Shown here one piece after another: positions 1 to 64,000 of a stretch of 64,000 nt of DNA. Position 1 is the first letter of the stretch; each line of letters starts with the position of its first letter. A program made the position numbers and the translations under genes. The DNA is from Xanthomonas euvesicatoria pv. euvesicatoria (lineage in GTDB: Bacteria; Pseudomonadota; Gammaproteobacteria; Xanthomonadales; Xanthomonadaceae), in assembly GCF_020880415.1 (NCBI RefSeq), contig NZ_JAJIUJ010000011.1, forward strand, positions 1 through 64,000, read 5' to 3'. Below the pieces are notes generated by a model. It was not told where the DNA came from, searched no databases, and saw only the letters and a list, made by a program, of their open reading frames with translations.

Positions 1-1890
1 ACCGACGCTGCGCCCCTGGCTGCGTTGTTGCTCGTGCTGATCTTGAACCTGCGTCTGCGTCTGCGCTTCCTGCCGCACAGCATTGCTGCTCTGCTCCAGC
101 GGCCGTTCCGCAGCGGTTGCCTTGTCGGTGTAGATCCGCTGATGCGCCGGGTCGGTTGGCTGACCCTGCACGGCAAACAGTCCGTTGCCGTCCTTGCTTT
201 GCGCCACCATGTCGATGCGTTGCATGCCGCTGACCTTGGCTTCGAAGGTCATGTGGCCGGCCGCATTTACCAACTGCTGCCGATTGGCGAAGGCATTCGG
301 ACCGAGCTGCTCCAGCTTGTTGACGGCCTGATTGAACAGCGGGTGGTCGGGATTGGTTTTCTCCGAGAGCAGGGGCGTCTTTTCCGCCTGCTTCAACGCA
401 GCCTGCGTATCGCGGCCAACCACGCCATCGTCCTGCAGCCCATGCGCACGCTGGAATGCCTTGACCGCCTCGCTGGTCCGTTGGCCATAGGCGCCGTCAG
501 CCTTGAGTTCGTTACCGCCTGCGTCCTTGTAACCCAGTTGCTGCAGCGTCTGCTGCAATGTGCGCACTTCTGCGCCACGCGCATTTTCGCGCAGGACACC
601 CGGCGCATCAGCGGCGGCGTGTGCCTGGCTGGGTTTGTGCTCGGTCGCTGCGTGAGATTGCTGCTTGTTCTGGCTGCGCTCCTGCAGCAGGTCGCGCGCC
701 TCAGACAGCGGGTCGCTCGCATACAGCTTGACGCCCTTGGCGTGCTTGCGCTCGAGGTAGGAATCCAGCGAACTGAGCTCGACACCCTCGCCGCCACGGG
801 ATTGGCTGATCTTGAGCTGGCCATCCTTGGGGTCACGCACCACCATCGTGATGTGGTCGATGCCCTTGTAGCGTCCCTTGTCCCAACTCTGCGGGCCATT
901 GTCCTCGCCGATGATCATGCCTTCCTTGAGGGTCTGGGCAGTCACATCCTTGCCTTGGATCAGCACGCCGGAGCGCAGCTCGGCCTTGCGCAGCAGTTCG
1001 GATGCACTGTCGAAACCAGGACTGAACTTTTCGTCCTTGGTGAAGATGGCCTTGCCGGCGCCCTTGTTGATCTCGTCCATGGTCGCGTTCTGCATCTCGA
1101 CCACCCAGCCAGAACAATCGACCCTGCCTTTGTCGGGATCTTTCGCGCCCAGGCCGTATTTGACGTGATCGTATTTGTTGGTGAGGTCATAGGCTGCGTG
1201 AAGCGCAATGCCTTGCGCTGCGGGTTTTTCCGGCTGGGCAGGCGCAGAGTGCGCTGGCGCAGCGTGCGAGGGTGCCTGCTGCGTGGTCGAAATCGGCTCG
1301 ATGCCTTTTTCAGGAATCCGGATACGGTCCATCTTCGTATCCCAGTACTGCACGAAGGTCTGTGCCATGTCCTTGTCGGACATGCGCCGGAACGTCGCCG
1401 AATCGACGCCGGTCAGGGACTTCAGCTCTTTCTCGCCGACATTGTTGAGAATGTTGGCGCGTGTGCTTTCCAGGCCAAAAGATCCCGTGGCGATCGCGGT
1501 CTGCAAAGAGCGATAGCCACCGGCGCCTTGCTGATGGGCCAGATACATATCCAGGCCATCGGGCTCGGGCTTGCCCGAAAGGTACGGCCGCCCATCGCGT
1601 TCGTGCCGATTGACCAGGCTCGTCCGGTTGTCCAGATACAGCCGCGCTGCTGCGTCGGTATTGGCCACCGCGTCCAGCTCGCGTCCGGCAATGCCGTACT
1701 GCTGGGCAGTTGGCGGCGTGAACTGGAATAGTCCTTTCGCACCGCCGGGGCCGCGACTGGCCAACTCGTCGAAGGCGCCGCCAGTCTCTACGTGGGCAAA
1801 ACGCAGGAAGTCGTCACGCGGAATATTCCGCTCGGCCGCTTCGCGTTCGATGATGTCGAGCACTTGGGCTCGTGAGTAGTTCGTCGGCAT
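1..1890 (-). CDS. Probable X-T4SS antibacterial effector (X-Tfe), multi-domain peptidoglycan hydrolase, 3' end cut by window edge
   Basis: 630 codons are visible and the frame is still open at base 1. The ATG at 1890 has an AAGGA nine bases upstream. Residues about 1-190 look like a lysozyme/soluble transglycosylase fold, with Glu35 in HVETGG followed by GLFQF (53-57). Residues about 235-400 resemble NlpC/P60 or CHAP cysteine peptidases: Asp258-Cys259-Ser-Gly-Trp, then His346 in IDHITMVV. Residues about 430-495 are a peptidoglycan-binding helix repeat (GAEVRTLQQTLQQLGY). From about 512 the sequence has the hallmarks of the XVIPCD domain that Xanthomonas effectors use to dock on VirD4: NPDHPLFNQAV, MQRIDMVAQS, LFAVQG, DPAHQRIYTDKA. 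The predicted role is cell-wall lysis of rival bacteria after contact-dependent transfer. The putative immunity gene lies 79 bp upstream on the same strand. The domain calls are by eye; the XVIPCD call is the firmest. Confidence 0.85.
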   Translation of the reverse strand, partial: MPTNYSRAQVLDIIEREAAERNIPRDDFLRFAHVETGGAFDELASRGPGGAKGLFQFTPPTAQQYGIAGRELDAVANTDAAARLYLDNRTSLVNRHERDGRPYLSGKPEPDGLDMYLAHQQGAGGYRSLQTAIATGSFGLESTRANILNNVGEKELKSLTGVDSATFRRMSDKDMAQTFVQYWDTKMDRIRIPEKGIEPISTTQQAPSHAAPAHSAPAQPEKPAAQGIALHAAYDLTNKYDHVKYGLGAKDPDKGRVDCSGWVVEMQNATMDEINKGAGKAIFTKDEKFSPGFDSASELLRKAELRSGVLIQGKDVTAQTLKEGMIIGEDNGPQSWDKGRYKGIDHITMVVRDPKDGQLKISQSRGGEGVELSSLDSYLERKHAKGVKLYASDPLSEARDLLQERSQNKQQSHAATEHKPSQAHAAADAPGVLRENARGAEVRTLQQTLQQLGYKDAGGNELKADGAYGQRTSEAVKAFQRAHGLQDDGVVGRDTQAALKQAEKTPLLSEKTNPDHPLFNQAVNKLEQLGPNAFANRQQLVNAAGHMTFEAKVSGMQRIDMVAQSKDGNGLFAVQGQPTDPAHQRIYTDKATAAERPLEQSSNAVRQEAQTQTQVQDQHEQQRSQGRSVG

Positions 1891-1969
1891 CGCTCAAGGT
1901 CCTTGATTGAGTGCTGCAGCCACGCGGCTGCAGCGGTACGCCGCCCGAACCAATTCCTTTGGTCCTGTA

Positions 1970-2872
1970 TCAAGGGGTCGGCAAATACGATTTGCTGGCG
2001 GCATCGTAGCGGTATTCAACCGTCGCGTCACCCCCGCTCGTCGGGGGAACGGCAGAGACCGTTACCCGCAATGCGGGCAGTCCTGGCTGCTTCACGAACG
2101 CAAACGTGCTGGTGTTCTTGACGCAGGCAATCTTGCCGGGCGCATCTTCGCCACAGTTGGCGCTGTTGTCCTCACCCGCCGGAATGTTGCCGATATAGGT
2201 CCAATGCTTGTCGTTGACGTTATCGGTTTCTTTCGGGTTGAACACGAGTGCGTCGTAGGAAAGGATGCGCACGCCCGACTGCAGGCTCCACGTCGGCACG
2301 GCCAGCACCAGCCTGCCGTCATCGGTGACAAAGGTCTGTGGTTGACGCGTCGTGTCGACGGTGTTGCCCTGCTCCATGCCGCCGAATTCGCCGATGTAAG
2401 GCTCTGCGCCAAGCAGCTTCCATGGAGACTTGCTCCCCGGTTCGCTGGCCACAAACGTGGCGTGAGCAAGCGTCACCTTGGTACCAGGGGCAGCATCGTG
2501 ATTCTCGCGCTCGGCGCCATAGAGCTCGGGCGTTTCCCAGGCGAAGCCGGTGTAATACCGGGTACCGCCGAGTTCGAACTGAAAGCCGTACCAATAATTG
2601 ATCCAGCTGCCATTGGCGACCTCGTAGGAGGTTGCGCCATCGCCGTCCACGTTGCTGATGAAATACAACACGCTGTCGGTCCGCGGCGGCTGCAATTGCT
2701 GGGTCGATCCCTGGGTTGCGTCCTGCATGGGAGGTGCATCCTTTTCTGACGGTTTTGGAGGAGTGCCGGCCGCGGCCGCGGCGGTCTTCGGAGCGGTGGC
2801 GTCCGGTGTCGCCTGTGTGCAGGCGGCGATCGTTGCTAGCGCAAGGACAAGTGAAATCTTCCTGACGAGCAT
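1970..2872 (-). CDS. Putative X-Tfi immunity lipoprotein of the adjacent T4SS effector
   Basis: 300 aa. The N-terminus is a lipoprotein signal: basic MLVRKIS, a hydrophobic core and lipobox IAAC with Cys18. An Ala/Pro/Lys-rich linker of about 35 residues follows, then a globular, aromatic-rich domain (NYWYGFQFELGG, PYIGEFGGMEQG) that I cannot place in a named family. Xanthomonas X-T4SS effectors are characteristically encoded beside a lipoprotein that neutralises them in the periplasm. This gene is immediately upstream of the effector in the same orientation, so immunity is the natural inference. No strong Shine-Dalgarno is seen before the ATG. A 179 bp gap separates it from gloA, leaving room for its own promoter. 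Confidence 0.75.
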   Translation of the reverse strand: MLVRKISLVLALATIAACTQATPDATAPKTAAAAAGTPPKPSEKDAPPMQDATQGSTQQLQPPRTDSVLYFISNVDGDGATSYEVANGSWINYWYGFQFELGGTRYYTGFAWETPELYGAERENHDAAPGTKVTLAHATFVASEPGSKSPWKLLGAEPYIGEFGGMEQGNTVDTTRQPQTFVTDDGRLVLAVPTWSLQSGVRILSYDALVFNPKETDNVNDKHWTYIGNIPAGEDNSANCGEDAPGKIACVKNTSTFAFVKQPGLPALRVTVSAVPPTSGGDATVEYRYDAASKSYLPTP

Positions 2873-3051
2873 TGGGGTGCATCCATTGCGGAGGGCGGCG
2901 AAAGTCTACTCCAGCCCGCCGTTGTGTCCAGTCGTTGCACCGGGCCTGGCGGCTCCCGCACGTCGTTGCGGCGCGGGGCTTCGACGTCGCGGATGCGCCG
3001 CGTTCGGCCTGTGCATTCGCTGACGCGCCAGCTTGCCGCTGAGCGGCGGAC

Positions 3052-3576
3052 TTACGCCAAGGGCGTATTGGAAATGATCTCCACCCAGTAACCGTCCGGG
3101 TCCTTGATGAAGGCCAGGTGCTTCATGCGGCCGTCTTCCAGGCGTTTCTGATACGGCACGTTGAGGCTGTCGAAGCGTGCGCAGGCAGCATGGATGTCCG
3201 GCACCGAGATACAGATATGGCCGAAGCCGCGTGGGTCGCTGTTGCCGTCGTGATAGACCGGGCCATCCTGGGTTTCGGTGCCATGGTTGTGGGTGAGTTC
3301 GAGCACGCCGGGGATGCCGGCCATCCACAGGCGACGCTGCGCGTCGTCATCGGGAATGGCCGTGCCTTCGGGCAGCAGCGCGAGAAAATACAGGCTGAAT
3401 TTTGCGTCGGCAAAATCGCGTGCGTCGAGCAGGCGGAAGCCCAGGACACGGGTATAGAAATCCAGCGACTGTGTTGCGTCCTTGACGCGCAGCATGGTGT
3501 GGTTGAACACGAAGCCGTGCGTGTCGGCGGGCGCGGCATTGGCGCCTGGCACGTGTTGCAGATCGTTCAAAGGCAT
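3052..3576 (-). CDS. gloA: Lactoylglutathione lyase (glyoxalase I)
   Basis: 174 aa, the usual length. Converts the hemithioacetal of methylglyoxal and glutathione to S-lactoylglutathione in the cytoplasm. It has two vicinal-oxygen-chelate halves with all four metal ligands in place: His26 (FNHTMLRVKD), Glu93 (GVLELTHNHG), His120 (GFGHICISV) and Glu166 (YWVEII). The N-terminal extension before FNHTMLR is as in proteobacterial enzymes with the longer loop. It stands alone: 161 bp after copB and 179 bp before the immunity lipoprotein gene on the same strand. Confidence 0.93.
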   Translation of the reverse strand: MPLNDLQHVPGANAAPADTHGFVFNHTMLRVKDATQSLDFYTRVLGFRLLDARDFADAKFSLYFLALLPEGTAIPDDDAQRRLWMAGIPGVLELTHNHGTETQDGPVYHDGNSDPRGFGHICISVPDIHAACARFDSLNVPYQKRLEDGRMKHLAFIKDPDGYWVEIISNTPLA

Positions 3577-3737
3577 GGCGGTCTCCTGGTGTGGATTGCG
3601 GGTGGGGGGTGTTGCGCGAAGGGGGATGGTAGCCAGGGCAGGGTTGTCGGCGTGTCATGGCGAAAGGGCAGCGGTTCGAATGCGCTGGCGTTGGAGGAGA
3701 GGGCCAACTGCATCTGCCCGTGCACGATGCCATCGCC

Positions 3738-4832
3738 TCAAAACCACACGCGCACACCGGCAACAAAGCGGCTGTCGCGTGCGGGGGCATCGTCCATCGC
3801 GGCGCGTTGTGCGCTATCGCCGAAGCTGCGGCTGTGCACCCAGCCGATGTACGGCGCGAAGCGGCGGGTAATCTCGTAGCGCAGGCGCAAGCCAAGTTCC
3901 ACCGCTTCCAGACCGCTGCCAATGCCGCGGCGGTTGTCGTCGGTAAGCGCGATGTCGGCTTCCGCACGCGGCTGCAGGATCAGACGGTTGGTCAGCAGTA
4001 CCTCGTATTCGCCTTCCAGCCGCAGCGCCGCGCGGCTGCCAGTGCCCACATACAGCGTGGCTTCGGTTTCGAACTTGTAGGGCGCCAGGCCTTGCACGCC
4101 GAAAGCGGCCCAGCTGCGATGTTCGCCTGCGCCGATGTCCTGGCGCGCGCCGATGAGTACATCCCACCATGGCGAAATGGCATGGCCATAGAACGCCTCC
4201 AGCGAGGCAGGTTCGGTGCGCCCGTCGTGCCGTTCGCCCTCGCTGCGCAGCCAGAGCCGGTCGATGTCGCCGCCGATCCATGCGCGCGATTCCCAGGCCT
4301 GGCCGCTACCGCGATGCGTGTTGGACGCTTCAAGCCGATCGAGCAGGACATAGTGGTTGATACCTGCCGAGTGCATCGTATGCGTGTGCAATGGTGCGAA
4401 TGCGGCGGCGATGTCGTCCGCCGTGGGTGGGGGAATGGGGTCGCGAGGGAGTGGGTGACTGCGTGTCTCGGCGGGTGATGCAGGAGTTTGTGCAGCGTGT
4501 GTGGGCTGCGTGTGGTGCATCTTGGAGTGATCCATCGACGCGTGATCCATCGCCTGGTGGTGCATGGATGCATCGCCCATGGATCCATGCTTCATCGATT
4601 CATCGTCCATGGGGCCGGTACCCGTGTCAGCGTGCGCCATGTGAGCGTGGTCCATGTGAGCGGCCTGAGATGAGGCAGGGGTCGTCTGCATGCCATCGGT
4701 CACTTGCATCGCATGGTCCTGCATGTCCTGCGGTGCGTCCTCCAGCGCATCGTGCTGATGCTCCTGCGCAAGTGCAGATGCGCTCGCCAGGAACGCAGCA
4801 GCCAACCAGGCCTGTGTGCGAAAGCGACTCAT
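3738..4832 (-). CDS. copB: Copper resistance outer membrane protein CopB
   Basis: 364 aa. I take the ATG at 4832, which overlaps the copA stop in an ATGA junction, implying translational coupling; the open frame continues further upstream but inside copA. There is a signal peptide (AAAFLASASALAQE), then a Met/His-rich stretch at about residues 30-100 with many MDH/HM units for copper binding, then a beta-barrel CopB domain ending in the C-terminal Phe (GVRVWF) typical of outer membrane proteins. Known role: sequestration or export of copper at the outer membrane, with CopA. Confidence 0.93.
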   Translation of the reverse strand: MSRFRTQAWLAAAFLASASALAQEHQHDALEDAPQDMQDHAMQVTDGMQTTPASSQAAHMDHAHMAHADTGTGPMDDESMKHGSMGDASMHHQAMDHASMDHSKMHHTQPTHAAQTPASPAETRSHPLPRDPIPPPTADDIAAAFAPLHTHTMHSAGINHYVLLDRLEASNTHRGSGQAWESRAWIGGDIDRLWLRSEGERHDGRTEPASLEAFYGHAISPWWDVLIGARQDIGAGEHRSWAAFGVQGLAPYKFETEATLYVGTGSRAALRLEGEYEVLLTNRLILQPRAEADIALTDDNRRGIGSGLEAVELGLRLRYEITRRFAPYIGWVHSRSFGDSAQRAAMDDAPARDSRFVAGVRVWF

Positions 4833-6613
4833 GCCTCCACCCGCACTTCGCGCATCATTCCTGCTTCCATGTGGTACAGCAGATGACAGTGATAGGCCCA
4901 GCGGCCGAGCGCATCGGCACGCACGCGGTAGGTGCGGCGGGTGCCCGGCGGCATGTCGATGGTGTGCTTGCGTACCTGGAAGTTGCCGTGTGCATCTTCC
5001 AGGTCGCTCCACATGCCATGCAGGTGAATCGGGTGCTGCATCATGGTGTCGTTGACCAGCACGATACGCAGCCGCTCGCCGTATTGCAGACGCAAGGGTT
5101 GCGCGGAAGCGAACGCGATGCCATCGAAGGACCAGGCGAATTTTTCCATGTGCCCGGTCAGATGCAGCTCGATGTCGCGCCCGGGTTCGCGCCCATCCGG
5201 ATCCTCGAACACGCTATGCAGATCGGCGTAGCACAGCACGCGGCGGCCGTTGTCGCGCAGGCCCACGCCGGGGTCGTCCAGGCGCGGTGCGGTGGCATTG
5301 CTGCGCATGTCGATCAGCGGGTTGCCGGTTTCGCTGGCGGGATGATGCGGCGCCTTGTCGTGTGCCTGGGCATCGTCGTGCGAGTGCATGGTGTGCGTCC
5401 CATGCGCCGCCAACATCCCGGGCGCGCCGTGCATTGCGGGTAGCGCGTGGTGCATCCCATCGCCATGTCCCATGTCCTGCATGGTCAGGATGGCGCGCCG
5501 ATCCAGTGCGGGAATCGGCGCCTGCAAGCCGTGTTGCACTGCCAGCGTGCCACAGGCAAAGCCGGTGCGGCCCATGTCCTGCGCGAATAACGTAAACGCA
5601 TCCTGGCCGAGCGGTTCGACGATCACGTCGAAGGTCTCGGCCGCGGCGATGCGCAGTTCGTCCACGCTGACCGGATGCACGTACTGCCCGTCGGCGGCCA
5701 CCACGGTCATGCGCAGGCCGGGAATACGGATGTCGAAGTAGGTCATCGACGAGCCGTTGATGAAACGCAGCAACACCTTTTCGCCTGGCTTGAACAACCC
5801 GGTCCAGTTGCCGGCCGGCGCCACGCCGTTGAGCAGGTAGGTGTAGGTGTTGGCGTTGACGTCGGACAGGTCGGTCGGGATCATGCGCATGCGCCCCCAC
5901 ATGCCGCGGTCGGCCAGCGTGGCGCGCAGGCCGTCGTCGCGCGCATCGCGCAGGAAATCGACGACCGTGCGCTGCGCGTAATTGTCGTGGCTGGGCATCT
6001 GCTTGAGCCGGCGGAACAGGGCGGCCGGGTCCAGGTCGGTCCAGTCCGAGAGCAGCACCACATGCTCGCGATCGTGCCGGTACGGCGGCGGCGTCAGCGG
6101 GTCGATGACGATGGCGCCATACAGCCCGGACTGCTCCTGAAACATCGAATGGCTGTGGTACCAGTAGGTGCCGGACTGGCGCAGCGTGAAGCGGTAGTGA
6201 TACTCCTGGCCCGGCGCGATGCCGTCGAAACTCATCCCCGGCACGCCGTCCATGTTGGCCGGCAGCAACAGGCCATGCCAATGCACCGAGGTGGCTTGGT
6301 CGGCCAGCGCGTTACGCACGCGCACGCCCACCGTGTCGCCCTCGCGCCAGCGCAGGGTAGGCGCCGGCAGGCTCTGGTTGACCGTGATTGCGGAGCGGGT
6401 GTGTCCGGTGAAGTTCACCGGCAGGCGGCCGATCTGCAGCGACTGGCTGCTTCCACGTAGCACCGGCGTGGTGGCCTGGGCGGCGGCGCGCGCGTCGTAG
6501 CGCCACAGGCCGCTGGCTGCGGCGACGCCGCCCAGGGCCAGGCCCTGGACGAAGCGGCGCCGGCTCAGACCGCTGGCGGTTGAGCCGTGGGAAAACGGGG
6601 GATCGAAAGACAT
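4829..6613 (-). CDS. copA: Multicopper oxidase CopA, Tat-exported copper resistance protein
   Basis: 594 aa. The start at 6613 is fixed by an AGGAG five to six bases upstream and by the Tat signal that follows (SRRRFVQGL, residues 17-25). All four multicopper oxidase motifs are present: [33 protein letters not shown] near the C-terminus, and [15 protein letters not shown] His/Met-rich insert ([20 protein letters not shown]) lies in the middle and probably binds extra copper. It acts in the periplasm, oxidising or binding Cu(I). It is the middle gene of copLAB and overlaps copB by 4 bp. Confidence 0.96.
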
Positions 6614-6720
6614 GACATCTCCTGCGCGCTCCATCGGCAAGATGGAGCGCAGCGCAAAACTGAGGAAACCCGCGCAAGCACGCGCGGGGCCGAGGACGGC
6701 CAAGGCAGGGCCGTCGGCGC

Positions 6721-7179
6721 TCAGGCGATGGGAGGTCGTACCGGTTGGTCGGGCAGCGGGCTGCTGCGCCCCTCGGTCAGGGTGTCCGGCACCGCCGGGT
6801 GGCCGAGCAGGCCGGCGGCTACGGCAGGCAAGGTCAACAAGGCGAGGCTGGCGTGCTGCAGGCAATCGCAGCTGCCCAGCTTGCAGCAGTCAGGCGCGTG
6901 CGCATGCGTGGCCTTGTCGTGCTGCCACTGCATGGCTGTCGGCGGAGGCATCGCGTCATGGCACGGCACGGCTGCCGGTAACTCGCTCTGGGTCGCGGCG
7001 GTGCCTCCCGCCATGGTCGCGGCGGGCATCGCGCCCGACGCCATTGCCGGCATGGCCATGCCCACCGACGCCCACGCGCCGGTGGCCGTATTGGCAACCA
7101 GGCTCAGGCACAGCAGCAGGCGGAGCAGGCGATGCAGCACAAGTAGTCGCGGCAGTGACAGGTGCAGCGAGCATAGCAT
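6721..7179 (-). CDS. copL: Copper resistance regulator/leader protein CopL
   Basis: 152 aa from the ATG at 7179; the frame stays open further upstream but would run into the divergent promoter region. It has a hydrophobic leader ([20 protein letters not shown]), then Met/His/Cys-rich segments, notably [16 protein letters not shown]. CopL is a Xanthomonas-specific protein encoded just before copA and needed for copper-inducible expression of copAB; its biochemical mechanism is not settled. A 107 bp gap separates it from copA. The 91 bp divergent region between copL and the PLP enzyme gene should hold the copper-responsive promoter. Confidence 0.85.
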
Positions 7180-7270
7180 CGGCCCCCAGCTGTCCGCCCG
7201 ATGCGCTGGGTGCGTAAGCGGGCAGGTGGGGGCGGTAGAATTGAGGCTACTTTCGCAGCCAAGTCCTGCC

Positions 7271-8374
7271 ATGTCGCAGCGCCAGTGGGTGGCCGCCGCC
7301 ATCCGGAAGATCGAGGCCGATTTCAATCGTTCGGCCGACACCCACCTGATTCCGATGGAACTGCCGGGCTATCCAGGCATCGACCTGTACTTCAAGGACG
7401 AGTCCAGCCACCCGACCGGCAGCCTCAAGCACCGCCTGGCGCGCTCGCTGTTCCTGTACGCGCTCACCAATGGCTGGCTGCGCGCCGGGCGCCCGGTGAT
7501 CGAGGCGTCCAGTGGCTCCACGGCCATTTCCGAAGCATATTTCGCGCGCCTGCTGGGCGTGCCCTTCATCGCGGTGATGCCCGCCTCGACCTCGCCGGAG
7601 AAGATCGCCGCGATTCAATTCCAGGGCGGCCGCTGCCACCTGGTCGAACGCGCCTGCGACCTGGACAGCGCCTCGCACCAGCTCGCACGCGAGACCGGCG
7701 GGCACTTCATGGACCAGTTCACCTATGCCGAGCGTGCCACTGACTGGCGCGCCAACAACAACATCGCCGAATCGATCTTCAAGCAACTGGCCGAAGAGCC
7801 GCACCCGATCCCGGACTGGATCGTCTGCAGCCCCGGCACCGGCGGTACCAGCGCCACCCTGGGCCGCTACGTGCGCTATCGGCGCCATGCCACCCGCATC
7901 CTGTGCGCCGACCCGGAAGTGTCGGTGTTCTTCGACGGCTATTGCCGCGCAGTGGACGGCCAATGCCCCAAGGAGCTGGCCATCACCGGCGGTTCGCGCA
8001 TCGAAGGCATCGGCCGCCCGCGGGTGGAATCGAGCTTCATTGCCAGCTGCGTGGATGTGATGATCAAGGTGCCCGATGCGCTGAGCCTGGCGGCCATGCG
8101 CCACGTCAGCGCCACGCTGGGCCGCCGCGTGGGCGGCTCCACCGGCACCAACTTCGTCGGCGTGCTGCAGGCTGCCCGGCGCATGCGCGACGAAGGCCGG
8201 CAGGGCTCCATCGTCACCATCCTGTGCGATGCCGGCGAACGATACGCGCACAGTTATTACGACCCGGCCTGGTACCAGGCGCGCGCGATCGATGTCAGCG
8301 ACAGCGATACAGCCATTGCGCTGGCCGTGAACGGCGGCGATTTGCCTGCCTTGCCTTGTGCGGCGCTGGAATGA
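7271..8374 (+). CDS. PLP-dependent cysteine synthase-family enzyme (Cds1-like)
   Basis: 367 aa. Fold-type II PLP enzyme: Schiff-base Lys53 in the PTGSLKHR motif, substrate loop [13 protein letters not shown], phosphate-binding [11 protein letters not shown]. The [18 protein letters not shown] signature and the length match the branch that includes mycobacterial Cds1, described as an L-cysteine desulfhydrase, better than classical CysK or CysM. The substrate therefore remains open: O-acetylserine sulfhydrylation or H2S release from cysteine. It is transcribed divergently from copL across 91 bp; a TAGAAT hexamer at 7236-7241 could be its -10 box. Confidence 0.8.
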
Positions 8375-8572
8375 CCGCCATATCCGGGACGTAGGCATCA
8401 AGGCGCTGCGCTCACCGCCACGCCCGTGCGATCGGTGTCCGCAGTCGGCAGGTCCAGGCGCGCACCGTGCCCTCGGTGCCGTGCTCACCTGCTGACGGTT
8501 GCGTGCCACGGTGTGCCTGCCACGTTTGCCGATCCTTGAATCCACTCATCCAGTCCATTGCCGGAGCGCTCC

Positions 8573-10597
<2,025 letters not shown>

Positions 10598-10647
10598 CGG
10601 CGCCGATGGCGCAGTCGTCATCTGCTACCGTCGCCACGGCGTTCGCA

Positions 10648-10674
10648 TTGCATTGAGGTGAGCTGTCCTATAAC
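10648..10674 (+). promoter_or_regulatory. Candidate promoter for the SH3-domain gene
   Basis: TTGCAT (10648-10653) and TATAAC (10669-10674) are separated by 15 bases, shorter than the 17 optimum. They lie 62 bases before the ATG at 10736. Confidence 0.3.
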
Positions 10675-10735
10675 CGCGACCTGGCGCCTCTTCGGGGGCG
10701 AAGCATGCGGCGGGATAGGGCACAAGGAGAGCGCA

Positions 10736-11443
10736 ATGCAGCGACGTTTTTCATGGAGTGCGCTATGGCTGATGGCCGTGGCCCTGCCGGTTTGGGCGCA
10801 GCACACCGGCCACGCCAACAGTCTGGTTGGCCTGCGCGCCGGACCTTCCGAAGAGTACCGGCGCGTGGGCGAAGTTCAGCCCGGCGGTACGCTGCAGGTC
10901 TATGGCTGTCTCGACAGCGGCGCTTGGTGCGATGTGCGTTCACCGGAGGCACGTGGCTGGCTTCCTGCGGCCTCGATCGTGCTCGCTCACGGCGCCTTGA
11001 ATCAGGTGGTGCCGAAGCTGACGTTTTCGCTGGATGCCTACTGGGACACGCATTATCGCGGCCGCGAATGGACCGTCGAGAGCGAGCGCGCCTACTGGCG
11101 CGATCACACTCCAGGGGACTCGCTGCCACTAGAGCTGCTGGCACCTGGCGGGGGCGTGACGGCGGACGGAGTACAGTCCCTGGCAAGGCGCGCCAAGGCC
11201 GAAACACGCGCAGAAACCGAGCGCACCCAGCGCGAGCGGGCCGTGATCGACCGGGCTGCGCTGAATCGGATAGATGCCGACAGGCGGGACGACAAGATAC
11301 ATCGATGCGAACGCTCGGGAAGTCAGGACGACACCGTGCAGAGCTGTATCTCCCAGGCACGCAGCGATTACGAGCAATCGGTTCGGCAACGGTGCGAAAA
11401 TTCACGCAACCAGGATGACGCGCTACCGCGTTGCATCGATTAG
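10736..11443 (+). CDS. Secreted bacterial SH3-domain protein with C-terminal cysteine repeats
   Basis: 235 aa. The ATG at 10736 is preceded by a clear AAGGAG. A signal peptide (LWLMAVALPVWAQ) ends near residue 21. Residues about 25-80 form an SH3b-like domain (NSLVGLRAGPSEEYRRVGEV, GAWCDVRS, RGWLPAASI), a fold often used for cell-wall binding. A charged, probably helical region (about 140-185) follows. The end holds two copies of a CX12C unit: Cys191...Cys204 and Cys220...Cys233, each with a QDD core (CERSGSQDD, CENSRNQDD), 29 residues apart. The function is unknown; a periplasmic location is likely. Confidence 0.8.
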   Translation: MQRRFSWSALWLMAVALPVWAQHTGHANSLVGLRAGPSEEYRRVGEVQPGGTLQVYGCLDSGAWCDVRSPEARGWLPAASIVLAHGALNQVVPKLTFSLDAYWDTHYRGREWTVESERAYWRDHTPGDSLPLELLAPGGGVTADGVQSLARRAKAETRAETERTQRERAVIDRAALNRIDADRRDDKIHRCERSGSQDDTVQSCISQARSDYEQSVRQRCENSRNQDDALPRCID

Positions 11444-11720
11444 GCACGCATCGAGTGCGACAAATTGCCTCGGCAATGGAAATTGGTGGCCGTCACGATT
11501 GCCAGCCAACCGCTCGTCGAACCGGGCCCGGCGTGCACTAGGAGGATACGCGCGGCTGGTCCCCGGGCCGGCACCAGCGGCGCAAGCGTGCGCTTGCTAC
11601 GGCAGGCCTGACGCTTCGGCTGAGTGCCTGCAAGACCCTGGCAGCATTGCGTGATCTACGCGCGCGTTGCCGCATCGCAGGCGAGCCACCGCAGCGTGAT
11701 CGCGGCGGTGGCGCCAGTGG

Positions 11721-12929
11721 TTACACCCGGCCGAAGACCAGTGCCGCGTTGGTGCCACCGAAGCCGAAACTGTTGGACATCACCGTGTTCAAGGTCGCGT
11801 CCTGTGTCTGCCGCAGGATAGGAAAGCCTTCGGCACTCGGGTCGAGTTCGTCGATATGCGCCGAGCCGGCCATGAAGCCATCGCGCAGCATCAGCAGGCT
11901 GTAGATCGCCTCGTGCACGCTGGCCGCGCCCAGCGAGTGCCCGGAGAGCCCCTTGGTCGAAGACAGCGGCGGCACGTAGTCGCCGAATACCTCGCGCACC
12001 GCGCCCAGTTCGGTGACATCGCCCAACGGCGTGGACGTGCCATGCGTGTTGAGGTAATCGATCGGGCGCTGCAAGCCCTGCATGGCCATGTGCATGCAGC
12101 GCACGGCGCCTTCGCCGCTGGGCGCGACCATGTCGGCACCGTCGGAGGTCACGCCATAGCCGAGCAGTTCGGCATGGATGCGTGCGCCACGCGCGATGGC
12201 GTGTTCGTAGTCTTCCAGCACCAGCATGCCGCCGCCGCTGCCGATGACGAAGCCATCGCGCTGCGCATCGTACGGGCGCGAGGCCACGGCAGGGCGATCG
12301 TTGAAGCCGGTGGACAGCGCGCCCATCGCATCGAACATGACGCTCATGGTCCAGTGCAGTTCTTCGCCGCCACCGGCGAACATCACGTCCTGCGCGCCAT
12401 GCCGGATCAGATCTGCCGCCGCACCGATGCAATGCGCAGACGTCGCGCACGCGGCCGACAGCGAGTAGCTCAGCCCGCGTATTTTGAACGCGGTGGCCAG
12501 CGATGCGGACACCGACGAACACATCGTGCGCGGCACCATGTATGGGCCTACTTTGCGCACGCCACGGTTGCGCAGCAGATCGGCGGTTTCCACCTGCCAT
12601 TGGCTGGAGCCGCCACCGGAGCCGGCAATCACGCCGGTGCGCAGGCCGCTGACCTGCTCGGCATCCAGGCCCGCATCGGCGATCGCATCGCGCATTGCCA
12701 GGTATGCGTAGGCCGAGGCATCGCCCATGAAGCGTTTGAGCTTACGGTCGATCAGGCTGTCCAGATCCAGCGCCACCGCACCGCCGACCTGGCTCCGCAG
12801 GCCTGCTTCGGCGTGATCGGGCAGCGCGGTGATACCGGAGCGGCTCACGCGCAGTGCACTGGAGACGGTGTCCAGATCGTTGCCCAGGCATGAGGTGATG
12901 CCCATTCCGGTAATGACGACGCGACGCAT
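11721..12929 (-). CDS. fabB: 3-oxoacyl-ACP synthase I
   Basis: 402 aa. Elongating condensing enzyme of type II fatty acid synthesis, needed for unsaturated fatty acids. The catalytic triad is visible: Cys161 in [10 protein letters not shown], His in [11 protein letters not shown], His in [11 protein letters not shown], plus the C-terminal glycine-rich NSFGFGGTN. The ATG at 12929 overlaps the fabA stop (ATGA), so fabA and fabB are translationally coupled, as in other bacteria that use the anaerobic FabA/FabB route. The start was chosen at [10 protein letters not shown]; the open frame upstream is only an out-of-frame reading of fabA. Confidence 0.96.
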
Positions 12930-13444
12930 CAGAAATTCTCCGTTGAAGTGAACATGCCCACACGCAGATCCTTGGCGGTGTAGATCTCGCGCCCATCCAC
13001 CAGCATGCGTGCATCGGTCTGCGCCATCACCAGCTTGCGGTTGATGACGCGGCTGACATCGACCTCGTAGCGCACCAGCCTGGCGCTGGGCAGCACCTGG
13101 CCGGTGAACTTGACCTCGCCGCAGCCCAACGCGCGGCCACGGCCCGGCGCGCCGATCCATGTGAGGAAAAAGCCGGTCAGTTGCCACATCGCATCCAGGC
13201 CCAGGCAGCCTGGCATCACCGGGTCGCCGATGAAGTGGCAGCCGAAGAACCACAGGTCCGGGCGGATATCCAGTTCGGCACGAATCAGCCCCTTGCCATG
13301 TGTACCGCCGGCGTCGCTGATCTCGGTGATGCGGTCGAACATCAGCATCGGATCGTTGGGCAGACGGCCGCTGTCGGGCGCAAACAATTCCCCACGCGCG
13401 CTGGCCAGCAATTGGTCGCGCGAGTACGTACTTTGACGAGTCAT
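12929..13444 (-). CDS. fabA: 3-hydroxydecanoyl-ACP dehydratase/isomerase
   Basis: 171 aa, the exact family length. Introduces the cis double bond at the C10 stage of fatty acid synthesis. Active-site His70 ([14 protein letters not shown]) and Asp84 (LGLDAMWQ) are present. An AGGA lies ten bases before the ATG. First gene of a two-gene operon with fabB. An AAACGTTT palindrome at 13513-13520, in the 346 bp divergent region towards dinB, is a possible operator for a FabR/DesT-like repressor, but I cannot assign it. Confidence 0.96.
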
Positions 13445-13790
13445 GACGAACGTGTCCTGCAAGGAGCGAGAGGCGAGGCGGGGAAGGGTGCATGAGGTCG
13501 CGCGGTTCAATCAAACGTTTTATCCGTACGCATGCGTGCTGTTTTCCGCTGAGTGCGCAGTGCGCAGATGCACTGTTGCAGGCGAAGTCGCGGTGCTCGG
13601 GACCGCCGTCGGCACATACGTGGCAGGCCTGCATGGTTGGCCGTGCAGGCGCTGTCGTCGGATGCGTTACCTTGCTATTGAGTACGCGCTCGTGTTCGCT
13701 TTGCCAATCCGTGGCGATGTCTCTCGACGCAAGGGGTGAGACGGCGCTGGCTTATCATGGGCGCAGACCTGCGACAGAGAACCCCGCTTG
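13445..13790. other. Divergent intergenic region fabA/dinB
   Basis: 346 bp with no convincing gene. It must hold both promoters. Only the palindrome AAACGTTT (13513-13520) stands out. No good LexA box is visible before dinB. Confidence 0.5.
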
Positions 13791-14870
13791 ATGCGCAAGA
13801 TCGTGCACGTGGACATGGATGCGTTCTACGCGTCCGTGGAGCAGCGTGACGATCCGGGCCTGCGCGGCAAGCCGGTAGTGGTGGCCTGGCGCGGCGCGCG
13901 CTCGGTGGTGTGCGCGGCCTCCTACGAAGCGCGGACCTTCGGTATTCGCTCGGCGATGCCGGCCGTGCGTGCCGAGCGCCTGTGCCCGGACGCGATCTTC
14001 GTGCCGCCGGATTTTGCGCGCTACAAGGCGGTGTCGCGGCAAGTACGCGAGATTTTCCATCGTCATACCGACTTGGTGGAGCCGTTGTCGCTGGACGAGG
14101 CCTATCTGGACGTCACGCACGCCAAAACCGGCATGCAGTTGGCCACCGAGGTCGCGCAGTTGATCCGTACGCAGATCCGCGAGGAAACCCAGCTCACCGC
14201 ATCGGCCGGCATCGCGCCGAACAAGTTCCTGGCCAAGATTGCGTCGGATTGGCGCAAACCCGATGGCCAGTTCGTGATTGCGCCCAGCCGCGTGGATGCA
14301 TTTTTGCTGCCGCTCAAGGTCAATCGCATTCCCGGCGTAGGCAAGGTGATGGATGGCAAGTTGGCGGCGCTGGGCATCGTCACTGTGGCCGATCTGCGCC
14401 AGCGGCCATTGGAGGAACTGCAGGCGCATTTCGGCAGTTTCGGTCAGAGCCTGTATCGCCGCGCGCGCGGCATCGACGAGCGCCCGGTCGAGCCGGATCA
14501 GGAAGTGCAATCGGTCTCCTCGGAAGACACCTTCAGCGAAGATCTGGCGCTTGATGCACTGGACCCGCACATCCTGCGGCTGGCCGAAAAGACCTGGCTC
14601 GCCACGCGCCGCACCGAACGCATCGGGCGCACGGTCGTGCTGAAATTGAAGACCTCGAATTTTCGCATCCTGACGCGCTCCTACACGCCCGAGCAGCCGC
14701 CTACCTCGCAGGAGGCGCTGGCGCAGATTGCCCTGGCATTGACCCGCCGCGTGGAGCTGCCCACGCAGACGCGCTATCGCCTGGTCGGTGTGGGCCTGAG
14801 CGGTTTCAGCGATGTCGAAGATGGCGCCGTGCAGGGGCAGTTGTTCGGCCAGATGCCGCCGTTGGAGTGA
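13791..14870 (+). CDS. dinB: DNA polymerase IV (Y family)
   Basis: 359 aa from the ATG at 13791; a TTG directly before it is the less likely start. Error-prone translesion polymerase. Catalytic acidic residues are in VHVDMDAFYASVEQ (Asp8, Asp10) and SLDEAYLDVT. The helix-hairpin-helix thumb is visible as NRIPGVGKVMDGKLAALGI, and the little-finger domain runs to about residue 345. The protein ends at GQLFGQMPPLE without an obvious QLxLF beta-clamp motif; QLFGQM may be a weak version. The SOS box could not be confirmed. Confidence 0.95.
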   Translation: MRKIVHVDMDAFYASVEQRDDPGLRGKPVVVAWRGARSVVCAASYEARTFGIRSAMPAVRAERLCPDAIFVPPDFARYKAVSRQVREIFHRHTDLVEPLSLDEAYLDVTHAKTGMQLATEVAQLIRTQIREETQLTASAGIAPNKFLAKIASDWRKPDGQFVIAPSRVDAFLLPLKVNRIPGVGKVMDGKLAALGIVTVADLRQRPLEELQAHFGSFGQSLYRRARGIDERPVEPDQEVQSVSSEDTFSEDLALDALDPHILRLAEKTWLATRRTERIGRTVVLKLKTSNFRILTRSYTPEQPPTSQEALAQIALALTRRVELPTQTRYRLVGVGLSGFSDVEDGAVQGQLFGQMPPLE

Positions 14871-15012
14871 GCGGCGCGGGCTGCATTGCGTCTCGCATGC
14901 GGCGATGACTGCATCTAACGCAGGTGGCGAGCAATCCACGGTGCTTGGCAGTGACACGCGCTGAATCTTGCACTGCGTACACTGCGGCTCTCCCACGCAC
15001 GAGGCCGTCCGA

Positions 15013-15663
15013 ATGTTTCCGTATCCGCTGGTGATCTTCGACCTGGATGGCACGCTGGTGGACAGCGCACCCAATATCGCCGAGGCTCTCAACGGCACAT
15101 TGCAGGAGCTGGGGCTACAGCAGTTCAGCCAAGCCACGATCCGCAGCTGGATCGGCGAAGGCGTCAAGGTATTGCTTGCCACCGCATTGCGCGAAGCCGG
15201 CAGCACGCGCGATGCCGATGCCGAAATGCCGGTGATGATGCGCCATTACGAGGCGAGCCTGCTGCACGACCCGCAGTTGTACCCGGGCGTTGCCGAGGCG
15301 CTGGCCGGCCTGCGCGATGCGGGCGCCACGCTGGCCTTGTGCACCAACAAGCCTGCGCGTTTTATCGCGCCGTTGCTGGAGCATCTGGGTATCGCCGCGC
15401 ATTTCAGCCGTGTGCTCGGGGGCGATTCGTTGCCACAGCGCAAGCCCGACCCGGCACCGCTGCTGCAGCTTGCCAGTCACTTTCAACGCAGCCCGCAACA
15501 GTGTTTGATGGTTGGCGATTCGGCCACCGATGCCGCCGCCGCAAACGCCGCGAACATGCCGCTGGCGATGGTGCGTTACGGCTACCTGCGCGGTTTCGAT
15601 GTGCAGCGCGCCGGTGCCGTGGCCATCGTCGACGACATGCGTGAACTGCTCGCGTTGCGCTGA
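15013..15663 (+). CDS. gph: Phosphoglycolate phosphatase (HAD family)
   Basis: 216 aa. HAD motif I FDLDGTLVDS at residues 8-17, motif II in LCTNKP, motif III Lys in PQRKPDPAPL and motif IV GDSATDAAAA. A helical cap of subfamily IA lies between motifs I and II. Removes phosphate from 2-phosphoglycolate formed during DNA end repair. In other proteobacteria gph often sits with ubiG; here it stands alone between dinB and a convergent gene pair, so neighbouring HAD activities cannot be excluded. Confidence 0.88.
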   Translation: MFPYPLVIFDLDGTLVDSAPNIAEALNGTLQELGLQQFSQATIRSWIGEGVKVLLATALREAGSTRDADAEMPVMMRHYEASLLHDPQLYPGVAEALAGLRDAGATLALCTNKPARFIAPLLEHLGIAAHFSRVLGGDSLPQRKPDPAPLLQLASHFQRSPQQCLMVGDSATDAAAANAANMPLAMVRYGYLRGFDVQRAGAVAIVDDMRELLALR

Positions 15664-15956
15664 CCTGCGCGCGCACCACGGATCGACCGATGCGGCGGCG
15701 TGCGTTACGGCCGCAGGCCCAAGCTCGGGCGTCTGCGCTGAAGCGGGAGATTGTGCAACAGCGACCTGTGCCGCTGAGCAGCCAGCACCCAAGACACGGT
15801 GGTGAGCCATGCATGCCGACCGGTGCGTGTCGTCGCAGGACCTTGCGCTTCAGGCTCTGAAACGGGCCATGCGTAGTGCGACGCGAGGCTGCATGCATGA
15901 GCGCGCGTATGGGCCAGCTGCATCGATCAGCCGATTGCCGGGCGCTGCCGGCCGAT

Positions 15957-16355
15957 TCAATCCTCGCCTGCTCGCTCTGCATCCGCAGCGTCGTAAAGGT
16001 CGGTTGCCGTATCCGCGTCGCCGTGCGTATCGTCGTTGTCGGCGCGCACATAGTGCACGGTTTCCACCGGACCGCCGACGGCACGGCCGCGCACCGGCAG
16101 CAGCGCGCTGGCCGCTTCATATTCAGCGAGCAAGGCATGCCGGCGCGCTTCGGGCACGTCCTGCCAATGGCAATCGGCCAACGCGCCTTCCAACGAATAC
16201 AGCAGGTTGAGGCTGGGCTTGAAGCCCGCGCGGCGCACCTTGACGAATGCGCCCACCGCACCCACCGCTTGCAGGTCCTGCTGCGTGCGCAGCCCGACCT
16301 GGCGCAGCCATGCCGCGCTTTTGGGCCCGATGTTGCGCATCCGCTCGGTGGTCAC
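15957..16355 (-). CDS. TfoX C-terminal domain protein
   Basis: 132 aa. Only the TfoX/Sxy C-terminal helix-hairpin-helix-like domain is present: RNIGPKSAAWLRQVGLRTQQDL, then LNLLYSLEGALADCHWQDVP. The N-terminal TfoX domain of competence regulators is missing. The last 40 residues are acidic and probably disordered. The start overlaps the stop of the upstream sulfoxide reductase gene by 4 bp, so the two are coupled. A role in competence is not established for such short proteins. Confidence 0.8.
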   Translation of the reverse strand: MTTERMRNIGPKSAAWLRQVGLRTQQDLQAVGAVGAFVKVRRAGFKPSLNLLYSLEGALADCHWQDVPEARRHALLAEYEAASALLPVRGRAVGGPVETVHYVRADNDDTHGDADTATDLYDAADAERAGED

Positions 16356-16834
16356 GCCAGCGCGTCTACGAAGAGTTGCGCAATGGCTTCCAGGCCACGT
16401 TGATCGTCGGCATCGAAGCGGTCCAGCTCCGGGCTATCCAGGTCCAGCACGCCGATCAGCGCATCGCCTTTGACCAGTGGAATCACCAGCTCCGAGCGCG
16501 ATGCCGAATCGCAGGCAATATGCCCGGGGAACGCGTCCACATCGGCAATGCGCTGGCTCTGCCGGGTACTGGCGGCCGCACCGCACACGCCCTTGTCCAG
16601 CGGGATGCGCACGCACGCCGGCAGGCCCTGGAACGGCCCCACCACCAGCTCGCGGCCGTCGTAGAAGTAGAAGCCGGCCCAGTTGAGCGACGGCAACGAA
16701 TGGAAGATCAGCGCGGCCAGATTGGCGGCATTGGCGATCCGGTCCGGCTCGCCGTGCACCAGTGCCTGGGCCTGGGCGGTGAGCTGGGCATATTGTTCCG
16801 GCTTGCTGCCGGTCAGCGAAGAGGTGGCGAACAT
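16352..16834 (-). CDS. msrC: Free methionine-(R)-sulfoxide reductase (GAF domain)
   Basis: 160 aa from the ATG at 16834; a TTG two codons upstream is less likely. A single GAF domain with the three redox cysteines of the fRMsr family in their usual spacing: LPACVRI, DKGVCGAAA and GHIACDSAS. Reduces free Met-R-sulfoxide using thioredoxin. NWAGFYFYDG and the acidic VLDLDSPELDRFD segment are also family hallmarks. First gene of a two-gene operon with the TfoX-C protein, divergent from bioD across 230 bp. Confidence 0.92.
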   Translation of the reverse strand: MFATSSLTGSKPEQYAQLTAQAQALVHGEPDRIANAANLAALIFHSLPSLNWAGFYFYDGRELVVGPFQGLPACVRIPLDKGVCGAAASTRQSQRIADVDAFPGHIACDSASRSELVIPLVKGDALIGVLDLDSPELDRFDADDQRGLEAIAQLFVDALA

Positions 16835-17064
16835 CGGCAAAGTTTAGCAGTGGCCGTCTTGCAGCGTGGTTGCGATCGGGCAAGGAACGCGCAGGAGCTT
16901 TCCAGCACTGAATCGCGATCATTGGCCAAGGCAGCCAGGGGCCCGCACATGGGCAATGTGGCTTCGCAGGCAAACGACACCAACTGTCCTCAGCCGCACG
17001 TGCAGCGCGCACGGTATGCTGCGCGCCCTCACGGCAATGGCGGCGCGGCCGCAGGATCAGGCGT

Positions 17065-17739
17065 ATGCAGCATCCAGCTTTTTATGTCACCGGCACCGAT
17101 ACCGGCATCGGCAAGACCATGGGAAGCACCGCGCTGTTGCACGCCTTGCGCGCACGCGGCCATCGCGCCGTCGGCATGAAGCCGGTGGCCAGCGGCTGCG
17201 AGCACACGCCGCAGGGTTGGCGTAACGAAGACGCGCTGGCGCTGCAGGCGGCCAGCGATCCGCAGCCGGACTACGCCACGCTCAATCCCTACGCCTTGCC
17301 GGCGCCGCTGGCACCGGAACTGGCGGCGGCCGATGTCGGCGTAACGCTGGCGCTGGAGCCCATCGCACACGCGTTCGCGCAATTGCTCACGCAGGCCGAG
17401 GTGGTGGTGGTGGAAGGGGTGGGCGGGTGGGCCGCGCCGCTGAGCGCGACCCTGGACCAAGCCGATCTGGTGCGCGCCTTGCAGCTGCCGGTGGTGCTGG
17501 TGGTCGGCGTGCGGCTGGGCTGCATCAACCACGCGCGGCTCACTGCTGCGGCCATCGCCGCCGATGGGCTGCAGTGCATCGGGTGGATCGCCAATGAAAT
17601 CGATCCGCAGATGGAGCGCATCGAAGAGAACATCGGCATGCTGCGCCAGCGCCTGGCGATGCCGTGCTGGGGCCGGATCCCGTGGCGGCCGGGCGCCGAC
17701 GCTGCCGCCCAGGCACACGGGCTGCAGTTGCCGCGCTAG
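17065..17739 (+). CDS. bioD: Dethiobiotin synthetase
   Basis: 224 aa. ATP-dependent carboxylation of 7,8-diaminopelargonate, the penultimate step of biotin synthesis. P-loop GTDTGIGKT at residues 10-18 (Lys17), substrate-binding MKPVASGC, and EGVGGWAAPLS for the second nucleotide loop. Full length. The ATG at 17065 follows an AGGA. It stands apart from other biotin genes within the window. Confidence 0.95.
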   Translation: MQHPAFYVTGTDTGIGKTMGSTALLHALRARGHRAVGMKPVASGCEHTPQGWRNEDALALQAASDPQPDYATLNPYALPAPLAPELAAADVGVTLALEPIAHAFAQLLTQAEVVVVEGVGGWAAPLSATLDQADLVRALQLPVVLVVGVRLGCINHARLTAAAIAADGLQCIGWIANEIDPQMERIEENIGMLRQRLAMPCWGRIPWRPGADAAAQAHGLQLPR

Positions 17740-17764
17740 CTGGCACGGCGCGCTCGCGCGGGCA

Positions 17765-17800
17765 ATAAAAAAGCCCGACAGAGGGAGGGATCTGTCGGGC
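17765..17800 (-). terminator. Rho-independent terminator of the phasin gene
   Basis: Perfect 10 bp stem GCCCGACAGA/TCTGTCGGGC (17773-17782 and 17791-17800) with an 8 base loop. Read on the minus strand it is followed by TTTTTTATT. It lies 52 bp after the phasin stop; bioD ends 25 bp away on the other strand, so it separates two convergent genes. Confidence 0.85.
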
Positions 17801-17851
17801 CGGATTGCACGGGGGGAGGGACCCATGCAAAGACGCTGAATTTATTGGCGC

Positions 17852-18187
17852 TTACTTACGCCGGGTCTTGCCTGATGCGCCGGCCTGGTCGCTGCCGTTT
17901 TCGAACTGCTGCTTGGCAAACTGCCCAAGCTCGCTGGACATCTTCAATCCCAGCCCGACCACTTCCTGATTGACCGAGGCCAGGCGTTCCAGGTTGTCGC
18001 GCGCAACCTGCAAGCCTTTCGGCCAGAGCGTCTGGTAGGCGCCCAGATCGCGCGCCTGCGCAAACTCGCCGAAGAAGCTGCTGGTCGCGTTGACGTTGCG
18101 TTCCAGTGTCTCCAAGGCCAACTGGTTGGCACGTGCTGCGACAGACGCGAACTGATTGGTGAAGCTGTTTTCGAACTGCGCCGACAT
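17852..18187 (-). CDS. Phasin family protein
   Basis: 111 aa from the ATG at 18187, which has AAGGGG in the right position. Nearly all alpha-helical and amphipathic, with phasin_2 features: FENSFTNQFASVAARANQLA, NLERLASVNQEVVGLGLKMS, and a basic tail KTRRK. Such proteins coat polyhydroxyalkanoate granules or act as small surface-active helical proteins; no PHA synthase gene is in this window. Monocistronic, with its own terminator and TGC-rich dyads upstream. Confidence 0.85.
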   Translation of the reverse strand: MSAQFENSFTNQFASVAARANQLALETLERNVNATSSFFGEFAQARDLGAYQTLWPKGLQVARDNLERLASVNQEVVGLGLKMSSELGQFAKQQFENGSDQAGASGKTRRK

Positions 18188-18241
18188 TGCGAACCCCTTG
18201 GGGAAAGCCGTGACCGTTTGTTGCGTTGCAGCATACGCCGA

Positions 18242-18259
18242 TGTTGCTGCGATGCAACA
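18242..18259. promoter_or_regulatory. TGC-rich dyad upstream of the phasin gene
   Basis: TGTTGC-N6-GCAACA is a perfect dyad 55 bp upstream of the phasin ATG. Further TTGC/GCA units lie between it and the gene (18215-18235). PhaR-type repressors of phasin genes bind TGC-rich dyads in other bacteria, so this is a candidate operator. Confidence 0.4.
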
Positions 18260-18330
18260 CGTTTCCTGAAGATTTTCCAAACGTGCGTAGAAGCGCTTTA
18301 ACATCAATAGCTTAGCTGGCCGCTCAGATG

Positions 18331-18354
18331 AGAAAAGCCGCCAGCTGGCGGCTT
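18331..18354 (-). terminator. Terminator of queD
   Basis: AAGCCGCCAGCTGGCGGCTT (18335-18354) is a perfect 20 bp palindrome. On the minus strand it runs into TTTTCTC. It lies 24 bp after the queD stop codon. Confidence 0.75.
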
Positions 18355-18378
18355 CAGGTCACCCCACTGCGCTGCCGC

Positions 18379-18732
18379 TCAGCCGCGATAGCGACAGCCG
18401 GAGGTGCAGGTCTCGTGCACCACGATCTCGCTCAGCTGCGGCAGCGCCGGCTTGAGCTGCTGCCAGATCCAGATCGCCAGGCGTTCGCTGGTGGGGTTTT
18501 CCAACCCTTCGATGTCGTTGAGGTAATGGTGGTCCAGGCGGTCGTAGATCGGCTGGAAAGCCGCCTTGATGTCGCCGAAATCCATGATCCAGCCGGTCTC
18601 GGCGCCGGGTTCGCCGCTGACATGCAGCTCGACGCGAAACGAATGGCCGTGCAGGCGCGCGCATTTATGCCCAGGCGGCACGTTGGGAAGCCGGTGCGCG
18701 GCTTCCAGGGTGAAGACCTTGAAGATGTCCAT
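18379..18732 (-). CDS. queD: 6-carboxytetrahydropterin synthase
   Basis: 117 aa from the ATG at 18732 ([15 protein letters not shown]). Makes 6-carboxytetrahydropterin from dihydroneopterin triphosphate in the queuosine/7-deazaguanine pathway. Zn ligands His13, His28 and His30, and nucleophile Cys24 ([10 protein letters not shown]), are all present, as are [15 protein letters not shown] and the C-terminal HETCTSGC. Located between hairpins, downstream of rhlE on the same strand with 135 bp between. Confidence 0.94.
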
Positions 18733-18820
18733 GATGGTGGTTCGGCAAGCAGGAAGAGGGAGGGATGCGTGACTGCACAGGGCAGGATCCCGCAAGAGAC
18801 CGGGCAGGCCGGGACGGACA

Positions 18821-18849
18821 GAACAAGGGCCGCATCGCGGCCCTTGTTC
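18821..18849 (-). terminator. Hairpin after rhlE
   Basis: Perfect 13 bp stem GAACAAGGGCCGC/GCGGCCCTTGTTC with a 3 base loop, 19 bp downstream of the rhlE stop and 89 bp before queD. There is no clean T run, so the terminator call rests on the stem. Confidence 0.5.
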
Positions 18850-18867
18850 TTAGCGCATGCCCAGCGC

Positions 18868-20256
<1,389 letters not shown>

Positions 20257-20633
20257 CAGGAAGCTCCAAGTAAAGCGTCGCCGCCAAGCCAAGCCCGGAG
20301 CGCAAACGCATTGCAGATGCAAGAAGGTGAGGCTCGGAGCGTTCCCGTGAACCGCGCTGCGAGATGGTGGATCAACCCGATCAAGGAGCGATGGGTTTGT
20401 CGGCACCACGAAAGGCGTCGGGTGGGGCGGGCGAGCGGATCGATCGATCCTGGCCTCGCCGGCTGTCCCTAAGGGAAACGGACGGCCGCATGCAGACCCG
20501 GCAAGTGTACTCGCGTTTGGCGCGCTGCACAAAATCGCGGTTTCGCGGTTGTGGTCACGGTCAGTTGTTTCAGGTGCAACCAGTAGTGCGGCAGGCCGTA
20601 CAATCGTCCGATCAGCCACAGCACAGGATGGTC
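20257..20633. other. Divergent intergenic region rhlE/fumarylacetoacetase
   Basis: 377 bp with no convincing gene. A TACAAT at 20599-20604 is a plausible -10 for the rightward gene; no matching -35 is obvious. Confidence 0.4.
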
Positions 20634-21623
20634 ATGAAGCTAGGTTCCCTGAAGGAAGGCGGTCGCGACGGCAGCCTGATCGTGGTTTCGCGCGACCTGC
20701 GCACCGCCGTGCGCGCCACCGGCATCGCGCCCACGCTGCAGCGCGCGCTGGAGGACTGGAGCAATGTGGCGCCGCGCCTGAATGCCTTGTCGGCCTCGCT
20801 CAACGATGGCAGCGCCGACGGCGTGTTCGATCTGGATGTGCAGGCCTTGGCCGCCCCCTTGCCGCGCGCCTACGAGTTCGTCGACGGCAGTGCCTACCTG
20901 CCGCATGTGGAGCGGGTGCGCCGCGCACGCAATGCCGAAGTGCCGGAAAGCTTCTACACCGACCCGCTGATGTACCAGGCCACCAGCGCCGGCTTCTATG
21001 GCCCGCGCGATGCCATCAAGGTGATCAGCGAGGACTACGGCATCGACCTGGAGGCGGAGATTGTGGTCATCACCGACGACGTGCCGATGGGCGCCTCGCC
21101 CGAGCAGGCGGCCGCGCATATCCAGTTGGTGGGCCTGGTCAACGATGTCTCGCTGCGCAACCTGATTCCGGCCGAGCTCGCCAAGGGCTTTGGTTTCGTG
21201 CAATCCAAGCCGCGTTCGGCGCTGTCGCCGGTGTTCGTCACCCCCGACGAGCTGGACGATGCCTGGCGCGACAACAAGGTGCATCTTCCGCTGGTCACGC
21301 ACGTCAACGGCGCCTGGTTCGGCGCGCCCGAAGCCGGCAACGACATGCAGTTCGACTTCGCCCAACTGATCGCCCACGCCGCCAAGACCCGTCCGCTGTC
21401 GGCCGGCACCATCGTGGGCTCGGGCACCATCGCCAACCAGGACACCGCCTTGGGCGCCTCGTGTTTTGCCGAGCAACGCGTGGTCGAGACGCTGCGCGAC
21501 GGCAAGCCCAGCATGCCGTTCATGGCGTTCGGGGACATGGTGCGGATCGAGATGTTCGATGCCAGTGGCGCCAGCATCTTCGGTGCGATCGAACAGCGCG
21601 TCGAGCGGCAGCCGCTGCCATGA
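20634..21623 (+). CDS. Fumarylacetoacetate hydrolase family protein
   Basis: 329 aa from the ATG at 20634; AGGA five bases upstream favours it over the ATG at 20628. Last step of tyrosine/homogentisate breakdown: fumarylacetoacetate to fumarate and acetoacetate. It has the N-terminal domain of the bacterial family (MKLGSLKEGGRDG) and the FAH core with metal ligands in DLEAEIVVI and LVNDVSLRN, plus GTIVGSGTIANQD and GDMVRIEM. The maleylacetoacetate isomerase gene follows 31 bp downstream, which supports the pathway assignment. Confidence 0.9.
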   Translation: MKLGSLKEGGRDGSLIVVSRDLRTAVRATGIAPTLQRALEDWSNVAPRLNALSASLNDGSADGVFDLDVQALAAPLPRAYEFVDGSAYLPHVERVRRARNAEVPESFYTDPLMYQATSAGFYGPRDAIKVISEDYGIDLEAEIVVITDDVPMGASPEQAAAHIQLVGLVNDVSLRNLIPAELAKGFGFVQSKPRSALSPVFVTPDELDDAWRDNKVHLPLVTHVNGAWFGAPEAGNDMQFDFAQLIAHAAKTRPLSAGTIVGSGTIANQDTALGASCFAEQRVVETLRDGKPSMPFMAFGDMVRIEMFDASGASIFGAIEQRVERQPLP

Positions 21624-21654
21624 CCTGCGGCGCAGCGACGACAGGCGGTCGCGT

Positions 21655-22317
21655 ATGAGCGCGGCCCTGGAGCTGTTTTCGTACTGGCGCTCCAGCGCGG
21701 CGTATCGCGTGCGCATCGGTCTTGGGCTGAAGGTGCTGGATTACATCGCCCGCCCGGTGCATCTGGTGCGCGATGGGGGCGAGCAGCACGCGCCGGCCTA
21801 TGCGCAACTCAATCCGCAGGAACTGGTGCCGACGTTGCGGCATGGCGATGTGGTCATCACGCAGTCGCTGGCGATTCTGGAGTATCTGGAAGAGGCATTC
21901 GCGCGCACCACGGCGCTGCTGCCGCGCGCGCCTGCCGAACGCGCCCGGGTGCGCGCACTGGCGCAGCTCATCGCCTGTGACGTGCACCCGCTCAACAACC
22001 TGCGCGTCATGCAGGTGCTGGAGCGCGAGTTCGCGCTGGAGGGCGCACAACGCCAGCAGTGGACACGGCACTGGATGGAGCGGGGCTTTGCGGCACTGGA
22101 AACGCAGCTGGCGCGCGATGCGCAGACCGGGTGCTTCTGCCACGGCGATGCACCGGGCCTGGCCGATTGCGTGCTGATCCCGCAGCTCTACAACGCGCAC
22201 CGGTTCGAGGTCGATCTGGCGCCGTATCCGACCCTGCGGCGCATCGAGCAGGCCTGCCTGCAGTTACCGGCCTTCGACGCGGCGCGCCCGGAGATGCAGG
22301 CCGACGCGGTGGGCTGA
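21655..22317 (+). CDS. maiA: Maleylacetoacetate isomerase (zeta-class GST)
   Basis: 220 aa. Glutathione-dependent cis-trans isomerisation of maleylacetoacetate. N-terminal thioredoxin fold with the zeta motif SYWRSSAAYRVRIGL (catalytic Ser region) and QELVPTLRHGD, then QSLAILEYLEE for glutathione binding. The C-terminal helical domain contains DVHPLNNLRVMQ. Directly downstream of the fumarylacetoacetate hydrolase gene, so the pair forms the end of the tyrosine catabolic pathway. Confidence 0.94.
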   Translation: MSAALELFSYWRSSAAYRVRIGLGLKVLDYIARPVHLVRDGGEQHAPAYAQLNPQELVPTLRHGDVVITQSLAILEYLEEAFARTTALLPRAPAERARVRALAQLIACDVHPLNNLRVMQVLEREFALEGAQRQQWTRHWMERGFAALETQLARDAQTGCFCHGDAPGLADCVLIPQLYNAHRFEVDLAPYPTLRRIEQACLQLPAFDAARPEMQADAVG

Positions 22318-22333
22318 GGGCAGGCTGTCACAG

Positions 22334-22600
22334 CCCTCATCCGCCCTTCGGGACCTTCTTCCGTGCCACGGGAAAAGGGCAGGCAATCACCCGGTTCGGG
22401 CAGTCGGCGTCACGCCAGGCGACAACGAAATGTAAGTTTGAGAGCTTCGGCACCGGCACCTGAAAGCACCGTGCGAGCGCCGATCCCTCCCTTCTCCCGC
22501 AGGAGGGAGGCCGCCGGCCTTTTCCTCCTGCCGCAAGCGGGGCGCCGATCTCGTCCTTATCCGCAAGCGGGAGAAGGTGGCGCGCAGCGCCGGATGAGGG
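22334..22600. repeat. Inverted intergenic repeat, CCCTCATCCG...CGGATGAGGG
   Basis: CCCTCATCCG at 22334-22343 is repeated in inverse at 22591-22600. Between them are several partial copies of CTTCTCCCGC/GCGGGAGAAGG (about 22493, 22567). This resembles the abundant intergenic repeats of Xanthomonas genomes. The 397 bp gap between maiA and pilU otherwise holds no gene. Confidence 0.6.
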
Positions 22601-22714
22601 CGCCGGTTGCATCGGCATCGCGAATGCGGAGCACGTCGCAGAGTTCGCTCTTAACCACCAGGATCCAGCGGCCCCCCGGTGCCGCAAGATCACCGATCGT
22701 CGCCGCCAAACCGA

Positions 22715-23848
22715 TTAGATGAACCCGTGACTGATCTTCGGTGCCGCGGCCGCTTCGTAATCCGCATACGGGTCGTGCTCGCCGGAGCCGCCCTCGGAGA
22801 GACGGAACTTCAGCGCCAGGCCGTCGCGCGAGTCGGCCGCGCGCAGTGCTTCTTCCTGCTCGATTTCGCCCGACTTCACCATCCGGAACAGGCATTGGTC
22901 GAAGGTCTGCATGCCTTCTTCCAGCGACTCTTCCATCGCTGCCTTGACCTCGTGCACCTGGCCGCGCCGTAGCAGGTCGCGGATCATCGGGGTATTGAGC
23001 AACACCTCGGTGGCGGGGCGGCGGCGCCCGTCCACGCCCTTGACCAGGCGCTGGGAGACCACTGCGCGCAGATTCAGCGCAAGGTTCATCAGCACGTTCT
23101 TGTGCGCGCTTTCAGGGAAGAAATTGAGGATGCGCTCGATGGTCTGGTCGGCGTTGTTGGAGTGCAGCGTGGCCAGGCACAGGTGGCCGGTTTCGGCGAA
23201 GGCGATCGCCGCCTCCATGGTTTCGGCGTCCAGGATCTCGCCGATCAGGATCACGTCCGGCGCCTCGCGCATGGCGTTCTTCAGCGCGCTCTGAAAGGCG
23301 TGCGTGTCCAGGCCCACCTCGCGCTGGTTCACGATCGACATCTTGTGCTTGTGCAGGTATTCGATCGGGTCCTCGATGGTGAGGATGTGCCCGGTGGTGG
23401 TGCTGTTGCGGTGGTCGATCATCGACGCCAGCGAGGTCGACTTGCCCGAACCGGTCGAACCCACCACCAGCACCAGCCCGCGCGGGGTCATGATGACGTC
23501 CTTGAGCACCTGCGGCAGGTTGAGCTCTTCGATGCTGGGAATCCGGCTGCGAATGGCGCGAATCACCATGCCCACCTCGCCGCGCTGCTTGAACACGTTC
23601 ACGCGGAAACGGCCGGCATCGGGCAGGGCGATGGCCATGTTGAGCTCGAGCTCGCGTTCGAACTGCGGCACCTGGCCTTCGTCCATCAACGAGTAGGCGA
23701 TTTTCTTGACCATTCCCGGCGGCAACCCCGTATTGCCGAGCGGGTAAAGCTTGCCCTCGATCTTGATGTACACCGGCGCGCCGGTGGTCAAGAACATGTC
23801 CGAGGCATTCTTTTCGGTCATCAGCTTCAGGAAGTAGCCGATATCCAT
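22715..23848 (-). CDS. pilU: Type IV pilus retraction ATPase PilU
   Basis: 377 aa from the ATG at 23848 (MDIGYFLKLMTEKNASDMFL). PilT/PilU family of hexameric secretion ATPases; with PilT it powers pilus retraction. Walker A GSTGSGKST at 130-138, Asp box TIEDPIEYLH at 158-167, His box GHLCLATLHSNNA from 221. The Walker B region reads VILIGEILDAETME: Leu206 stands where most PilT/PilU proteins have Arg in GEIRD. The long C-terminal tail after the PilT core (DPYADYEAAAAPKISHGFI) is typical of PilU. No pilT in the window. Confidence 0.93.
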   Translation of the reverse strand: MDIGYFLKLMTEKNASDMFLTTGAPVYIKIEGKLYPLGNTGLPPGMVKKIAYSLMDEGQVPQFERELELNMAIALPDAGRFRVNVFKQRGEVGMVIRAIRSRIPSIEELNLPQVLKDVIMTPRGLVLVVGSTGSGKSTSLASMIDHRNSTTTGHILTIEDPIEYLHKHKMSIVNQREVGLDTHAFQSALKNAMREAPDVILIGEILDAETMEAAIAFAETGHLCLATLHSNNADQTIERILNFFPESAHKNVLMNLALNLRAVVSQRLVKGVDGRRRPATEVLLNTPMIRDLLRRGQVHEVKAAMEESLEEGMQTFDQCLFRMVKSGEIEQEEALRAADSRDGLALKFRLSEGGSGEHDPYADYEAAAAPKISHGFI

Positions 23849-23946
23849 GCGCAATGGTTCCCCAACAAACAGCAGCGTCTCGTTGCAAGTCCGCCGCAGG
23901 CTTCCGACAATGGCCGTGCTCGAGACTTCTCGCTACGGCTCCCCTA

Positions 23947-24330
23947 ATGACGGCTAGCTTCGCATACTTGCGGCGATCCCTGTATGGCATCGCCTGTTTC
24001 ATGGTCCTTTCCTCTCCGGCTGCCGCCCAGGTGGCACCGGAGCTCACCGCCGCCGAACAGGCCGTGCAACGTGCCACCCAGGCCGATGCCGACCAATACG
24101 CCCCGGATCTGGTCAACCTGGCCCGCCAGGAATTGATGCAGGCCCAGCAGGCGCAACTGGACAAGCGCCAGCGCAAGCAGGTGCCCCAGATCGCCTTGCG
24201 CGCCGCCGCCGACGCCGACCTGGCCAAGGCCCGCAGCGAAGAAGCGGTGGTCACCGCTCAACTGGAACAGCGCAGGAAGGAAGTGGCGCAGTTGCAGAAC
24301 ACCCTCAATACCGGGGAGGGCGGCCGATGA
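23947..24330 (+). CDS. DUF4398 domain exported protein
   Basis: 127 aa from the ATG at 23947. An N-terminal export signal (SLYGIACFMVLSSPAAAQ) has no lipobox Cys at the right place. The rest is a helical, Ala/Gln-rich DUF4398 domain (APDLVNLARQELMQAQQAQ) with coiled-coil character (EEAVVTAQLEQRRKEVAQL). The stop overlaps the start of the OmpA-like gene by 4 bp, so the two products are probably partners in the envelope. Function unknown. Confidence 0.85.
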   Translation: MTASFAYLRRSLYGIACFMVLSSPAAAQVAPELTAAEQAVQRATQADADQYAPDLVNLARQELMQAQQAQLDKRQRKQVPQIALRAAADADLAKARSEEAVVTAQLEQRRKEVAQLQNTLNTGEGGR

Positions 24331-25217
24331 AACTGCGCCCCCTGCTGTATCTCGGTGTGTTGAGCCTGGCCACGTTGCCGCCGCTGGCGATGGCGGCCAA
24401 GGACGACCCGCAGGCCGACGCGCTCAACCGGCGCCTGGCCGCACTACAGAACGACCCGCAGACCAACGATCTGGCGCGCTTTGAGCGGCTGCAGGCGCAG
24501 CAAAGCGTGGCTGCGCTGGCCGAGGCCAAACGCCGTGACCGCGACGAGCTGGTGTTTCTGGCCGACCGCCGGGTCGAAATCGCCGAACTCACCGCCCGTA
24601 CCGCGCTGGCGCGGCGCGAATTGGACCGCCTGGAAGGCACGCGCAACGACTTGCTGATCGAAGCCAGCCGCCGCGATGCCGCACGGGCGCGCCAGGAAGC
24701 CGAACGCCTGCGCGTGCAGGCGCAGATCCAGGCCGAGGCCGCCGAGCAGGCACGCCAGGCCGCCGAACAGGAAGCGCTCGCCCGCCAGGACGCCGAGCTG
24801 GCGTTGACCAGCGTGGCCGGCAAGCAGACCGCCAAGCTCAACGCGGCCCAGCAGAAGGCGGTGCAACTGGCGCATGAGGAGGCCGAGCTGGTCGCCGGGG
24901 CCAAGCTGCCGGCCGCCAAGTTCGACAGCCGCGGCGAAGTGTTTTCCCTGGGCAGTGGCGCCTTCGGTGGCAAGGCGGCGTTGTCCGGGGATGCCGCCGG
25001 GCAGGCCAAGGCATTGGCCGAATATCTGAACATCGGCAAGAAGGGCCGGGTCAGCATCGTCGGCTTCGACACCGATCCAGCCATTGCCAAGAAGCGTGCC
25101 GAAGCACTGCGCGATGCGTTGGTGGCAGGCGGCGTGTCGGCCTCGCGGCTGCAGGTCACCGGCACCAAAGGCGCGGCCAGCAAGACCCGCGCGGCCGAGG
25201 TCGTTGTCGCGCCCTGA
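24327..25217 (+). CDS. OmpA-family protein with long coiled coil
   Basis: 296 aa. Signal peptide MKLRPLLYLGVLSLATLPPLAMAA, then about 140 residues of Ala/Glu/Arg-rich coiled coil (EAERLRVQAQIQAEAAEQAR), then an OmpA-like peptidoglycan-binding domain (RGEVFSLGSGAF, GQAKALAEYL, VSIVGFDTD, KKRAEALRDALVAGGV, RLQVTGTKG). The conserved OmpA-C positions are rather degenerate: GFDTDPAIAKKRAEAL replaces the usual GHTDxxGxxxxNxxLSxxRA. Coupled by a 4 bp overlap to the DUF4398 gene. Likely a periplasmic protein bridging envelope layers. Confidence 0.85.
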   Translation: MKLRPLLYLGVLSLATLPPLAMAAKDDPQADALNRRLAALQNDPQTNDLARFERLQAQQSVAALAEAKRRDRDELVFLADRRVEIAELTARTALARRELDRLEGTRNDLLIEASRRDAARARQEAERLRVQAQIQAEAAEQARQAAEQEALARQDAELALTSVAGKQTAKLNAAQQKAVQLAHEEAELVAGAKLPAAKFDSRGEVFSLGSGAFGGKAALSGDAAGQAKALAEYLNIGKKGRVSIVGFDTDPAIAKKRAEALRDALVAGGVSASRLQVTGTKGAASKTRAAEVVVAP

Positions 25218-25299
25218 TGTCATTTGTTGCAAGTGATTGGAAGTTAAGGTCTTTTAACCCGTGCATGACGCCTGGTTGAACCGCGGTCACTGATTGAGG

Positions 25300-25549
25300 C
25301 AGGGAACGGCAAATGCGGCCGTTTCGGTCTTGAACCCCCTGGGCGACCGGCGTAGGGTCGTACCTCCGGGCAGCAACTCCGCGGCCCGGGAAGTACGGAG
25401 GGTCGGGCCAGTGATGCAGAGGCACGCAGCGAGACAACATGGTGGAGCAGTTGTTGGTGGTTCCGCCGGTGTGTCGGCCTTTGCAACGCGTTGGTCTTCC
25501 ATTCCCAAGCTGCGCCCCGTGCCTTCGCTAGCCGGGGCGTTCTTGTTTT
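25300..25549 (+). ncRNA. Candidate structured non-coding RNA or attenuator leader before the DUF465 gene
   Basis: The 351 bp between the OmpA-like and DUF465 genes hold no credible ORF but strong RNA structure. TACCTCCGGGC pairs with GGCCCGGGAAGTA (about 25370-25395). CGAC-CGGCG (25344-25352) can pair with CGCCG-N4-GTCG (25464-25476), closing a domain of about 130 nt. The stretch ends in an intrinsic terminator just before the DUF465 Shine-Dalgarno. Two readings are possible: a free-standing small RNA, or a long leader controlling DUF465 by attenuation. I do not recognise a known riboswitch, tmRNA, RNase P or SRP RNA. The 5' end is not defined; no clear promoter. Confidence 0.45.
25513..25549 (+). 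terminator. Intrinsic terminator upstream of the DUF465 gene
   Basis: CGCCCCG (25513-25519) pairs with CGGGGCG (25533-25539), followed by TTCTTGTTTT. It ends only about seven bases before the AAGGAGG of the next gene. No coding gene precedes it closely, so it must end a non-coding transcript or act as an attenuator. Confidence 0.65.
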
Positions 25550-25568
25550 AAGTGAAGGAGGTAACGCC

Positions 25569-25787
25569 ATGTTCGAAGGGCAACCGCAGACCGAAATCGA
25601 CGCATTGATGAAGTCCGATCCCCAGTTCAAGCAGCTCTACCAACGCCACAAGCTATTGAACAAGAAATGCATGGATGCCGAACTCGGGGTGCTCCCGATC
25701 GACGACGTGACCTTGGGCCAGATGAAGCGCGAGAAGTTGCAGGCAAAAGAAAAGCTCACCCGGATGTACGACCAGCTCACCCACTGA
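25569..25787 (+). CDS. DUF465 (YdcH-like) small protein
   Basis: 72 aa, all helical and highly charged: MFEGQPQTEIDALMKSDPQF, then KQLYQRHKLLNKKCMDAELG and MKREKLQAKEKLTRMYDQL. Matches the small cytoplasmic DUF465 family of unknown function. An exceptionally good Shine-Dalgarno (AAGGAGGTAA) fixes the start, suggesting high expression. It is preceded directly by an intrinsic terminator and a structured stretch. Confidence 0.88.
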   Translation: MFEGQPQTEIDALMKSDPQFKQLYQRHKLLNKKCMDAELGVLPIDDVTLGQMKREKLQAKEKLTRMYDQLTH

Positions 25788-26022
25788 TCCTTCCCCACCG
25801 TTAGAACAAGTTCACCGTCGCGGGCGGTGGCGGCCTCCTCGTCGGCTTGCCACCGTCCGCGTCTTTAGTTGGAGCGGCGTTTGCTGGCGGGGGCACATCG
25901 GCGAACGGTTGAGCCTGTTCGTTCATCGGCCTGTGCAATCGGTTCAATGCTGAATGAGCATTCCCCGGCGGTTCGTCGGATAATGACCGGTCTAGCCCGC
26001 GTGGCGCAGCGACGATATCCCG

Positions 26023-27393
26023 ATGGCGATTCATTCCTCCGTACTCGAACTGATTGGCAACACGCCGATCGTCAAGGCCCAGCGCCTGGACACCGGCGTC
26101 TGCGAGCTGTTCCTCAAGCTGGAGGCGAATAATCCTGGCGGATCGATCAAGGACCGTATCGGTCTGTCGATGATCGAAGCGGCCGAGCAGCGCGGCGATC
26201 TCAAGCCCGGCGCTACCCTGGTGGAGGGTACCGCCGGCAACACCGGTCTGGGCTTGGCCCTGGTGGCGCAGCAGAAGGGCTACCAGTTGATCCTGGTGGT
26301 GCCGGACAAGATGAGCCGCGAGAAGATCTTCAATCTCAAGGCCATGGGCGCCAACGTGGTGCTGACGCGCTCGGATGTGGCCAAGGGCCACCCCGAGTAC
26401 TACCAGGACCTGGCTGCCAGGATCGCAGCCGAGACTCCCGGCGCCTACTTCATCAACCAGTTCGGCAACCCGGACAACCCGGCCGCGCACGAATTCGGCA
26501 CCGGCCCGGAAATCCTGGCGCAGATGGGCGGCCAACTGGACGCCATCGTGTTCGGTTGCGGCAGCTCCGGCACCATGACCGGCCTGTCGCGCGCCTTCGC
26601 CAGCGCCTCGTCGCACACCGAACTGGTATTGGCCGACCCGGTCGGTTCGATCCTGACCCAATACATCGAAGAGGGCACGGTCAGCGAAAAGTCCGGCAGC
26701 TGGTTGGTCGAAGGCATCGGCGAGGATTTCCTGCCGGATATCTCCGACTTTTCGCGGGTCAAGAAGGCCTATTCCATCAGCGACGCGGAAAGCTTCCATA
26801 CCGCGCGCGAGCTGCTGGCCAAGGAGGGCATCCTCGGCGGCTCGTCCACCGGCACCCTGCTGGCCGCGGCGCTGAAGTATTGCCGCGAGCAGACCACGCC
26901 CAAGCGCGTGCTGGTGTTCGTCTGCGATACCGGCAACAAGTATCTGTCGAAGATGTACAACGACTACTGGATGCTCGACAACGGCTTTTTGGAGCGCCCG
27001 CAACATGGCGATCTGCGCGACCTGATCCTGCGCCCTTACAACAAGCGCGACACCGTGGTGGTGGGCCCGAAGGATCTGCTGACCACCGCCTACCAGCGCA
27101 TGAAGCTGTACGACGTCTCGCAGTTGCCGGTGATCGATGAAGGCGAGCTGGTGGGCATCGTGGACGAAAGCGACGTGCTGCTGCATGTCTATGGCGACGA
27201 AGCCCGTTTTCGCGACCCGATTTCCACTGCCATGGTCAGCAAGCTGGATCGTCTGGACGTCGCGTCGCCGATCGAAGCGCTACTGCCGGTGTTCGACCGT
27301 GGCCAGGTCGCCATCGTCATGGACGGCACGCAATTTCTTGGCTTGATCACCCGCATCGACCTGCTCAACTACCTGCGCCGTCGCGTGCAGTGA
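26023..27393 (+). CDS. cbs: Cystathionine beta-synthase with C-terminal CBS domain pair
   Basis: 456 aa. PLP enzyme that joins serine and homocysteine to cystathionine. Schiff-base Lys43 in NNPGGSIKDR, phosphate loop GCGSSGTMTG, EGTAGNTGLGLAL. Residues about 335-456 form two CBS modules (DLLTTAYQRMKLYDVSQLPV, GLITRIDLLNYLRRR) that may bind an adenosyl ligand. No N-terminal haem domain. The next gene, 99 bp downstream, is a cystathionine gamma-synthase/lyase family gene, so the pair could run transsulfuration from homocysteine to cysteine. Confidence 0.92.
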   Translation: MAIHSSVLELIGNTPIVKAQRLDTGVCELFLKLEANNPGGSIKDRIGLSMIEAAEQRGDLKPGATLVEGTAGNTGLGLALVAQQKGYQLILVVPDKMSREKIFNLKAMGANVVLTRSDVAKGHPEYYQDLAARIAAETPGAYFINQFGNPDNPAAHEFGTGPEILAQMGGQLDAIVFGCGSSGTMTGLSRAFASASSHTELVLADPVGSILTQYIEEGTVSEKSGSWLVEGIGEDFLPDISDFSRVKKAYSISDAESFHTARELLAKEGILGGSSTGTLLAAALKYCREQTTPKRVLVFVCDTGNKYLSKMYNDYWMLDNGFLERPQHGDLRDLILRPYNKRDTVVVGPKDLLTTAYQRMKLYDVSQLPVIDEGELVGIVDESDVLLHVYGDEARFRDPISTAMVSKLDRLDVASPIEALLPVFDRGQVAIVMDGTQFLGLITRIDLLNYLRRRVQ

Positions 27394-27461
27394 TCGTGCA
27401 GTAATCCGGCACCGCCGCGCGCTCGGATGAGACGCGCGGCACGGGCCATTCAGACCTGCTT

Positions 27462-27469
27462 GTTACAAT
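27462..27469 (+). promoter_or_regulatory. Candidate extended -10 promoter of metB
   Basis: GTTACAAT contains a TACAAT -10 box (27464-27469), preceded by TG one base further upstream (27461-27462), giving the extended -10 form TGTTACAAT, 24 bases before the metB ATG. No clear -35. Confidence 0.35.
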
Positions 27470-27492
27470 CGCCCACTTTTTCGGGAACCTCC

Positions 27493-28680
27493 ATGTCCAA
27501 TCGCACCACTCATAGCCATGACGGCGAGCGCGCGCTGTCGCTCGCAACGCTGGCGATCCATGGAGGGCAGTCGCCAGATCCGAGCACCGGCGCGGTAATG
27601 CCGCCGATCTATGCGACGTCCACCTATGCGCAGTCCAGCCCCGGCGAGCACCAGGGCTTCGAATATTCGCGCACCCACAACCCCACGCGCTTCGCCTACG
27701 AGCGTTGCGTTGCCGCGCTGGAAGGCGGTACGCGCGCATTTGCGTTCGCTTCCGGCATGGCTGCCACCTCGACGGTGATGGAGTTGCTGGATGCCGGCAG
27801 CCACGTGGTGGCGATGGACGACCTGTACGGCGGCACCTTCCGCCTGTTCGAGCGCGTGCGCCGTCGCACCGCCGGCCTGGATTTCAGCTTCGTCGACCTG
27901 ACCGACCCGGCCGTTTTCGAAGCTGCAATCCGCCCCGATACCAAGATGGTGTGGATCGAAACCCCGACCAACCCGATGCTCAAGCTGGTCGATATCGCTG
28001 CCATTGCCGCGATCGCGCGCAAGCACGGCCTGTTGATCGTGGTCGACAACACGTTCGCTTCCCCGATGCTGCAGCGCCCGCTCAGCCTGGGTGCGGATAT
28101 CGTCGTGCACTCGGCCACCAAGTATCTCAACGGCCACTCGGACATGGTCGGCGGCATCGCGGTGGTTGGCGACAACGCCGAGCTCGCCGAGCAGATGGCG
28201 TTCCTGCAGAACTCCATCGGCGGCGTCCAGGGCCCGTTCGACAGCTTCCTCGCCCTGCGCGGCCTCAAGACCCTGCCGCTGCGCATGCGCGCGCATTGCG
28301 AGAATGCCCTGGCGCTCGCGCAATGGCTGGAAACCCACCCTGCGATCGAAAAGGTCATTTACCCCGGCCTTGCTTCGCACCCGCAGCATGCGCTCGCGAA
28401 AACCCAGATGTCCGGCTTCGGCGGCATCGTCTCCATTGTCCTCAAGGGCGGCTTCGACGCAGCCAAGCGTTTCTGCGAAAAGACCGAATTGTTCACCCTG
28501 GCCGAATCGCTCGGTGGCGTGGAAAGCCTGCTCAACCATCCCGCCGTCATGACCCACGCCTCCATTCCGGTTGCCCGCCGTGACCAGCTTGGTATCAGCG
28601 ATGCGCTGGTGCGGTTGAGCGTGGGGATTGAAGATGTGGGGGATTTGCGTGGGGATTTGGAGTGGGCGCTTGCGCGTTAA
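27493..28680 (+). CDS. metB: Cystathionine gamma-synthase/gamma-lyase family protein
   Basis: 395 aa. Cys/Met metabolism PLP enzyme with Lys210 in HSATKYLNGH, YSRTHNPTR, FASGMAATS, and ESLGGVESLLNHPA near the C-terminus. In Xanthomonas this gene is annotated metB and marks the left border of the LPS locus. The adjacent cystathionine beta-synthase suggests that gamma-lyase activity (cystathionine to cysteine) is at least as likely as the biosynthetic gamma-synthase reaction; sequence by eye cannot separate them. Confidence 0.9.
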   Translation: MSNRTTHSHDGERALSLATLAIHGGQSPDPSTGAVMPPIYATSTYAQSSPGEHQGFEYSRTHNPTRFAYERCVAALEGGTRAFAFASGMAATSTVMELLDAGSHVVAMDDLYGGTFRLFERVRRRTAGLDFSFVDLTDPAVFEAAIRPDTKMVWIETPTNPMLKLVDIAAIAAIARKHGLLIVVDNTFASPMLQRPLSLGADIVVHSATKYLNGHSDMVGGIAVVGDNAELAEQMAFLQNSIGGVQGPFDSFLALRGLKTLPLRMRAHCENALALAQWLETHPAIEKVIYPGLASHPQHALAKTQMSGFGGIVSIVLKGGFDAAKRFCEKTELFTLAESLGGVESLLNHPAVMTHASIPVARRDQLGISDALVRLSVGIEDVGDLRGDLEWALAR

Positions 28681-28737
28681 GCAGCACATCCACGTAACGG
28701 AAACCTGGCGCTCATCGCGCGGCTTGGCAGTGGCCAA

Positions 28738-29049
28738 ATGAAGGCGCGCACGTCGCGAGTTTTGCCGAGCACCGGGTTTCTACGTGCGGTCCTGGCTGGG
28801 GCAATTCGCTATGTCCTTGTGCGACCGTCGCTGAAACGCCGGTTGATGCGTGCGCTGTCAGCGACACCGGGCCTACTCATGGCGATCAAACGCCTTGGGG
28901 TACGTTTCGGATTTGGCGGCCTGATGGGGCCCGGTCACCTGGCGATCAATGGAAGGGCGAGTGGTCTGGCGTCGCAAGGACGCATGACTGCGCGTGCCGC
29001 CCGGATCTACGAAGATCTGCGTCGGGCGATGGCCGCCAGGGATCGTTGA
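28738..29049 (+). CDS. Small basic protein, C-terminal remnant of a WbdD-like LPS protein
   Basis: 103 aa from the ATG at 28738. It aligns by eye with the C-terminal tail of the 715-aa cap/ruler protein at 34385-36532: IRYVLVRPSLKRRLMRAL here against VRRVLKRPALARALNNWL there, followed by an aligned P...I and, at the end, ARAARIYEDLRRAMAARD against ARGHQIYERMLAIRNGES. Each tail lies directly before a homologous glycosyltransferase gene. The methyltransferase, kinase and coiled-coil parts are absent. Either a degraded remnant left by recombination at the metB border or a surviving short helper protein that binds membrane through its basic helix. Confidence 0.6.
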   Translation: MKARTSRVLPSTGFLRAVLAGAIRYVLVRPSLKRRLMRALSATPGLLMAIKRLGVRFGFGGLMGPGHLAINGRASGLASQGRMTARAARIYEDLRRAMAARDR

Positions 29050-29052
29050 GTC

Positions 29053-32000
29053 GTGCGCATCGCCATCGATCTACAGGCAGCCCAGACCGCCAGCAGGCAT
29101 AGAGGGATCGGGCGTTATTCGCTTGCATTGGCTGAGGCGATGCTGCGTGAGCCGCGCGCGCATGAGTTCTGGTTGGTCATCAATGGCGATATTGCCAGCG
29201 ACGCGATCGATTCGCTTGCTGCTCTGTTGCCACGCGAGCGCGTGGTGGCGTTCCGCACGGCTCAGCCCGTGCATTGGCGCGATCCGGCAAACGCGTGGCG
29301 GCGAACGGCCTCCGAGCATATGCGCGAGTCGTTCCTGCAGGCCTTGCAGCCGGATATCGTCCACGTCACTAGCGTGATCGAGGGTGCGAGCGATGGAGCG
29401 GTGACCTCCATCGGTCGTGGAACGGGGGGGGCACGCACTGCTGCAACCTTGTACGACCTCATCCCGCTCCATGATCCGCGATACATTGCCACCCCATGGG
29501 CCGCAGAATGGTATGCAGATAAGGTCGCCTCGCTGCAGCGGGCCGATGTATTGCTCTCGATCTCCGATTACGTTCGGAACGATGCAATCGAGCGGTTGTC
29601 GGTAGCGCCGGAGCGCGTGGTCAATATCTCGTCTGCGGCCTCGCAGATCTTCAGGCCGATCCATGTCGATAGCGTGCTGCGTGGACGATTTGCGCACGAG
29701 CATGGGATTGTCGGCGGGTACGTGATGTACAGCGGGGCAATGGATCCTCGCAAGAATCTCGAGGCCTTGGTCGCAGCCTATGCGCTGCTGGGTAAAGAGA
29801 AGCAGGAACGTTATCAGCTGGTGGTCACCGGCCACCTGGACGAGTTGGAGCGCGCGCGGCTTGCGCTAGTTGCGCGTCGATTGAAGTTGTCGCCGGACCG
29901 GATCGTCTGTACGGGACACGTGACTGATCAGTCGCTGGTCGAACTGTATTGCGGTGCTGAGCTGTTCGTCCTGCCTTCTTTGCAGGAAGGATTCGGCCTA
30001 CCGTTGCTCGAGGCGATGGCCTGTGGAACCGCCGTGATTGGTGCACGCGCAAGTAGCATTCCGGAGGTGATCGGGCGCGACGATGCCTTGTTCGATCCGA
30101 CCGATCCTGCAGCTATCGCTGGAGCGATGCGGCGCGTTCTGGAAGACACGGACTTTGCGCGCAGCCTCCGCCACCATGGGCCACAACGCGCCCGTGCATT
30201 CTCATGGGCAGGCAGTGCGTCGCGCGCGCTAGATGCGTTCGAGGCCTACGGCCAGTTACATCCGGCCGCTAAGTGGGGCTGGCGAGAGACGAGCGAGGCG
30301 TTGCAGAAAAAGCGTGCTGCGCTCGTCACGGACTTGGCGCACGCATGCGGCAGCCGCGTGCCAGTTGCGGATACGGACCTGGTGCAAGTGGCCGTCGCCA
30401 TGGATGCAAATGAAGATCTGCTGCGCGACGTGTTGCGAAGGCAACATCCGCTCCCCCAGTTCCCCTCGTGGCGTGTGGAAGGGCCGTTTGACAGCAGTTA
30501 TAGCCTCGCCCTGGTAAATCGTGAACTGGCGCGTGCGCTTGATGCGCAGGGGCTGAATGTGCTCTTGCATTCGACCGATGGCTCGGGAGACTTCGACGCC
30601 GATCCAGAATTCCTCGCTTCCGATCAGCAGATTGCGCGGCTTCATTCGCGCGCATCTGGAAGCGCGCCGGTTGCGGCCGACGTGTGCAGCAGGCTGCTGT
30701 ATCCGCCTCGCGTTGCCGACATGGACTCCCGCTTCAACCTGCTGCATGCCTATGCCTGGGAAGAATCGGCCGTGCCCGAGGCTTGGGTTGCCGATTTCAA
30801 CGAGTTCGTCCAAGGCATTTCCGCGCTTTCCACACATGTGGTCAAGGCATTGGTGGACAGTGGGGTCGCGATCCCACTCGGCGTTTGTGGCGCCGGGGTG
30901 GATCACTGGGAATCAATTGCTGCGGCAGAGGGTACTTCGTTGCAGCAACGTGGTTTCAGTTTTCTCCATGTGTCTTCCTGCCTTCCTCGCAAGGGTGTGG
31001 ACGTCCTGTTGCAGTCCTACGGCGATGCCTTCAGCGATCGCGACGACGTATCGCTGATCATCAAGACCTTCGCCAACCCTCAGAACGAAGTTCGTCGTTT
31101 GCTGCATGGCGTACGACGCGCCCGGGCCGACTTTCCTCATGTGATTCTGATCGAGGAAGATCTCGACAGTGCCAGCTTGAAACGTCTTTACTCGCAGTGC
31201 GACGTGATGGTTGCGCCAAGCCGGGCCGAGGGCTTTGGGCTGCCATTGGCAGAGGCGATGTTGTCTGGTCTTGCTGTCATCACCACTGCGTGGGGTGGTC
31301 AATGCGATTTCTGCAACGACCAGACCGCCTGGTTGATTGATTACACATTCGCGCCTGCTGAGACGGTATTTGGGCTCCCTCACTCGGTCTGGGCTGAACC
31401 CTCCCGGACAGGGCTAAGCCGACTTTTGCGCGAAGTGCACCGTCTCCCCGCCGAGCAGCGCAACGAGCGGACCCGTCGTGGTCGACAGCTCCTGCAGGGC
31501 CACTTCAAATGGGCGGATGTGGCGCAGCGGCTCCTGGCGTTTGTTCGCGACCTGTGGGCTCGGCCGATTCGCACTGCCACGCCTCTCATCGCGTGGATTG
31601 CGCCCTCCTCGCCAGCTCAGAGCTCGGGTGGCGTTTTCGCTGAGCTCAGTGGCCTGGCTGGCGAGTTAACGCTATTTGAGATCGACGCATCGATCATATA
31701 TTCAGGCGCGACGATGCCGGCAGGCCTGGTTTCCCTGTCTGAACCGCGCCATTGCCCAACCCGCTCCCTTCCTGTCATCGGCCATCAGCTGACCAATGCG
31801 GTGGTAATCGATTGTCCTCACATCCTGCATCATGGTCATTGGTTCGCTGGCCTGTTGGAGGATCAACTCGATCGTGGTCGGATTGTCGTTGTGCTGTTGC
31901 GTCGAGTTGCCGCATCCGATCCTTGGGAGCCTGCGCTGATTCGTGCACTCAGGCGATGCGATCGCGTCCTGGTCGAGGGGTTTGCCGATCTCAATCTGCT

Positions 32001-32172
32001 CAAGAGCCAGGGCGTCAGTGCGAACACGGCGATCCTCCCCACCCTTGGGGACAACGTGGAGATCCAGCAATCTGCGTTGCGTGTATGGAGCATCGTCCGT
32101 GCACTGCTGTGGCAGCGGCATGCTGATCCTTCGATTTTCTCGCCGCGGCCTGCAGAGGTAGTCTGCTCGTGA
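29053..32172 (+). CDS. Large multi-domain glycosyltransferase (GT4 x2 plus partial third domain), WbdA-like
   Basis: 1039 aa starting at GTG 29053, three bases after the preceding stop. Domain 1 (about 1-400): RGIGRYSLAL, SGAMDPRKNLEAL, and E-x7-E motif EGFGLPLLEAMACG near 312. Domain 2 (about 470-830): VSSCLPRKGVDVLL and EGFGLPLAEAMLSG near 725. Residues about 845-1039 start like a third Rossmann-type GT domain (LIAWIAPSSPAQSSGG; CDRVLVEGFADLN) but stop before any E-x7-E motif. Multi-domain proteins of this kind polymerise mannan or rhamnan O-chains at the cytoplasmic membrane. GC is lower than in the flanks. A G8 tract lies at codons 124-127. The sugar specificity, probably D-rhamnose from GDP-rhamnose, is inferred from gmd/rmd nearby. 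Confidence 0.85.
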   Translation: MRIAIDLQAAQTASRHRGIGRYSLALAEAMLREPRAHEFWLVINGDIASDAIDSLAALLPRERVVAFRTAQPVHWRDPANAWRRTASEHMRESFLQALQPDIVHVTSVIEGASDGAVTSIGRGTGGARTAATLYDLIPLHDPRYIATPWAAEWYADKVASLQRADVLLSISDYVRNDAIERLSVAPERVVNISSAASQIFRPIHVDSVLRGRFAHEHGIVGGYVMYSGAMDPRKNLEALVAAYALLGKEKQERYQLVVTGHLDELERARLALVARRLKLSPDRIVCTGHVTDQSLVELYCGAELFVLPSLQEGFGLPLLEAMACGTAVIGARASSIPEVIGRDDALFDPTDPAAIAGAMRRVLEDTDFARSLRHHGPQRARAFSWAGSASRALDAFEAYGQLHPAAKWGWRETSEALQKKRAALVTDLAHACGSRVPVADTDLVQVAVAMDANEDLLRDVLRRQHPLPQFPSWRVEGPFDSSYSLALVNRELARALDAQGLNVLLHSTDGSGDFDADPEFLASDQQIARLHSRASGSAPVAADVCSRLLYPPRVADMDSRFNLLHAYAWEESAVPEAWVADFNEFVQGISALSTHVVKALVDSGVAIPLGVCGAGVDHWESIAAAEGTSLQQRGFSFLHVSSCLPRKGVDVLLQSYGDAFSDRDDVSLIIKTFANPQNEVRRLLHGVRRARADFPHVILIEEDLDSASLKRLYSQCDVMVAPSRAEGFGLPLAEAMLSGLAVITTAWGGQCDFCNDQTAWLIDYTFAPAETVFGLPHSVWAEPSRTGLSRLLREVHRLPAEQRNERTRRGRQLLQGHFKWADVAQRLLAFVRDLWARPIRTATPLIAWIAPSSPAQSSGGVFAELSGLAGELTLFEIDASIIYSGATMPAGLVSLSEPRHCPTRSLPVIGHQLTNAVVIDCPHILHHGHWFAGLLEDQLDRGRIVVVLLRRVAASDPWEPALIRALRRCDRVLVEGFADLNLLKSQGVSANTAILPTLGDNVEIQQSALRVWSIVRALLWQRHADPSIFSPRPAEVVCS
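29424..29431 (+). repeat. Homopolymer G8 inside the glycosyltransferase coding sequence
   Basis: Eight consecutive G bases encode part of Gly-Thr-Gly-Gly-Ala at codons 124-127. The frame is intact in this sequence. Loss of one G would shift translation to a frame that stops at 29605, removing both E-x7-E motifs. Confidence 0.9.
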
Positions 32173-32254
32173 CAGTCATTCTTTTCGGCCTCTCTCTTTC
32201 GGTTTCCGCGATCGTGACAATTCTGATCCCGCTCTCTTCGGTAAGCTTAATCTC

Positions 32255-33049
32255 ATGAAAGACCTGCTGCGCCCCCTATGGGTATACCGATACTTCATCT
32301 TCTCTTCGATCAAGAACGAATTGAGGATGCGCTTTATCCAAAGCAAGCTTGGTGCGTTGTGGATGATCATCCATCCGCTGATGCAGGTACTGATCTTCGC
32401 AACGATCCTCTCCGAGGTTCTCGCGGCGAAGCTGCCTGGAATCGACAATAAATATGCCTATGCGCTGTACTTGATGTCTGGAACACTATGCTGGAGCCTG
32501 TTTAACGAGACTATCAATAAATGTGTCTCGCTATTCGTGGAAAACGGAAACCTGATGAAGAAAATGGCATTCCCAAGGATATGCCTTCCCTTCATTGCCG
32601 CAGGAGCAATGCTGGTTAACAACCTTCTGCTGCTGCTCGCCATCTTCATCGTGTTTGCGGTGCTTGGTCATTATCCGGGGTTGCAGGTCCTTTGGTTGCC
32701 GTTCCTGCTGGTGCTGACATTGACCTTCGCGATGTCGTTGGGCTTGTTGCTAGGGGTGTTCAATGTATTCATGCGCGACATCGCCCAAGTCGTGCCAGTG
32801 GTGCTTCAGGCGCTTTTCTGGCTGACGCCCATTGTCTACAACATCAGCATTCTTCCCGAGGACGTCGCCAAGGTCTTTAAACTCAACCCCCTGTTTCCGC
32901 TGGTGACGGCTTATCAGCAGGTACTGCTTTACGGCACAACACCGGATTGGCGCTCATTGATGCCGCTATGTGCGGCCACTGCGATACTGGGCCTGATGTC
33001 GTTAGTGGTGTTCCGACGTGCCAGTCAAGAAATGGTGGATGCGCTATGA
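32255..33049 (+). CDS. wzm: O-antigen ABC transporter permease Wzm
   Basis: 264 aa ABC-2 type permease with about six membrane segments. The N-terminal RYFIFSSIKNELRMRFIQSKLGALWMI is the cytoplasmic entry typical of Wzm/KpsM-like exporters. SLGLLLGVFNVFMRDIAQVV and QALFWLTPIVYN are characteristic of polysaccharide exporters. Exports undecaprenyl-PP-linked O-antigen across the inner membrane with Wzt. Its stop overlaps the wzt start (ATGA). 82 bp follow the glycosyltransferase gene with no obvious promoter, so it is probably the same transcript. Confidence 0.93.
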   Translation: MKDLLRPLWVYRYFIFSSIKNELRMRFIQSKLGALWMIIHPLMQVLIFATILSEVLAAKLPGIDNKYAYALYLMSGTLCWSLFNETINKCVSLFVENGNLMKKMAFPRICLPFIAAGAMLVNNLLLLLAIFIVFAVLGHYPGLQVLWLPFLLVLTLTFAMSLGLLLGVFNVFMRDIAQVVPVVLQALFWLTPIVYNISILPEDVAKVFKLNPLFPLVTAYQQVLLYGTTPDWRSLMPLCAATAILGLMSLVVFRRASQEMVDAL

Positions 33050-34332
33050 GCGATGTCGTAATGCGTGTTGAGGACGTTGGCAAGGCCTATCGGGTCTGGA
33101 GCAGTCAATGGTTGCGGGCGGCCAGTTGGTTCGGTGCTCCAGTGCAGGCGCGCGAGGAACATTGGATCCTGCGCAATGTGTCGTTTTCGATCAAGACCGG
33201 CGAATCCGTTGGCGTAGTGGGGCGCAACGGTGCGGGTAAAAGTACGCTGCTGAAACTGATCACCGGAACCGTGCAGCCTACTGAAGGCGTCATTGCCCGG
33301 TCGGGGCGAATCGCGGCGATCCTGGAGCTGGGCATGGGATTCAACCCGGACCTGACAGGCAGGCAGAATGCGTACCATTCAGCAGGTTTGATGGGGTACT
33401 CTCAACAGCAAATCGATGCGGCCATGCCCGGCATCGAGCGGTTCGCCGAGGTTGGAGAATACTTCGATACGCCAGTGCGGACCTACTCCAGCGGAATGCA
33501 GGTGCGGGTGGCATTCGCCGTAGCGACGGCGTTCCGCCCCGACGTGTTGATCGTCGATGAGGCGCTTTCTGTGGGAGACGCCTATTTTCAGGCGAAGTGC
33601 TTCAAGCGCGTCCAGGAATTCAAGGAGCTGGGAACCACATTGATCCTGGTGAGTCATGCAGTGGGTGACATCGTCAAGCACTGCGAGCGCGTGCTATTCA
33701 TCAAAGATGGCGGCGTCTATGCCGACGGCCCGGCGCGTGAAGTTTCCAATCTTTATCTGGACGAGCTTTTTGGGCGAAAGAGCAGTCCTGATTCTGCGCG
33801 TGCGGACGTTCCGATCAAAGCGATCCCAGGCGAAAGCATCGATGACGTATTCCACACTCGCCCTTTGTATAACCGCAACGAGCATCGTTGGGGTCAGGGC
33901 GGAGCGAAGATCGTCGACTATGCGGTGACCAGTAGTGGCGAGCGTTTTCCCGCGCGTATCGACAGCGGTGCGGTCACGAAATTCCACATGAAGATCTTTT
34001 TCGAGCGTGACTTTGACAACGTGGTCCCAGGTCTGTTGTTGAAGACGCTCGAAGGGCTGTTCCTCTATGGGACAAATTCATTTTTGGCGAGCGACGGGCG
34101 GAAGATGCTTTCCCCACGCGCAGGCGATGTGATTACCTGCCATTTCGCATTGCCGCTGAGCGTCAATGAGGGGCATTACATGGTGTCGTTGGGGGTGTCG
34201 AGCGGCGATCCGCTCGGCGAGTTGGTGCCCCTGGACAGGCGCTATGATTCCATCTTGCTGGATGTCAGCCGTCCCATGCAGTTCTGGGGCATCGTTGACT
34301 TGAATGCCGAATTTTCCGCCGACGTTTCTTGA
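33046..34332 (+). CDS. wzt: O-antigen ABC transporter ATPase Wzt with C-terminal glycan-binding extension
   Basis: 428 aa. The nucleotide-binding domain occupies about 1-240: Walker A GRNGAGKST near 60-68, signature YSSGMQVRVAFA near 147, Walker B VLIVDEALSVGDA near 167, then H-loop LVSHA. Residues about 260-428 are a C-terminal extension (KIVDYAVTSSGERFP, PLSVNEGHYMVSLGVSSGD, FWGIVDLNAEF) of the type that, in E. coli O8/O9a Wzt, recognises the modified non-reducing end of the chain before export. Its presence fits with the cap-adding protein encoded immediately downstream. Confidence 0.94.
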   Translation: MSDVVMRVEDVGKAYRVWSSQWLRAASWFGAPVQAREEHWILRNVSFSIKTGESVGVVGRNGAGKSTLLKLITGTVQPTEGVIARSGRIAAILELGMGFNPDLTGRQNAYHSAGLMGYSQQQIDAAMPGIERFAEVGEYFDTPVRTYSSGMQVRVAFAVATAFRPDVLIVDEALSVGDAYFQAKCFKRVQEFKELGTTLILVSHAVGDIVKHCERVLFIKDGGVYADGPAREVSNLYLDELFGRKSSPDSARADVPIKAIPGESIDDVFHTRPLYNRNEHRWGQGGAKIVDYAVTSSGERFPARIDSGAVTKFHMKIFFERDFDNVVPGLLLKTLEGLFLYGTNSFLASDGRKMLSPRAGDVITCHFALPLSVNEGHYMVSLGVSSGDPLGELVPLDRRYDSILLDVSRPMQFWGIVDLNAEFSADVS

Positions 34333-34384
34333 TTGCCGTCCGTGTCCGCGCCGCCGGCGTGCCGCTAATTCCAGGTTTCTATTG

Positions 34385-36532
34385 ATGACGCATTCCGTTT
34401 CCCCGGGCAACAGTTCTATCGCCGATCTCGTTGCTGCGTTACCCGAAAAGTATCAGCCCATTTTTGGCCATCCAGAAATTTCCGACGGTAGCTCCCGTGG
34501 TTGCGAGGACCGCCTGAAGGTCATCCTCGATGTGGTCGACCACCTGCGGATGGCATTGGGGCGTCCGATTCGGGTGCTCGATCTTGGATGCGCGCAAGGC
34601 TATTTCTCCCTCAACCTGGCGGCGCGGGGGGCCATCGTCCATGGTGCGGATTTTCTTGATCGCAATGTAGCGGTCTGCCGGGCGCTGGCGGAAGAGCAGG
34701 GCTTCGTGGCCGCCACCTTCGAATGTGCCCGGATCGAGGACATCGTCGGGGGGCTGGAGGTTGGCAGATATGATCTCGTCCTCGGGCTGAGCGTCTTTCA
34801 TCACCTGATTCATGAGCATGGCCTGGAGCCTATTGTCGGGTTGATTGGGCAGATCGACGCCTGCATCGCAGTTGGCATATACGAGCTTGCTGTGCGGGAA
34901 GAGCCGCTGTATTGGGGTGCATCGCAGCCGGGTGATCCCGCGCAATTGCTGCAGCGCTATGCGTTTCTCCGAGTGCTGGCTCATCAGGGAACGCATCTGT
35001 CAGGTATCGCCAGGCCCTTGTATTTCGCAAGCAGCCGTTACTGGCTGCTTGGTAATGACTTCCGCGAATTTCTCTCGTGGCGCACGGAATCACACGCCCA
35101 TGCGATGAACAGTCACGCAGGGACGCGACGCTACTACTTTGCCGATGGCGTGATTCTCAAGCAGATGTCATTGGTTGAGACGTCGAGGAAGAAGATCAAC
35201 CTCGCAGAGTACGAGAACGAAGTGAGCTTCTTGCGTGATCCGCCTCCTGGGGTGGCTGTTCCGGCTCTGATGCACAACCTGGAGGACAGTCGCGATGTAT
35301 GGATTCTGCGAGAGCAGCTGCCAGGGCGCCTGCTTTCGGAGATGATCCAAGACAAGGCCCCGTATTCCTACGAGGAGATAGCCGATTCCATCATTGCGCA
35401 ACTTGTTGCGCTGGAGGCGGTCGGGCTTTACCACAACGATCTGCGCTGTTGGAACCTGCTTGTCAACGATAATGGCACTGCCACCTTTATCGACTATGGT
35501 GCCGTCTCGACTAGCGCAGTTGATTGCGTCTGGCCTGATGATCTGCTTCTTTCGCTTTTGATAACGCTGCGGGAATTGGTGCAGGGGCAGATCGCACCGC
35601 CTTTGCCCGTTCGCCGCCCGCTCCTCGATATCTCCATGCTGCCGGCTCGCTACCGGGTCGCGTTCTATACGATATTCAATCGCCCAAGTGGGGAATGGAC
35701 GTTTCGCGCTTTGAGGGAGGCGATCGGCCAAGAAGATGGGGAGGCAGAGGGAGCCGGCTGGGTATGGCTGTTGCGAAAGCAGGAGCGTGCACTTCTCATC
35801 TATGAGCAGGCCATCCGGGCGGCCGAAGCACGCTCGGCCGAAGTCCAGACCAAGCTCAATGAGTCGCTGAGTAACGCGCATCACTGGTATCTGCGCGCAA
35901 ATGAGCGCGAAGAGGCCATCGACAAGCTGAACAGCGAGATCAATGGGCTGAAAGACACTATCGGCGAGTTGCATCATCTGCAGCTGTCGGGCACCTCGAA
36001 CATCCATGACCTCCGCCGGAGATTGGAAACTTCAGGTGCCAGCTTCACGGTCGTCCGTGAGCAGCTGGATGAACTCCGCATGCAGCTCGATTCTTCACTT
36101 CAAAACGCCCACCACTGGTGCCTGCGTGCCAGCACTGCCGAGCAAAACCTGCACGATATCCAGACTAGCGCGTCATGGCGTCTGACGCGCCCTTTAAGAG
36201 GGATGGCGCGTTTGGTGAGGTCGCCTCGCGCATCGCTGAAGCGGATCCTACTTGCTCTGGTTCGCCGAGTTCTCAAGCGCCCGGCGCTTGCCCGTGCGCT
36301 AAACAACTGGTTACGTATGGCGCCTTCTGTCCATGCCAGGATCAGGGGCGCCGTCGCGGCGGATATGGGGATTGATCGCGTGATTCAGCCAGTGATGGAG
36401 GATCGGCCGCGCCCCGACCAGGTTGTGGATGTCACCGTGCTTGCCGAGCCGGTCGCGGCAGCGAGGCTGTCTGCCCGTGGTCATCAGATCTATGAGCGCA
36501 TGTTGGCCATACGCAATGGGGAGTCTGCTTAA
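34385..36532 (+). CDS. WbdD-like O-chain terminator: methyltransferase, kinase, coiled-coil ruler
   Basis: 715 aa from the ATG at 34385. Residues about 40-230: SAM methyltransferase with motif I VLDLGCAQGYF (64-74). Residues about 245-450: atypical protein-kinase fold with Lys259 (GVILKQ), catalytic loop His350-Asn-Asp352-Leu-Arg-Cys-Trp-Asn357 and metal-binding Asp370 in FIDYG. Residues about 463-595: charged coiled coil containing two copies of an L-x2-SL-x-NAHHW-x-LRA unit (491-505 and 568-582). Residues 596-660 are strongly basic and amphipathic (SWRLTRPLRGMARLVRSP), suggesting membrane contact. The same order as E. coli O9a WbdD, which caps the chain with methyl phosphate and sets its length through the coiled coil. 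Its stop overlaps the next start by one base. Confidence 0.85.
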   Translation: MTHSVSPGNSSIADLVAALPEKYQPIFGHPEISDGSSRGCEDRLKVILDVVDHLRMALGRPIRVLDLGCAQGYFSLNLAARGAIVHGADFLDRNVAVCRALAEEQGFVAATFECARIEDIVGGLEVGRYDLVLGLSVFHHLIHEHGLEPIVGLIGQIDACIAVGIYELAVREEPLYWGASQPGDPAQLLQRYAFLRVLAHQGTHLSGIARPLYFASSRYWLLGNDFREFLSWRTESHAHAMNSHAGTRRYYFADGVILKQMSLVETSRKKINLAEYENEVSFLRDPPPGVAVPALMHNLEDSRDVWILREQLPGRLLSEMIQDKAPYSYEEIADSIIAQLVALEAVGLYHNDLRCWNLLVNDNGTATFIDYGAVSTSAVDCVWPDDLLLSLLITLRELVQGQIAPPLPVRRPLLDISMLPARYRVAFYTIFNRPSGEWTFRALREAIGQEDGEAEGAGWVWLLRKQERALLIYEQAIRAAEARSAEVQTKLNESLSNAHHWYLRANEREEAIDKLNSEINGLKDTIGELHHLQLSGTSNIHDLRRRLETSGASFTVVREQLDELRMQLDSSLQNAHHWCLRASTAEQNLHDIQTSASWRLTRPLRGMARLVRSPRASLKRILLALVRRVLKRPALARALNNWLRMAPSVHARIRGAVAADMGIDRVIQPVMEDRPRPDQVVDVTVLAEPVAAARLSARGHQIYERMLAIRNGESA

Positions 36533-39048
36533 TGCGCATCGTGATGGATCTTCAGGGAGCACAGTCGGAGAGTCGTTTCCGGGGTATCGGGCGCTATAGC
36601 CTGGCGTTAGCGCTTACAGTAGCCCGCGATGCACGGGGGCACGATATCCATCTCGCATTGAACGGTGCATTTCCGGAGGCAGTGAAGGATATTCGGACTG
36701 CATTTAAGGGGCTCATTCCGCAGAGCAATATCCATGTATGGCATGTGCCTCTTCCCGTGCATGCCTGCGATACTGGAAATAGCACGCGGTGCAGTCATGC
36801 CGAGATCGTGCGGGAGGCAACGCTGGCTTCATTGAAGCCCGATATCGTGCATGTATCCAGTCTGTTTGAAGGTTACGGCGACAACGCATTGACCAGCATT
36901 GGTCGTGTCTTCCAGATCCCGACCGTGGTGACGATGTATGACTTGATTCCGATGATGAACCCAGAGGTTTATCTCAATCACGACCCAGTCTATGCCAAAG
37001 CTTACGCGGAGAAATTTTCTTTTTTGCAGCGGGCGGATGCTGTCTTAGCGATATCGGAAAGTTCAGCTGACGAGGCGCGCCGGGTTGGGAAATTTGGCAG
37101 CGATAAGGTCTTCAACATCTCTGCAGGATGCGATGCTGTCTTCTCACAGTTGGAAATCCAGCATCCGGCGCGTCGCTTGGTCCGCGCCAAGTTCGGGATC
37201 GAAGGCGAATTCTTTCTCTATACCGGTGGAGCGGATCGGCGCAAGAATCTGAACCGCTTGATCGATGCATATGCGGCACTCCCCGTGGCAACGCGCAAGA
37301 TTGCCCGTCTGGTCATGGCCGGACGCATGCCTGCGTCGTTGGTGGACGATCTCAATCGCGTCGCATTGGAGCGGGGGCTGCGAGCGGACGAGATCATCTT
37401 TACCGGTTATGTTTCAGACGAAGAGCTGGTTGCGCTGTATAACGAATGCCGCTTCTTCGTGTTTCCGTCCTGGCACGAGGGATTTGGTTTGCCGGTATTG
37501 GAAGCAATGGCATGTGGTGCAGCGGTCATTGCAGCCAACGCTTCAAGTATTCCGGAGATTGCCACGGAGCCGGCCATGCTGTTTGATCCGTATGACACTG
37601 CCGAGATGTCCGAGCGGATCCGCTGGATGCTTGAGGATGATGCAGCCGTAGCGGAAGCTCGCGCTTTTTCGGAGCATCGGGCTACTGCGTTCTCTTGGGA
37701 GAGAAGCGCAACAGCGTTTCTCGACGCTTGCGAGAGCGTGCATCTGCGATCCTTGCCGCGCACCGATGCTGGTCAGGCACTCAATATAGCCATGGCCGCA
37801 CTTGGCCGGAAAAGTACGCAAACGCTCGCAGTGGTTGCAGCAGCAGATGCGTTGGACCGCAGCATAGCGCCAGAGGAGCGCATGCTCATGCTCGACGTTA
37901 CCGAGCTGGCCGCGCACGATCGTGGGACGGGTATCCAGCGCGTGACGCGCGCTATCTCGAATGAGTGGCTGCGCCGGCCGCCGCATGGCTACCGCATCCA
38001 GCTCGTCAGGTTGGATCGCGAGTCACGTCGCTATGTGTGCGCCAATGCCTACGCCGGCCACCTTCTAGGTCAGGATTTCGGTGAGGATGCGGCACTGGTG
38101 TGTCACGCGGGCGACGTCTTCGTCGGCCTGGATCTGGTGGGACACGCTGTTGATCTGGCCTCCGATTGGTTCGATTACTTTCATGTTGCAGGGGTAGTGA
38201 TCAATTTCGTGGTCTATGACATCCTTCCTGTGCGGAATCCACAATGGTGGCCCGGGCCCGGCGGGCAGCACCACGAGCGCTGGCTGCGAGGTATCGTTTC
38301 CGTATCGGATCGGTTGATCTGTATTTCCCAGGCCGTTGCAGATGATGTGACTGGATGGATGCTGGAAAATGGAATCGGCAAGCAGCCGGACGTCGCATGG
38401 TTCCACCTTGGTGCTGATCTTGAAGGAAGCGCTCCCAGTCGGGGCATGCCGGATCATGCCGACGCGCTTCTCTCTCGCCTGAAGCAGGTGAGGAGTTTCT
38501 TGATGGTGGGCACGCTCGAACCCCGCAAGGGGTATGCCGGCGTGTTGGCCGCATTCGAGTATCTATGGTCTGCAGGGCAGGATATCGCCTTGGTGATCGT
38601 CGGCAAGAAAGGCTGGATGGTGGACGAGCTTTGCGAAAAGTTGGAAACGCATCCCCAGCTTCATCGCAATCTGTTTTGGCTCAGCTCCGCCAGCGACGAG
38701 CTCTTGGAAAAGCTCTACCAAGCCTGCACCTGCCTCATCGCCGCCTCTGAGGGCGAAGGTTTTGGCTTGCCACTGATCGAGGCGGGACAGCGACGACTGC
38801 CAATTCTGGCCCGCGATATCCCGGTGTTCCGCGAGGTTGCTGGCGAGCATGCAACTTACTTCGCAGGGCACACGCCGGTGGAGATAGCGAGCGCCATCGA
38901 AAAATGGCTCGAACTGCATACACAGAACGCGCATCCGCGGACTGACGAGCTGTCCTGGTTGACCTGGGCGCAGAGCGCCGATCAGCTTGCCGCCGCACTT
39001 CTGAAGCCGGCCGCCAGTCTGGTATATCCGAGCCAGGAGGCCAATTGA
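36532..39048 (+). CDS. Two-domain GT4 glycosyltransferase, WbdA/WbdB-like
   Basis: 838 aa, ATG at 36532 sharing one base with the preceding stop (TAATG). Domain 1 (1-400) is paralogous to domain 1 of the 1039-aa protein: RGIGRYSLALALTV, TSIGRVFQIP, YDLIPMMNP, GGADRRKNLNRL, EGFGLPVLEAMACG near 315. Domain 2 (about 450-830): LMLDVTELAAHDRGTGIQR, VGTLEPRKGYAGVL, EGEGFGLPLIEAGQ near 740. Expected to transfer deoxyhexose or mannose residues from GDP-sugar during O-chain assembly, on the membrane with the WbdD-like protein. Number and linkage of the sugars cannot be read from sequence. Confidence 0.87.
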   Translation: MRIVMDLQGAQSESRFRGIGRYSLALALTVARDARGHDIHLALNGAFPEAVKDIRTAFKGLIPQSNIHVWHVPLPVHACDTGNSTRCSHAEIVREATLASLKPDIVHVSSLFEGYGDNALTSIGRVFQIPTVVTMYDLIPMMNPEVYLNHDPVYAKAYAEKFSFLQRADAVLAISESSADEARRVGKFGSDKVFNISAGCDAVFSQLEIQHPARRLVRAKFGIEGEFFLYTGGADRRKNLNRLIDAYAALPVATRKIARLVMAGRMPASLVDDLNRVALERGLRADEIIFTGYVSDEELVALYNECRFFVFPSWHEGFGLPVLEAMACGAAVIAANASSIPEIATEPAMLFDPYDTAEMSERIRWMLEDDAAVAEARAFSEHRATAFSWERSATAFLDACESVHLRSLPRTDAGQALNIAMAALGRKSTQTLAVVAAADALDRSIAPEERMLMLDVTELAAHDRGTGIQRVTRAISNEWLRRPPHGYRIQLVRLDRESRRYVCANAYAGHLLGQDFGEDAALVCHAGDVFVGLDLVGHAVDLASDWFDYFHVAGVVINFVVYDILPVRNPQWWPGPGGQHHERWLRGIVSVSDRLICISQAVADDVTGWMLENGIGKQPDVAWFHLGADLEGSAPSRGMPDHADALLSRLKQVRSFLMVGTLEPRKGYAGVLAAFEYLWSAGQDIALVIVGKKGWMVDELCEKLETHPQLHRNLFWLSSASDELLEKLYQACTCLIAASEGEGFGLPLIEAGQRRLPILARDIPVFREVAGEHATYFAGHTPVEIASAIEKWLELHTQNAHPRTDELSWLTWAQSADQLAAALLKPAASLVYPSQEAN

Positions 39049-39154
39049 GGTCAGGCAAGTTATGATGGCGCGCTTCCTGCACGGCGATGCTCGGGGCGCT
39101 CATGGGCGTGATCTAGAGCGGGGTTGCTTTCACAAATATCCGAAGAGAATGTAG

Positions 39155-40195
39155 ATGACTAACAAGATTGCAATCATTACCGGTATCACCGGACAGGACG
39201 GTGCTTACCTGACCGAGCTGTTGCTTGGCAAGGGTTACAAGGTGTATGGCACATATCGACGGACCAGTTCCGTCAACTTCTGGCGCCTCGAGGAGGTTGG
39301 CGTCGCGAAACATCCGAATCTGGAGTTGGTGGAGTATGACCTCACGGATCTGGGGACGACGATCGCGATGGTCCAGAAGATCCAGCCCGACGAGATCTAC
39401 AATCTCGCTGCCCAGAGCTTCGTCGGAGTCAGTTTCGATCAGCCGACAACGACAGCGCAGATTACCGGTATCGGCGCACTGCACCTGCTTGAGGCGATTC
39501 GTCTGGTGAACCCGAAGATCCGGTTCTACCAGGCATCGACTTCGGAGATGTTCGGTAAGGTCCAGGCAGTCCCTCAAAAGGAAGACACGCCGTTTTGGCC
39601 ACGTAGCCCATACGGCGTTGCTAAGCTGTATGCCCACTGGATTACGGTGAATTATCGCGAGAGCTACGATATCTTCGGATCCAGCGGAATTCTGTTCAAC
39701 CACGAAAGTCCACTGCGCGGCCGGGAATTCGTTACCCGCAAGATCACCGACTCGGTGGCTAAGATCAAGCTCGGGCTGCTGGACTGCATGGAGTTGGGAA
39801 ACCTGGACGCCAAGCGTGACTGGGGCTTTGCGCGCGAGTATGTGGAAGGTATGTGGCGGATGCTGCAAGCCGAGGAGCCGGACACTTTCGTGCTCGCGAC
39901 AAATCGCACCGAAACCGTGCGCGATTTTGTCGGCATGGCGTTTAAGGGCGCAGGCATCGACGTCGAGTTCCGTGGAGAGGACGCTGAAGAGACTGCGGTG
40001 GACATTGCCACCGGCAAGGTGGTCATGCGCATCAACTCGAAGTTCCACCGCCCTGCAGAAGTGGAGCTGCTGATCGGCGATCCCGAAAAGGCGGCCCGTA
40101 TCCTCGGCTGGAAGCCTGAAACCACGCTGGAGCAGCTGTGCCAGATGATGGTCGAGGCTGATCTGAAGAGGAACGAGCGTGGCTTCTCATTCTGA
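39155..40195 (+). CDS. gmd: GDP-mannose 4,6-dehydratase
   Basis: 346 aa extended SDR. NADP-binding [15 protein letters not shown], catalytic STSEMFGKV with Tyr/Lys in [11 protein letters not shown], and substrate loop [17 protein letters not shown]. Converts GDP-D-mannose to GDP-4-keto-6-deoxymannose. Overlaps rmd by 17 bp, which implies coupled expression. Follows the 838-aa glycosyltransferase by 106 bp; a TATGAT hexamer at 39061-39066 could be a weak internal promoter. Confidence 0.96.
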
Positions 40196-41114
40196 CCTGA
40201 CGGGTAAGCGGGTTCTGATAAGCGGAGCGTCCGGGTTCACCGGGCGCTACATGGCCCAGCAGCTCAAGGAACAGGGCTGCACGGTCATCGGCGTCGGAAC
40301 GCGTTCGGATGGTACCGGCACGGCTGGTACCGACGAGTTCTGGCCGATGGATCTGCGCGACGCTGCCGACGTCGCTCGCATCGTTGCGCATGCCCAAGCC
40401 GACTACGTTGTACATCTAGCGGCAGTGGCCTTTGTCGGTCACGGGGATGCTGACGATTTTTATCGTGTCAATCTGCTCGGCACCCGGAACCTCTTGCAGG
40501 CGTTGGCCGCAAGCCGCCACCGTCCGGAAAGGGTGCTGATCGCCAGCAGTGCCAATGTCTACGGCAATGCAACTGAGGGCGTGATCGACGAGGCGGTCAC
40601 ACCCGCGCCCGCGAACGACTACGCGGTGAGCAAGCTCGCCATGGAATATGTCGCCAGCTTGTGGCGCGAGCGGCTATCCCTGGTGATTGCCCGCCCTTTT
40701 AACTATACCGGGGTCGGTCAGGCGACCAATTTCCTGATTCCCAAGATCGTTTCCCATTTCGCATCTCATGCCTCTTCCATCGAGTTGGGCAACACCGAAG
40801 TGTGGCGCGATTTCGGCGATGTCAGATCGGTCGTGCTGGCTTACCGGAAGCTCCTGCAGGCACCGGCGGCCGAAGGGCAGATCGTCAATGTGTGTTCGGG
40901 TGTCGCCAGTTCGCTGGGGGACATCATCGGGATCTGCTCGAAAATCACTGGCCACGACATTGACGTCCAGGTGAACCCTGCATTCGTTCGAGAGAATGAA
41001 GTCAAGAAGTTGCTTGGCAGCAATGCCAGATTGCAGGAGCTGATCGGCGATTGGCAGAGTCTTGCGTTAGAGGACACGCTGCGCTGGATGCTCGAAGCTA
41101 GCTGCCAGCACTAG
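40179..41114 (+). CDS. rmd: GDP-4-keto-6-deoxy-D-mannose reductase (GDP-D-rhamnose synthase)
   Basis: 311 aa, GTG start at 40179 inside the end of gmd with AGAGGAAC upstream. SDR with [39 protein letters not shown] and [15 protein letters not shown]. The last motif and the length favour Rmd, which yields GDP-D-rhamnose, over GDP-fucose synthase, which also epimerises and carries different residues. D-rhamnose is a known backbone sugar of Xanthomonas O-antigens. Last gene of the rightward LPS operon; followed by a hairpin. Confidence 0.9.
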
Positions 41115-41157
41115 GACTGGGCAGTTAGAACAATCCAAGGGAATTGAAGGCAATCGA

Positions 41158-41184
41158 GCTTCGGCTGGAAAATTCAGCCGAAGC
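41158..41184. terminator. Hairpin between convergent rmd and wxcO
   Basis: Perfect 10 bp stem GCTTCGGCTG/CAGCCGAAGC with loop GAAAATT, 44 bp after rmd and 115 bp beyond the wxcO stop. T tracts are weak on both sides. Probably the shared end of the two LPS transcripts. Confidence 0.5.
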
Positions 41185-41298
41185 CCCGCCTTGCGAATTG
41201 GTTCGGCGTTATGGTAAGCACTGATGAACCGCCGGCCGCGAGGAGCTGCGCCAGCTGAAAGTGGCAGGCGACACTGGCGATCGTGCGGCCACGGCAGC

Positions 41299-43551
41299 TT
41301 ATCTGTCGCAATCGGCCTTGCAGATTTCAAGACTTGTCAGCCCGAAGGCAAGCAGCCGTTGGTCTGCGGATATGCCGATCTTAGCGGGAGAGACCGGTGT
41401 TTCGTAGTTCAGGACGATATGCACCACTTCACCCGGCTGGCGGCTTGTGACGGGAATCCGTAGTGCCAGCGGCAGGGCTTGTGCTGGAGTGACTAGGGTG
41501 TCGAGCGCTTGAACGCCGTTGACCGAGGCACGGATGCGAAGCGCTTGATGGCGGCCAGCCAGAAACGGGTTACCACGCAAAATTACTGTTGTTCTGCCGA
41601 CTGTTGTCGGGGTGACACGATAGCTCAGCGATGAGCTTGTACCTGCGGACCAGACGCCCCATGCCTCATCTGACGACCAGCCTTGTGTCAGTAGGCTGCG
41701 CAGCGAGGGGAGGGTTATGCTGGTATCTACGGCAGGCTCGGCGAACGCCGCCTCTTTGGCAGCTTCGATGCTTGCAGGCTTCGCCCCCCCTGGGAGACGA
41801 AAGACCACAACCGCTCCATCTTCGCGAGTCATTGCTGGCGGCGCGCCAATGGCCTGTGTCCATTCAGCAATGACTTGCGCTCCCTGGTCGGCATAACCGC
41901 GCTTGTCGATATAGATAGCGTCGAAGCCGAAGCGACCGATTGCCTGGAGCTGCGCTGCGGCGGGTTGGGTTTCCAGATTCCGGTAGAACAGGTCGCCCTC
42001 ACGGCCTTTCATGCCTGCGTAGCTCCACTTTAAGTGCTGCGAGTGGACGAATCCCACCGCAAGGTCATATGTGTGCAAGGCATTCTTAGGCGGCACTTCC
42101 GGAAAGGGCATGTAGGGCAACTGGTAAACTGCTGCACCGAAAGGGAGGGCAGCTTCAATGCTGCGGATGAAACGCTTGTCCTGCTCGTACGCAGTGCGCG
42201 CGCTGGACTGACACTGGCCGCACACAGCTGAGGTCTGATCCCAGATGCCGATGACCAGCATGCTGGCCGCAGCGATCGAGGCAATGGTCATGTGGTGTCG
42301 ACGCCCCACCTTGTCGGATAACATCTGCACTGCAATGGCCACCGCAGCCAGCGTGCTAAATGTGATGAAGATGCTGGCCCGATTCCAGCCGCGGATGGAG
42401 GGCGATACAAGGTGCGCGAAGAGTGAGCCAAGTCCGCCGATGGTCATGAATGCCAGAAGGACGCCGGAGAGAATCGCCAACAGGGCAATGCGTTCTTCAT
42501 TGCGCTGCTCGGCCAGGCGCGCGAACGTGACCAGCGCCAGGATGGCAAGGCCGATGGAACCGATCAGGCCCAGGGAGGCGGTCGTGTTCTCGTTGATCAA
42601 CGGTGTGCTGGCCATGTACCGGGCCGTGACATTGGCCAGCTTGGGTAGCCTGTGGTCGGGGCGCGGTAGGATCAACTGCATCAACTTCACGCCGTAGATC
42701 TCGGACTCTGCTGGCGCGCGAGCAGCGACTTCCGGGTTGTGACCGTTGATCTGATCGTTGATCACATTGGGTGCGACATTTGCCAGCGTACCGAGCGCGA
42801 GGAAGAAAATGACGGGTGCTGCGAGGCGGCTGATGGACGTCCAGTTCTTCTGGAACAGCGCCATGAGGCAAGCCGTTCCAATCAGGATCAGACCGAATGC
42901 CGTGTAGTAAACGCCGAAACAGCTCAGGATCAGGTACAGCGCGGCAAGCGTGATCTTACGTGCGGGCCGCGCGCTCCAGAAATCCAGCGATACATCGGCG
43001 CGCACAATTCGAATCGCAAGCATGAAGTAGATCGGGACGCCGAAATACCAGGTGTAGAAGATGTGCTGCAACCGCAGGAAATGGAACGGTGCCAACGTAA
43101 AGAGTATGGCAGTGGTAAAGGACAGCAAACGACCGACGCGCAGCCAGCGCATTACCCAATATGCCGTCAGAAAGTTCGCGGCAAAACCCAGCAGGAAGAA
43201 CAGATTGATTGCGGCGGCACTGCTGCCGGTCAGCATGCCGGCGAGCTTCAGGAACAGAAAGCTGCCGGAATCTGCTCCAGGATAATCCAGGAAGGAGGAG
43301 CCGAATGGGAATCCGCTGCGGTCGTTCTCAAAAATCCATCCTTCCATCGCTCGCTGCGTCAGCCAGAGGCTGCTCAAGGCGTCGCCCTTATACGAGAATG
43401 GGTAATCCAGCAAGGACAAGAGGCCAGCCGGCCAGCCGACCAGCAGGAGGCTGCCCGCCACGACGGACATAACGGCACCTAACAGCAGGGGTAGCCATTC
43501 GGCCTTGATCAGGGGACTGGCCGGCGCCGTGGCAGGAAATAGGGTAATCAT
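41299..43551 (-). CDS. wxcO: Large multi-pass membrane protein WxcO-like, putative GT-C side-chain transferase
   Basis: 750 aa from the ATG at 43551; an in-frame GTG at 43560 is the alternative, and a stop three bases before that GTG bars anything longer. About 11-12 membrane segments in the first 460 residues, then about 290 residues in a soluble, probably periplasmic, domain. The first external loop has charged SYKGDALSSLWLTQRA, resembling the acidic loop of GT-C enzymes. Position and size match wxcO of the Xanthomonas LPS locus. With the GtrB-like WxcL and GtrA-like WxcN, a role as the serotype-specific GtrC-type enzyme that adds a sugar branch to the O-chain in the periplasm is a reasonable inference. 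Confidence 0.65.
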   Translation of the reverse strand: MITLFPATAPASPLIKAEWLPLLLGAVMSVVAGSLLLVGWPAGLLSLLDYPFSYKGDALSSLWLTQRAMEGWIFENDRSGFPFGSSFLDYPGADSGSFLFLKLAGMLTGSSAAAINLFFLLGFAANFLTAYWVMRWLRVGRLLSFTTAILFTLAPFHFLRLQHIFYTWYFGVPIYFMLAIRIVRADVSLDFWSARPARKITLAALYLILSCFGVYYTAFGLILIGTACLMALFQKNWTSISRLAAPVIFFLALGTLANVAPNVINDQINGHNPEVAARAPAESEIYGVKLMQLILPRPDHRLPKLANVTARYMASTPLINENTTASLGLIGSIGLAILALVTFARLAEQRNEERIALLAILSGVLLAFMTIGGLGSLFAHLVSPSIRGWNRASIFITFSTLAAVAIAVQMLSDKVGRRHHMTIASIAAASMLVIGIWDQTSAVCGQCQSSARTAYEQDKRFIRSIEAALPFGAAVYQLPYMPFPEVPPKNALHTYDLAVGFVHSQHLKWSYAGMKGREGDLFYRNLETQPAAAQLQAIGRFGFDAIYIDKRGYADQGAQVIAEWTQAIGAPPAMTREDGAVVVFRLPGGAKPASIEAAKEAAFAEPAVDTSITLPSLRSLLTQGWSSDEAWGVWSAGTSSSLSYRVTPTTVGRTTVILRGNPFLAGRHQALRIRASVNGVQALDTLVTPAQALPLALRIPVTSRQPGEVVHIVLNYETPVSPAKIGISADQRLLAFGLTSLEICKADCDR

Positions 43552-43592
43552 GTAATCCACGATTCAAGAATGGATGCGCCGCGCCAACGGGA

Positions 43593-43611
43593 GGCAGGCA
43601 GGCAGGCAGGC
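43593..43611. repeat. Tetranucleotide repeat (GGCA)4.75 in the wxcN-wxcO gap
   Basis: Four full GGCA units plus GGC, 42 bp upstream of the wxcO ATG and 34 bp downstream of the wxcN stop in the direction of transcription. It lies outside both reading frames. It could alter spacing or leader structure if its copy number changes. Confidence 0.85.
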
Positions 43612-43645
43612 GGGAGGTAGGGCAACATTCTACGCTGTGTATGTC

Positions 43646-44083
43646 TCAGCCTTGGTGGGAGTCTGGCTTGGGAGGCTGCAACAATAACTTGCTCAGGATA
43701 AACGACACTGGCAGCGTGACAACGATGGAGATCAGCGGGCCGACTGCCGCCGGCACGCCTAGATGCCCTACGCTGATTTTCAGCGCCAGGGCTCCAACTG
43801 CGTAGGTCACCAGATAGATGACCGGAAACGCTGCAAATTTCAACCAGCTGTGTTGAGCACGAAAGACGTAACGGGTGTTGATTAGATAACTGAGCAATAT
43901 GCCTGCACAGAAACTCGCAAGATAAGCCCACTGGTAATACATAAAATCAAGGAGCACCCAGTACAGTGCCAGGGTCAGGCCCGTGTTGAGTGCTCCGCCC
44001 AACAGGAAGCGTAGGGCCACAGCGAACAATGACCGATGCCGCCGAAGCAGGGCATCGGCATGTGGGGACTCATCCGCCCGCAT
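43646..44083 (-). CDS. wxcN: GtrA-family membrane protein (WxcN-like)
   Basis: 145 aa from the ATG at 44083, which overlaps the end of wxcM by 14 bp. Four membrane segments: [74 protein letters not shown]. The segment [15 protein letters not shown] between segments two and three is the GtrA signature. GtrA-like proteins are thought to flip polyprenyl-phosphate sugars across the inner membrane. It sits between the sugar-making enzymes and the presumed side-chain transferase. Confidence 0.85.
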
Positions 44084-44999
44084 TCGCCAGACTCTTGAAG
44101 GACGCGTAATCGCGAATGTACTCATCGGTGTCGTAGGGCTCGGACGCAAACACCAGCAGCACGGCATCTTTGGAGTACTTGTACTGTGTGCCCCAGATCA
44201 TCGGCGGCAGATGGATGCCCTGGTTCGGTGAGTTGAGTTCGACATCGATGCGGCGCGCACCGTCGTCTGCCAGCACCCTGACCGAACCGGAAACGCATAC
44301 GAGAAACTGATGGCAGCGCTTGTGCGCATGCTCGCCACGGGTCTCCTGGGTGGGTACACCGTAGACAAGAAAGTACCGCCGCGCATTGAAGGGAAGGAAG
44401 CTGTCGAAGTCTCCGACTGACAGAGATCCGCGCATGTCGGAAAAGCTGGGCATCTGGTAAAGCTTGACGCCGGGAACGATGGTGTCGGTGATGCCCTGAA
44501 CGACGGGCAGTGAAGCCGCTTGATCCGCGTCCTTGTCGGATACATAACCCACAATGCGCGCAGGATTGCCAACTACGATGGCATTGGGCGGCACCGAGCG
44601 CGTGACCACTGCACCTGCGCCAATCATCGCGCCACTGCCGATAGTGGTGCCAGCCAGGATTGTCGCGTTGGCCCCAATCGACGCGCCTGATTCCACTAAA
44701 GTGCCGAGAAATTTCTCGGGATATACCCGGCTGCGGGGGAACAGATCGTTGGTGAAGGTTGCATTAGGGCCTACGAAGACATCGTCTTCCAAGCGCACGC
44801 CATCCCATAGTTGCACGCCGCACTTGACCGTCACACGATCGCCGATCACGACGTCGGACTCAATGAATACGCCATCGCAGATGTTGCAGTCACGACCAAG
44901 GCGAGCGCCTGGCAGTACGTGGGCAAATGCCCAGACGCGGGTGCCCTCGCCAATGGTGGCGCTCTCGCAAAGAGCGTTGGGGTGCACGAAATAGCTCAC
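44070..44999 (-). CDS. wxcM: Bifunctional dTDP-sugar N-acyltransferase/3,4-ketoisomerase WxcM
   Basis: 309 aa, GTG start at 44999 overlapping the wxcL stop (GTGA). Residues about 1-150 are a left-handed beta-helix of hexapeptide repeats ([40 protein letters not shown]), as in N-acetyltransferases of 3-amino sugars. Residues about 170-305 are a cupin of the FdtA/QdtA type ([32 protein letters not shown]). The isomerase moves the keto group of dTDP-4-keto-6-deoxyglucose to C3, WxcK aminates it, and the acyltransferase N-acylates it. Product dTDP-Fuc3NAc or dTDP-Qui3NAc; sequence alone does not decide. Confidence 0.9.
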
Positions 45000-45967
45000 T
45001 GGTTATCCTTTTCGAAGTTTTCGACTGACTGCATGATTGACAATGGACGTGCCTTGGTATTTTCGAAGGCATGCCAAGCGTATGTACCTACAATACCCAG
45101 TCCCAATGAATTGAGTGCGCCGAAAAAGAGAATGGTCAAGATAGTCAGGGTATAGCCCGGCACTGCGACGAGTCCGGAAAACTTCGCAGCCAGCACCAGC
45201 GCACTGAGCAACGTGGTAAATGCCAGCGCGATCAGGCCCAGCGCCGTCAGCATGCGGACTGGCAGGTCGGTGAAAGCAAAGACGCTATCGGACAGATACC
45301 GCAGTTTCTTGCTCAAGGTCCAGGCGCTCTTGCCGTGCTGCCGCTCGCGTCGCTGGTAACTGACAAATTCGCGCTTGCCGCCCAGCCAGAATAGTTGCGC
45401 GAGCAGGCTGGAATGAGCTTCGTTCAACAGCAACAGCCGTTCGAGGAAGTCACGGCTGACAGCGAAGATATCCACGCCACCCTTGGGAATGTCCTTGATG
45501 ACCATGCGCCGATAGGTCGCCCAGAACAGGGTCGACGCCAGCTTCGAGGCCGCAGGATCGCTCCGCGCCTCGCGCACGCCGAAGGCAACGTCATATCGCT
45601 TGCTAGCGTAGCGCTGCCAAAAATCGATGACCAACTGGGGAGGTTCCTGTAGGTCGGCCGCCATTACCGCGGTCAATTCGCCGCGGCTGAGTTGCAAGCC
45701 GGTGCGGATTGCCGGGAAAGCGCCGAAATTTCTGGTCAGGGTCGCCAGCTGCGCACTAAAAGCGACGGCAGGCAATTTATCGCGCAGCAGGGCGTAGCTG
45801 CGATCGGGACTACCATCTACCACGAAGATGGCTTCAAACTTCCCGTTGACGCTGCGAGCGATCGAATCGACAGCCTGCAGGAGGTCGTCGATCGAGCCTT
45901 CATTGCCGTAGATCGGGACGACCAGACTGAGGGAAGGTGACTGCACCTTGCTCAGAACCGGTTGCAT
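44996..45967 (-). CDS. wxcL: GT2 glycosyltransferase, GtrB/DPM1-like (WxcL)
   Basis: 323 aa. GT-A fold with [33 protein letters not shown], acidic [11 protein letters not shown] and [21 protein letters not shown]. Two membrane helices at the C-terminus (about 230-290: [38 protein letters not shown]), as in GtrB and dolichol-phosphate mannose synthase-like enzymes. Predicted to load the amino sugar onto undecaprenyl phosphate. Overlaps wxcK by 16 bp and wxcM by 4 bp, so the series is translationally coupled. Confidence 0.88.
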
Positions 45968-47055
45968 GCTTCGACAACCCGATCAATTTCTTCATCGGTC
46001 AGCTCCGGAAAACATGGCAGCGTCGTCACGCGCACCGCATCGGCTTCCGTGTTTGGCAACACCACTGAATCGAATGCACCCTCATGGCAGGGTTGACGAT
46101 GGTCGCACAGCGGGTAATGGATCTCCGTCTGCACCCCGGCGGATTGCAGGTGCGACCGCAGCTGCTCGCGGTCATCGCAGCGCACGACATACAGATGCGC
46201 CACATTGTCGGCCCCTACCACGCCGCAAACTTCGATTCTTGGATTGGACAATCCCTGAGCGTAACGGTTTGCGATATCCCGGCGACGCTGGTTCCAGCCG
46301 TCCAGCAGGGGAAGCATGTGGCGCAGCATGGCTGCCTGCAATTCGTCGAGGCGGCTGTTGCGGCCCCCACGCAGGGTATTGGTGTACTTGGCCGTCCATC
46401 CATACTGGCGCAGTTGTGCGGCACGGATAGCCAAGTCGTCATGGTTTGTCACAATCGCGCCGCCATCTCCCAGGGCGCCCAGATTCTTGGTGGGATAAAA
46501 ACTGAAGGAAGCAATATCACCAAAGCTACCAGCGCGGCGGCCATTTCGTTCTGCGCCATGTGCCTGTGCACAGTCTTCTACGACCTTTATGCCACGCGGT
46601 TGACACAGCGCGACGATCGCTTCGATGTCAGCCAGTTGGCCATAGAGATGGGTCACGATCACAGCTGCCGGTGCACAGTCGCCGGCGAGCATCGCTTCCA
46701 GCGCAGGTACGGCCATCAGCCCGGTCCCCGCTTCCGTATCGACAAAGACCGGTGAAGCGCCGCAGGCCAGGACCGCGCTGGTGCCGTACATCGCCGCATT
46801 GGCAACAACCGCCACCGTATCCTCGGGGCCGACGCCCAGTGCCTTTAGGGATAGCTCAAGAGCGTCGGTTCCATTGGCAACGCTGACGCAATGACGACTG
46901 CCGCAGTAGTTGGCGAACTCCTGCTCAAAAGCTTTGACGTTCGGACCAAGCACATAGTAGCCACTTGCAACGATCGTGGTTGCAATCTGAGACAGTGCAT
47001 CCTGTATGGGTGCAATGTGGCGGGATAACGAGTTGACGGGAATCAGGGCGTCCAT
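45952..47055 (-). CDS. wxcK: DegT/DnrJ/EryC1 sugar aminotransferase (WxcK)
   Basis: 367 aa. PLP aminotransferase with Schiff-base Lys190 in SFYPTKNLGALGDGGA, SVANGTDALELSLKALG for the phosphate, and VEDCAQAHGAERNG. Belongs to the FdtB/QdtB type that aminates the C3 keto group of dTDP-3-keto-6-deoxyhexose. First gene of the leftward LPS operon wxcK-L-M-N-O; its promoter should lie in the 524 bp gap upstream. Alternative: another nucleotide-sugar aminotransferase, but the neighbouring 3,4-ketoisomerase supports C3. Confidence 0.9.
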   Translation of the reverse strand: MDALIPVNSLSRHIAPIQDALSQIATTIVASGYYVLGPNVKAFEQEFANYCGSRHCVSVANGTDALELSLKALGVGPEDTVAVVANAAMYGTSAVLACGASPVFVDTEAGTGLMAVPALEAMLAGDCAPAAVIVTHLYGQLADIEAIVALCQPRGIKVVEDCAQAHGAERNGRRAGSFGDIASFSFYPTKNLGALGDGGAIVTNHDDLAIRAAQLRQYGWTAKYTNTLRGGRNSRLDELQAAMLRHMLPLLDGWNQRRRDIANRYAQGLSNPRIEVCGVVGADNVAHLYVVRCDDREQLRSHLQSAGVQTEIHYPLCDHRQPCHEGAFDSVVLPNTEADAVRVTTLPCFPELTDEEIDRVVEACNRF

Positions 47056-47579
47056 GGAATCCGAAGTATCAAGTGATGTGCGGTTGGATTGAAATACTGC
47101 GGCATGCCGCAGGAGGGATCTTTGACCGGAAGGATATCGTGTGCGGCAGGTGTCAGCGGGCTAGCTGACTTCGGCTAGTGAGCGGGGGTGCCGACCCCAC
47201 TTATCTGGTATTGCGCCAAACCTGCGGTATGGGGCGACGCGCTCAAGCGAGCACAAGCGCCCGCCCTGGAATGATTGAAACAGTCCGTATGCCATGCCGG
47301 CCGGCAAATACTGACTCTTTGCCACGCTGTCTATCGTATCTTCATCCGCAGCACCTGGATTTGCCGAGTCGTCAGTTCCAGCAGCAAAAGCGGCGACGCA
47401 GTGCTGAGGGGATTTCAGCCGTCGAATGGCCGGGGCCTGGAAGCTCAGAAAGGGCATCCAAGGTATCCCGCGAAGTGATCGCGGATTATAGCGGCACGAG
47501 CCAACGTGGCGGAAAGGTTGCCCGCCATTCCACACAATTCTGAAGGCGCCGCGAAGCTGAACGCCCGCGGCGGCTACAC
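47056..47579. other. Intergenic region wxcK/etfA, probable right border of the LPS island
   Basis: 524 bp between two leftward operons. It holds a leftward ORF (47161-47457, 98 aa, MPFLSFQAPAIRR...) with no recognisable Shine-Dalgarno and no known family; I do not call it a gene. GC is lower than in etfA. No transposase remnant seen. The region also carries the TATAAT listed separately. Confidence 0.5.
47485..47490 (-). promoter_or_regulatory. Perfect TATAAT, candidate promoter of the wxcK-wxcO operon
   Basis: On the minus strand the sequence reads GCTATAATCC. A weak -35 (TTCCGC) lies 18 bases upstream. It is 89 bp after the etfA stop and 430 bp before wxcK, so it could drive the LPS operon with a long leader or the small ORF at 47161-47457. 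Confidence 0.4.
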
Positions 47580-48524
47580 TCAGGCCAGTGCCTGTTCCAA
47601 CTCCGGCAGCAGCGTAAACAAATCTCCCACCAACCCGATATCGGCAATCTCGAAGATCGGCGATTCCGGGTCCTTGTTGATCGCCACAATCGTGCCGGCG
47701 TCCTTGATGCCGGTCAGGTGCTGGATGGCGCCGCTGATGCCGATGGCCACATACAGTTCCGGAGCGATGATCTTGCCGGTCTGGCCGACCTGCAGCTCGT
47801 TGGGTACGTAGCCTGCGTCCACTGCCGCGCGCGAGGCGCCTACGGCGGCGCCGAGTTTGTCGGCCAGGCTGTAGATATGCTGGAAGTTCTCGGCCGAGCC
47901 GACGCCGCGGCCACCAGAGACCACGCGCTTTGCGCTCTGCAGGTCGGGGCGGTCGGAGCTGCCTGCTGCCAGACCGACAAAACGGGTATGGGTCGGCAAC
48001 GCGGCCTCCACCGTGGCCGCCTCGACCGTCGCGCTTCCACCGCCGGCCGCTTCCGGCCAAGAGGCACTGCGCACTGTCGCGACCACGATCTGCTCGGCCG
48101 GGGCCTTGACGGTGATGATGGCGTTGCCTGCATAGATCGGACGCTTGAAGGTGTAAGCGTCTTCGACCGACATCAGATCGGAGATCTGGTTGACGCCCAG
48201 CAGTGCAGCCACGACCGGCATCAGGTCCTTGCCGAAGGTGGTGGAGGGTCCAAAGACATGCGTGTAGCCCTGGCCGGCAAGCTGGGCGATCTGCGGCCCC
48301 AGCACCTGCGCGATGGCGTGTTCGTTTGCGGCGTTCGCCACCGTCAGCACTCGGGCAACACCGGCTAACTGCGCGGCTTGCGCTGCAACCGCGGCCGGGT
48401 CGGCAGCCAGCACAACCACATCAATTGAGTTGGCCGAGATCGCCAGCGCAGCGCTGAGGGTCTTGGCGGTGGCCGCATTGAGCTGACCGTTGAGATGTTC
48501 GGCAACAACGAGAACCTTGGCCAT
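47580..48524 (-). CDS. etfA: Electron transfer flavoprotein alpha subunit
   Basis: 314 aa. C-terminal FAD domain with [50 protein letters not shown] and [15 protein letters not shown]. Accepts electrons from acyl-CoA dehydrogenases and passes them to ETF-ubiquinone oxidoreductase, encoded about 11 kb to the right. Its start shares one base with the etfB stop (TAATG). In Xanthomonas etfAB is the right-hand landmark of the LPS locus. Confidence 0.96.
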
Positions 48525-49270
48525 TACAGCAACCCCTTCTGCTTGAGTGCGGCCACCAGCTCGGCGGCGTCCTTGACCATCACGCCGCGGCTGCGCTTGG
48601 ACGGCGCGGCGTAGTGCGTGGTGGTCAGGCTGTCATGCGCGTCGACGCCCAGGTCGGCAAACGCCAGCGTTTCCAGCGGCTTGCTCTTGGCCTTCATGAT
48701 GTCCGGCAGCTTGATGAAGCGCGGCTCGTTCAGGCGCAGATCGGTGGTGATCACTGCCGGCAGGTCCACTTCCAGCGTCTCCAGGCCGGCATCAACCTCG
48801 CGCGTCACCGTGGCCTTGCCATCGGCAACGACGAGCTTGCCGGCGAAGGTGGCCTGCGGGCGGCCCCAGAGGGTGGCGAGCATCTGGCCGGTCTGATTGG
48901 CGTCGTCGTCGATGGCCTGCTTGCCGAGGATGACCAGATCCGGCTGTTCCTTCTCGACCAATTTGAGCAGCGCGCGCGCGGCGGTCAGCGGCTGAACAGC
49001 CGCATCGGTCACCACATGGATTGCGCGATTTGCGCCCATGGCCAGGCCGTTGCGCAGGTGCGCAGCCGCATCGGTCGGCGCCAGGGTGGCGACCACGACT
49101 TCCGTGGCGATGCCGGCATCGCGCAGGCGCAATGCTTCTTCCAGGGCGATTTCGTCGAACGGGTTGGGCGAGAGCTTGACGCCCTCGGTCACCACGCCGG
49201 AGCCATCCGGCTTGACCTGAATGCGGACGTTGTAGTCCACCACGCGCTTGTAGGCGACGAGGATTTTCAT
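48524..49270 (-). CDS. etfB: Electron transfer flavoprotein beta subunit
   Basis: 248 aa. AMP-binding subunit: MKILVAYKRVVDYNVRIQVK, NPFDEIALEEALRL, GKQAIDDDANQTGQMLA and the recognition loop region TTDLRLNEPRFIKLPDIMKAK. First gene of etfBA. Divergent from rmlB across 235 bp that contain a perfect dyad. Confidence 0.96.
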   Translation of the reverse strand: MKILVAYKRVVDYNVRIQVKPDGSGVVTEGVKLSPNPFDEIALEEALRLRDAGIATEVVVATLAPTDAAAHLRNGLAMGANRAIHVVTDAAVQPLTAARALLKLVEKEQPDLVILGKQAIDDDANQTGQMLATLWGRPQATFAGKLVVADGKATVTREVDAGLETLEVDLPAVITTDLRLNEPRFIKLPDIMKAKSKPLETLAFADLGVDAHDSLTTTHYAAPSKRSRGVMVKDAAELVAALKQKGLL

Positions 49271-49374
49271 CGTGTACGAGATCCTTCAGCTATTGCGGGA
49301 AGGCCCGGCCGCGGCGGCAGGCACGGGAGTGGGGGCATTCTAACCGGGTGAAGCGAACCATGCGATGGCGTATG

Positions 49375-49393
49375 GGTGGTGCGGTGCACCACC
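49375..49393. promoter_or_regulatory. Perfect dyad GGTGGTGC-N3-GCACCACC between etfB and rmlB
   Basis: 8 bp arms, 3 bp spacer. It lies 104 bp before etfB and 112 bp before rmlB in the divergent region. On the rmlB side TATATC (49442-49447) may be a -10. Could be an operator for either operon or simply a hairpin. Confidence 0.4.
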
Positions 49394-49505
49394 AAGCTTG
49401 CCGCAGCACGTGCCGCGCTTAAGCCGGATGCGGCTGGGACCGTATATCCTGTGTGGTTTAAAAAGCGCGGCACGGTTCGCGTGACCAGCACACAAGGGGT
49501 AAACA

Positions 49506-50561
49506 GTGACGACTTGGCTTGTAACCGGCGGCGCCGGTTTCATCGGCGGCAATTTTGTGCTGGAAGCGGTGTCCCGCGGCGTCCGCGTGGTCAATCTGGA
49601 CGCCCTGACTTACGCGGGAAACCTGAACACACTGGCGTCGTTGGAGGGCAATCCTGACCATGTCTTTGTCAAGGGCGATATCGGTGACGGTGCGCTCGTC
49701 ACCCGCCTGCTGCAAGAACACCGGCCCGATGCGGTGCTGAATTTCGCTGCCGAGAGCCATGTCGATCGTTCGATCGATGGGCCTGGCGCCTTCATCCAGA
49801 CCAATGTCGTCGGGACCTTGGCCCTGCTCGAAGCAGTGCGTGATTACTGGAAGGCGTTGCCGGATGCGAGTCGGGATGCGTTCCGCTTCCTGCACGTGTC
49901 CACCGACGAGGTCTACGGCACCCTGGGCGAGACCGGCAAGTTCACTGAGACCACGCCATATGCGCCGAACTCACCGTACTCCGCGTCGAAAGCCGCCTCG
50001 GATCATCTGGTGCGCGCATTCCACCACACTTATGGGCTGCCGGTGCTGACCACCAATTGCTCGAATAATTACGGCCCATATCATTTCCCCGAAAAGCTCA
50101 TCCCGCTGGTGATCGCCAAGGCGCTGGCTGGCGAGCCGCTTCCGGTCTACGGCGACGGCAAGCAGGTGCGTGACTGGCTGTTCGTCAGCGATCACTGCGA
50201 GGCGATCCGTACGGTGCTGGGCAACGGTAGGGTCGGCCAAACCTACAATGTCGGTGGCAATTCCGAGCGGCAGAACATCGAGGTCGTGCAGGCCATCTGC
50301 GCATTGCTGGATCAGCATCGTCCGCGCGAAGACGGCAAGCCACGCGCGAGCCAGATTACCCATGTGACCGACCGGCCCGGGCACGACCGTCGTTACGCGA
50401 TCGATGCTTCGAAGTTGAAGAACGAATTGGGTTGGGAGCCTGCCTATACCTTCGAGCAGGGCATCGCGCAGACGGTGGAGTGGTATCTTGGTAATCAGGC
50501 GTGGGTACAGGGCGTGCTGGACGGAAGCTACCGTCTGGAACGTATCGGCGCGGCGTCCTGA
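49506..50561 (+). CDS. rmlB: dTDP-glucose 4,6-dehydratase
   Basis: 351 aa, GTG start at 49506 with AAGGGG seven bases upstream. Extended [57 protein letters not shown] and [15 protein letters not shown]. Makes dTDP-4-keto-6-deoxyglucose, which feeds RmlC/RmlD here and, by inference, the WxcM/WxcK amino-sugar branch. First gene of rmlBACD. Confidence 0.97.
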
Positions 50562-50616
50562 CATCCCTCTCTCTGGTGGCCGCTCAGGTGCGTGCCGACC
50601 TTCCAAGGAAGCTCTC

Positions 50617-51504
50617 ATGACACAACGCAAAGGCATCATCCTGGCAGGCGGCTCCGGCACCCGCCTGTATCCAATCACCAAGGGCGTCAGCAAGCAGCTG
50701 CTGCCGGTGTACGACAAGCCGATGATCTATTACCCGCTCAGCGTGCTGATGCTGGCGGGCATCCGCGACATCCTGATCATCAACACACCGCACGAGCAGG
50801 CGCTGTTCCAGTCGTTGCTGGGCGATGGTTCGCAATGGGGTGTCAATATCCAGTACGCCGTGCAACCGAGTCCAGACGGGCTCGCGCAGGCGTATCTGAT
50901 CGGCCGCGACTTCGTGGACGGCAAGCCGAGCTGCCTGGTGTTGGGCGACAACATCTTCCACGGTCATGGCCTGACCGAGACCCTGCGCCGCGCCGATGCG
51001 CGTGAACAGGGGGCGACCGTGTTCGGTTACTGGGTCAACGACCCGGAGCGCTACGGCGTTGCCGAATTCGATCAGCAGGGCAAGGTGATCGATATCGCCG
51101 AAAAGCCTGAGAAGCCCCGTTCGAACTATGCGGTAACGGGTTTGTATTTCTACGATGGAAGAGCAAGCGACTATGCGGCTGCCCTGAAGCCATCGCCGCG
51201 CGGCGAATTGGAGATCACCGACCTCAATCGCTGCTATCTGGAAGCCGGCAAGCTGCATCTCGAGCCGCTAGGGCGTGGCTATGCGTGGCTTGATACCGGT
51301 ACGCATCAGTCCTTGCATGAAGCGGCCAACTTCATCGAAACCATCCAGATGCGGCAGGGTCTGCAGGTGTGCTGTCCTGAGGAAATCGCATTTGGTCAGG
51401 GCTGGATCGACACCGAACAGCTGGAGCGCCTTGCGGCGCCGCTGGCTAAAAATGACTACGGTAAGTATCTAAACGCCCTAGCCAAGCGCGGAGTGGTCCG
51501 TTGA
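50617..51504 (+). CDS. rmlA: Glucose-1-phosphate thymidylyltransferase
   Basis: 295 aa from the ATG at 50617, with AAGGA upstream; the frame stays open before it but the GGSGTRLYP motif defines the N-terminus. Nucleotidyltransferase: [59 protein letters not shown]. First committed step to dTDP-sugars. Follows rmlB by 55 bp and touches rmlC through a TTGA overlap. Confidence 0.97.
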
Positions 51505-52058
51505 AAGTGATCGAAACGACGTTGCCTGGCTGCGTTGTGATAGAGCCATCAGTCTTTGGAGATGCTAGGGGATACTTCTTCGAAACGTGGAATGCCGAGC
51601 GTTTCAAGCAGCACGGCCTGCCGCAGAACTTTGTGCAGAGTAATGTCTCCACCTCCGCCAAGAGTGTCCTACGTGGTCTGCATTATCAGTGGCCACGTCC
51701 ACAGGGCAAGCTGGTTAGCGTCCTTGCCGGTGAGGTGTATGACGTTGCTGTTGATCTGCGGTCTGGCTCGCCTCATTTCGGGCGTTGGACAGCTGTCCTG
51801 CTGAGCGCTGAGAACCGTCGCCAAGTCTGGATACCGGAGGGCTTTGCACATGGCTTTGCAGTGCTTTCGGAAACAGCACTGTTCAGTTACCTGTGCACCG
51901 ATATCTACGTCAATGAGGCCGATGCCGGCGTTCGTTGGGACGATGCTGCGATCGGTATCGACTGGCCGATCAGCAATCCTGTGCTCTCTACCAAGGACGC
52001 AGCTGCACCATTTCTGGCCGATGTGCCGCCTGATCGCTTGCCAACCTTCCCAGCATGA
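51501..52058 (+). CDS. rmlC: dTDP-4-dehydrorhamnose 3,5-epimerase
   Basis: 185 aa, TTG start at 51501 overlapping the rmlA stop. Cupin-type epimerase with catalytic His in [29 protein letters not shown] and [13 protein letters not shown]. Full family length. The TTG start and its overlap suggest reduced, coupled translation. Ends in a 4 bp overlap with rmlD. Confidence 0.96.
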
Positions 52059-52957
52059 TCACGTTGGTGGTTGGTGCCAGCGGACAGGTCGGTACAGAGC
52101 TGTTGCGTGCACTTGCAAGGGGCGGGGCAGAGGTGGTGGCAGCGACCCGTAGCGGGCAGCTACCTGACGGTACGACCTGCGAGACCGCGGATTTCGATGC
52201 GCCGGAAACATTGCCTGGCTTGCTAGACCGCTTGCAGCCAAGTTGCGTCGTCAACGCAGCCGCCTATACGGCCGTCGATCGTGCCGAGCAGGAGCGTGAT
52301 GCCGCCTTCCGTGCCAATGCCGAGGCGCCGGCGGTCATCGCGCAATGGTGCGCGCGCGCCGGTGTGCCCCTGGTCCATTACTCGACCGACTATGTCTTCG
52401 ATGGACAGGGCACGCACCCCTATCGGCCGGACGATGCCACCGCGCCGCTCGGCGTGTACGGGCAAAGCAAACTGGCCGGCGAGCAGGCAGTGCAGGCGGC
52501 CGGCGGCCGTCATCTGATCTTCCGCACTGCCTGGGTCTACGCGGCGCATGGACACAATTTCCTGCGCACGATGCTGCGCGTGGGCGCCGAGCGCGACGTG
52601 CTGCGCGTGGTCGCCGACCAGATCGGCACGCCAACGCCAGCGGCGTTAATCGCCGACATCACGGCGCACGCGCTGCGCCAGCCGGGCGAACCCTCCGGCT
52701 TGTGGCATCTGACCGCCGCCGGGCAGACCACCTGGCACGGCTTCGCCGAAGCCATCTTCGCGCAGGCGCGCGCGCGCGGCCTGCTCGCCCGTGCGCCGCG
52801 CGTGGAGGCGATCAGCACCGCCGACTATCCCACGCCGGCCACGCGCCCGGCCTATTCGCGACTGGATATCCACAGCCTGCAGGACACCTTCGGCGTCCGC
52901 CTGCCGGACTGGCAGGATGGACTGAGCCAGGTGCTGGACACGCTCGCCCAACGATGA
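52055..52957 (+). CDS. rmlD: dTDP-4-dehydrorhamnose reductase
   Basis: 300 aa. SDR with [48 protein letters not shown] and [10 protein letters not shown]. Final step to dTDP-L-rhamnose, used for LPS core or O-antigen. Last gene of rmlBACD; no clear terminator follows. Confidence 0.96.
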
Positions 52958-53297
52958 GCGTCGTCGGTGGTGCCATCGATCGGTGCGGCTTCAGCACCGA
53001 CTCATAGCTTGCACTTCGCTTCGGCTACCATCAGGGTTGATCCGCGCCGGACCGGCGATCTGCTCCACGCAGGTCGCGGCCGACGTGGATGTGCCGCTGA
53101 AGCGGATGCCACGCACGATGCATACGTTGGATGCATGCAGGTGTGCGCTGTATCGCATCAGCCGGCACCGTGCAGGTTCTCGCGTATCCCCCAGCGGGCG
53201 CGCCAGCCCCATTGCGGGCTCGGCCGTCCCGTCATTACGCCGCGACCTGCATGCAGCGCGCTACATCCTCCCCCATCCAATGTCGCAAGGAATTCCA
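52958..53297. other. Intergenic region rmlD/ugd
   Basis: 340 bp with no convincing gene, repeat or terminator. ugd may have its own promoter here, but no good box is visible. Confidence 0.4.
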
Positions 53298-54464
53298 ATG
53301 AAGATCGCTGTCGCGGGTACCGGCTATGTCGGTCTGTCCAATGGCGTATTGCTCGCCAAGCACCATGAGGTAGTGGCGCTGGACATCGTCGAGTCCAAGG
53401 TGAAGCTGCTCAACGAAGGCCGCTCGCCGATCGTCGACAAGGAACTCGAAGCCGCGCTGGCCCAGGGTGGCTTGAACTTCAAGGCCACCCTGGACGCCAA
53501 GGAGGCGTTTGCCGGCGCAGAGTTCGTGATCATCGCTACGCCCACCGACTACGATCCGGACACCAACTATTTCAACACTGGGTCGATCGAGGTCGTGATC
53601 GCCAAGGTGCTGGAGATCAATCCGCAGGCGACCATGGTGATCAAGTCGACCATTCCGGTCGGCTACGTCGCCAAGCTGCGCGCGCAGTTCGGTACCGACA
53701 ACATCATCTTCTCGCCCGAATTCCTGCGCGAAGGCCGGGCGTTGTACGACAACCTGTACCCGTCCCGGATCATCGTCGGCGAGCGTTCGGCGCGTGCGGA
53801 AACCTTCGCGCGGCTGTTGCAGGAAGGCGCGCTCAAGCCCGACGTGCCGGTGTTGTTCACCGAGCCGACCGAGGCCGAGGCGATCAAGCTGTTCGCCAAT
53901 ACCTACCTGGCGATGCGCGTGTCCTACTTCAACGAACTGGACACCTACGCGCTTACCCATGGGTTGGATAGCCGCCAGATCATCGAGGGCATCTGCCTGG
54001 ATCCGCGTATCGGCAGCCACTACAACAATCCTTCCTTCGGCTATGGCGGTTACTGCCTGCCCAAGGACACCAAGCAGTTGCTAGCCAACTATCAGAGCGT
54101 GCCGCAGAACATCATCCGGGCGATCGTCGATTCCAATACGACCCGCAAGGACTTCATTGCCGCCGACGTGCTACGGCGCAATCCCAAGGTGGTCGGCATC
54201 TATCGGCTGATCATGAAGGCCGGGTCGGACAATTTCCGGTCGTCCAGCATCCAGGGGGTGATGAAGCGCCTCAAGGCCAAGGGCGTGGACGTCATCGTGT
54301 ACGAGCCGACGCTGAGCGATCCTGAGTTCTTCCGTTCGCGCGTGGTCAACGACCTGGAGGCCTTCAAGCGCGAAGCCGATGTCATCATCAGCAATCGCAT
54401 GGCCGACGCGCTGCAGGATGTGCAGGACAAGGTGTATACGCGCGACCTGTTCGGCGACAACTGA
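53298..54464 (+). CDS. ugd: UDP-glucose 6-dehydrogenase
   Basis: 388 aa from the ATG at 53298 (CAAGGA upstream); an ATG six codons earlier is possible. NAD-binding [17 protein letters not shown], catalytic Cys253 in [23 protein letters not shown] and [18 protein letters not shown]. The short form found in enteric bacteria. Makes UDP-glucuronate for exopolysaccharide or LPS core. GDP-mannose 6-dehydrogenase is related, but the sequence fits Ugd better. Confidence 0.9.
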
Positions 54465-54481
54465 GCCAGACAGGCGCTTGA

Positions 54482-54515
54482 GTCCTGGCGGGTGGCGATG
54501 CCATCCGTCCAGGAC
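54482..54515 (+). terminator. Hairpin after ugd
   Basis: A 15 bp stem with one bulged T (GTCCTGGCGGGTGGC/GCCATCCG-T-CCAGGAC) and loop GAT, 17 bp after the ugd stop. No T tract, so the terminator role is probable rather than certain. Confidence 0.5.
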
Positions 54516-54546
54516 GCCCATGGGACTCACGGCGATGCGGTGCTAT

Positions 54547-54569
54547 GTACCTGCTTCGCAGGCAGGTAC
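54547..54569. other. Second hairpin in the ugd/xanB convergent gap
   Basis: Perfect 8 bp stem GTACCTGC/GCAGGTAC with a 7 base loop. It lies between the ugd and xanB hairpins; role unknown. Confidence 0.45.
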
Positions 54570-54701
54570 CCGCGGTGGCGAACCGTGGGCGATGCAGCTG
54601 CGTTGCCCGCATTCACAGGTGTGCGACACAGCCAATGAGGCGTGTGGCCTCTGATCCGCGCGCGCGCCGTATCGCGATAAACGTGGCCACGGATAACGCA
54701 G

Positions 54702-54724
54702 GACGGCGGCCGAAGGCCGCCGTC
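54702..54724 (-). terminator. Hairpin after xanB
   Basis: Perfect 10 bp stem GACGGCGGCC/GGCCGCCGTC with a three-base loop, 29 bp downstream of the xanB stop. No T tract. Confidence 0.55.
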
Positions 54725-54753
54725 GATATTGCCGTCTACGGTGAGACGCGCGA

Positions 54754-56157
54754 TCAAGCGCGGCCGTAGGTGTCTTCGAAGCGCACGATATCGTCTTCGC
54801 CCAGATAGCTGCCGGACTGCACCTCGATCAATTCCAGCGGCAGCTTGCCCGGATTGCGCAAGCGATGGGTGACGCCCAGCGGGATGTAGGTGCTCTGGTT
54901 TTCGGTCAGCAGCAGCACTTCTTCGCCACGCGTCACTTCGGCCGTGCCGCTCACCACGATCCAGTGTTCTGCGCGGTGGTGATGCATCTGCAGGCTCAGC
55001 ACTGCACCGGGTTTGACGGTGATGCGCTTGACCTGGTGGCGTTGGCCCATGTCGATGGAATCGTAAGCGCCCCATGGACGATAGACCTTGCGATGCCAGG
55101 TGGCCTCGGAACGGCCAGCGGTCTTGATCTGGCTGACGATGTCCTTGACCTCCTGGATGCGGTCGCGGTGGCCGACCAGCACGGCGTCCGGCGTTTCAAC
55201 GACCACCACATCCTCAAGCCCAACCATGGCGATCAGGCGCGAGCCGTACGCATACGTGTTCTGGCAATCGAGCTGGATCACGTCGCCATGGTGCGCGTTG
55301 CCTTGCGCATCCTGCTTGGAAACATCCCGCAGCGAAGACCACGAACCGACGTCGTTCCAGCCCGCGTCCAAGGGCACCACGACCGCATCGGCGGTCTTTT
55401 CCATCACGGCATAATCGATCGAATCCGACGGGCTGGCGGCGAAGGCGTCCTTGTCCAGACGGGTGAAATCGGCGTCGCGCTTGCCGTTTTCCCACGCCTT
55501 CTGGCACGCATCGGCAATGGCCGGATGGAACTTGCGCAGCTCTTCCAGGTAACGCGACGCACGGAACAGGAACATGCCGCTGTTCCAGTAGTACTCGCCG
55601 CTTGCCAGGTAGCTTTGTGCGGTGGCGAGGTCGGGCTTCTCGACGAAGCGCTCGACTGCGCTTGCACCGGTACCGGCGCCGGCCTTGATATAGCCATAGC
55701 CGGTTTCGGGCGCAGTCGGCTTGATGCCGAAGGTCACCAGCTTGCCTTGCTCAGCAGCAGTCGCCGCCAAGGTCACTGCCGCCTGGAACGCAGCTTCGTT
55801 CTGAATGACGTGGTCGGAAGGCAACACCAGCAATAGCGGGTCGGCACCGTCGCGGGTCGCTTCCAGCGCTGCAACGGCAATTGCCGGCGCCGTGTTGCGT
55901 CCCTTGGGCTCCAGCAGGATGGCCGAAGGCTTCACGCCCAACTGCTGCAACTGCTCGGCGGCCATGAAGCGGTGTTCTTCATTGGCGACCACGATGGGGG
56001 CGTGACCTGCGACGGGAGCCGCGCGCAACCAGGTGGACTGCAGCATGCTCTTGTCGCCGACCAGCGGCAGGAATTGCTTAGGATAGGACTCGCGCGACAG
56101 CGGCCACAGGCGCGTGCCGGAGCCGCCGGACAAGATAATGGGTAGGACGTCGCTCAT
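54754..56157 (-). CDS. xanB: Mannose-1-phosphate guanylyltransferase/phosphomannose isomerase
   Basis: 467 aa from the ATG at 56157 ([20 protein letters not shown]), the known XanB length. N-terminal nucleotidyltransferase: [47 protein letters not shown]-terminal isomerase cupin: [54 protein letters not shown]. Makes mannose-6-phosphate and GDP-mannose for xanthan and for GDP-rhamnose of the O-antigen. Downstream of xanA by 46 bp. Confidence 0.97.
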
Positions 56158-56203
56158 GGGCGGGGGAAACTCCAGTGCGTCAAAGGTGGGGGAGAATGGT
56201 AGA

Positions 56204-57550
56204 TCAGCCGCGCAGCAAGGCGGAAATTTCCTGCGTACGCGTTTCCAGCAGTGCGGCATCGCCGCGCGTTTCCACGTTCAGGCGCAGCAGCGGCTCGGTA
56301 TTGGAGCTCCGTAGGTTGAAACGCCATTGACCAAAATCGGCGCTGATGCCGTCGGTGTAATCCAGCTCCGGCGACAACGACGCGTAATGCTCCATCACGC
56401 GGGCAACAGAGGCCTTGGCATCGGCCACCTTGAAGTTGATCTCGCCGCTGCAGGGGAATTTCTGCATGCGCGCTTCGACCAGATCGGCCAGCGAACGGCC
56501 CGACTGCGACACCAGTTCGGCGATCAGCAGCCACGGAATCATGCCGGAGTCTGCGTAGGCGAACTCGCGGAAATAGTGGTGCGCGCTCATCTCGCCGCCG
56601 TAGACGGCATTTTCGCTGCGCATCTTTTCCTTGATAAAGGCGTGGCCGCTCTTGCACAGCACCGGAATGCCGCCGGCTTCTTCGACCTGCTCGACCGTGT
56701 TCCAGGTCAGGCGCGGGTCGTGCACGACCTTGCCGCCCGGCTGCTTGGCAAGGATGGCTTGTGCCAGCAGGCCAACCAGGTAATAGCCTTCGATGAAGCG
56801 GCCGGTGTGATCGAAGAAGAAACAACGGTCGAAGTCGCCGTCCCACGCGATACCGAAATCGGCGCCGTTGTCCCTGACCGCCTTGGCGGTGGCGTCACGG
56901 TTTTCCGGCAGCAGCGGGTTGGGAATGCCGTTGGGGAAGTTGCCATCGGGCTCATGGAACACGCGCACGAATTCGAACGGCAGATGCGGCGCAAGCAGGT
57001 CGACGATCAGACCGGCGCCGCCATTGCCGGCATTGACCACCAGCTTGAGCGGCTTGAGCGTGCTGCGGTCCACGTAGCTGAGCAGGTGCTCCAGGTACGC
57101 GGTCTTGTCGGTGCGGCTCTGCTCACTGGCGGTGGGCTCGCCCGGCGCTGCGGTATCGGCCGCGACCGTGTCGCGGATGGCGAACAGACCGGTGTCCGAG
57201 CTGATCGGTCGCGCTTGCTCGCGGACCAGCTTCATCCCGTTGTAGTCCATCGGGTTGTGACTGGCGGTCACCATCACGCCGCCGGCCGCCTTGAGGTAAT
57301 CGGTCTGGAAATAGACTTCCTCGGTGCCGCACAGGCCGATGTCGATCACTTCACGGCCACTGGCGCGCAGGCCCGCCGAAAGCGCTTCCTGCAGCGCCGG
57401 GCTGGCCAGGCGCACGTCGTGGCCCAGGACCACCGGCCCTTGATCCAGCTGCGCCGCCAGCGCCACGCCGATGCGGCGGGCCAAGTCCTCGTTGAGTTCA
57501 TCCGGCACACGGCCGCGAATGTCGTAGGCCTTGAAGGCGGGTAGCGTCAT
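56204..57550 (-). CDS. xanA: Phosphoglucomutase/phosphomannomutase
   Basis: 448 aa from the ATG at 57550. Phosphoserine Ser97 in [16 protein letters not shown], metal loop DGDFDRCFF, sugar-binding [12 protein letters not shown], and [14 protein letters not shown] for phosphate. Interconverts glucose-1-P/6-P and mannose-6-P/1-P, feeding XanB and RmlA. First gene of xanAB, divergent from the CoA-transferase genes. Confidence 0.97.
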
Positions 57551-57684
57551 GGGCAAATCCTGAAGTGGGGGACGCCCGAGTTTAGCGGCTGCGCCGTGTC
57601 TTGGGTGTGGCGGAATTGCGACCGGGGACAGGGAACAGTCAGCGGATAGAATGGGCGCTTCACATCAGCGAGGTGAGGGCGGTG

Positions 57685-58416
57685 ATGCGCAGTGACGGAC
57701 GCGGTGCGGCAAGCGGCAAACGCTATGCCGATGCCAAGGCAGCACTGGACGGGGTACTGGCCAATGGTCAGACCCTGGCGGTGGGCGGCTTTGGGTTGTG
57801 TGGAATCCCGGAGGCATTGATTGCAGCCGTGCGCGACAGTGGGATCGGCGGGTTGACGGTGATCTCGAACAACGCCGGCGTCGACGGATTCGGGCTTGGT
57901 CAATTATTGGCCACCCGGCAGATCCGCAAGATGATTTCGTCCTACGTGGGCGAAAACAAGGAATTCGAACGCCAATACCTGGCGGGCGAACTCGAGCTGG
58001 AGTTCAATCCGCAAGGCACCCTGGCCGAGCGTTTGCGCGCCGGTGGCGCGGGCATTCCTGCGTTTTACACCGCCACCGGCTACGGCACGATCGTGGCCCA
58101 GGGCAAGGAAACGCGCGAATTCGACGGCAAGCATTACGTGCTTGAAACCGCGTTGCAGGCCGACGTGGCGTTGGTCAAGGCATGGCGCGCCGATACCGCC
58201 GGCAACCTGGTATTCCGTAAGACCGCGCGCAATTTCAATCCCGCCTGCGCCATGGCCGGACGCGTGTGCATCGCCGAGGTCGAGGACATCGTGGAGCTGG
58301 GCGTTATCGATCCGGATCAGGTGCATCTGCCCGGCATTTACGTGGACCGCCTGGTGCTCAACGCCACGCCGGAAAAACGCATCGAACAGCGCACCGTGCG
58401 CGAAGGACAGCAGTGA
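57685..58416 (+). CDS. 3-oxoacid CoA-transferase subunit A
   Basis: 243 aa from the ATG at 57685, with GAGGTGAGG upstream. CoA-transferase family I alpha chain: [59 protein letters not shown]. Transfers CoA from succinyl-CoA to acetoacetate or a related 3-oxo acid; fits with acetoacetate produced by fumarylacetoacetase. Annotated as lpsI/lpsJ in some Xanthomonas genomes because of proximity to LPS genes. TGATG junction with subunit B. Confidence 0.9.
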
Positions 58417-59048
58417 TGGCCTGGACCAGAGACCAGATGGCCGCACGCGCGGCACGCGAACTGACCGATGGTGCCTACGTCAACCTGGGCATCGGCCTGC
58501 CGACGCTGGTCGCCAACCACATCCCCGACGGTGTGGATGTGTGGCTGCAGTCGGAGAACGGCCTGCTTGGCATCGGCCCGTTTCCAAGCGAAGACCAAGT
58601 GGATGCAGACCTGATCAATGCAGGCAAGCAGACCGTGACCGCCCGCGCCGGTGCCAGCTATTTCGGTAGCCACGATTCATTCGCGATGATCCGTGGCGGC
58701 CACATCGACCTGGCGATTCTCGGCGCAATGCAGGTCACCGACCGTGGCGATCTGGCCAACTGGATGGTGCCCGGCAAGATGGTCAAGGGCATGGGCGGTG
58801 CAATGGATCTGGTGGCCGGCGTCAAACGCGTGGTGGTGTTGATGGAGCACGTCGCCAAGGACGGAAGCCACAAGATCTTGCGCGAATGCGACCTGCCACT
58901 GACCGGCGTCGGCGTGGTGGACCGCATCATTACCGATCTAGCGGTGTTCGATGTCACTGCAGATGGATTGGTGCTGGTTGAACACGCCGATGGAGTGGAG
59001 CTGGAGGAACTGCGCAAAAAAACAGGCGTTGCATTCATTGCCGCATAA
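58416..59048 (+). CDS. 3-oxoacid CoA-transferase subunit B
   Basis: 210 aa, ATG at 58416 sharing one base with the subunit A stop. Beta chain with catalytic Glu in [40 protein letters not shown] and [20 protein letters not shown]. Forms the A2B2 enzyme with the product of the preceding gene. Followed closely by a strong hairpin. Confidence 0.92.
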
Positions 59049-59053
59049 ATAAG

Positions 59054-59080
59054 CAGGGGCCTGTCAGGCCCCTGGCTTTT
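59054..59080. terminator. Bidirectional terminator between CoA-transferase B and ETF-QO genes
   Basis: CAGGGGCCTG-T-CAGGCCCCTG is an almost perfect palindrome (59054-59074) followed by GCTTTT on the plus strand and CTTATTTAT on the minus strand. It lies in a 30 bp convergent gap. Confidence 0.8.
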
Positions 59081-60728
59081 AGAGATTCTGGTAGTTCGGA
59101 CCAGAACCACCCTCCGGCGTGACCCAGGTGATGATTTCGTACGGGTCCTTGATGTCGCAGGTCTTGCAGTGCACGCAGTTGGCCGCGTTGATCTGCAGAC
59201 GCTTGCCGGAGGGGCTGGCGGTGTCTGCGGCCATTTCGTAGACGTTGGCCGGGCAGAAACGGGTGCAGGGGTTGTCGTATTCGGTCACGCAGCGGGTGGC
59301 GCATACATCGGTGTCCAACACCTTCAGATGTACCGGCTGGTCTTCATCGTGCTCGGTGGCGGCGAAATACACGGCTTGCAGGCGATCGCGCGGGGCGAGG
59401 TCGCGGGTGACGTAGTCGCGCTTGGGCTGTTCGTACTCGCCGAGCTTGTGCAGCGCCGACCAGTCGGGTTTGTTCTTCAGCGTCCACGGCGAAGCGCCCT
59501 TGAGCGCGGTTTCCCAGGCCGCGTTGAGCAGGCCGAACCACAGCCCCTTCTTGAAACCGGGCTTGATGTTGCGGACTTGCTTCAGCTCGGACATGACCTC
59601 GGAGGCGCGCAATCTGGCATCGAAGCCCTGCGGCGCCAGCTGCGATTGCACCAGGTGTTCGGCGGCCAGCATGCCGCTGCGGATCGCCTGGTGGGTGCCC
59701 TTGATCTTGGGTACGTTGAGCAGGCCGGCGGTGTCGCCGATGAGCAAGGCGCCGGGCATGTCCACTTTCGGCAACGATTGCCAGCCGCCGCTGACCAGTG
59801 CGCGGGCGCCGGCAGACACAATGCTGCCACCTTCCAGCAGCGGCTTGATCATGGGGTGGTTCTTCCATTGCTGGAAGGCTTCCCACGGTTGGTAGGCCGG
59901 GTCGCTGTAGTCCAGCCCGCTTACATAACCGAGCGCGATCTGGTTGTTGTCCAGGTGATAGACGAAGCTGCCGCCGTAGGTGCGGTTGTCGGCTGGCCAG
60001 CCGATGGTGTGCACGATCTTGCCGGGCGTGACGCGGCCTTCGGGCACCTGCCACAGCTCCTTGATGCCGATCGAATAGCCTTGCGGGTCGCTGTCGGCGG
60101 TGAGGTCGAAGCGCTTGAGCAGCCGCTTGGTCAGGTGGCCACGCGCGCCTTCGGCAAGCACGGTGACCTTGGCGCGGATGTCGATGCCGGCGGTGTAGCC
60201 GGGCTTGTGCGTGCCGTCTTTTGCAATACCCATGTCGCCAATGCGCACGCCCACCACCTGGCCGCTGTCGTCGTGCAGCGTTTCGGCGGCGGCGAACCCG
60301 GGATAGATTTCCACGCCCAGCGCTTCGGCCTGCGGCGCCAGCCAGGCGCACATCGCGCCCAGGCTGACGATGAAGTTGCCATGGTTGCGCATGCCCGGCG
60401 GCACCACCGGGAACTTGCGCGCGCTGTCCTTGCCGAGGAACCAGAATTCGTCGTCGGTGGCCGCCACGCAGATCGGCGGCGGATTGTCGCGCCAGCCTGG
60501 CAGCAATGCATCCAGCGGGCCGGGCTCGATCACCGCACCGGAGAGGATATGCGCGCCGATGGTGCTGGATTTTTCGATCACGCAGACGCTGATGTTCGGA
60601 TCGAGCTGCTTGAGCCGGATCGCGAACGACAGCCCGGCCGGACCGGCACCGACGGTGACGACGTCGTATTCCATGACGTCGCGCTCGACCGCCTCTGACG
60701 CGTGTGCGCCCACTCCCGCTTCCGACAT
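59079..60728 (-). CDS. Electron transfer flavoprotein-ubiquinone oxidoreductase
   Basis: 549 aa from the ATG at 60728 with GGAG upstream. N-terminal FAD-binding VVTVGAGPAGLSFAIRLKQL, then AEGARGHLTKRL and LIGDTAGLLNVPKIKGTHQA. C-terminal 4Fe-4S cluster cysteines in CATRC...CTRFCPANVYE...CVHCKTCDIKDP. A membrane-associated flavoprotein that passes electrons from EtfAB to quinone. Together with etfBA in this window it completes the acyl-CoA dehydrogenase electron route. Confidence 0.95.
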   Translation of the reverse strand: MSEAGVGAHASEAVERDVMEYDVVTVGAGPAGLSFAIRLKQLDPNISVCVIEKSSTIGAHILSGAVIEPGPLDALLPGWRDNPPPICVAATDDEFWFLGKDSARKFPVVPPGMRNHGNFIVSLGAMCAWLAPQAEALGVEIYPGFAAAETLHDDSGQVVGVRIGDMGIAKDGTHKPGYTAGIDIRAKVTVLAEGARGHLTKRLLKRFDLTADSDPQGYSIGIKELWQVPEGRVTPGKIVHTIGWPADNRTYGGSFVYHLDNNQIALGYVSGLDYSDPAYQPWEAFQQWKNHPMIKPLLEGGSIVSAGARALVSGGWQSLPKVDMPGALLIGDTAGLLNVPKIKGTHQAIRSGMLAAEHLVQSQLAPQGFDARLRASEVMSELKQVRNIKPGFKKGLWFGLLNAAWETALKGASPWTLKNKPDWSALHKLGEYEQPKRDYVTRDLAPRDRLQAVYFAATEHDEDQPVHLKVLDTDVCATRCVTEYDNPCTRFCPANVYEMAADTASPSGKRLQINAANCVHCKTCDIKDPYEIITWVTPEGGSGPNYQNL

Positions 60729-60843
60729 TGCTCCGCTCCCGTTGGCTCGATGGCTGTTGCGCATTTTCCGGGATTGCATGTGACGGCGGCAAATCGGGTC
60801 GATTCATCCGCGCCATGCCGGGCTGCGTGCTAGCGTTTCCGGC

Positions 60844-61443
60844 ATGAAGATTCGGGTGGCATTGCCGGGGGCGGAGATCAACTGGTGGCGCGGTTGGCTG
60901 CCGCCCGCGCAGGCCGATGCGCTGATGCAGGCGCTGCTGGCGCAGGCGCACTGGGAGGTGCACCGCATCCGGATGTTCGGACGCATGGTGGATTCGCCGC
61001 GCCTGAGCAGCTGGATCGGCGATCCGGAGGCGAGCTATCGCTACTCGGGCACACGGTTCTCGCCACAGCCCTGGCTGGAGGTGCTGCAGCCCGTGCGCAT
61101 GCGGCTGGAGGACGAAACCGGTCACCGGTTCAACAGCGTGCTGGTCAATCGCTACCGAAGTGGCAGCGATGCGATGGGCTGGCACAGCGACGACGAGCCT
61201 GAGCTGGGCGCGCAGCCATTGATTGCCTCGGTGAGCCTGGGTGCGACGCGGCGCTTTGCGTTCAAGCACCGCGACGATGCGGCCCTGAAGCAAATGCTGG
61301 AGCTCGGTCACGGCGACCTGTTGCTGATGGGCGGCGACACCCAGCGCCACTACAAACACGCTTTGCCGCGCACCGCCAAGCCGGTCGACGAGCGCATCAA
61401 TCTGACCTTTCGTCAGATCGCGGTGCGCGTGTCCCAGCCATGA
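60844..61443 (+). CDS. alkB: AlkB-like 2-oxoglutarate/Fe(II) dioxygenase
   Basis: 199 aa. Iron ligands His114 and Asp116 (WHSDDEPELG) and His172 (RHYKHALPR), 2-oxoglutarate-binding Arg184 and Arg190 (DERINLTFR). The N-terminal nucleotide-recognition lid GTRFSPQPWLEVLQPV and VNRYRSGSDAMGWH make it closer to the ALKBH2/3-like group than to E. coli AlkB. Oxidatively removes alkyl groups from DNA or RNA bases. Divergent from the ETF-QO gene across 115 bp. Confidence 0.92.
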   Translation: MKIRVALPGAEINWWRGWLPPAQADALMQALLAQAHWEVHRIRMFGRMVDSPRLSSWIGDPEASYRYSGTRFSPQPWLEVLQPVRMRLEDETGHRFNSVLVNRYRSGSDAMGWHSDDEPELGAQPLIASVSLGATRRFAFKHRDDAALKQMLELGHGDLLLMGGDTQRHYKHALPRTAKPVDERINLTFRQIAVRVSQP

Positions 61444-61612
61444 GCGGCTAGCAACTTGCAGCGCGCTCGCCTGGGCAGTGAGCCCGGTGGGCGTGTCGGC
61501 CGCAGCTTGCGTGGGCGCAACCAGCAATCCAGGTCAAACGATGAGTGGATCGAGTGCGCGGTTCCCTCACCGCTTGCGTAACACGCCGTGAACCCATCCA
61601 TGCGGGCTCGAT

Positions 61613-61630
61613 GGCGGTATCCATGCCGCC
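61613..61630. repeat. Imperfect palindrome GGCGGTATCCATGCCGCC
   Basis: First copy of a palindromic repeat, within a stretch starting near 61588 (GTGAACCCATCCATGCGGG) that resembles dispersed Xanthomonas intergenic repeats. Confidence 0.6.
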
Positions 61631-61836
61631 AACGGTCCCGCAAGCGGCAAGGACACCGCACCAGAAAGTGCATTGATGACGTGATTGAAGAGCGAGGACG
61701 CCCCGCCCAGACAGTCGACTGGCTGCTGTGTTGAAGAACGAGCAGACCGCGTCGAGAAGCCGCTACGTGCTTTTTTGAAAGCTGTGCACACCGAGCATCT
61801 CAACTGGTCCTTGCCCGCCTAGCCTCGCCGAGCCCT

Positions 61837-61856
61837 TGGCGGCATGGATGCCGCCA
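61837..61856. repeat. Palindrome TGGCGGCATGGATGCCGCCA
   Basis: Second copy, with perfect 8 bp arms. Followed by GGAAGCATGCAGGGACGTAC, again reminiscent of a dispersed repeat. Confidence 0.6.
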
Positions 61857-61996
61857 GGAAGCATGCAGGGACGTACTTGCAGCGTGGCTGGCGATGGTGG
61901 GCGGGTAAGCGCCCTGCAGCCATGGCACAGATCAGCCGCTCTGCAAGAGACCGGCGTGACGTCGCCTGTCAGCCGCTTCAAGCCTGTCGCTTGCGC

Positions 61997-62641
61997 TTAC
62001 AACGAACGCGGCACGTTCTGGCTGTCCTGTTGCCCGGCGGTTAGCGTCCAGCCGACCAGCTCGGTGGTGATCTGGGTCAGCGCCTGCTCGAAAGCCACCG
62101 CGACTGCGGCGGTATCGGTGCCGGTGGACGGGCGCGCGACCAGGAAGGTGCGCGAGGCGACCACGCGTTGGTCGGTCGAATGCAGCAGTTTGGCGTTGAG
62201 CTCGATCGTGGCCGAGGGCAGCGACTGGCCGGCGTAATCGGATTCGAAGCGGCGCAGGTCGATCGCCAGCTTGTAGTCCGAGCGGATGCCGGTGCCGATA
62301 TGGGCCACCGCGGCAATCTTGCCGGAGTCTTCGAACGCGCGCACCACGCTGTCTTCCAGCATGTCGGTGGCTGGCTGTGCCCAGCCAGCGCCGTGGTAGA
62401 CCTGCAGTTCGCCAGGGGTCGGGCGCACATTGATGCGCGGGCTGTCGATAACGCGTGCGGCGCTGGGCTTGGCCACCACCAGCTGCCAGGTCACCTGCGG
62501 CCAGGTGGGATTGGGCGTCACGCGCACCGTCGGGGCGTAGATGGTGGCCGGCTTCTTGTCGCCTCCGGCCAGCACCGAGCAGCCGCCCAGCGCCAGCAAC
62601 GACACGCACAACAGGGGACGCAACACACGCATAGCAGTCAT
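61997..62641 (-). CDS. ABC transport auxiliary lipoprotein (PqiC/ABC_trans_aux-like)
   Basis: 214 aa, ATG at 62641 overlapping the stop of the MlaD-like gene (ATGA). Lipobox LGGC with Cys21 after a hydrophobic leader. The domain after it (QLVVAKPSAARVIDSPRINV, YHGAGWAQPATDMLEDSVV, YKLAIDLRRFESDY) matches the ABC_trans_aux family, periplasmic lipoproteins that work with MCE-domain proteins in lipid transport between the membranes. Last gene of the visible Mla-like operon. Confidence 0.88.
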   Translation of the reverse strand: MTAMRVLRPLLCVSLLALGGCSVLAGGDKKPATIYAPTVRVTPNPTWPQVTWQLVVAKPSAARVIDSPRINVRPTPGELQVYHGAGWAQPATDMLEDSVVRAFEDSGKIAAVAHIGTGIRSDYKLAIDLRRFESDYAGQSLPSATIELNAKLLHSTDQRVVASRTFLVARPSTGTDTAAVAVAFEQALTQITTELVGWTLTAGQQDSQNVPRSL

Positions 62642-63564
62642 TTCGGTTCGAACTCCTTGGGTGCGTCGCGGCCGAGCAGGTAGCGCGCAGGGTTGTTGTC
62701 CAGTTTGTCGCTGACCCGGCGCAGGTCGCGGATCAGGCCGCGCAATTCGGTCAGTGTGGGGCCGAGCTGGCCCAGCCCATCGTTGGCAAAACTATTGATG
62801 GCCGCGCGGTTCTCGCCAAGGATGTTGTCGGCATTGCCGGCGGCCGAATCCAGCTTGACCAGGGTGGCATCGAGTTTTTCCAGGATGCCCGGCAGCTGCT
62901 GTACCAGGTTCTGGTCCAGCCGCTTGATGGTGCCGTTGGTGGTGGTCAGGGTGGTGTCCAGATTGCGCGCGGCGTCGCGCGCGCTGACGATCAGTGCCTG
63001 CATGCCTTCGTCGCGATCGGCGATGCCACCGCTGATCTTCTCCAGGTTCTGCAGCGTGGCCGAAATGCTGGCCACATTCTTGTCCGAGAGCATCTGGTCC
63101 ATGCGCTCGACGATGCGATTGGCGGTGTCGGTGATGTTCTGCAGCGCCGACGGGGTGGTCTGGATGATCGGCGCGTCGCTCTTGTCGATGCTGGTCAGCG
63201 CCGGCGCTTCGGGCGTGCCGCCGGAGAGCTGGATGATCGACGGGCCGGTCAGGCTGGTGATCGCCAGCTTGGCGCGGGTGTCGCTCTTGATCGGCGTGGT
63301 GGAGTTGACGCGCACATGCGCGACCACCTGCCGCGGGTCGTTCGGCGCCAGGGTCAGCTCGGTGATCGAGCCGACCGCGATGCCGTTGTACTGCACCGGG
63401 CTGCCGACCGACAGGCCGGTCACTGCCTCGCGGAACACCACCCGGTATTGCTGCCAGGTGCGGTCGGAGGAGTACTTGGCGGCCCATAGCCCGAACAGCA
63501 GCAGGGCCAGGCCGGCCACGATGGTGAAGGCGCCGATCAGGACGTAATTGGCTTTGGTTTCCAT
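62638..63564 (-). CDS. MCE/MlaD-family lipid-binding protein
   Basis: 308 aa. One N-terminal membrane helix (YVLIGAFTIVAGLALLLFGLW), then the MCE domain (YRVVFREAVTGLSVGSPVQY, NGIAVGSITELTL), then a long helical region (about 130-290) rich in NLDTTL/IKRLDQNL-type heptads that could form a tunnel or needle in the periplasm. Substrate-binding part of an ABC lipid transporter that maintains outer membrane asymmetry. Two bases separate its ATG from the ATPase stop. Confidence 0.92.
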   Translation of the reverse strand: METKANYVLIGAFTIVAGLALLLFGLWAAKYSSDRTWQQYRVVFREAVTGLSVGSPVQYNGIAVGSITELTLAPNDPRQVVAHVRVNSTTPIKSDTRAKLAITSLTGPSIIQLSGGTPEAPALTSIDKSDAPIIQTTPSALQNITDTANRIVERMDQMLSDKNVASISATLQNLEKISGGIADRDEGMQALIVSARDAARNLDTTLTTTNGTIKRLDQNLVQQLPGILEKLDATLVKLDSAAGNADNILGENRAAINSFANDGLGQLGPTLTELRGLIRDLRRVSDKLDNNPARYLLGRDAPKEFEPK

Positions 63565-63566
63565 GC

Positions 63567-64000
63567 TCAGGCGGTCTCGGTGGAGTCGGTCTTGGCCGCG
63601 CGCGCGGCGCGGGCGCGCGGACCGTGAAAATAGTCCTGGATCCAGGGGTGATCGATCTGCTCGACCTCGGCCAGCGGCGCGTTGGCGATCACCTTGCGGT
63701 CGGCCAGTACCGCGATGCGGTCGCAGATGGCGTACAGCGTATCCAGGTCGTGGGTGATCAGGAACACGGTCAGGCCCAGGGCCTGCTGCAAGGTGCGGAT
63801 CAGACGGTCGAAGGCGGCCGCACCGATCGGGTCCAGCCCGGCGGTGGGTTCGTCCAGGAACAGCAACGGTGGATCCAGCGCCAGCGCACGTGCCAGTCCG
63901 GCACGCTTGCGCATGCCGCCGGACAATTGCGAAGGCAGCTTGTCCAGCGCATCGGCCGGCAGGCCGGCGAGCTTGATCTTCAGCAGCGCCAGTTCGAAAT
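63567..64000 (-). CDS. ABC transporter ATPase, MlaF-like (N-terminus beyond window)
   Basis: About 144 C-terminal codons are visible. Signature LSGGMRKRAGLARAL, Walker B PPLLFLDEPTAGLDPIG, H-loop FLITHDLDTL. The GMRKR form of the signature is typical of MlaF/Ttg2A-type ATPases. Walker A lies outside the window to the right. Drives lipid transport with the MlaD-like protein and, presumably, a permease encoded further upstream. Confidence 0.92.
   Translation of the reverse strand, partial: FELALLKIKLAGLPADALDKLPSQLSGGMRKRAGLARALALDPPLLFLDEPTAGLDPIGAAAFDRLIRTLQQALGLTVFLITHDLDTLYAICDRIAVLADRKVIANAPLAEVEQIDHPWIQDYFHGPRARAARAAKTDSTETA

What the first reader, a model, noticed from the sequence alone, without database searches (positions are those of the whole stretch)
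34385..36532. WbdD-like chain terminator with a visible coiled-coil ruler in a Xanthomonas O-antigen locus
One protein carries a SAM methyltransferase (DLGCAQG), a kinase (HNDLRCWN, DYG), a coiled coil with two NAHHW units 77 residues apart, and a basic amphipathic tail. Next to it is a Wzt with a C-terminal extension. This is the E. coli O9a arrangement for capping with methyl phosphate, measuring chain length and recognising the cap before export. It predicts a length-controlled, capped D-rhamnan. The duplicated NAHHW unit suggests the ruler length has changed by internal duplication.
Basis: partly seen in the sequence, partly recalled or inferred. Interest (0 to 1): 0.7.

Follow-up and report, generated by a model that had tools for sequence, protein, structure and literature searches.

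The report
Modular O-antigen capping enzyme, plus adaptor
The gene looks like a Xanthomonas version of the enzyme that stops and measures the sugar chains coating the cell, and comparison with relatives suggests that its two ends are swappable modules, one of which also occurs as a separate small gene in the same cluster.

Summary
Window 34385-36532 (+) encodes 715 aa matching WbdD crystal structures over methyltransferase and kinase (E 4e-107). A 3.5-periodic coil and a basic tail follow. The Wzt C-terminal domain upstream matches structure 2r5o (E 3e-59; recalled as O9a Wzt-C). The next gene is a WbdA-like GT (39.6% over 803 aa), then gmd and rmd: the O9a layout. Xanthomonas WxcB was already compared with WbdD in print (PMC4878081), so the protein is a new member of a known kind. 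'Duplicated NAHHW, so the ruler changed' fails: the copies bracket the coil and are old.

New here: (1) relatives carry a WbdD or an FkbM methyltransferase head, and the Wzt C-terminal domain follows the head in 35 of 35 loci. (2) The tail goes with the WbdA-like polymerase. (3) A stand-alone tail gene, 28738-29049, lies directly before the other dual-GT4 gene and is under purifying selection. (4) Sister species differ in coil length by 7, 35 and 77 residues, but also by 38.

Linkage could explain (1) and (2). Cap, ruler and docking are inferred; no structure model could be made.

The parts
28738..29049 (+). Stand-alone tail peptide, 103 aa, no Pfam family; homologous to the part of the terminator tail after the SWR motif; directly upstream of GT1039 and in the same frame, one stop codon between
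   Evidence: Tail-profile match E 8.9e-6 in the whole genome, profile built without free tails; profile-profile 97%, E 4e-11; dN 0.11 / dS 0.82 against X. phaseoli, differences by codon position 21/7/38; no Pfam hit. No confident direct match to the enterobacterial tail (8%)
29053..32172 (+). GT1039, dual GT4 glycosyltransferase, N-half 41% identical to that of GT838
   Evidence: Pfam Glycos_transf_1, two stretches; BLASTP
32255..33049 (+). wzm, ABC export permease
   Evidence: Pfam ABC2_membrane E 7e-25
33046..34332 (+). wzt, ABC export ATPase with C-terminal domain (about 33832-34329), inferred cap recognition
   Evidence: ABC_tran E 3.5e-23 and Wzt_C E 2e-24; 2r5o E 2.6e-59; 55% identical to the Wzt C-terminal domain of a plasmid-borne K. 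pneumoniae locus
34385..36532 (+). wbdD/wxcB-type chain terminator, 715 aa
   Evidence: phmmer to WbdD structures E 4.1e-107
34385..35035 (+). Methyltransferase domain (aa 1-217, border by alignment with O9a 1-210); Y23, R38, C40, R43, H139, H140, H204, R210 conserved
35036..35755 (+). Kinase domain (about aa 218-457); E275, D352, W356 conserved; O9a Y230, R270, D350 replaced by H237, I271, N351
35756..36172 (+). Coiled coil, aa 458-596, inferred ruler; NAHHW at 35873-35887 and 36104-36118
   Evidence: period 3.5; motifs
36167..36199 (+). SASWRLTRPLR motif ending the coil; S-x-SW[RK]-x-T form shared with enterobacterial WbdD
36200..36529 (+). Basic C-terminal tail, inferred polymerase dock
   Evidence: homologous to the enterobacterial WbdD tail, hhalign 97%, E 7e-11 over 64 columns that include SWR; goes with the polymerase
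36532..39048 (+). GT838, WbdA-like dual GT4, inferred polymerase
   Evidence: 39.6% identity over 803 aa to the gene after wbdD in a plasmid-borne K. pneumoniae locus, taken as WbdA from its place
39155..40195 (+). gmd, GDP-mannose 4,6-dehydratase
   Evidence: TIGR01472 471.8 bits, cutoff 415
40179..41114 (+). rmd-like reductase, inferred GDP-D-rhamnose synthesis
   Evidence: Pfam Epimerase; next to gmd in the 20 loci; specificity inferred

Best explanation
The protein is a WbdD-type O-antigen chain terminator of the WxcB lineage in an ABC-transporter O-antigen locus of the E. coli O9a kind. Inferred mechanism: the tail holds the WbdA-like polymerase GT838 at the membrane; the coil keeps the catalytic head at a set distance; a D-rhamnan chain long enough to reach the head is phosphorylated and methylated at its tip; the Wzt C-terminal domain recognises that tip and the chain is exported. 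In this family the machine behaves as two exchangeable pairs on either side of a coil: head with Wzt C-terminal domain, and tail with polymerase. Shown: homology, catalytic residues, coil periodicity, gene order, covariation. Inferred: cap chemistry, ruler function, docking.
For: WbdD structures matched at E 4e-107. O9a residues Y16, R31, C33, R36, H132, H133, H197, R203 and kinase E274, D351, W355 kept (roles from PMC3482155). Wzt_C domain matching 2r5o at E 3e-59. WbdA-like gene next door. Coil period 3.5. Tail homologous to the enterobacterial WbdD tail; PMC3482155 (passages) says the WbdD C-terminal region recruits WbdA. WbdA-like gene nearby: 27 of 27 loci with full tail, 2 of 20 with short or no tail, 2 further loci fused. 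Wzt C-terminal domain nearest to the same head type: 35 of 35. Xcc wxcB Tn5 mutant: O-antigen absent from LPS while 0.56 of the wild-type rhamnose remains, one measurement (PMC4878081 passages), as expected if uncapped polymer is made but not exported.
Against: O9a Y230, whose Y230F change abolished activity in vitro, is H here (H in 50 of 68 aligned relatives), and R270, D350, F194, D195 also differ. Pocket residues N34 and Q35 are acidic (E, D) here; in O9a the triple change N34D, Q35E, H197E cut methylation below 10% (PMC3482155), though H197 is kept here. An X. euvesicatoria wxcB mutant showed no LPS change on gels, and polar effects were not excluded for the Xcc mutant (PMC4878081). In Xcc, loss of the branches raised rhamnose content, so length is not set by the ruler alone (same paper). 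Both covarying pairs are neighbours on the DNA, so linkage could give the pattern without contact. 13 of the 20 short-tail loci are one clade, and on the head tree the tail label changes only 3 times. L104 has a WbdA-like gene but no recognised tail; outside the family 6 of 13 polymerase hits have no recognised tail upstream.
Confidence: 0.85

Rival explanations
1. The terminator adds a different cap: methyl only, phosphate only, or methyl-phosphate at another position. Fold and role are the same, chemistry differs.
For: Kinase acceptor-side residues differ from O9a (Y230H, R270I, D350N), as do pocket residues N34E, Q35D, F194Q, D195G; the O8 WbdD is a simple methyltransferase (PMC3482155 passages).
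Against: Catalytic D351, E274, W355 and methyltransferase Y16, H132, H133, R203 are kept; the Wzt C-terminal domain is closest to 2r5o. Y/H at position 230 does not track gmd+rmd: 5 of 11 Y loci have both genes.
Confidence: 0.3
2. Head/Wzt-domain and tail/polymerase covariation is only linkage: neighbouring DNA moves together and the parts need not touch.
For: The Wzt C-terminal domain is encoded directly before the head and the tail directly before the polymerase. Few independent changes. Tail similarity also correlates, less strongly, with Wzm similarity (0.31 against 0.44 for the GT).
Against: Cassette borders would fall inside genes. In 5 of 5 loci with two tails compared, those tails are unlike (similarity 0.06-0.11), while FkbM-headed L042/L043 tails are closest to free tails and their GTs to a free-tail GT. 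L151 combines an FkbM head and FkbM-type Wzt domain with a tail and GT closest to those of WbdD loci. The WbdD C-terminal region is reported to recruit WbdA (PMC3482155).
Confidence: 0.3
3. The free tail gene is a decaying remnant of a terminator whose head was lost, or a leader peptide, not an adaptor.
For: It lacks coil and head. In the window and in L052, L060, L161 it is in frame with the GT and separated by one stop codon. No Pfam family, no plasmid relative. No confident direct match to the enterobacterial tail.
Against: dN/dS about 0.14 (window vs X. phaseoli) and 0.17 (L159 vs L160); 7 of 7 free tails in the 41 loci lie directly before a dual-GT4 gene.
Confidence: 0.3
4. The protein is a WbdD-like enzyme of another pathway, not O-antigen.
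For: Some WbdD-like heads lie in loci where no Wzm/Wzt match was found (e.g. L077, L086, L106).
Against: Here it sits between wzt and a WbdA-like gene, followed by gmd and rmd.
Confidence: 0.03

Closest known systems
WbdD of E. coli O9a
   Same: Methyltransferase then kinase, key catalytic residues, coil, C-terminal tail, Wzt with C-terminal domain, WbdA-like gene next door
   Different: Acceptor-side and pocket residues differ; gmd+rmd point to rhamnan, not mannan; a plasmid-borne K. pneumoniae relative (L062) has a coil of 150 against 175 here; a free tail gene and a second dual-GT4 enzyme are present
WxcB of Xanthomonas campestris pv. campestris (PMC4878081)
   Same: Reported similarity to the WbdD methyltransferase and kinase domains; role in rhamnan O-antigen
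   Different: The 12 intact short-tail Xanthomonas proteins compared here have heads about 53% identical to this one, a longer coil, a short tail and no WbdA-like gene found within about 8 kb; which type the Xcc B100 protein is was not tested
ORF6 of K. pneumoniae O7 and WbbB of O12 (PMC11231755 passages)
   Same: Terminator at one end of a coil, polymerase at the other
   Different: Polymerase fused to the coil protein; the O7 kinase is described as quite different from WbdD. Fused WbdD relatives L074 and L076 seen here resemble this layout
WbdD of E. coli O8 (PMC3482155 passages)
   Same: Chain-terminating methyltransferase of an ABC-exported O-antigen
   Different: No kinase; the FkbM-headed relatives found here are methyltransferases of Pfam PF05050; no comparison with the O8 protein was run

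Membership tests
WbdD chain terminators | N-terminal SAM methyltransferase with the WbdD active-site set (Y16, H132, H133, R203) | tested here: met
WbdD chain terminators | Kinase domain with catalytic D351 and supporting E274, W355 | tested here: met
WbdD chain terminators | Kinase acceptor residues Y230 and R270 as in O9a | tested here: not met
   H237 and I271; H at 230 is family-wide (50 of 68), so I read this as marking O9a rather than the family
WbdD chain terminators | C-terminal coiled coil | tested here: met
   period 3.5 over aa 458-596, none of 2000 shuffles as strong; sequence only
WbdD chain terminators | Parallel trimer with the coil acting as ruler | not testable with these tools
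   no structure model could be made
WbdD chain terminators | Tail that recruits WbdA | tested here: inconclusive
   homology to the enterobacterial tail and covariation with the polymerase; binding not testable
WbdD chain terminators | Terminal methyl-phosphate on the glycan | not testable with these tools
   needs NMR or mass spectrometry
O9a-type ABC-dependent O-antigen locus | wzm-wzt(with C-terminal domain)-wbdD-wbdA in order | tested here: met
   the order is that of the K. pneumoniae plasmid locus L062, where wbdA is named from its place
D-rhamnan O-antigen locus | gmd and rmd present | tested here: met
   gmd TIGR01472 above cutoff; rmd by similarity and position only

The most novel reading that the evidence does not exclude
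O-antigen chain terminators of this family are two-code modular machines: the catalytic head is matched to the Wzt C-terminal domain and the tail to the polymerase, with the coil as an exchangeable spacer. The 103-aa free tail gene (28738-29049) would be a headless adaptor that docks a second polymerase (GT1039) at the membrane without terminating it, an O-antigen assembly part for which the searches made here (listings and some passages seen) turned up no description.
Probability: 0.4. Interest if true: 0.65.

Novelty: new variant of a known kind. Interest (0 to 1): 0.55.

Why it matters
It gives the protein family whose function PMC4878081 calls 'still obscure' (WxcB) a concrete, testable role. 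It offers natural pairs of closely related proteins with different coil lengths, so the ruler idea, tested in E. coli O9a, can be checked against variation that evolution already made. If head and tail codes are real, polysaccharide cap and length could be predicted from sequence across many bacteria, and the free tail would be a small handle on how polymerases are held at the membrane.

Tried and rejected
Rejected: recent NAHHW duplication as a ruler change. Rejected: Y230-to-H as a mannan/rhamnan switch; among 51 ABC-type loci, H with gmd+rmd 26, H without 12, Y with 5, Y without 6, N without 2. Rejected: NAHHW as a general signature; an H-x-W-like motif lies within 34 residues before SWR in 14 of 22 full-tail terminators of the family, 3 of 18 outside it and 0 of 8 short-tail ones. 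Weak: heptad-sized length steps. In 12 intact short-tail Xanthomonas proteins the coil measures 277 (six), 312 (three), 305, 200 and 315. The differences 77, 35 and 7 are multiples of 7; 38 is not, L050 against L051 is one gap of 115, and L058 (sister genus) and the full-tail group (gaps of 52 and 1) do not follow it.

Led nowhere: WbdD in viral contigs (14 stretches matched a pattern, none a relative); WbdD in the class sample (own genome only, 1 of 369); free tail in plasmids (no match); promoter and terminator scans (counts below shuffle means). Paper searches with FkbM terms: 0 papers, and 20 listed of which no title or abstract start describes such a terminator.

Scripts: one search failed on a regular expression; one search ended in an index error after printing the results used. 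One search's motif search missed the SWR motif in some proteins; one search used a wider one.

Full report
What was checked. The ORF at 34385-36532 (+) is real and contains the motifs described: DLGCAQG, HNDLRCWN, DYG, NAHHW at aa 497 and 574, and a basic tail. phmmer against solved structures gives WbdD (4uw0) at E 4.1e-107 over query 13-486, and three further WbdD sequences at 1e-106 to 8.6e-106; that these are the O9a protein rests on PMC3482155 and recall. Pfam gives methyltransferase domains above cut-off and kinase domains below it. The Wzt upstream carries a Wzt_C domain whose closest solved structure is 2r5o, E 2.6e-59. The call names 2r5o only as a putative ATP-binding component; that it is Wzt-C of E. 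coli O9a is recalled.

Locus. The order is free tail gene, GT1039, wzm, wzt, wbdD, GT838, gmd, rmd. GT838 is 39.6% identical over 803 aa to the gene after wbdD in a plasmid-borne K. pneumoniae locus. That record names WbdD but calls the next gene mannosylfructose-phosphate synthase; I take it as WbdA from its place. The closest named relative is Xanthomonas phaseoli pv. phaseoli ATCC 49119 (93%), in which wzm, wbdD and the GT are split into several frames in the assembly; I left them so.

What is already known. PMC4878081 (passages and Background read) names wxcB, notes its similarity to WbdD and calls its function 'still obscure'. Its Tn5 mutant lacks O-antigen on LPS while rhamnose remains at 0.56 of wild type, from one measurement; polar effects were not excluded, and an X. 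euvesicatoria mutant showed no LPS change on gels. PMC3482155 (passages and one section read) gives the catalytic residues and says that the C-terminal region recruits WbdA and that wbdD mutants make but do not export the polymer. PMC5082667 and PMC11231755 (passages) describe the coil as a ruler whose length affects chain length. The two primary papers looked up for these points were not held.

Catalytic residues. In an alignment with 68 relatives, some of them one gene fetched twice, the window keeps methyltransferase residues Y16, R31, C33, R36, H132, H133, H197 and R203 and kinase residues E274, D351 and W355. Y230, R270 and D350 become H, I and N; pocket residues N34, Q35, F194 and D195 become E, D, Q and G. 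H at 230 is family-wide (50 of 68) and does not track rhamnan genes. The O9a changes Y230F and N34D/Q35E/H197E impaired activity (PMC3482155), so these differences count against identical chemistry. I expect an active enzyme with an altered acceptor site.

The coil and NAHHW. Coil length was measured from the residue aligned to kinase P420 to the S-x-SWR motif: 175 in the window, 150 in the K. pneumoniae plasmid protein. In 12 intact short-tail Xanthomonas proteins it is 277 in six, 312 in three, and 305, 200 and 315 once each. The coils of X. nasturtii (200) and X. cucurbitae (277) are 92% identical apart from one 77-residue gap; L045 and L049 differ by one 7-residue gap; L044 and L045, only 50% identical, by 35 in two gaps. 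The +38 of L051 and the single 115-residue gap between L050 and L051 break the heptad pattern, so I call it suggestive only. The NAHHW copies are positional and each matches its counterpart in other species better than its own partner.

Heads are exchangeable. I fetched regions from 20 of those 169 genomes, chosen for strength and variety, and compared them with the window and 20 earlier regions, 41 loci in all. Terminators with a full tail carry a WbdD head or an FkbM methyltransferase head (PF05050 in 4 of 4 scanned). Xanthomonas genomes G006 and G012 have the FkbM form and no WbdD match at 1e-20.

Head and Wzt domain. Among 35 loci with an identified head and a complete Wzt C-terminal domain (18 WbdD, 17 FkbM; some are near-copies), the domain is closest to one from the same head type in 35 of 35. 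Median identity is 67.7% within WbdD loci, 47.8% within FkbM loci and 25% across, the last for the 212 of 306 pairs that align. Controls: ATPase part 85% and 70% within, 65% across; Wzm 78% and 56% within, 66% across. L051, whose Wzt is split in the data, and L157, with neither head, were left out.

Tail and polymerase. Of 61 WbdD proteins in distinct loci, 49 have a Wzt match and at least 3 kb downstream. With a full tail (95-160 aa after the motif) a WbdA-like gene (at least 180 bits) is nearby in 27 of 27. With a short or no tail it is in 2 of 20: L096, which BLAST links to the enterobacterial tail, and L104, a true exception; 13 of these 20 are one Xanthomonadaceae clade. Two more are single polypeptides that continue into extra domains; L074 was scanned and has GT domains. 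In the 41 family loci, 30 of 34 ORFs with the tail core (E below 1e-3) are directly followed by a GT4 N-half homologue; two of the four misses are pieces of the broken X. phaseoli gene and two are large multidomain proteins with partial tail matches. Of SWR-only ORFs, 0 of 11 are followed by one.

Those loci had been chosen by tail or WbdD, so I also started from the polymerase N-half: 49 of 390 family genomes match (at most 4 candidates scored per genome), 58 hits usable after leaving out the two pieces of the broken G027 gene. Of hits at 39% identity or more, 33 of 39 have a tail directly upstream, 3 a partial one and 3 none by profile. 13 of those 39 had contributed to the main profile; of the other 26, 20 have a tail, 3 a partial one and 3 none. 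Seven free tails also built the second profile but are found by the main one too. Of hits at 37% or less, 2 of 19 have a tail. Outside the family, 7 of 13 hits have a recognisable tail upstream and 6 do not.

Tail similarity follows GT similarity over 29 tails (Spearman 0.44, Mantel p 0.001; 0.40 after removing Wzm similarity), more than it follows Wzm (0.31; 0.24 after removing the GT), with misfits such as L153, L163 and L166. L042/L043, with FkbM heads, have tails closest to free tails, and L151 pairs an FkbM head and Wzt domain with a tail and GT closest to those of WbdD loci.

The free tail gene. Window 28738-29049 encodes 103 aa matching the part of the tail after SWR (97%), directly before GT1039. 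The free-tail profile does not confidently match the enterobacterial tail directly (8%). The 41 loci hold 7 such genes, all directly before a dual-GT4 gene. Between window and X. phaseoli the differences by codon position are 21, 7 and 38, dN 0.11, dS 0.82; between L159 and L160 dN 0.03, dS 0.18. It is under purifying selection and is most simply read as a headless dock, though this is untested.

Limits. Cap, ruler and docking are inferred. The covarying pairs are adjacent on the DNA, so linkage alone could produce the pattern. On the head tree of 48 rows the tail label changes only 3 times; of 3 independent pairs the GT goes the same way in 1.8 on average and never the other way, too few for a test. 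No structure model was obtained.

Verdict. The protein is a new member of a known kind. The exchangeable pairing and the free tail gene make the system a new variant of that kind, worth a direct binding test.

Noticed in passing
   Followed up: no
L074 (Afipia MAG) and L076 (Oricola cellulosilytica): WbdD head, coil and SWR motif continue in one polypeptide of 1604 and 1859 aa; L074 has GT domains, a natural terminator-polymerase fusion; L076 was not scanned.
   Followed up: partly
L157 9050-10465: A sulfotransferase-like head (PF13469, below its cut-off) on a coil ending in SWRYTRPLR, near weak Wzm and Wzt homologues (30% and 48%): possibly a sulphate-capping relative.
   Followed up: no
window 43646-47055, minus strand: Genes that look like FucNAc nucleotide-sugar and branch-transfer genes, as in the Xcc wxc cluster; named from sequence and recall only.
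   Followed up: no
window 41299-43560, minus strand: A 753-aa protein without NCBIfam family but 75-91% identical in six of the 20 fetched loci, all of the short-tail kind.
   Followed up: no
L216 and L217 (genomes G247, G258): A short ORF end resembling a divergent free tail lies directly before the second GT4 homologue but is missed by the profiles.
   Followed up: no
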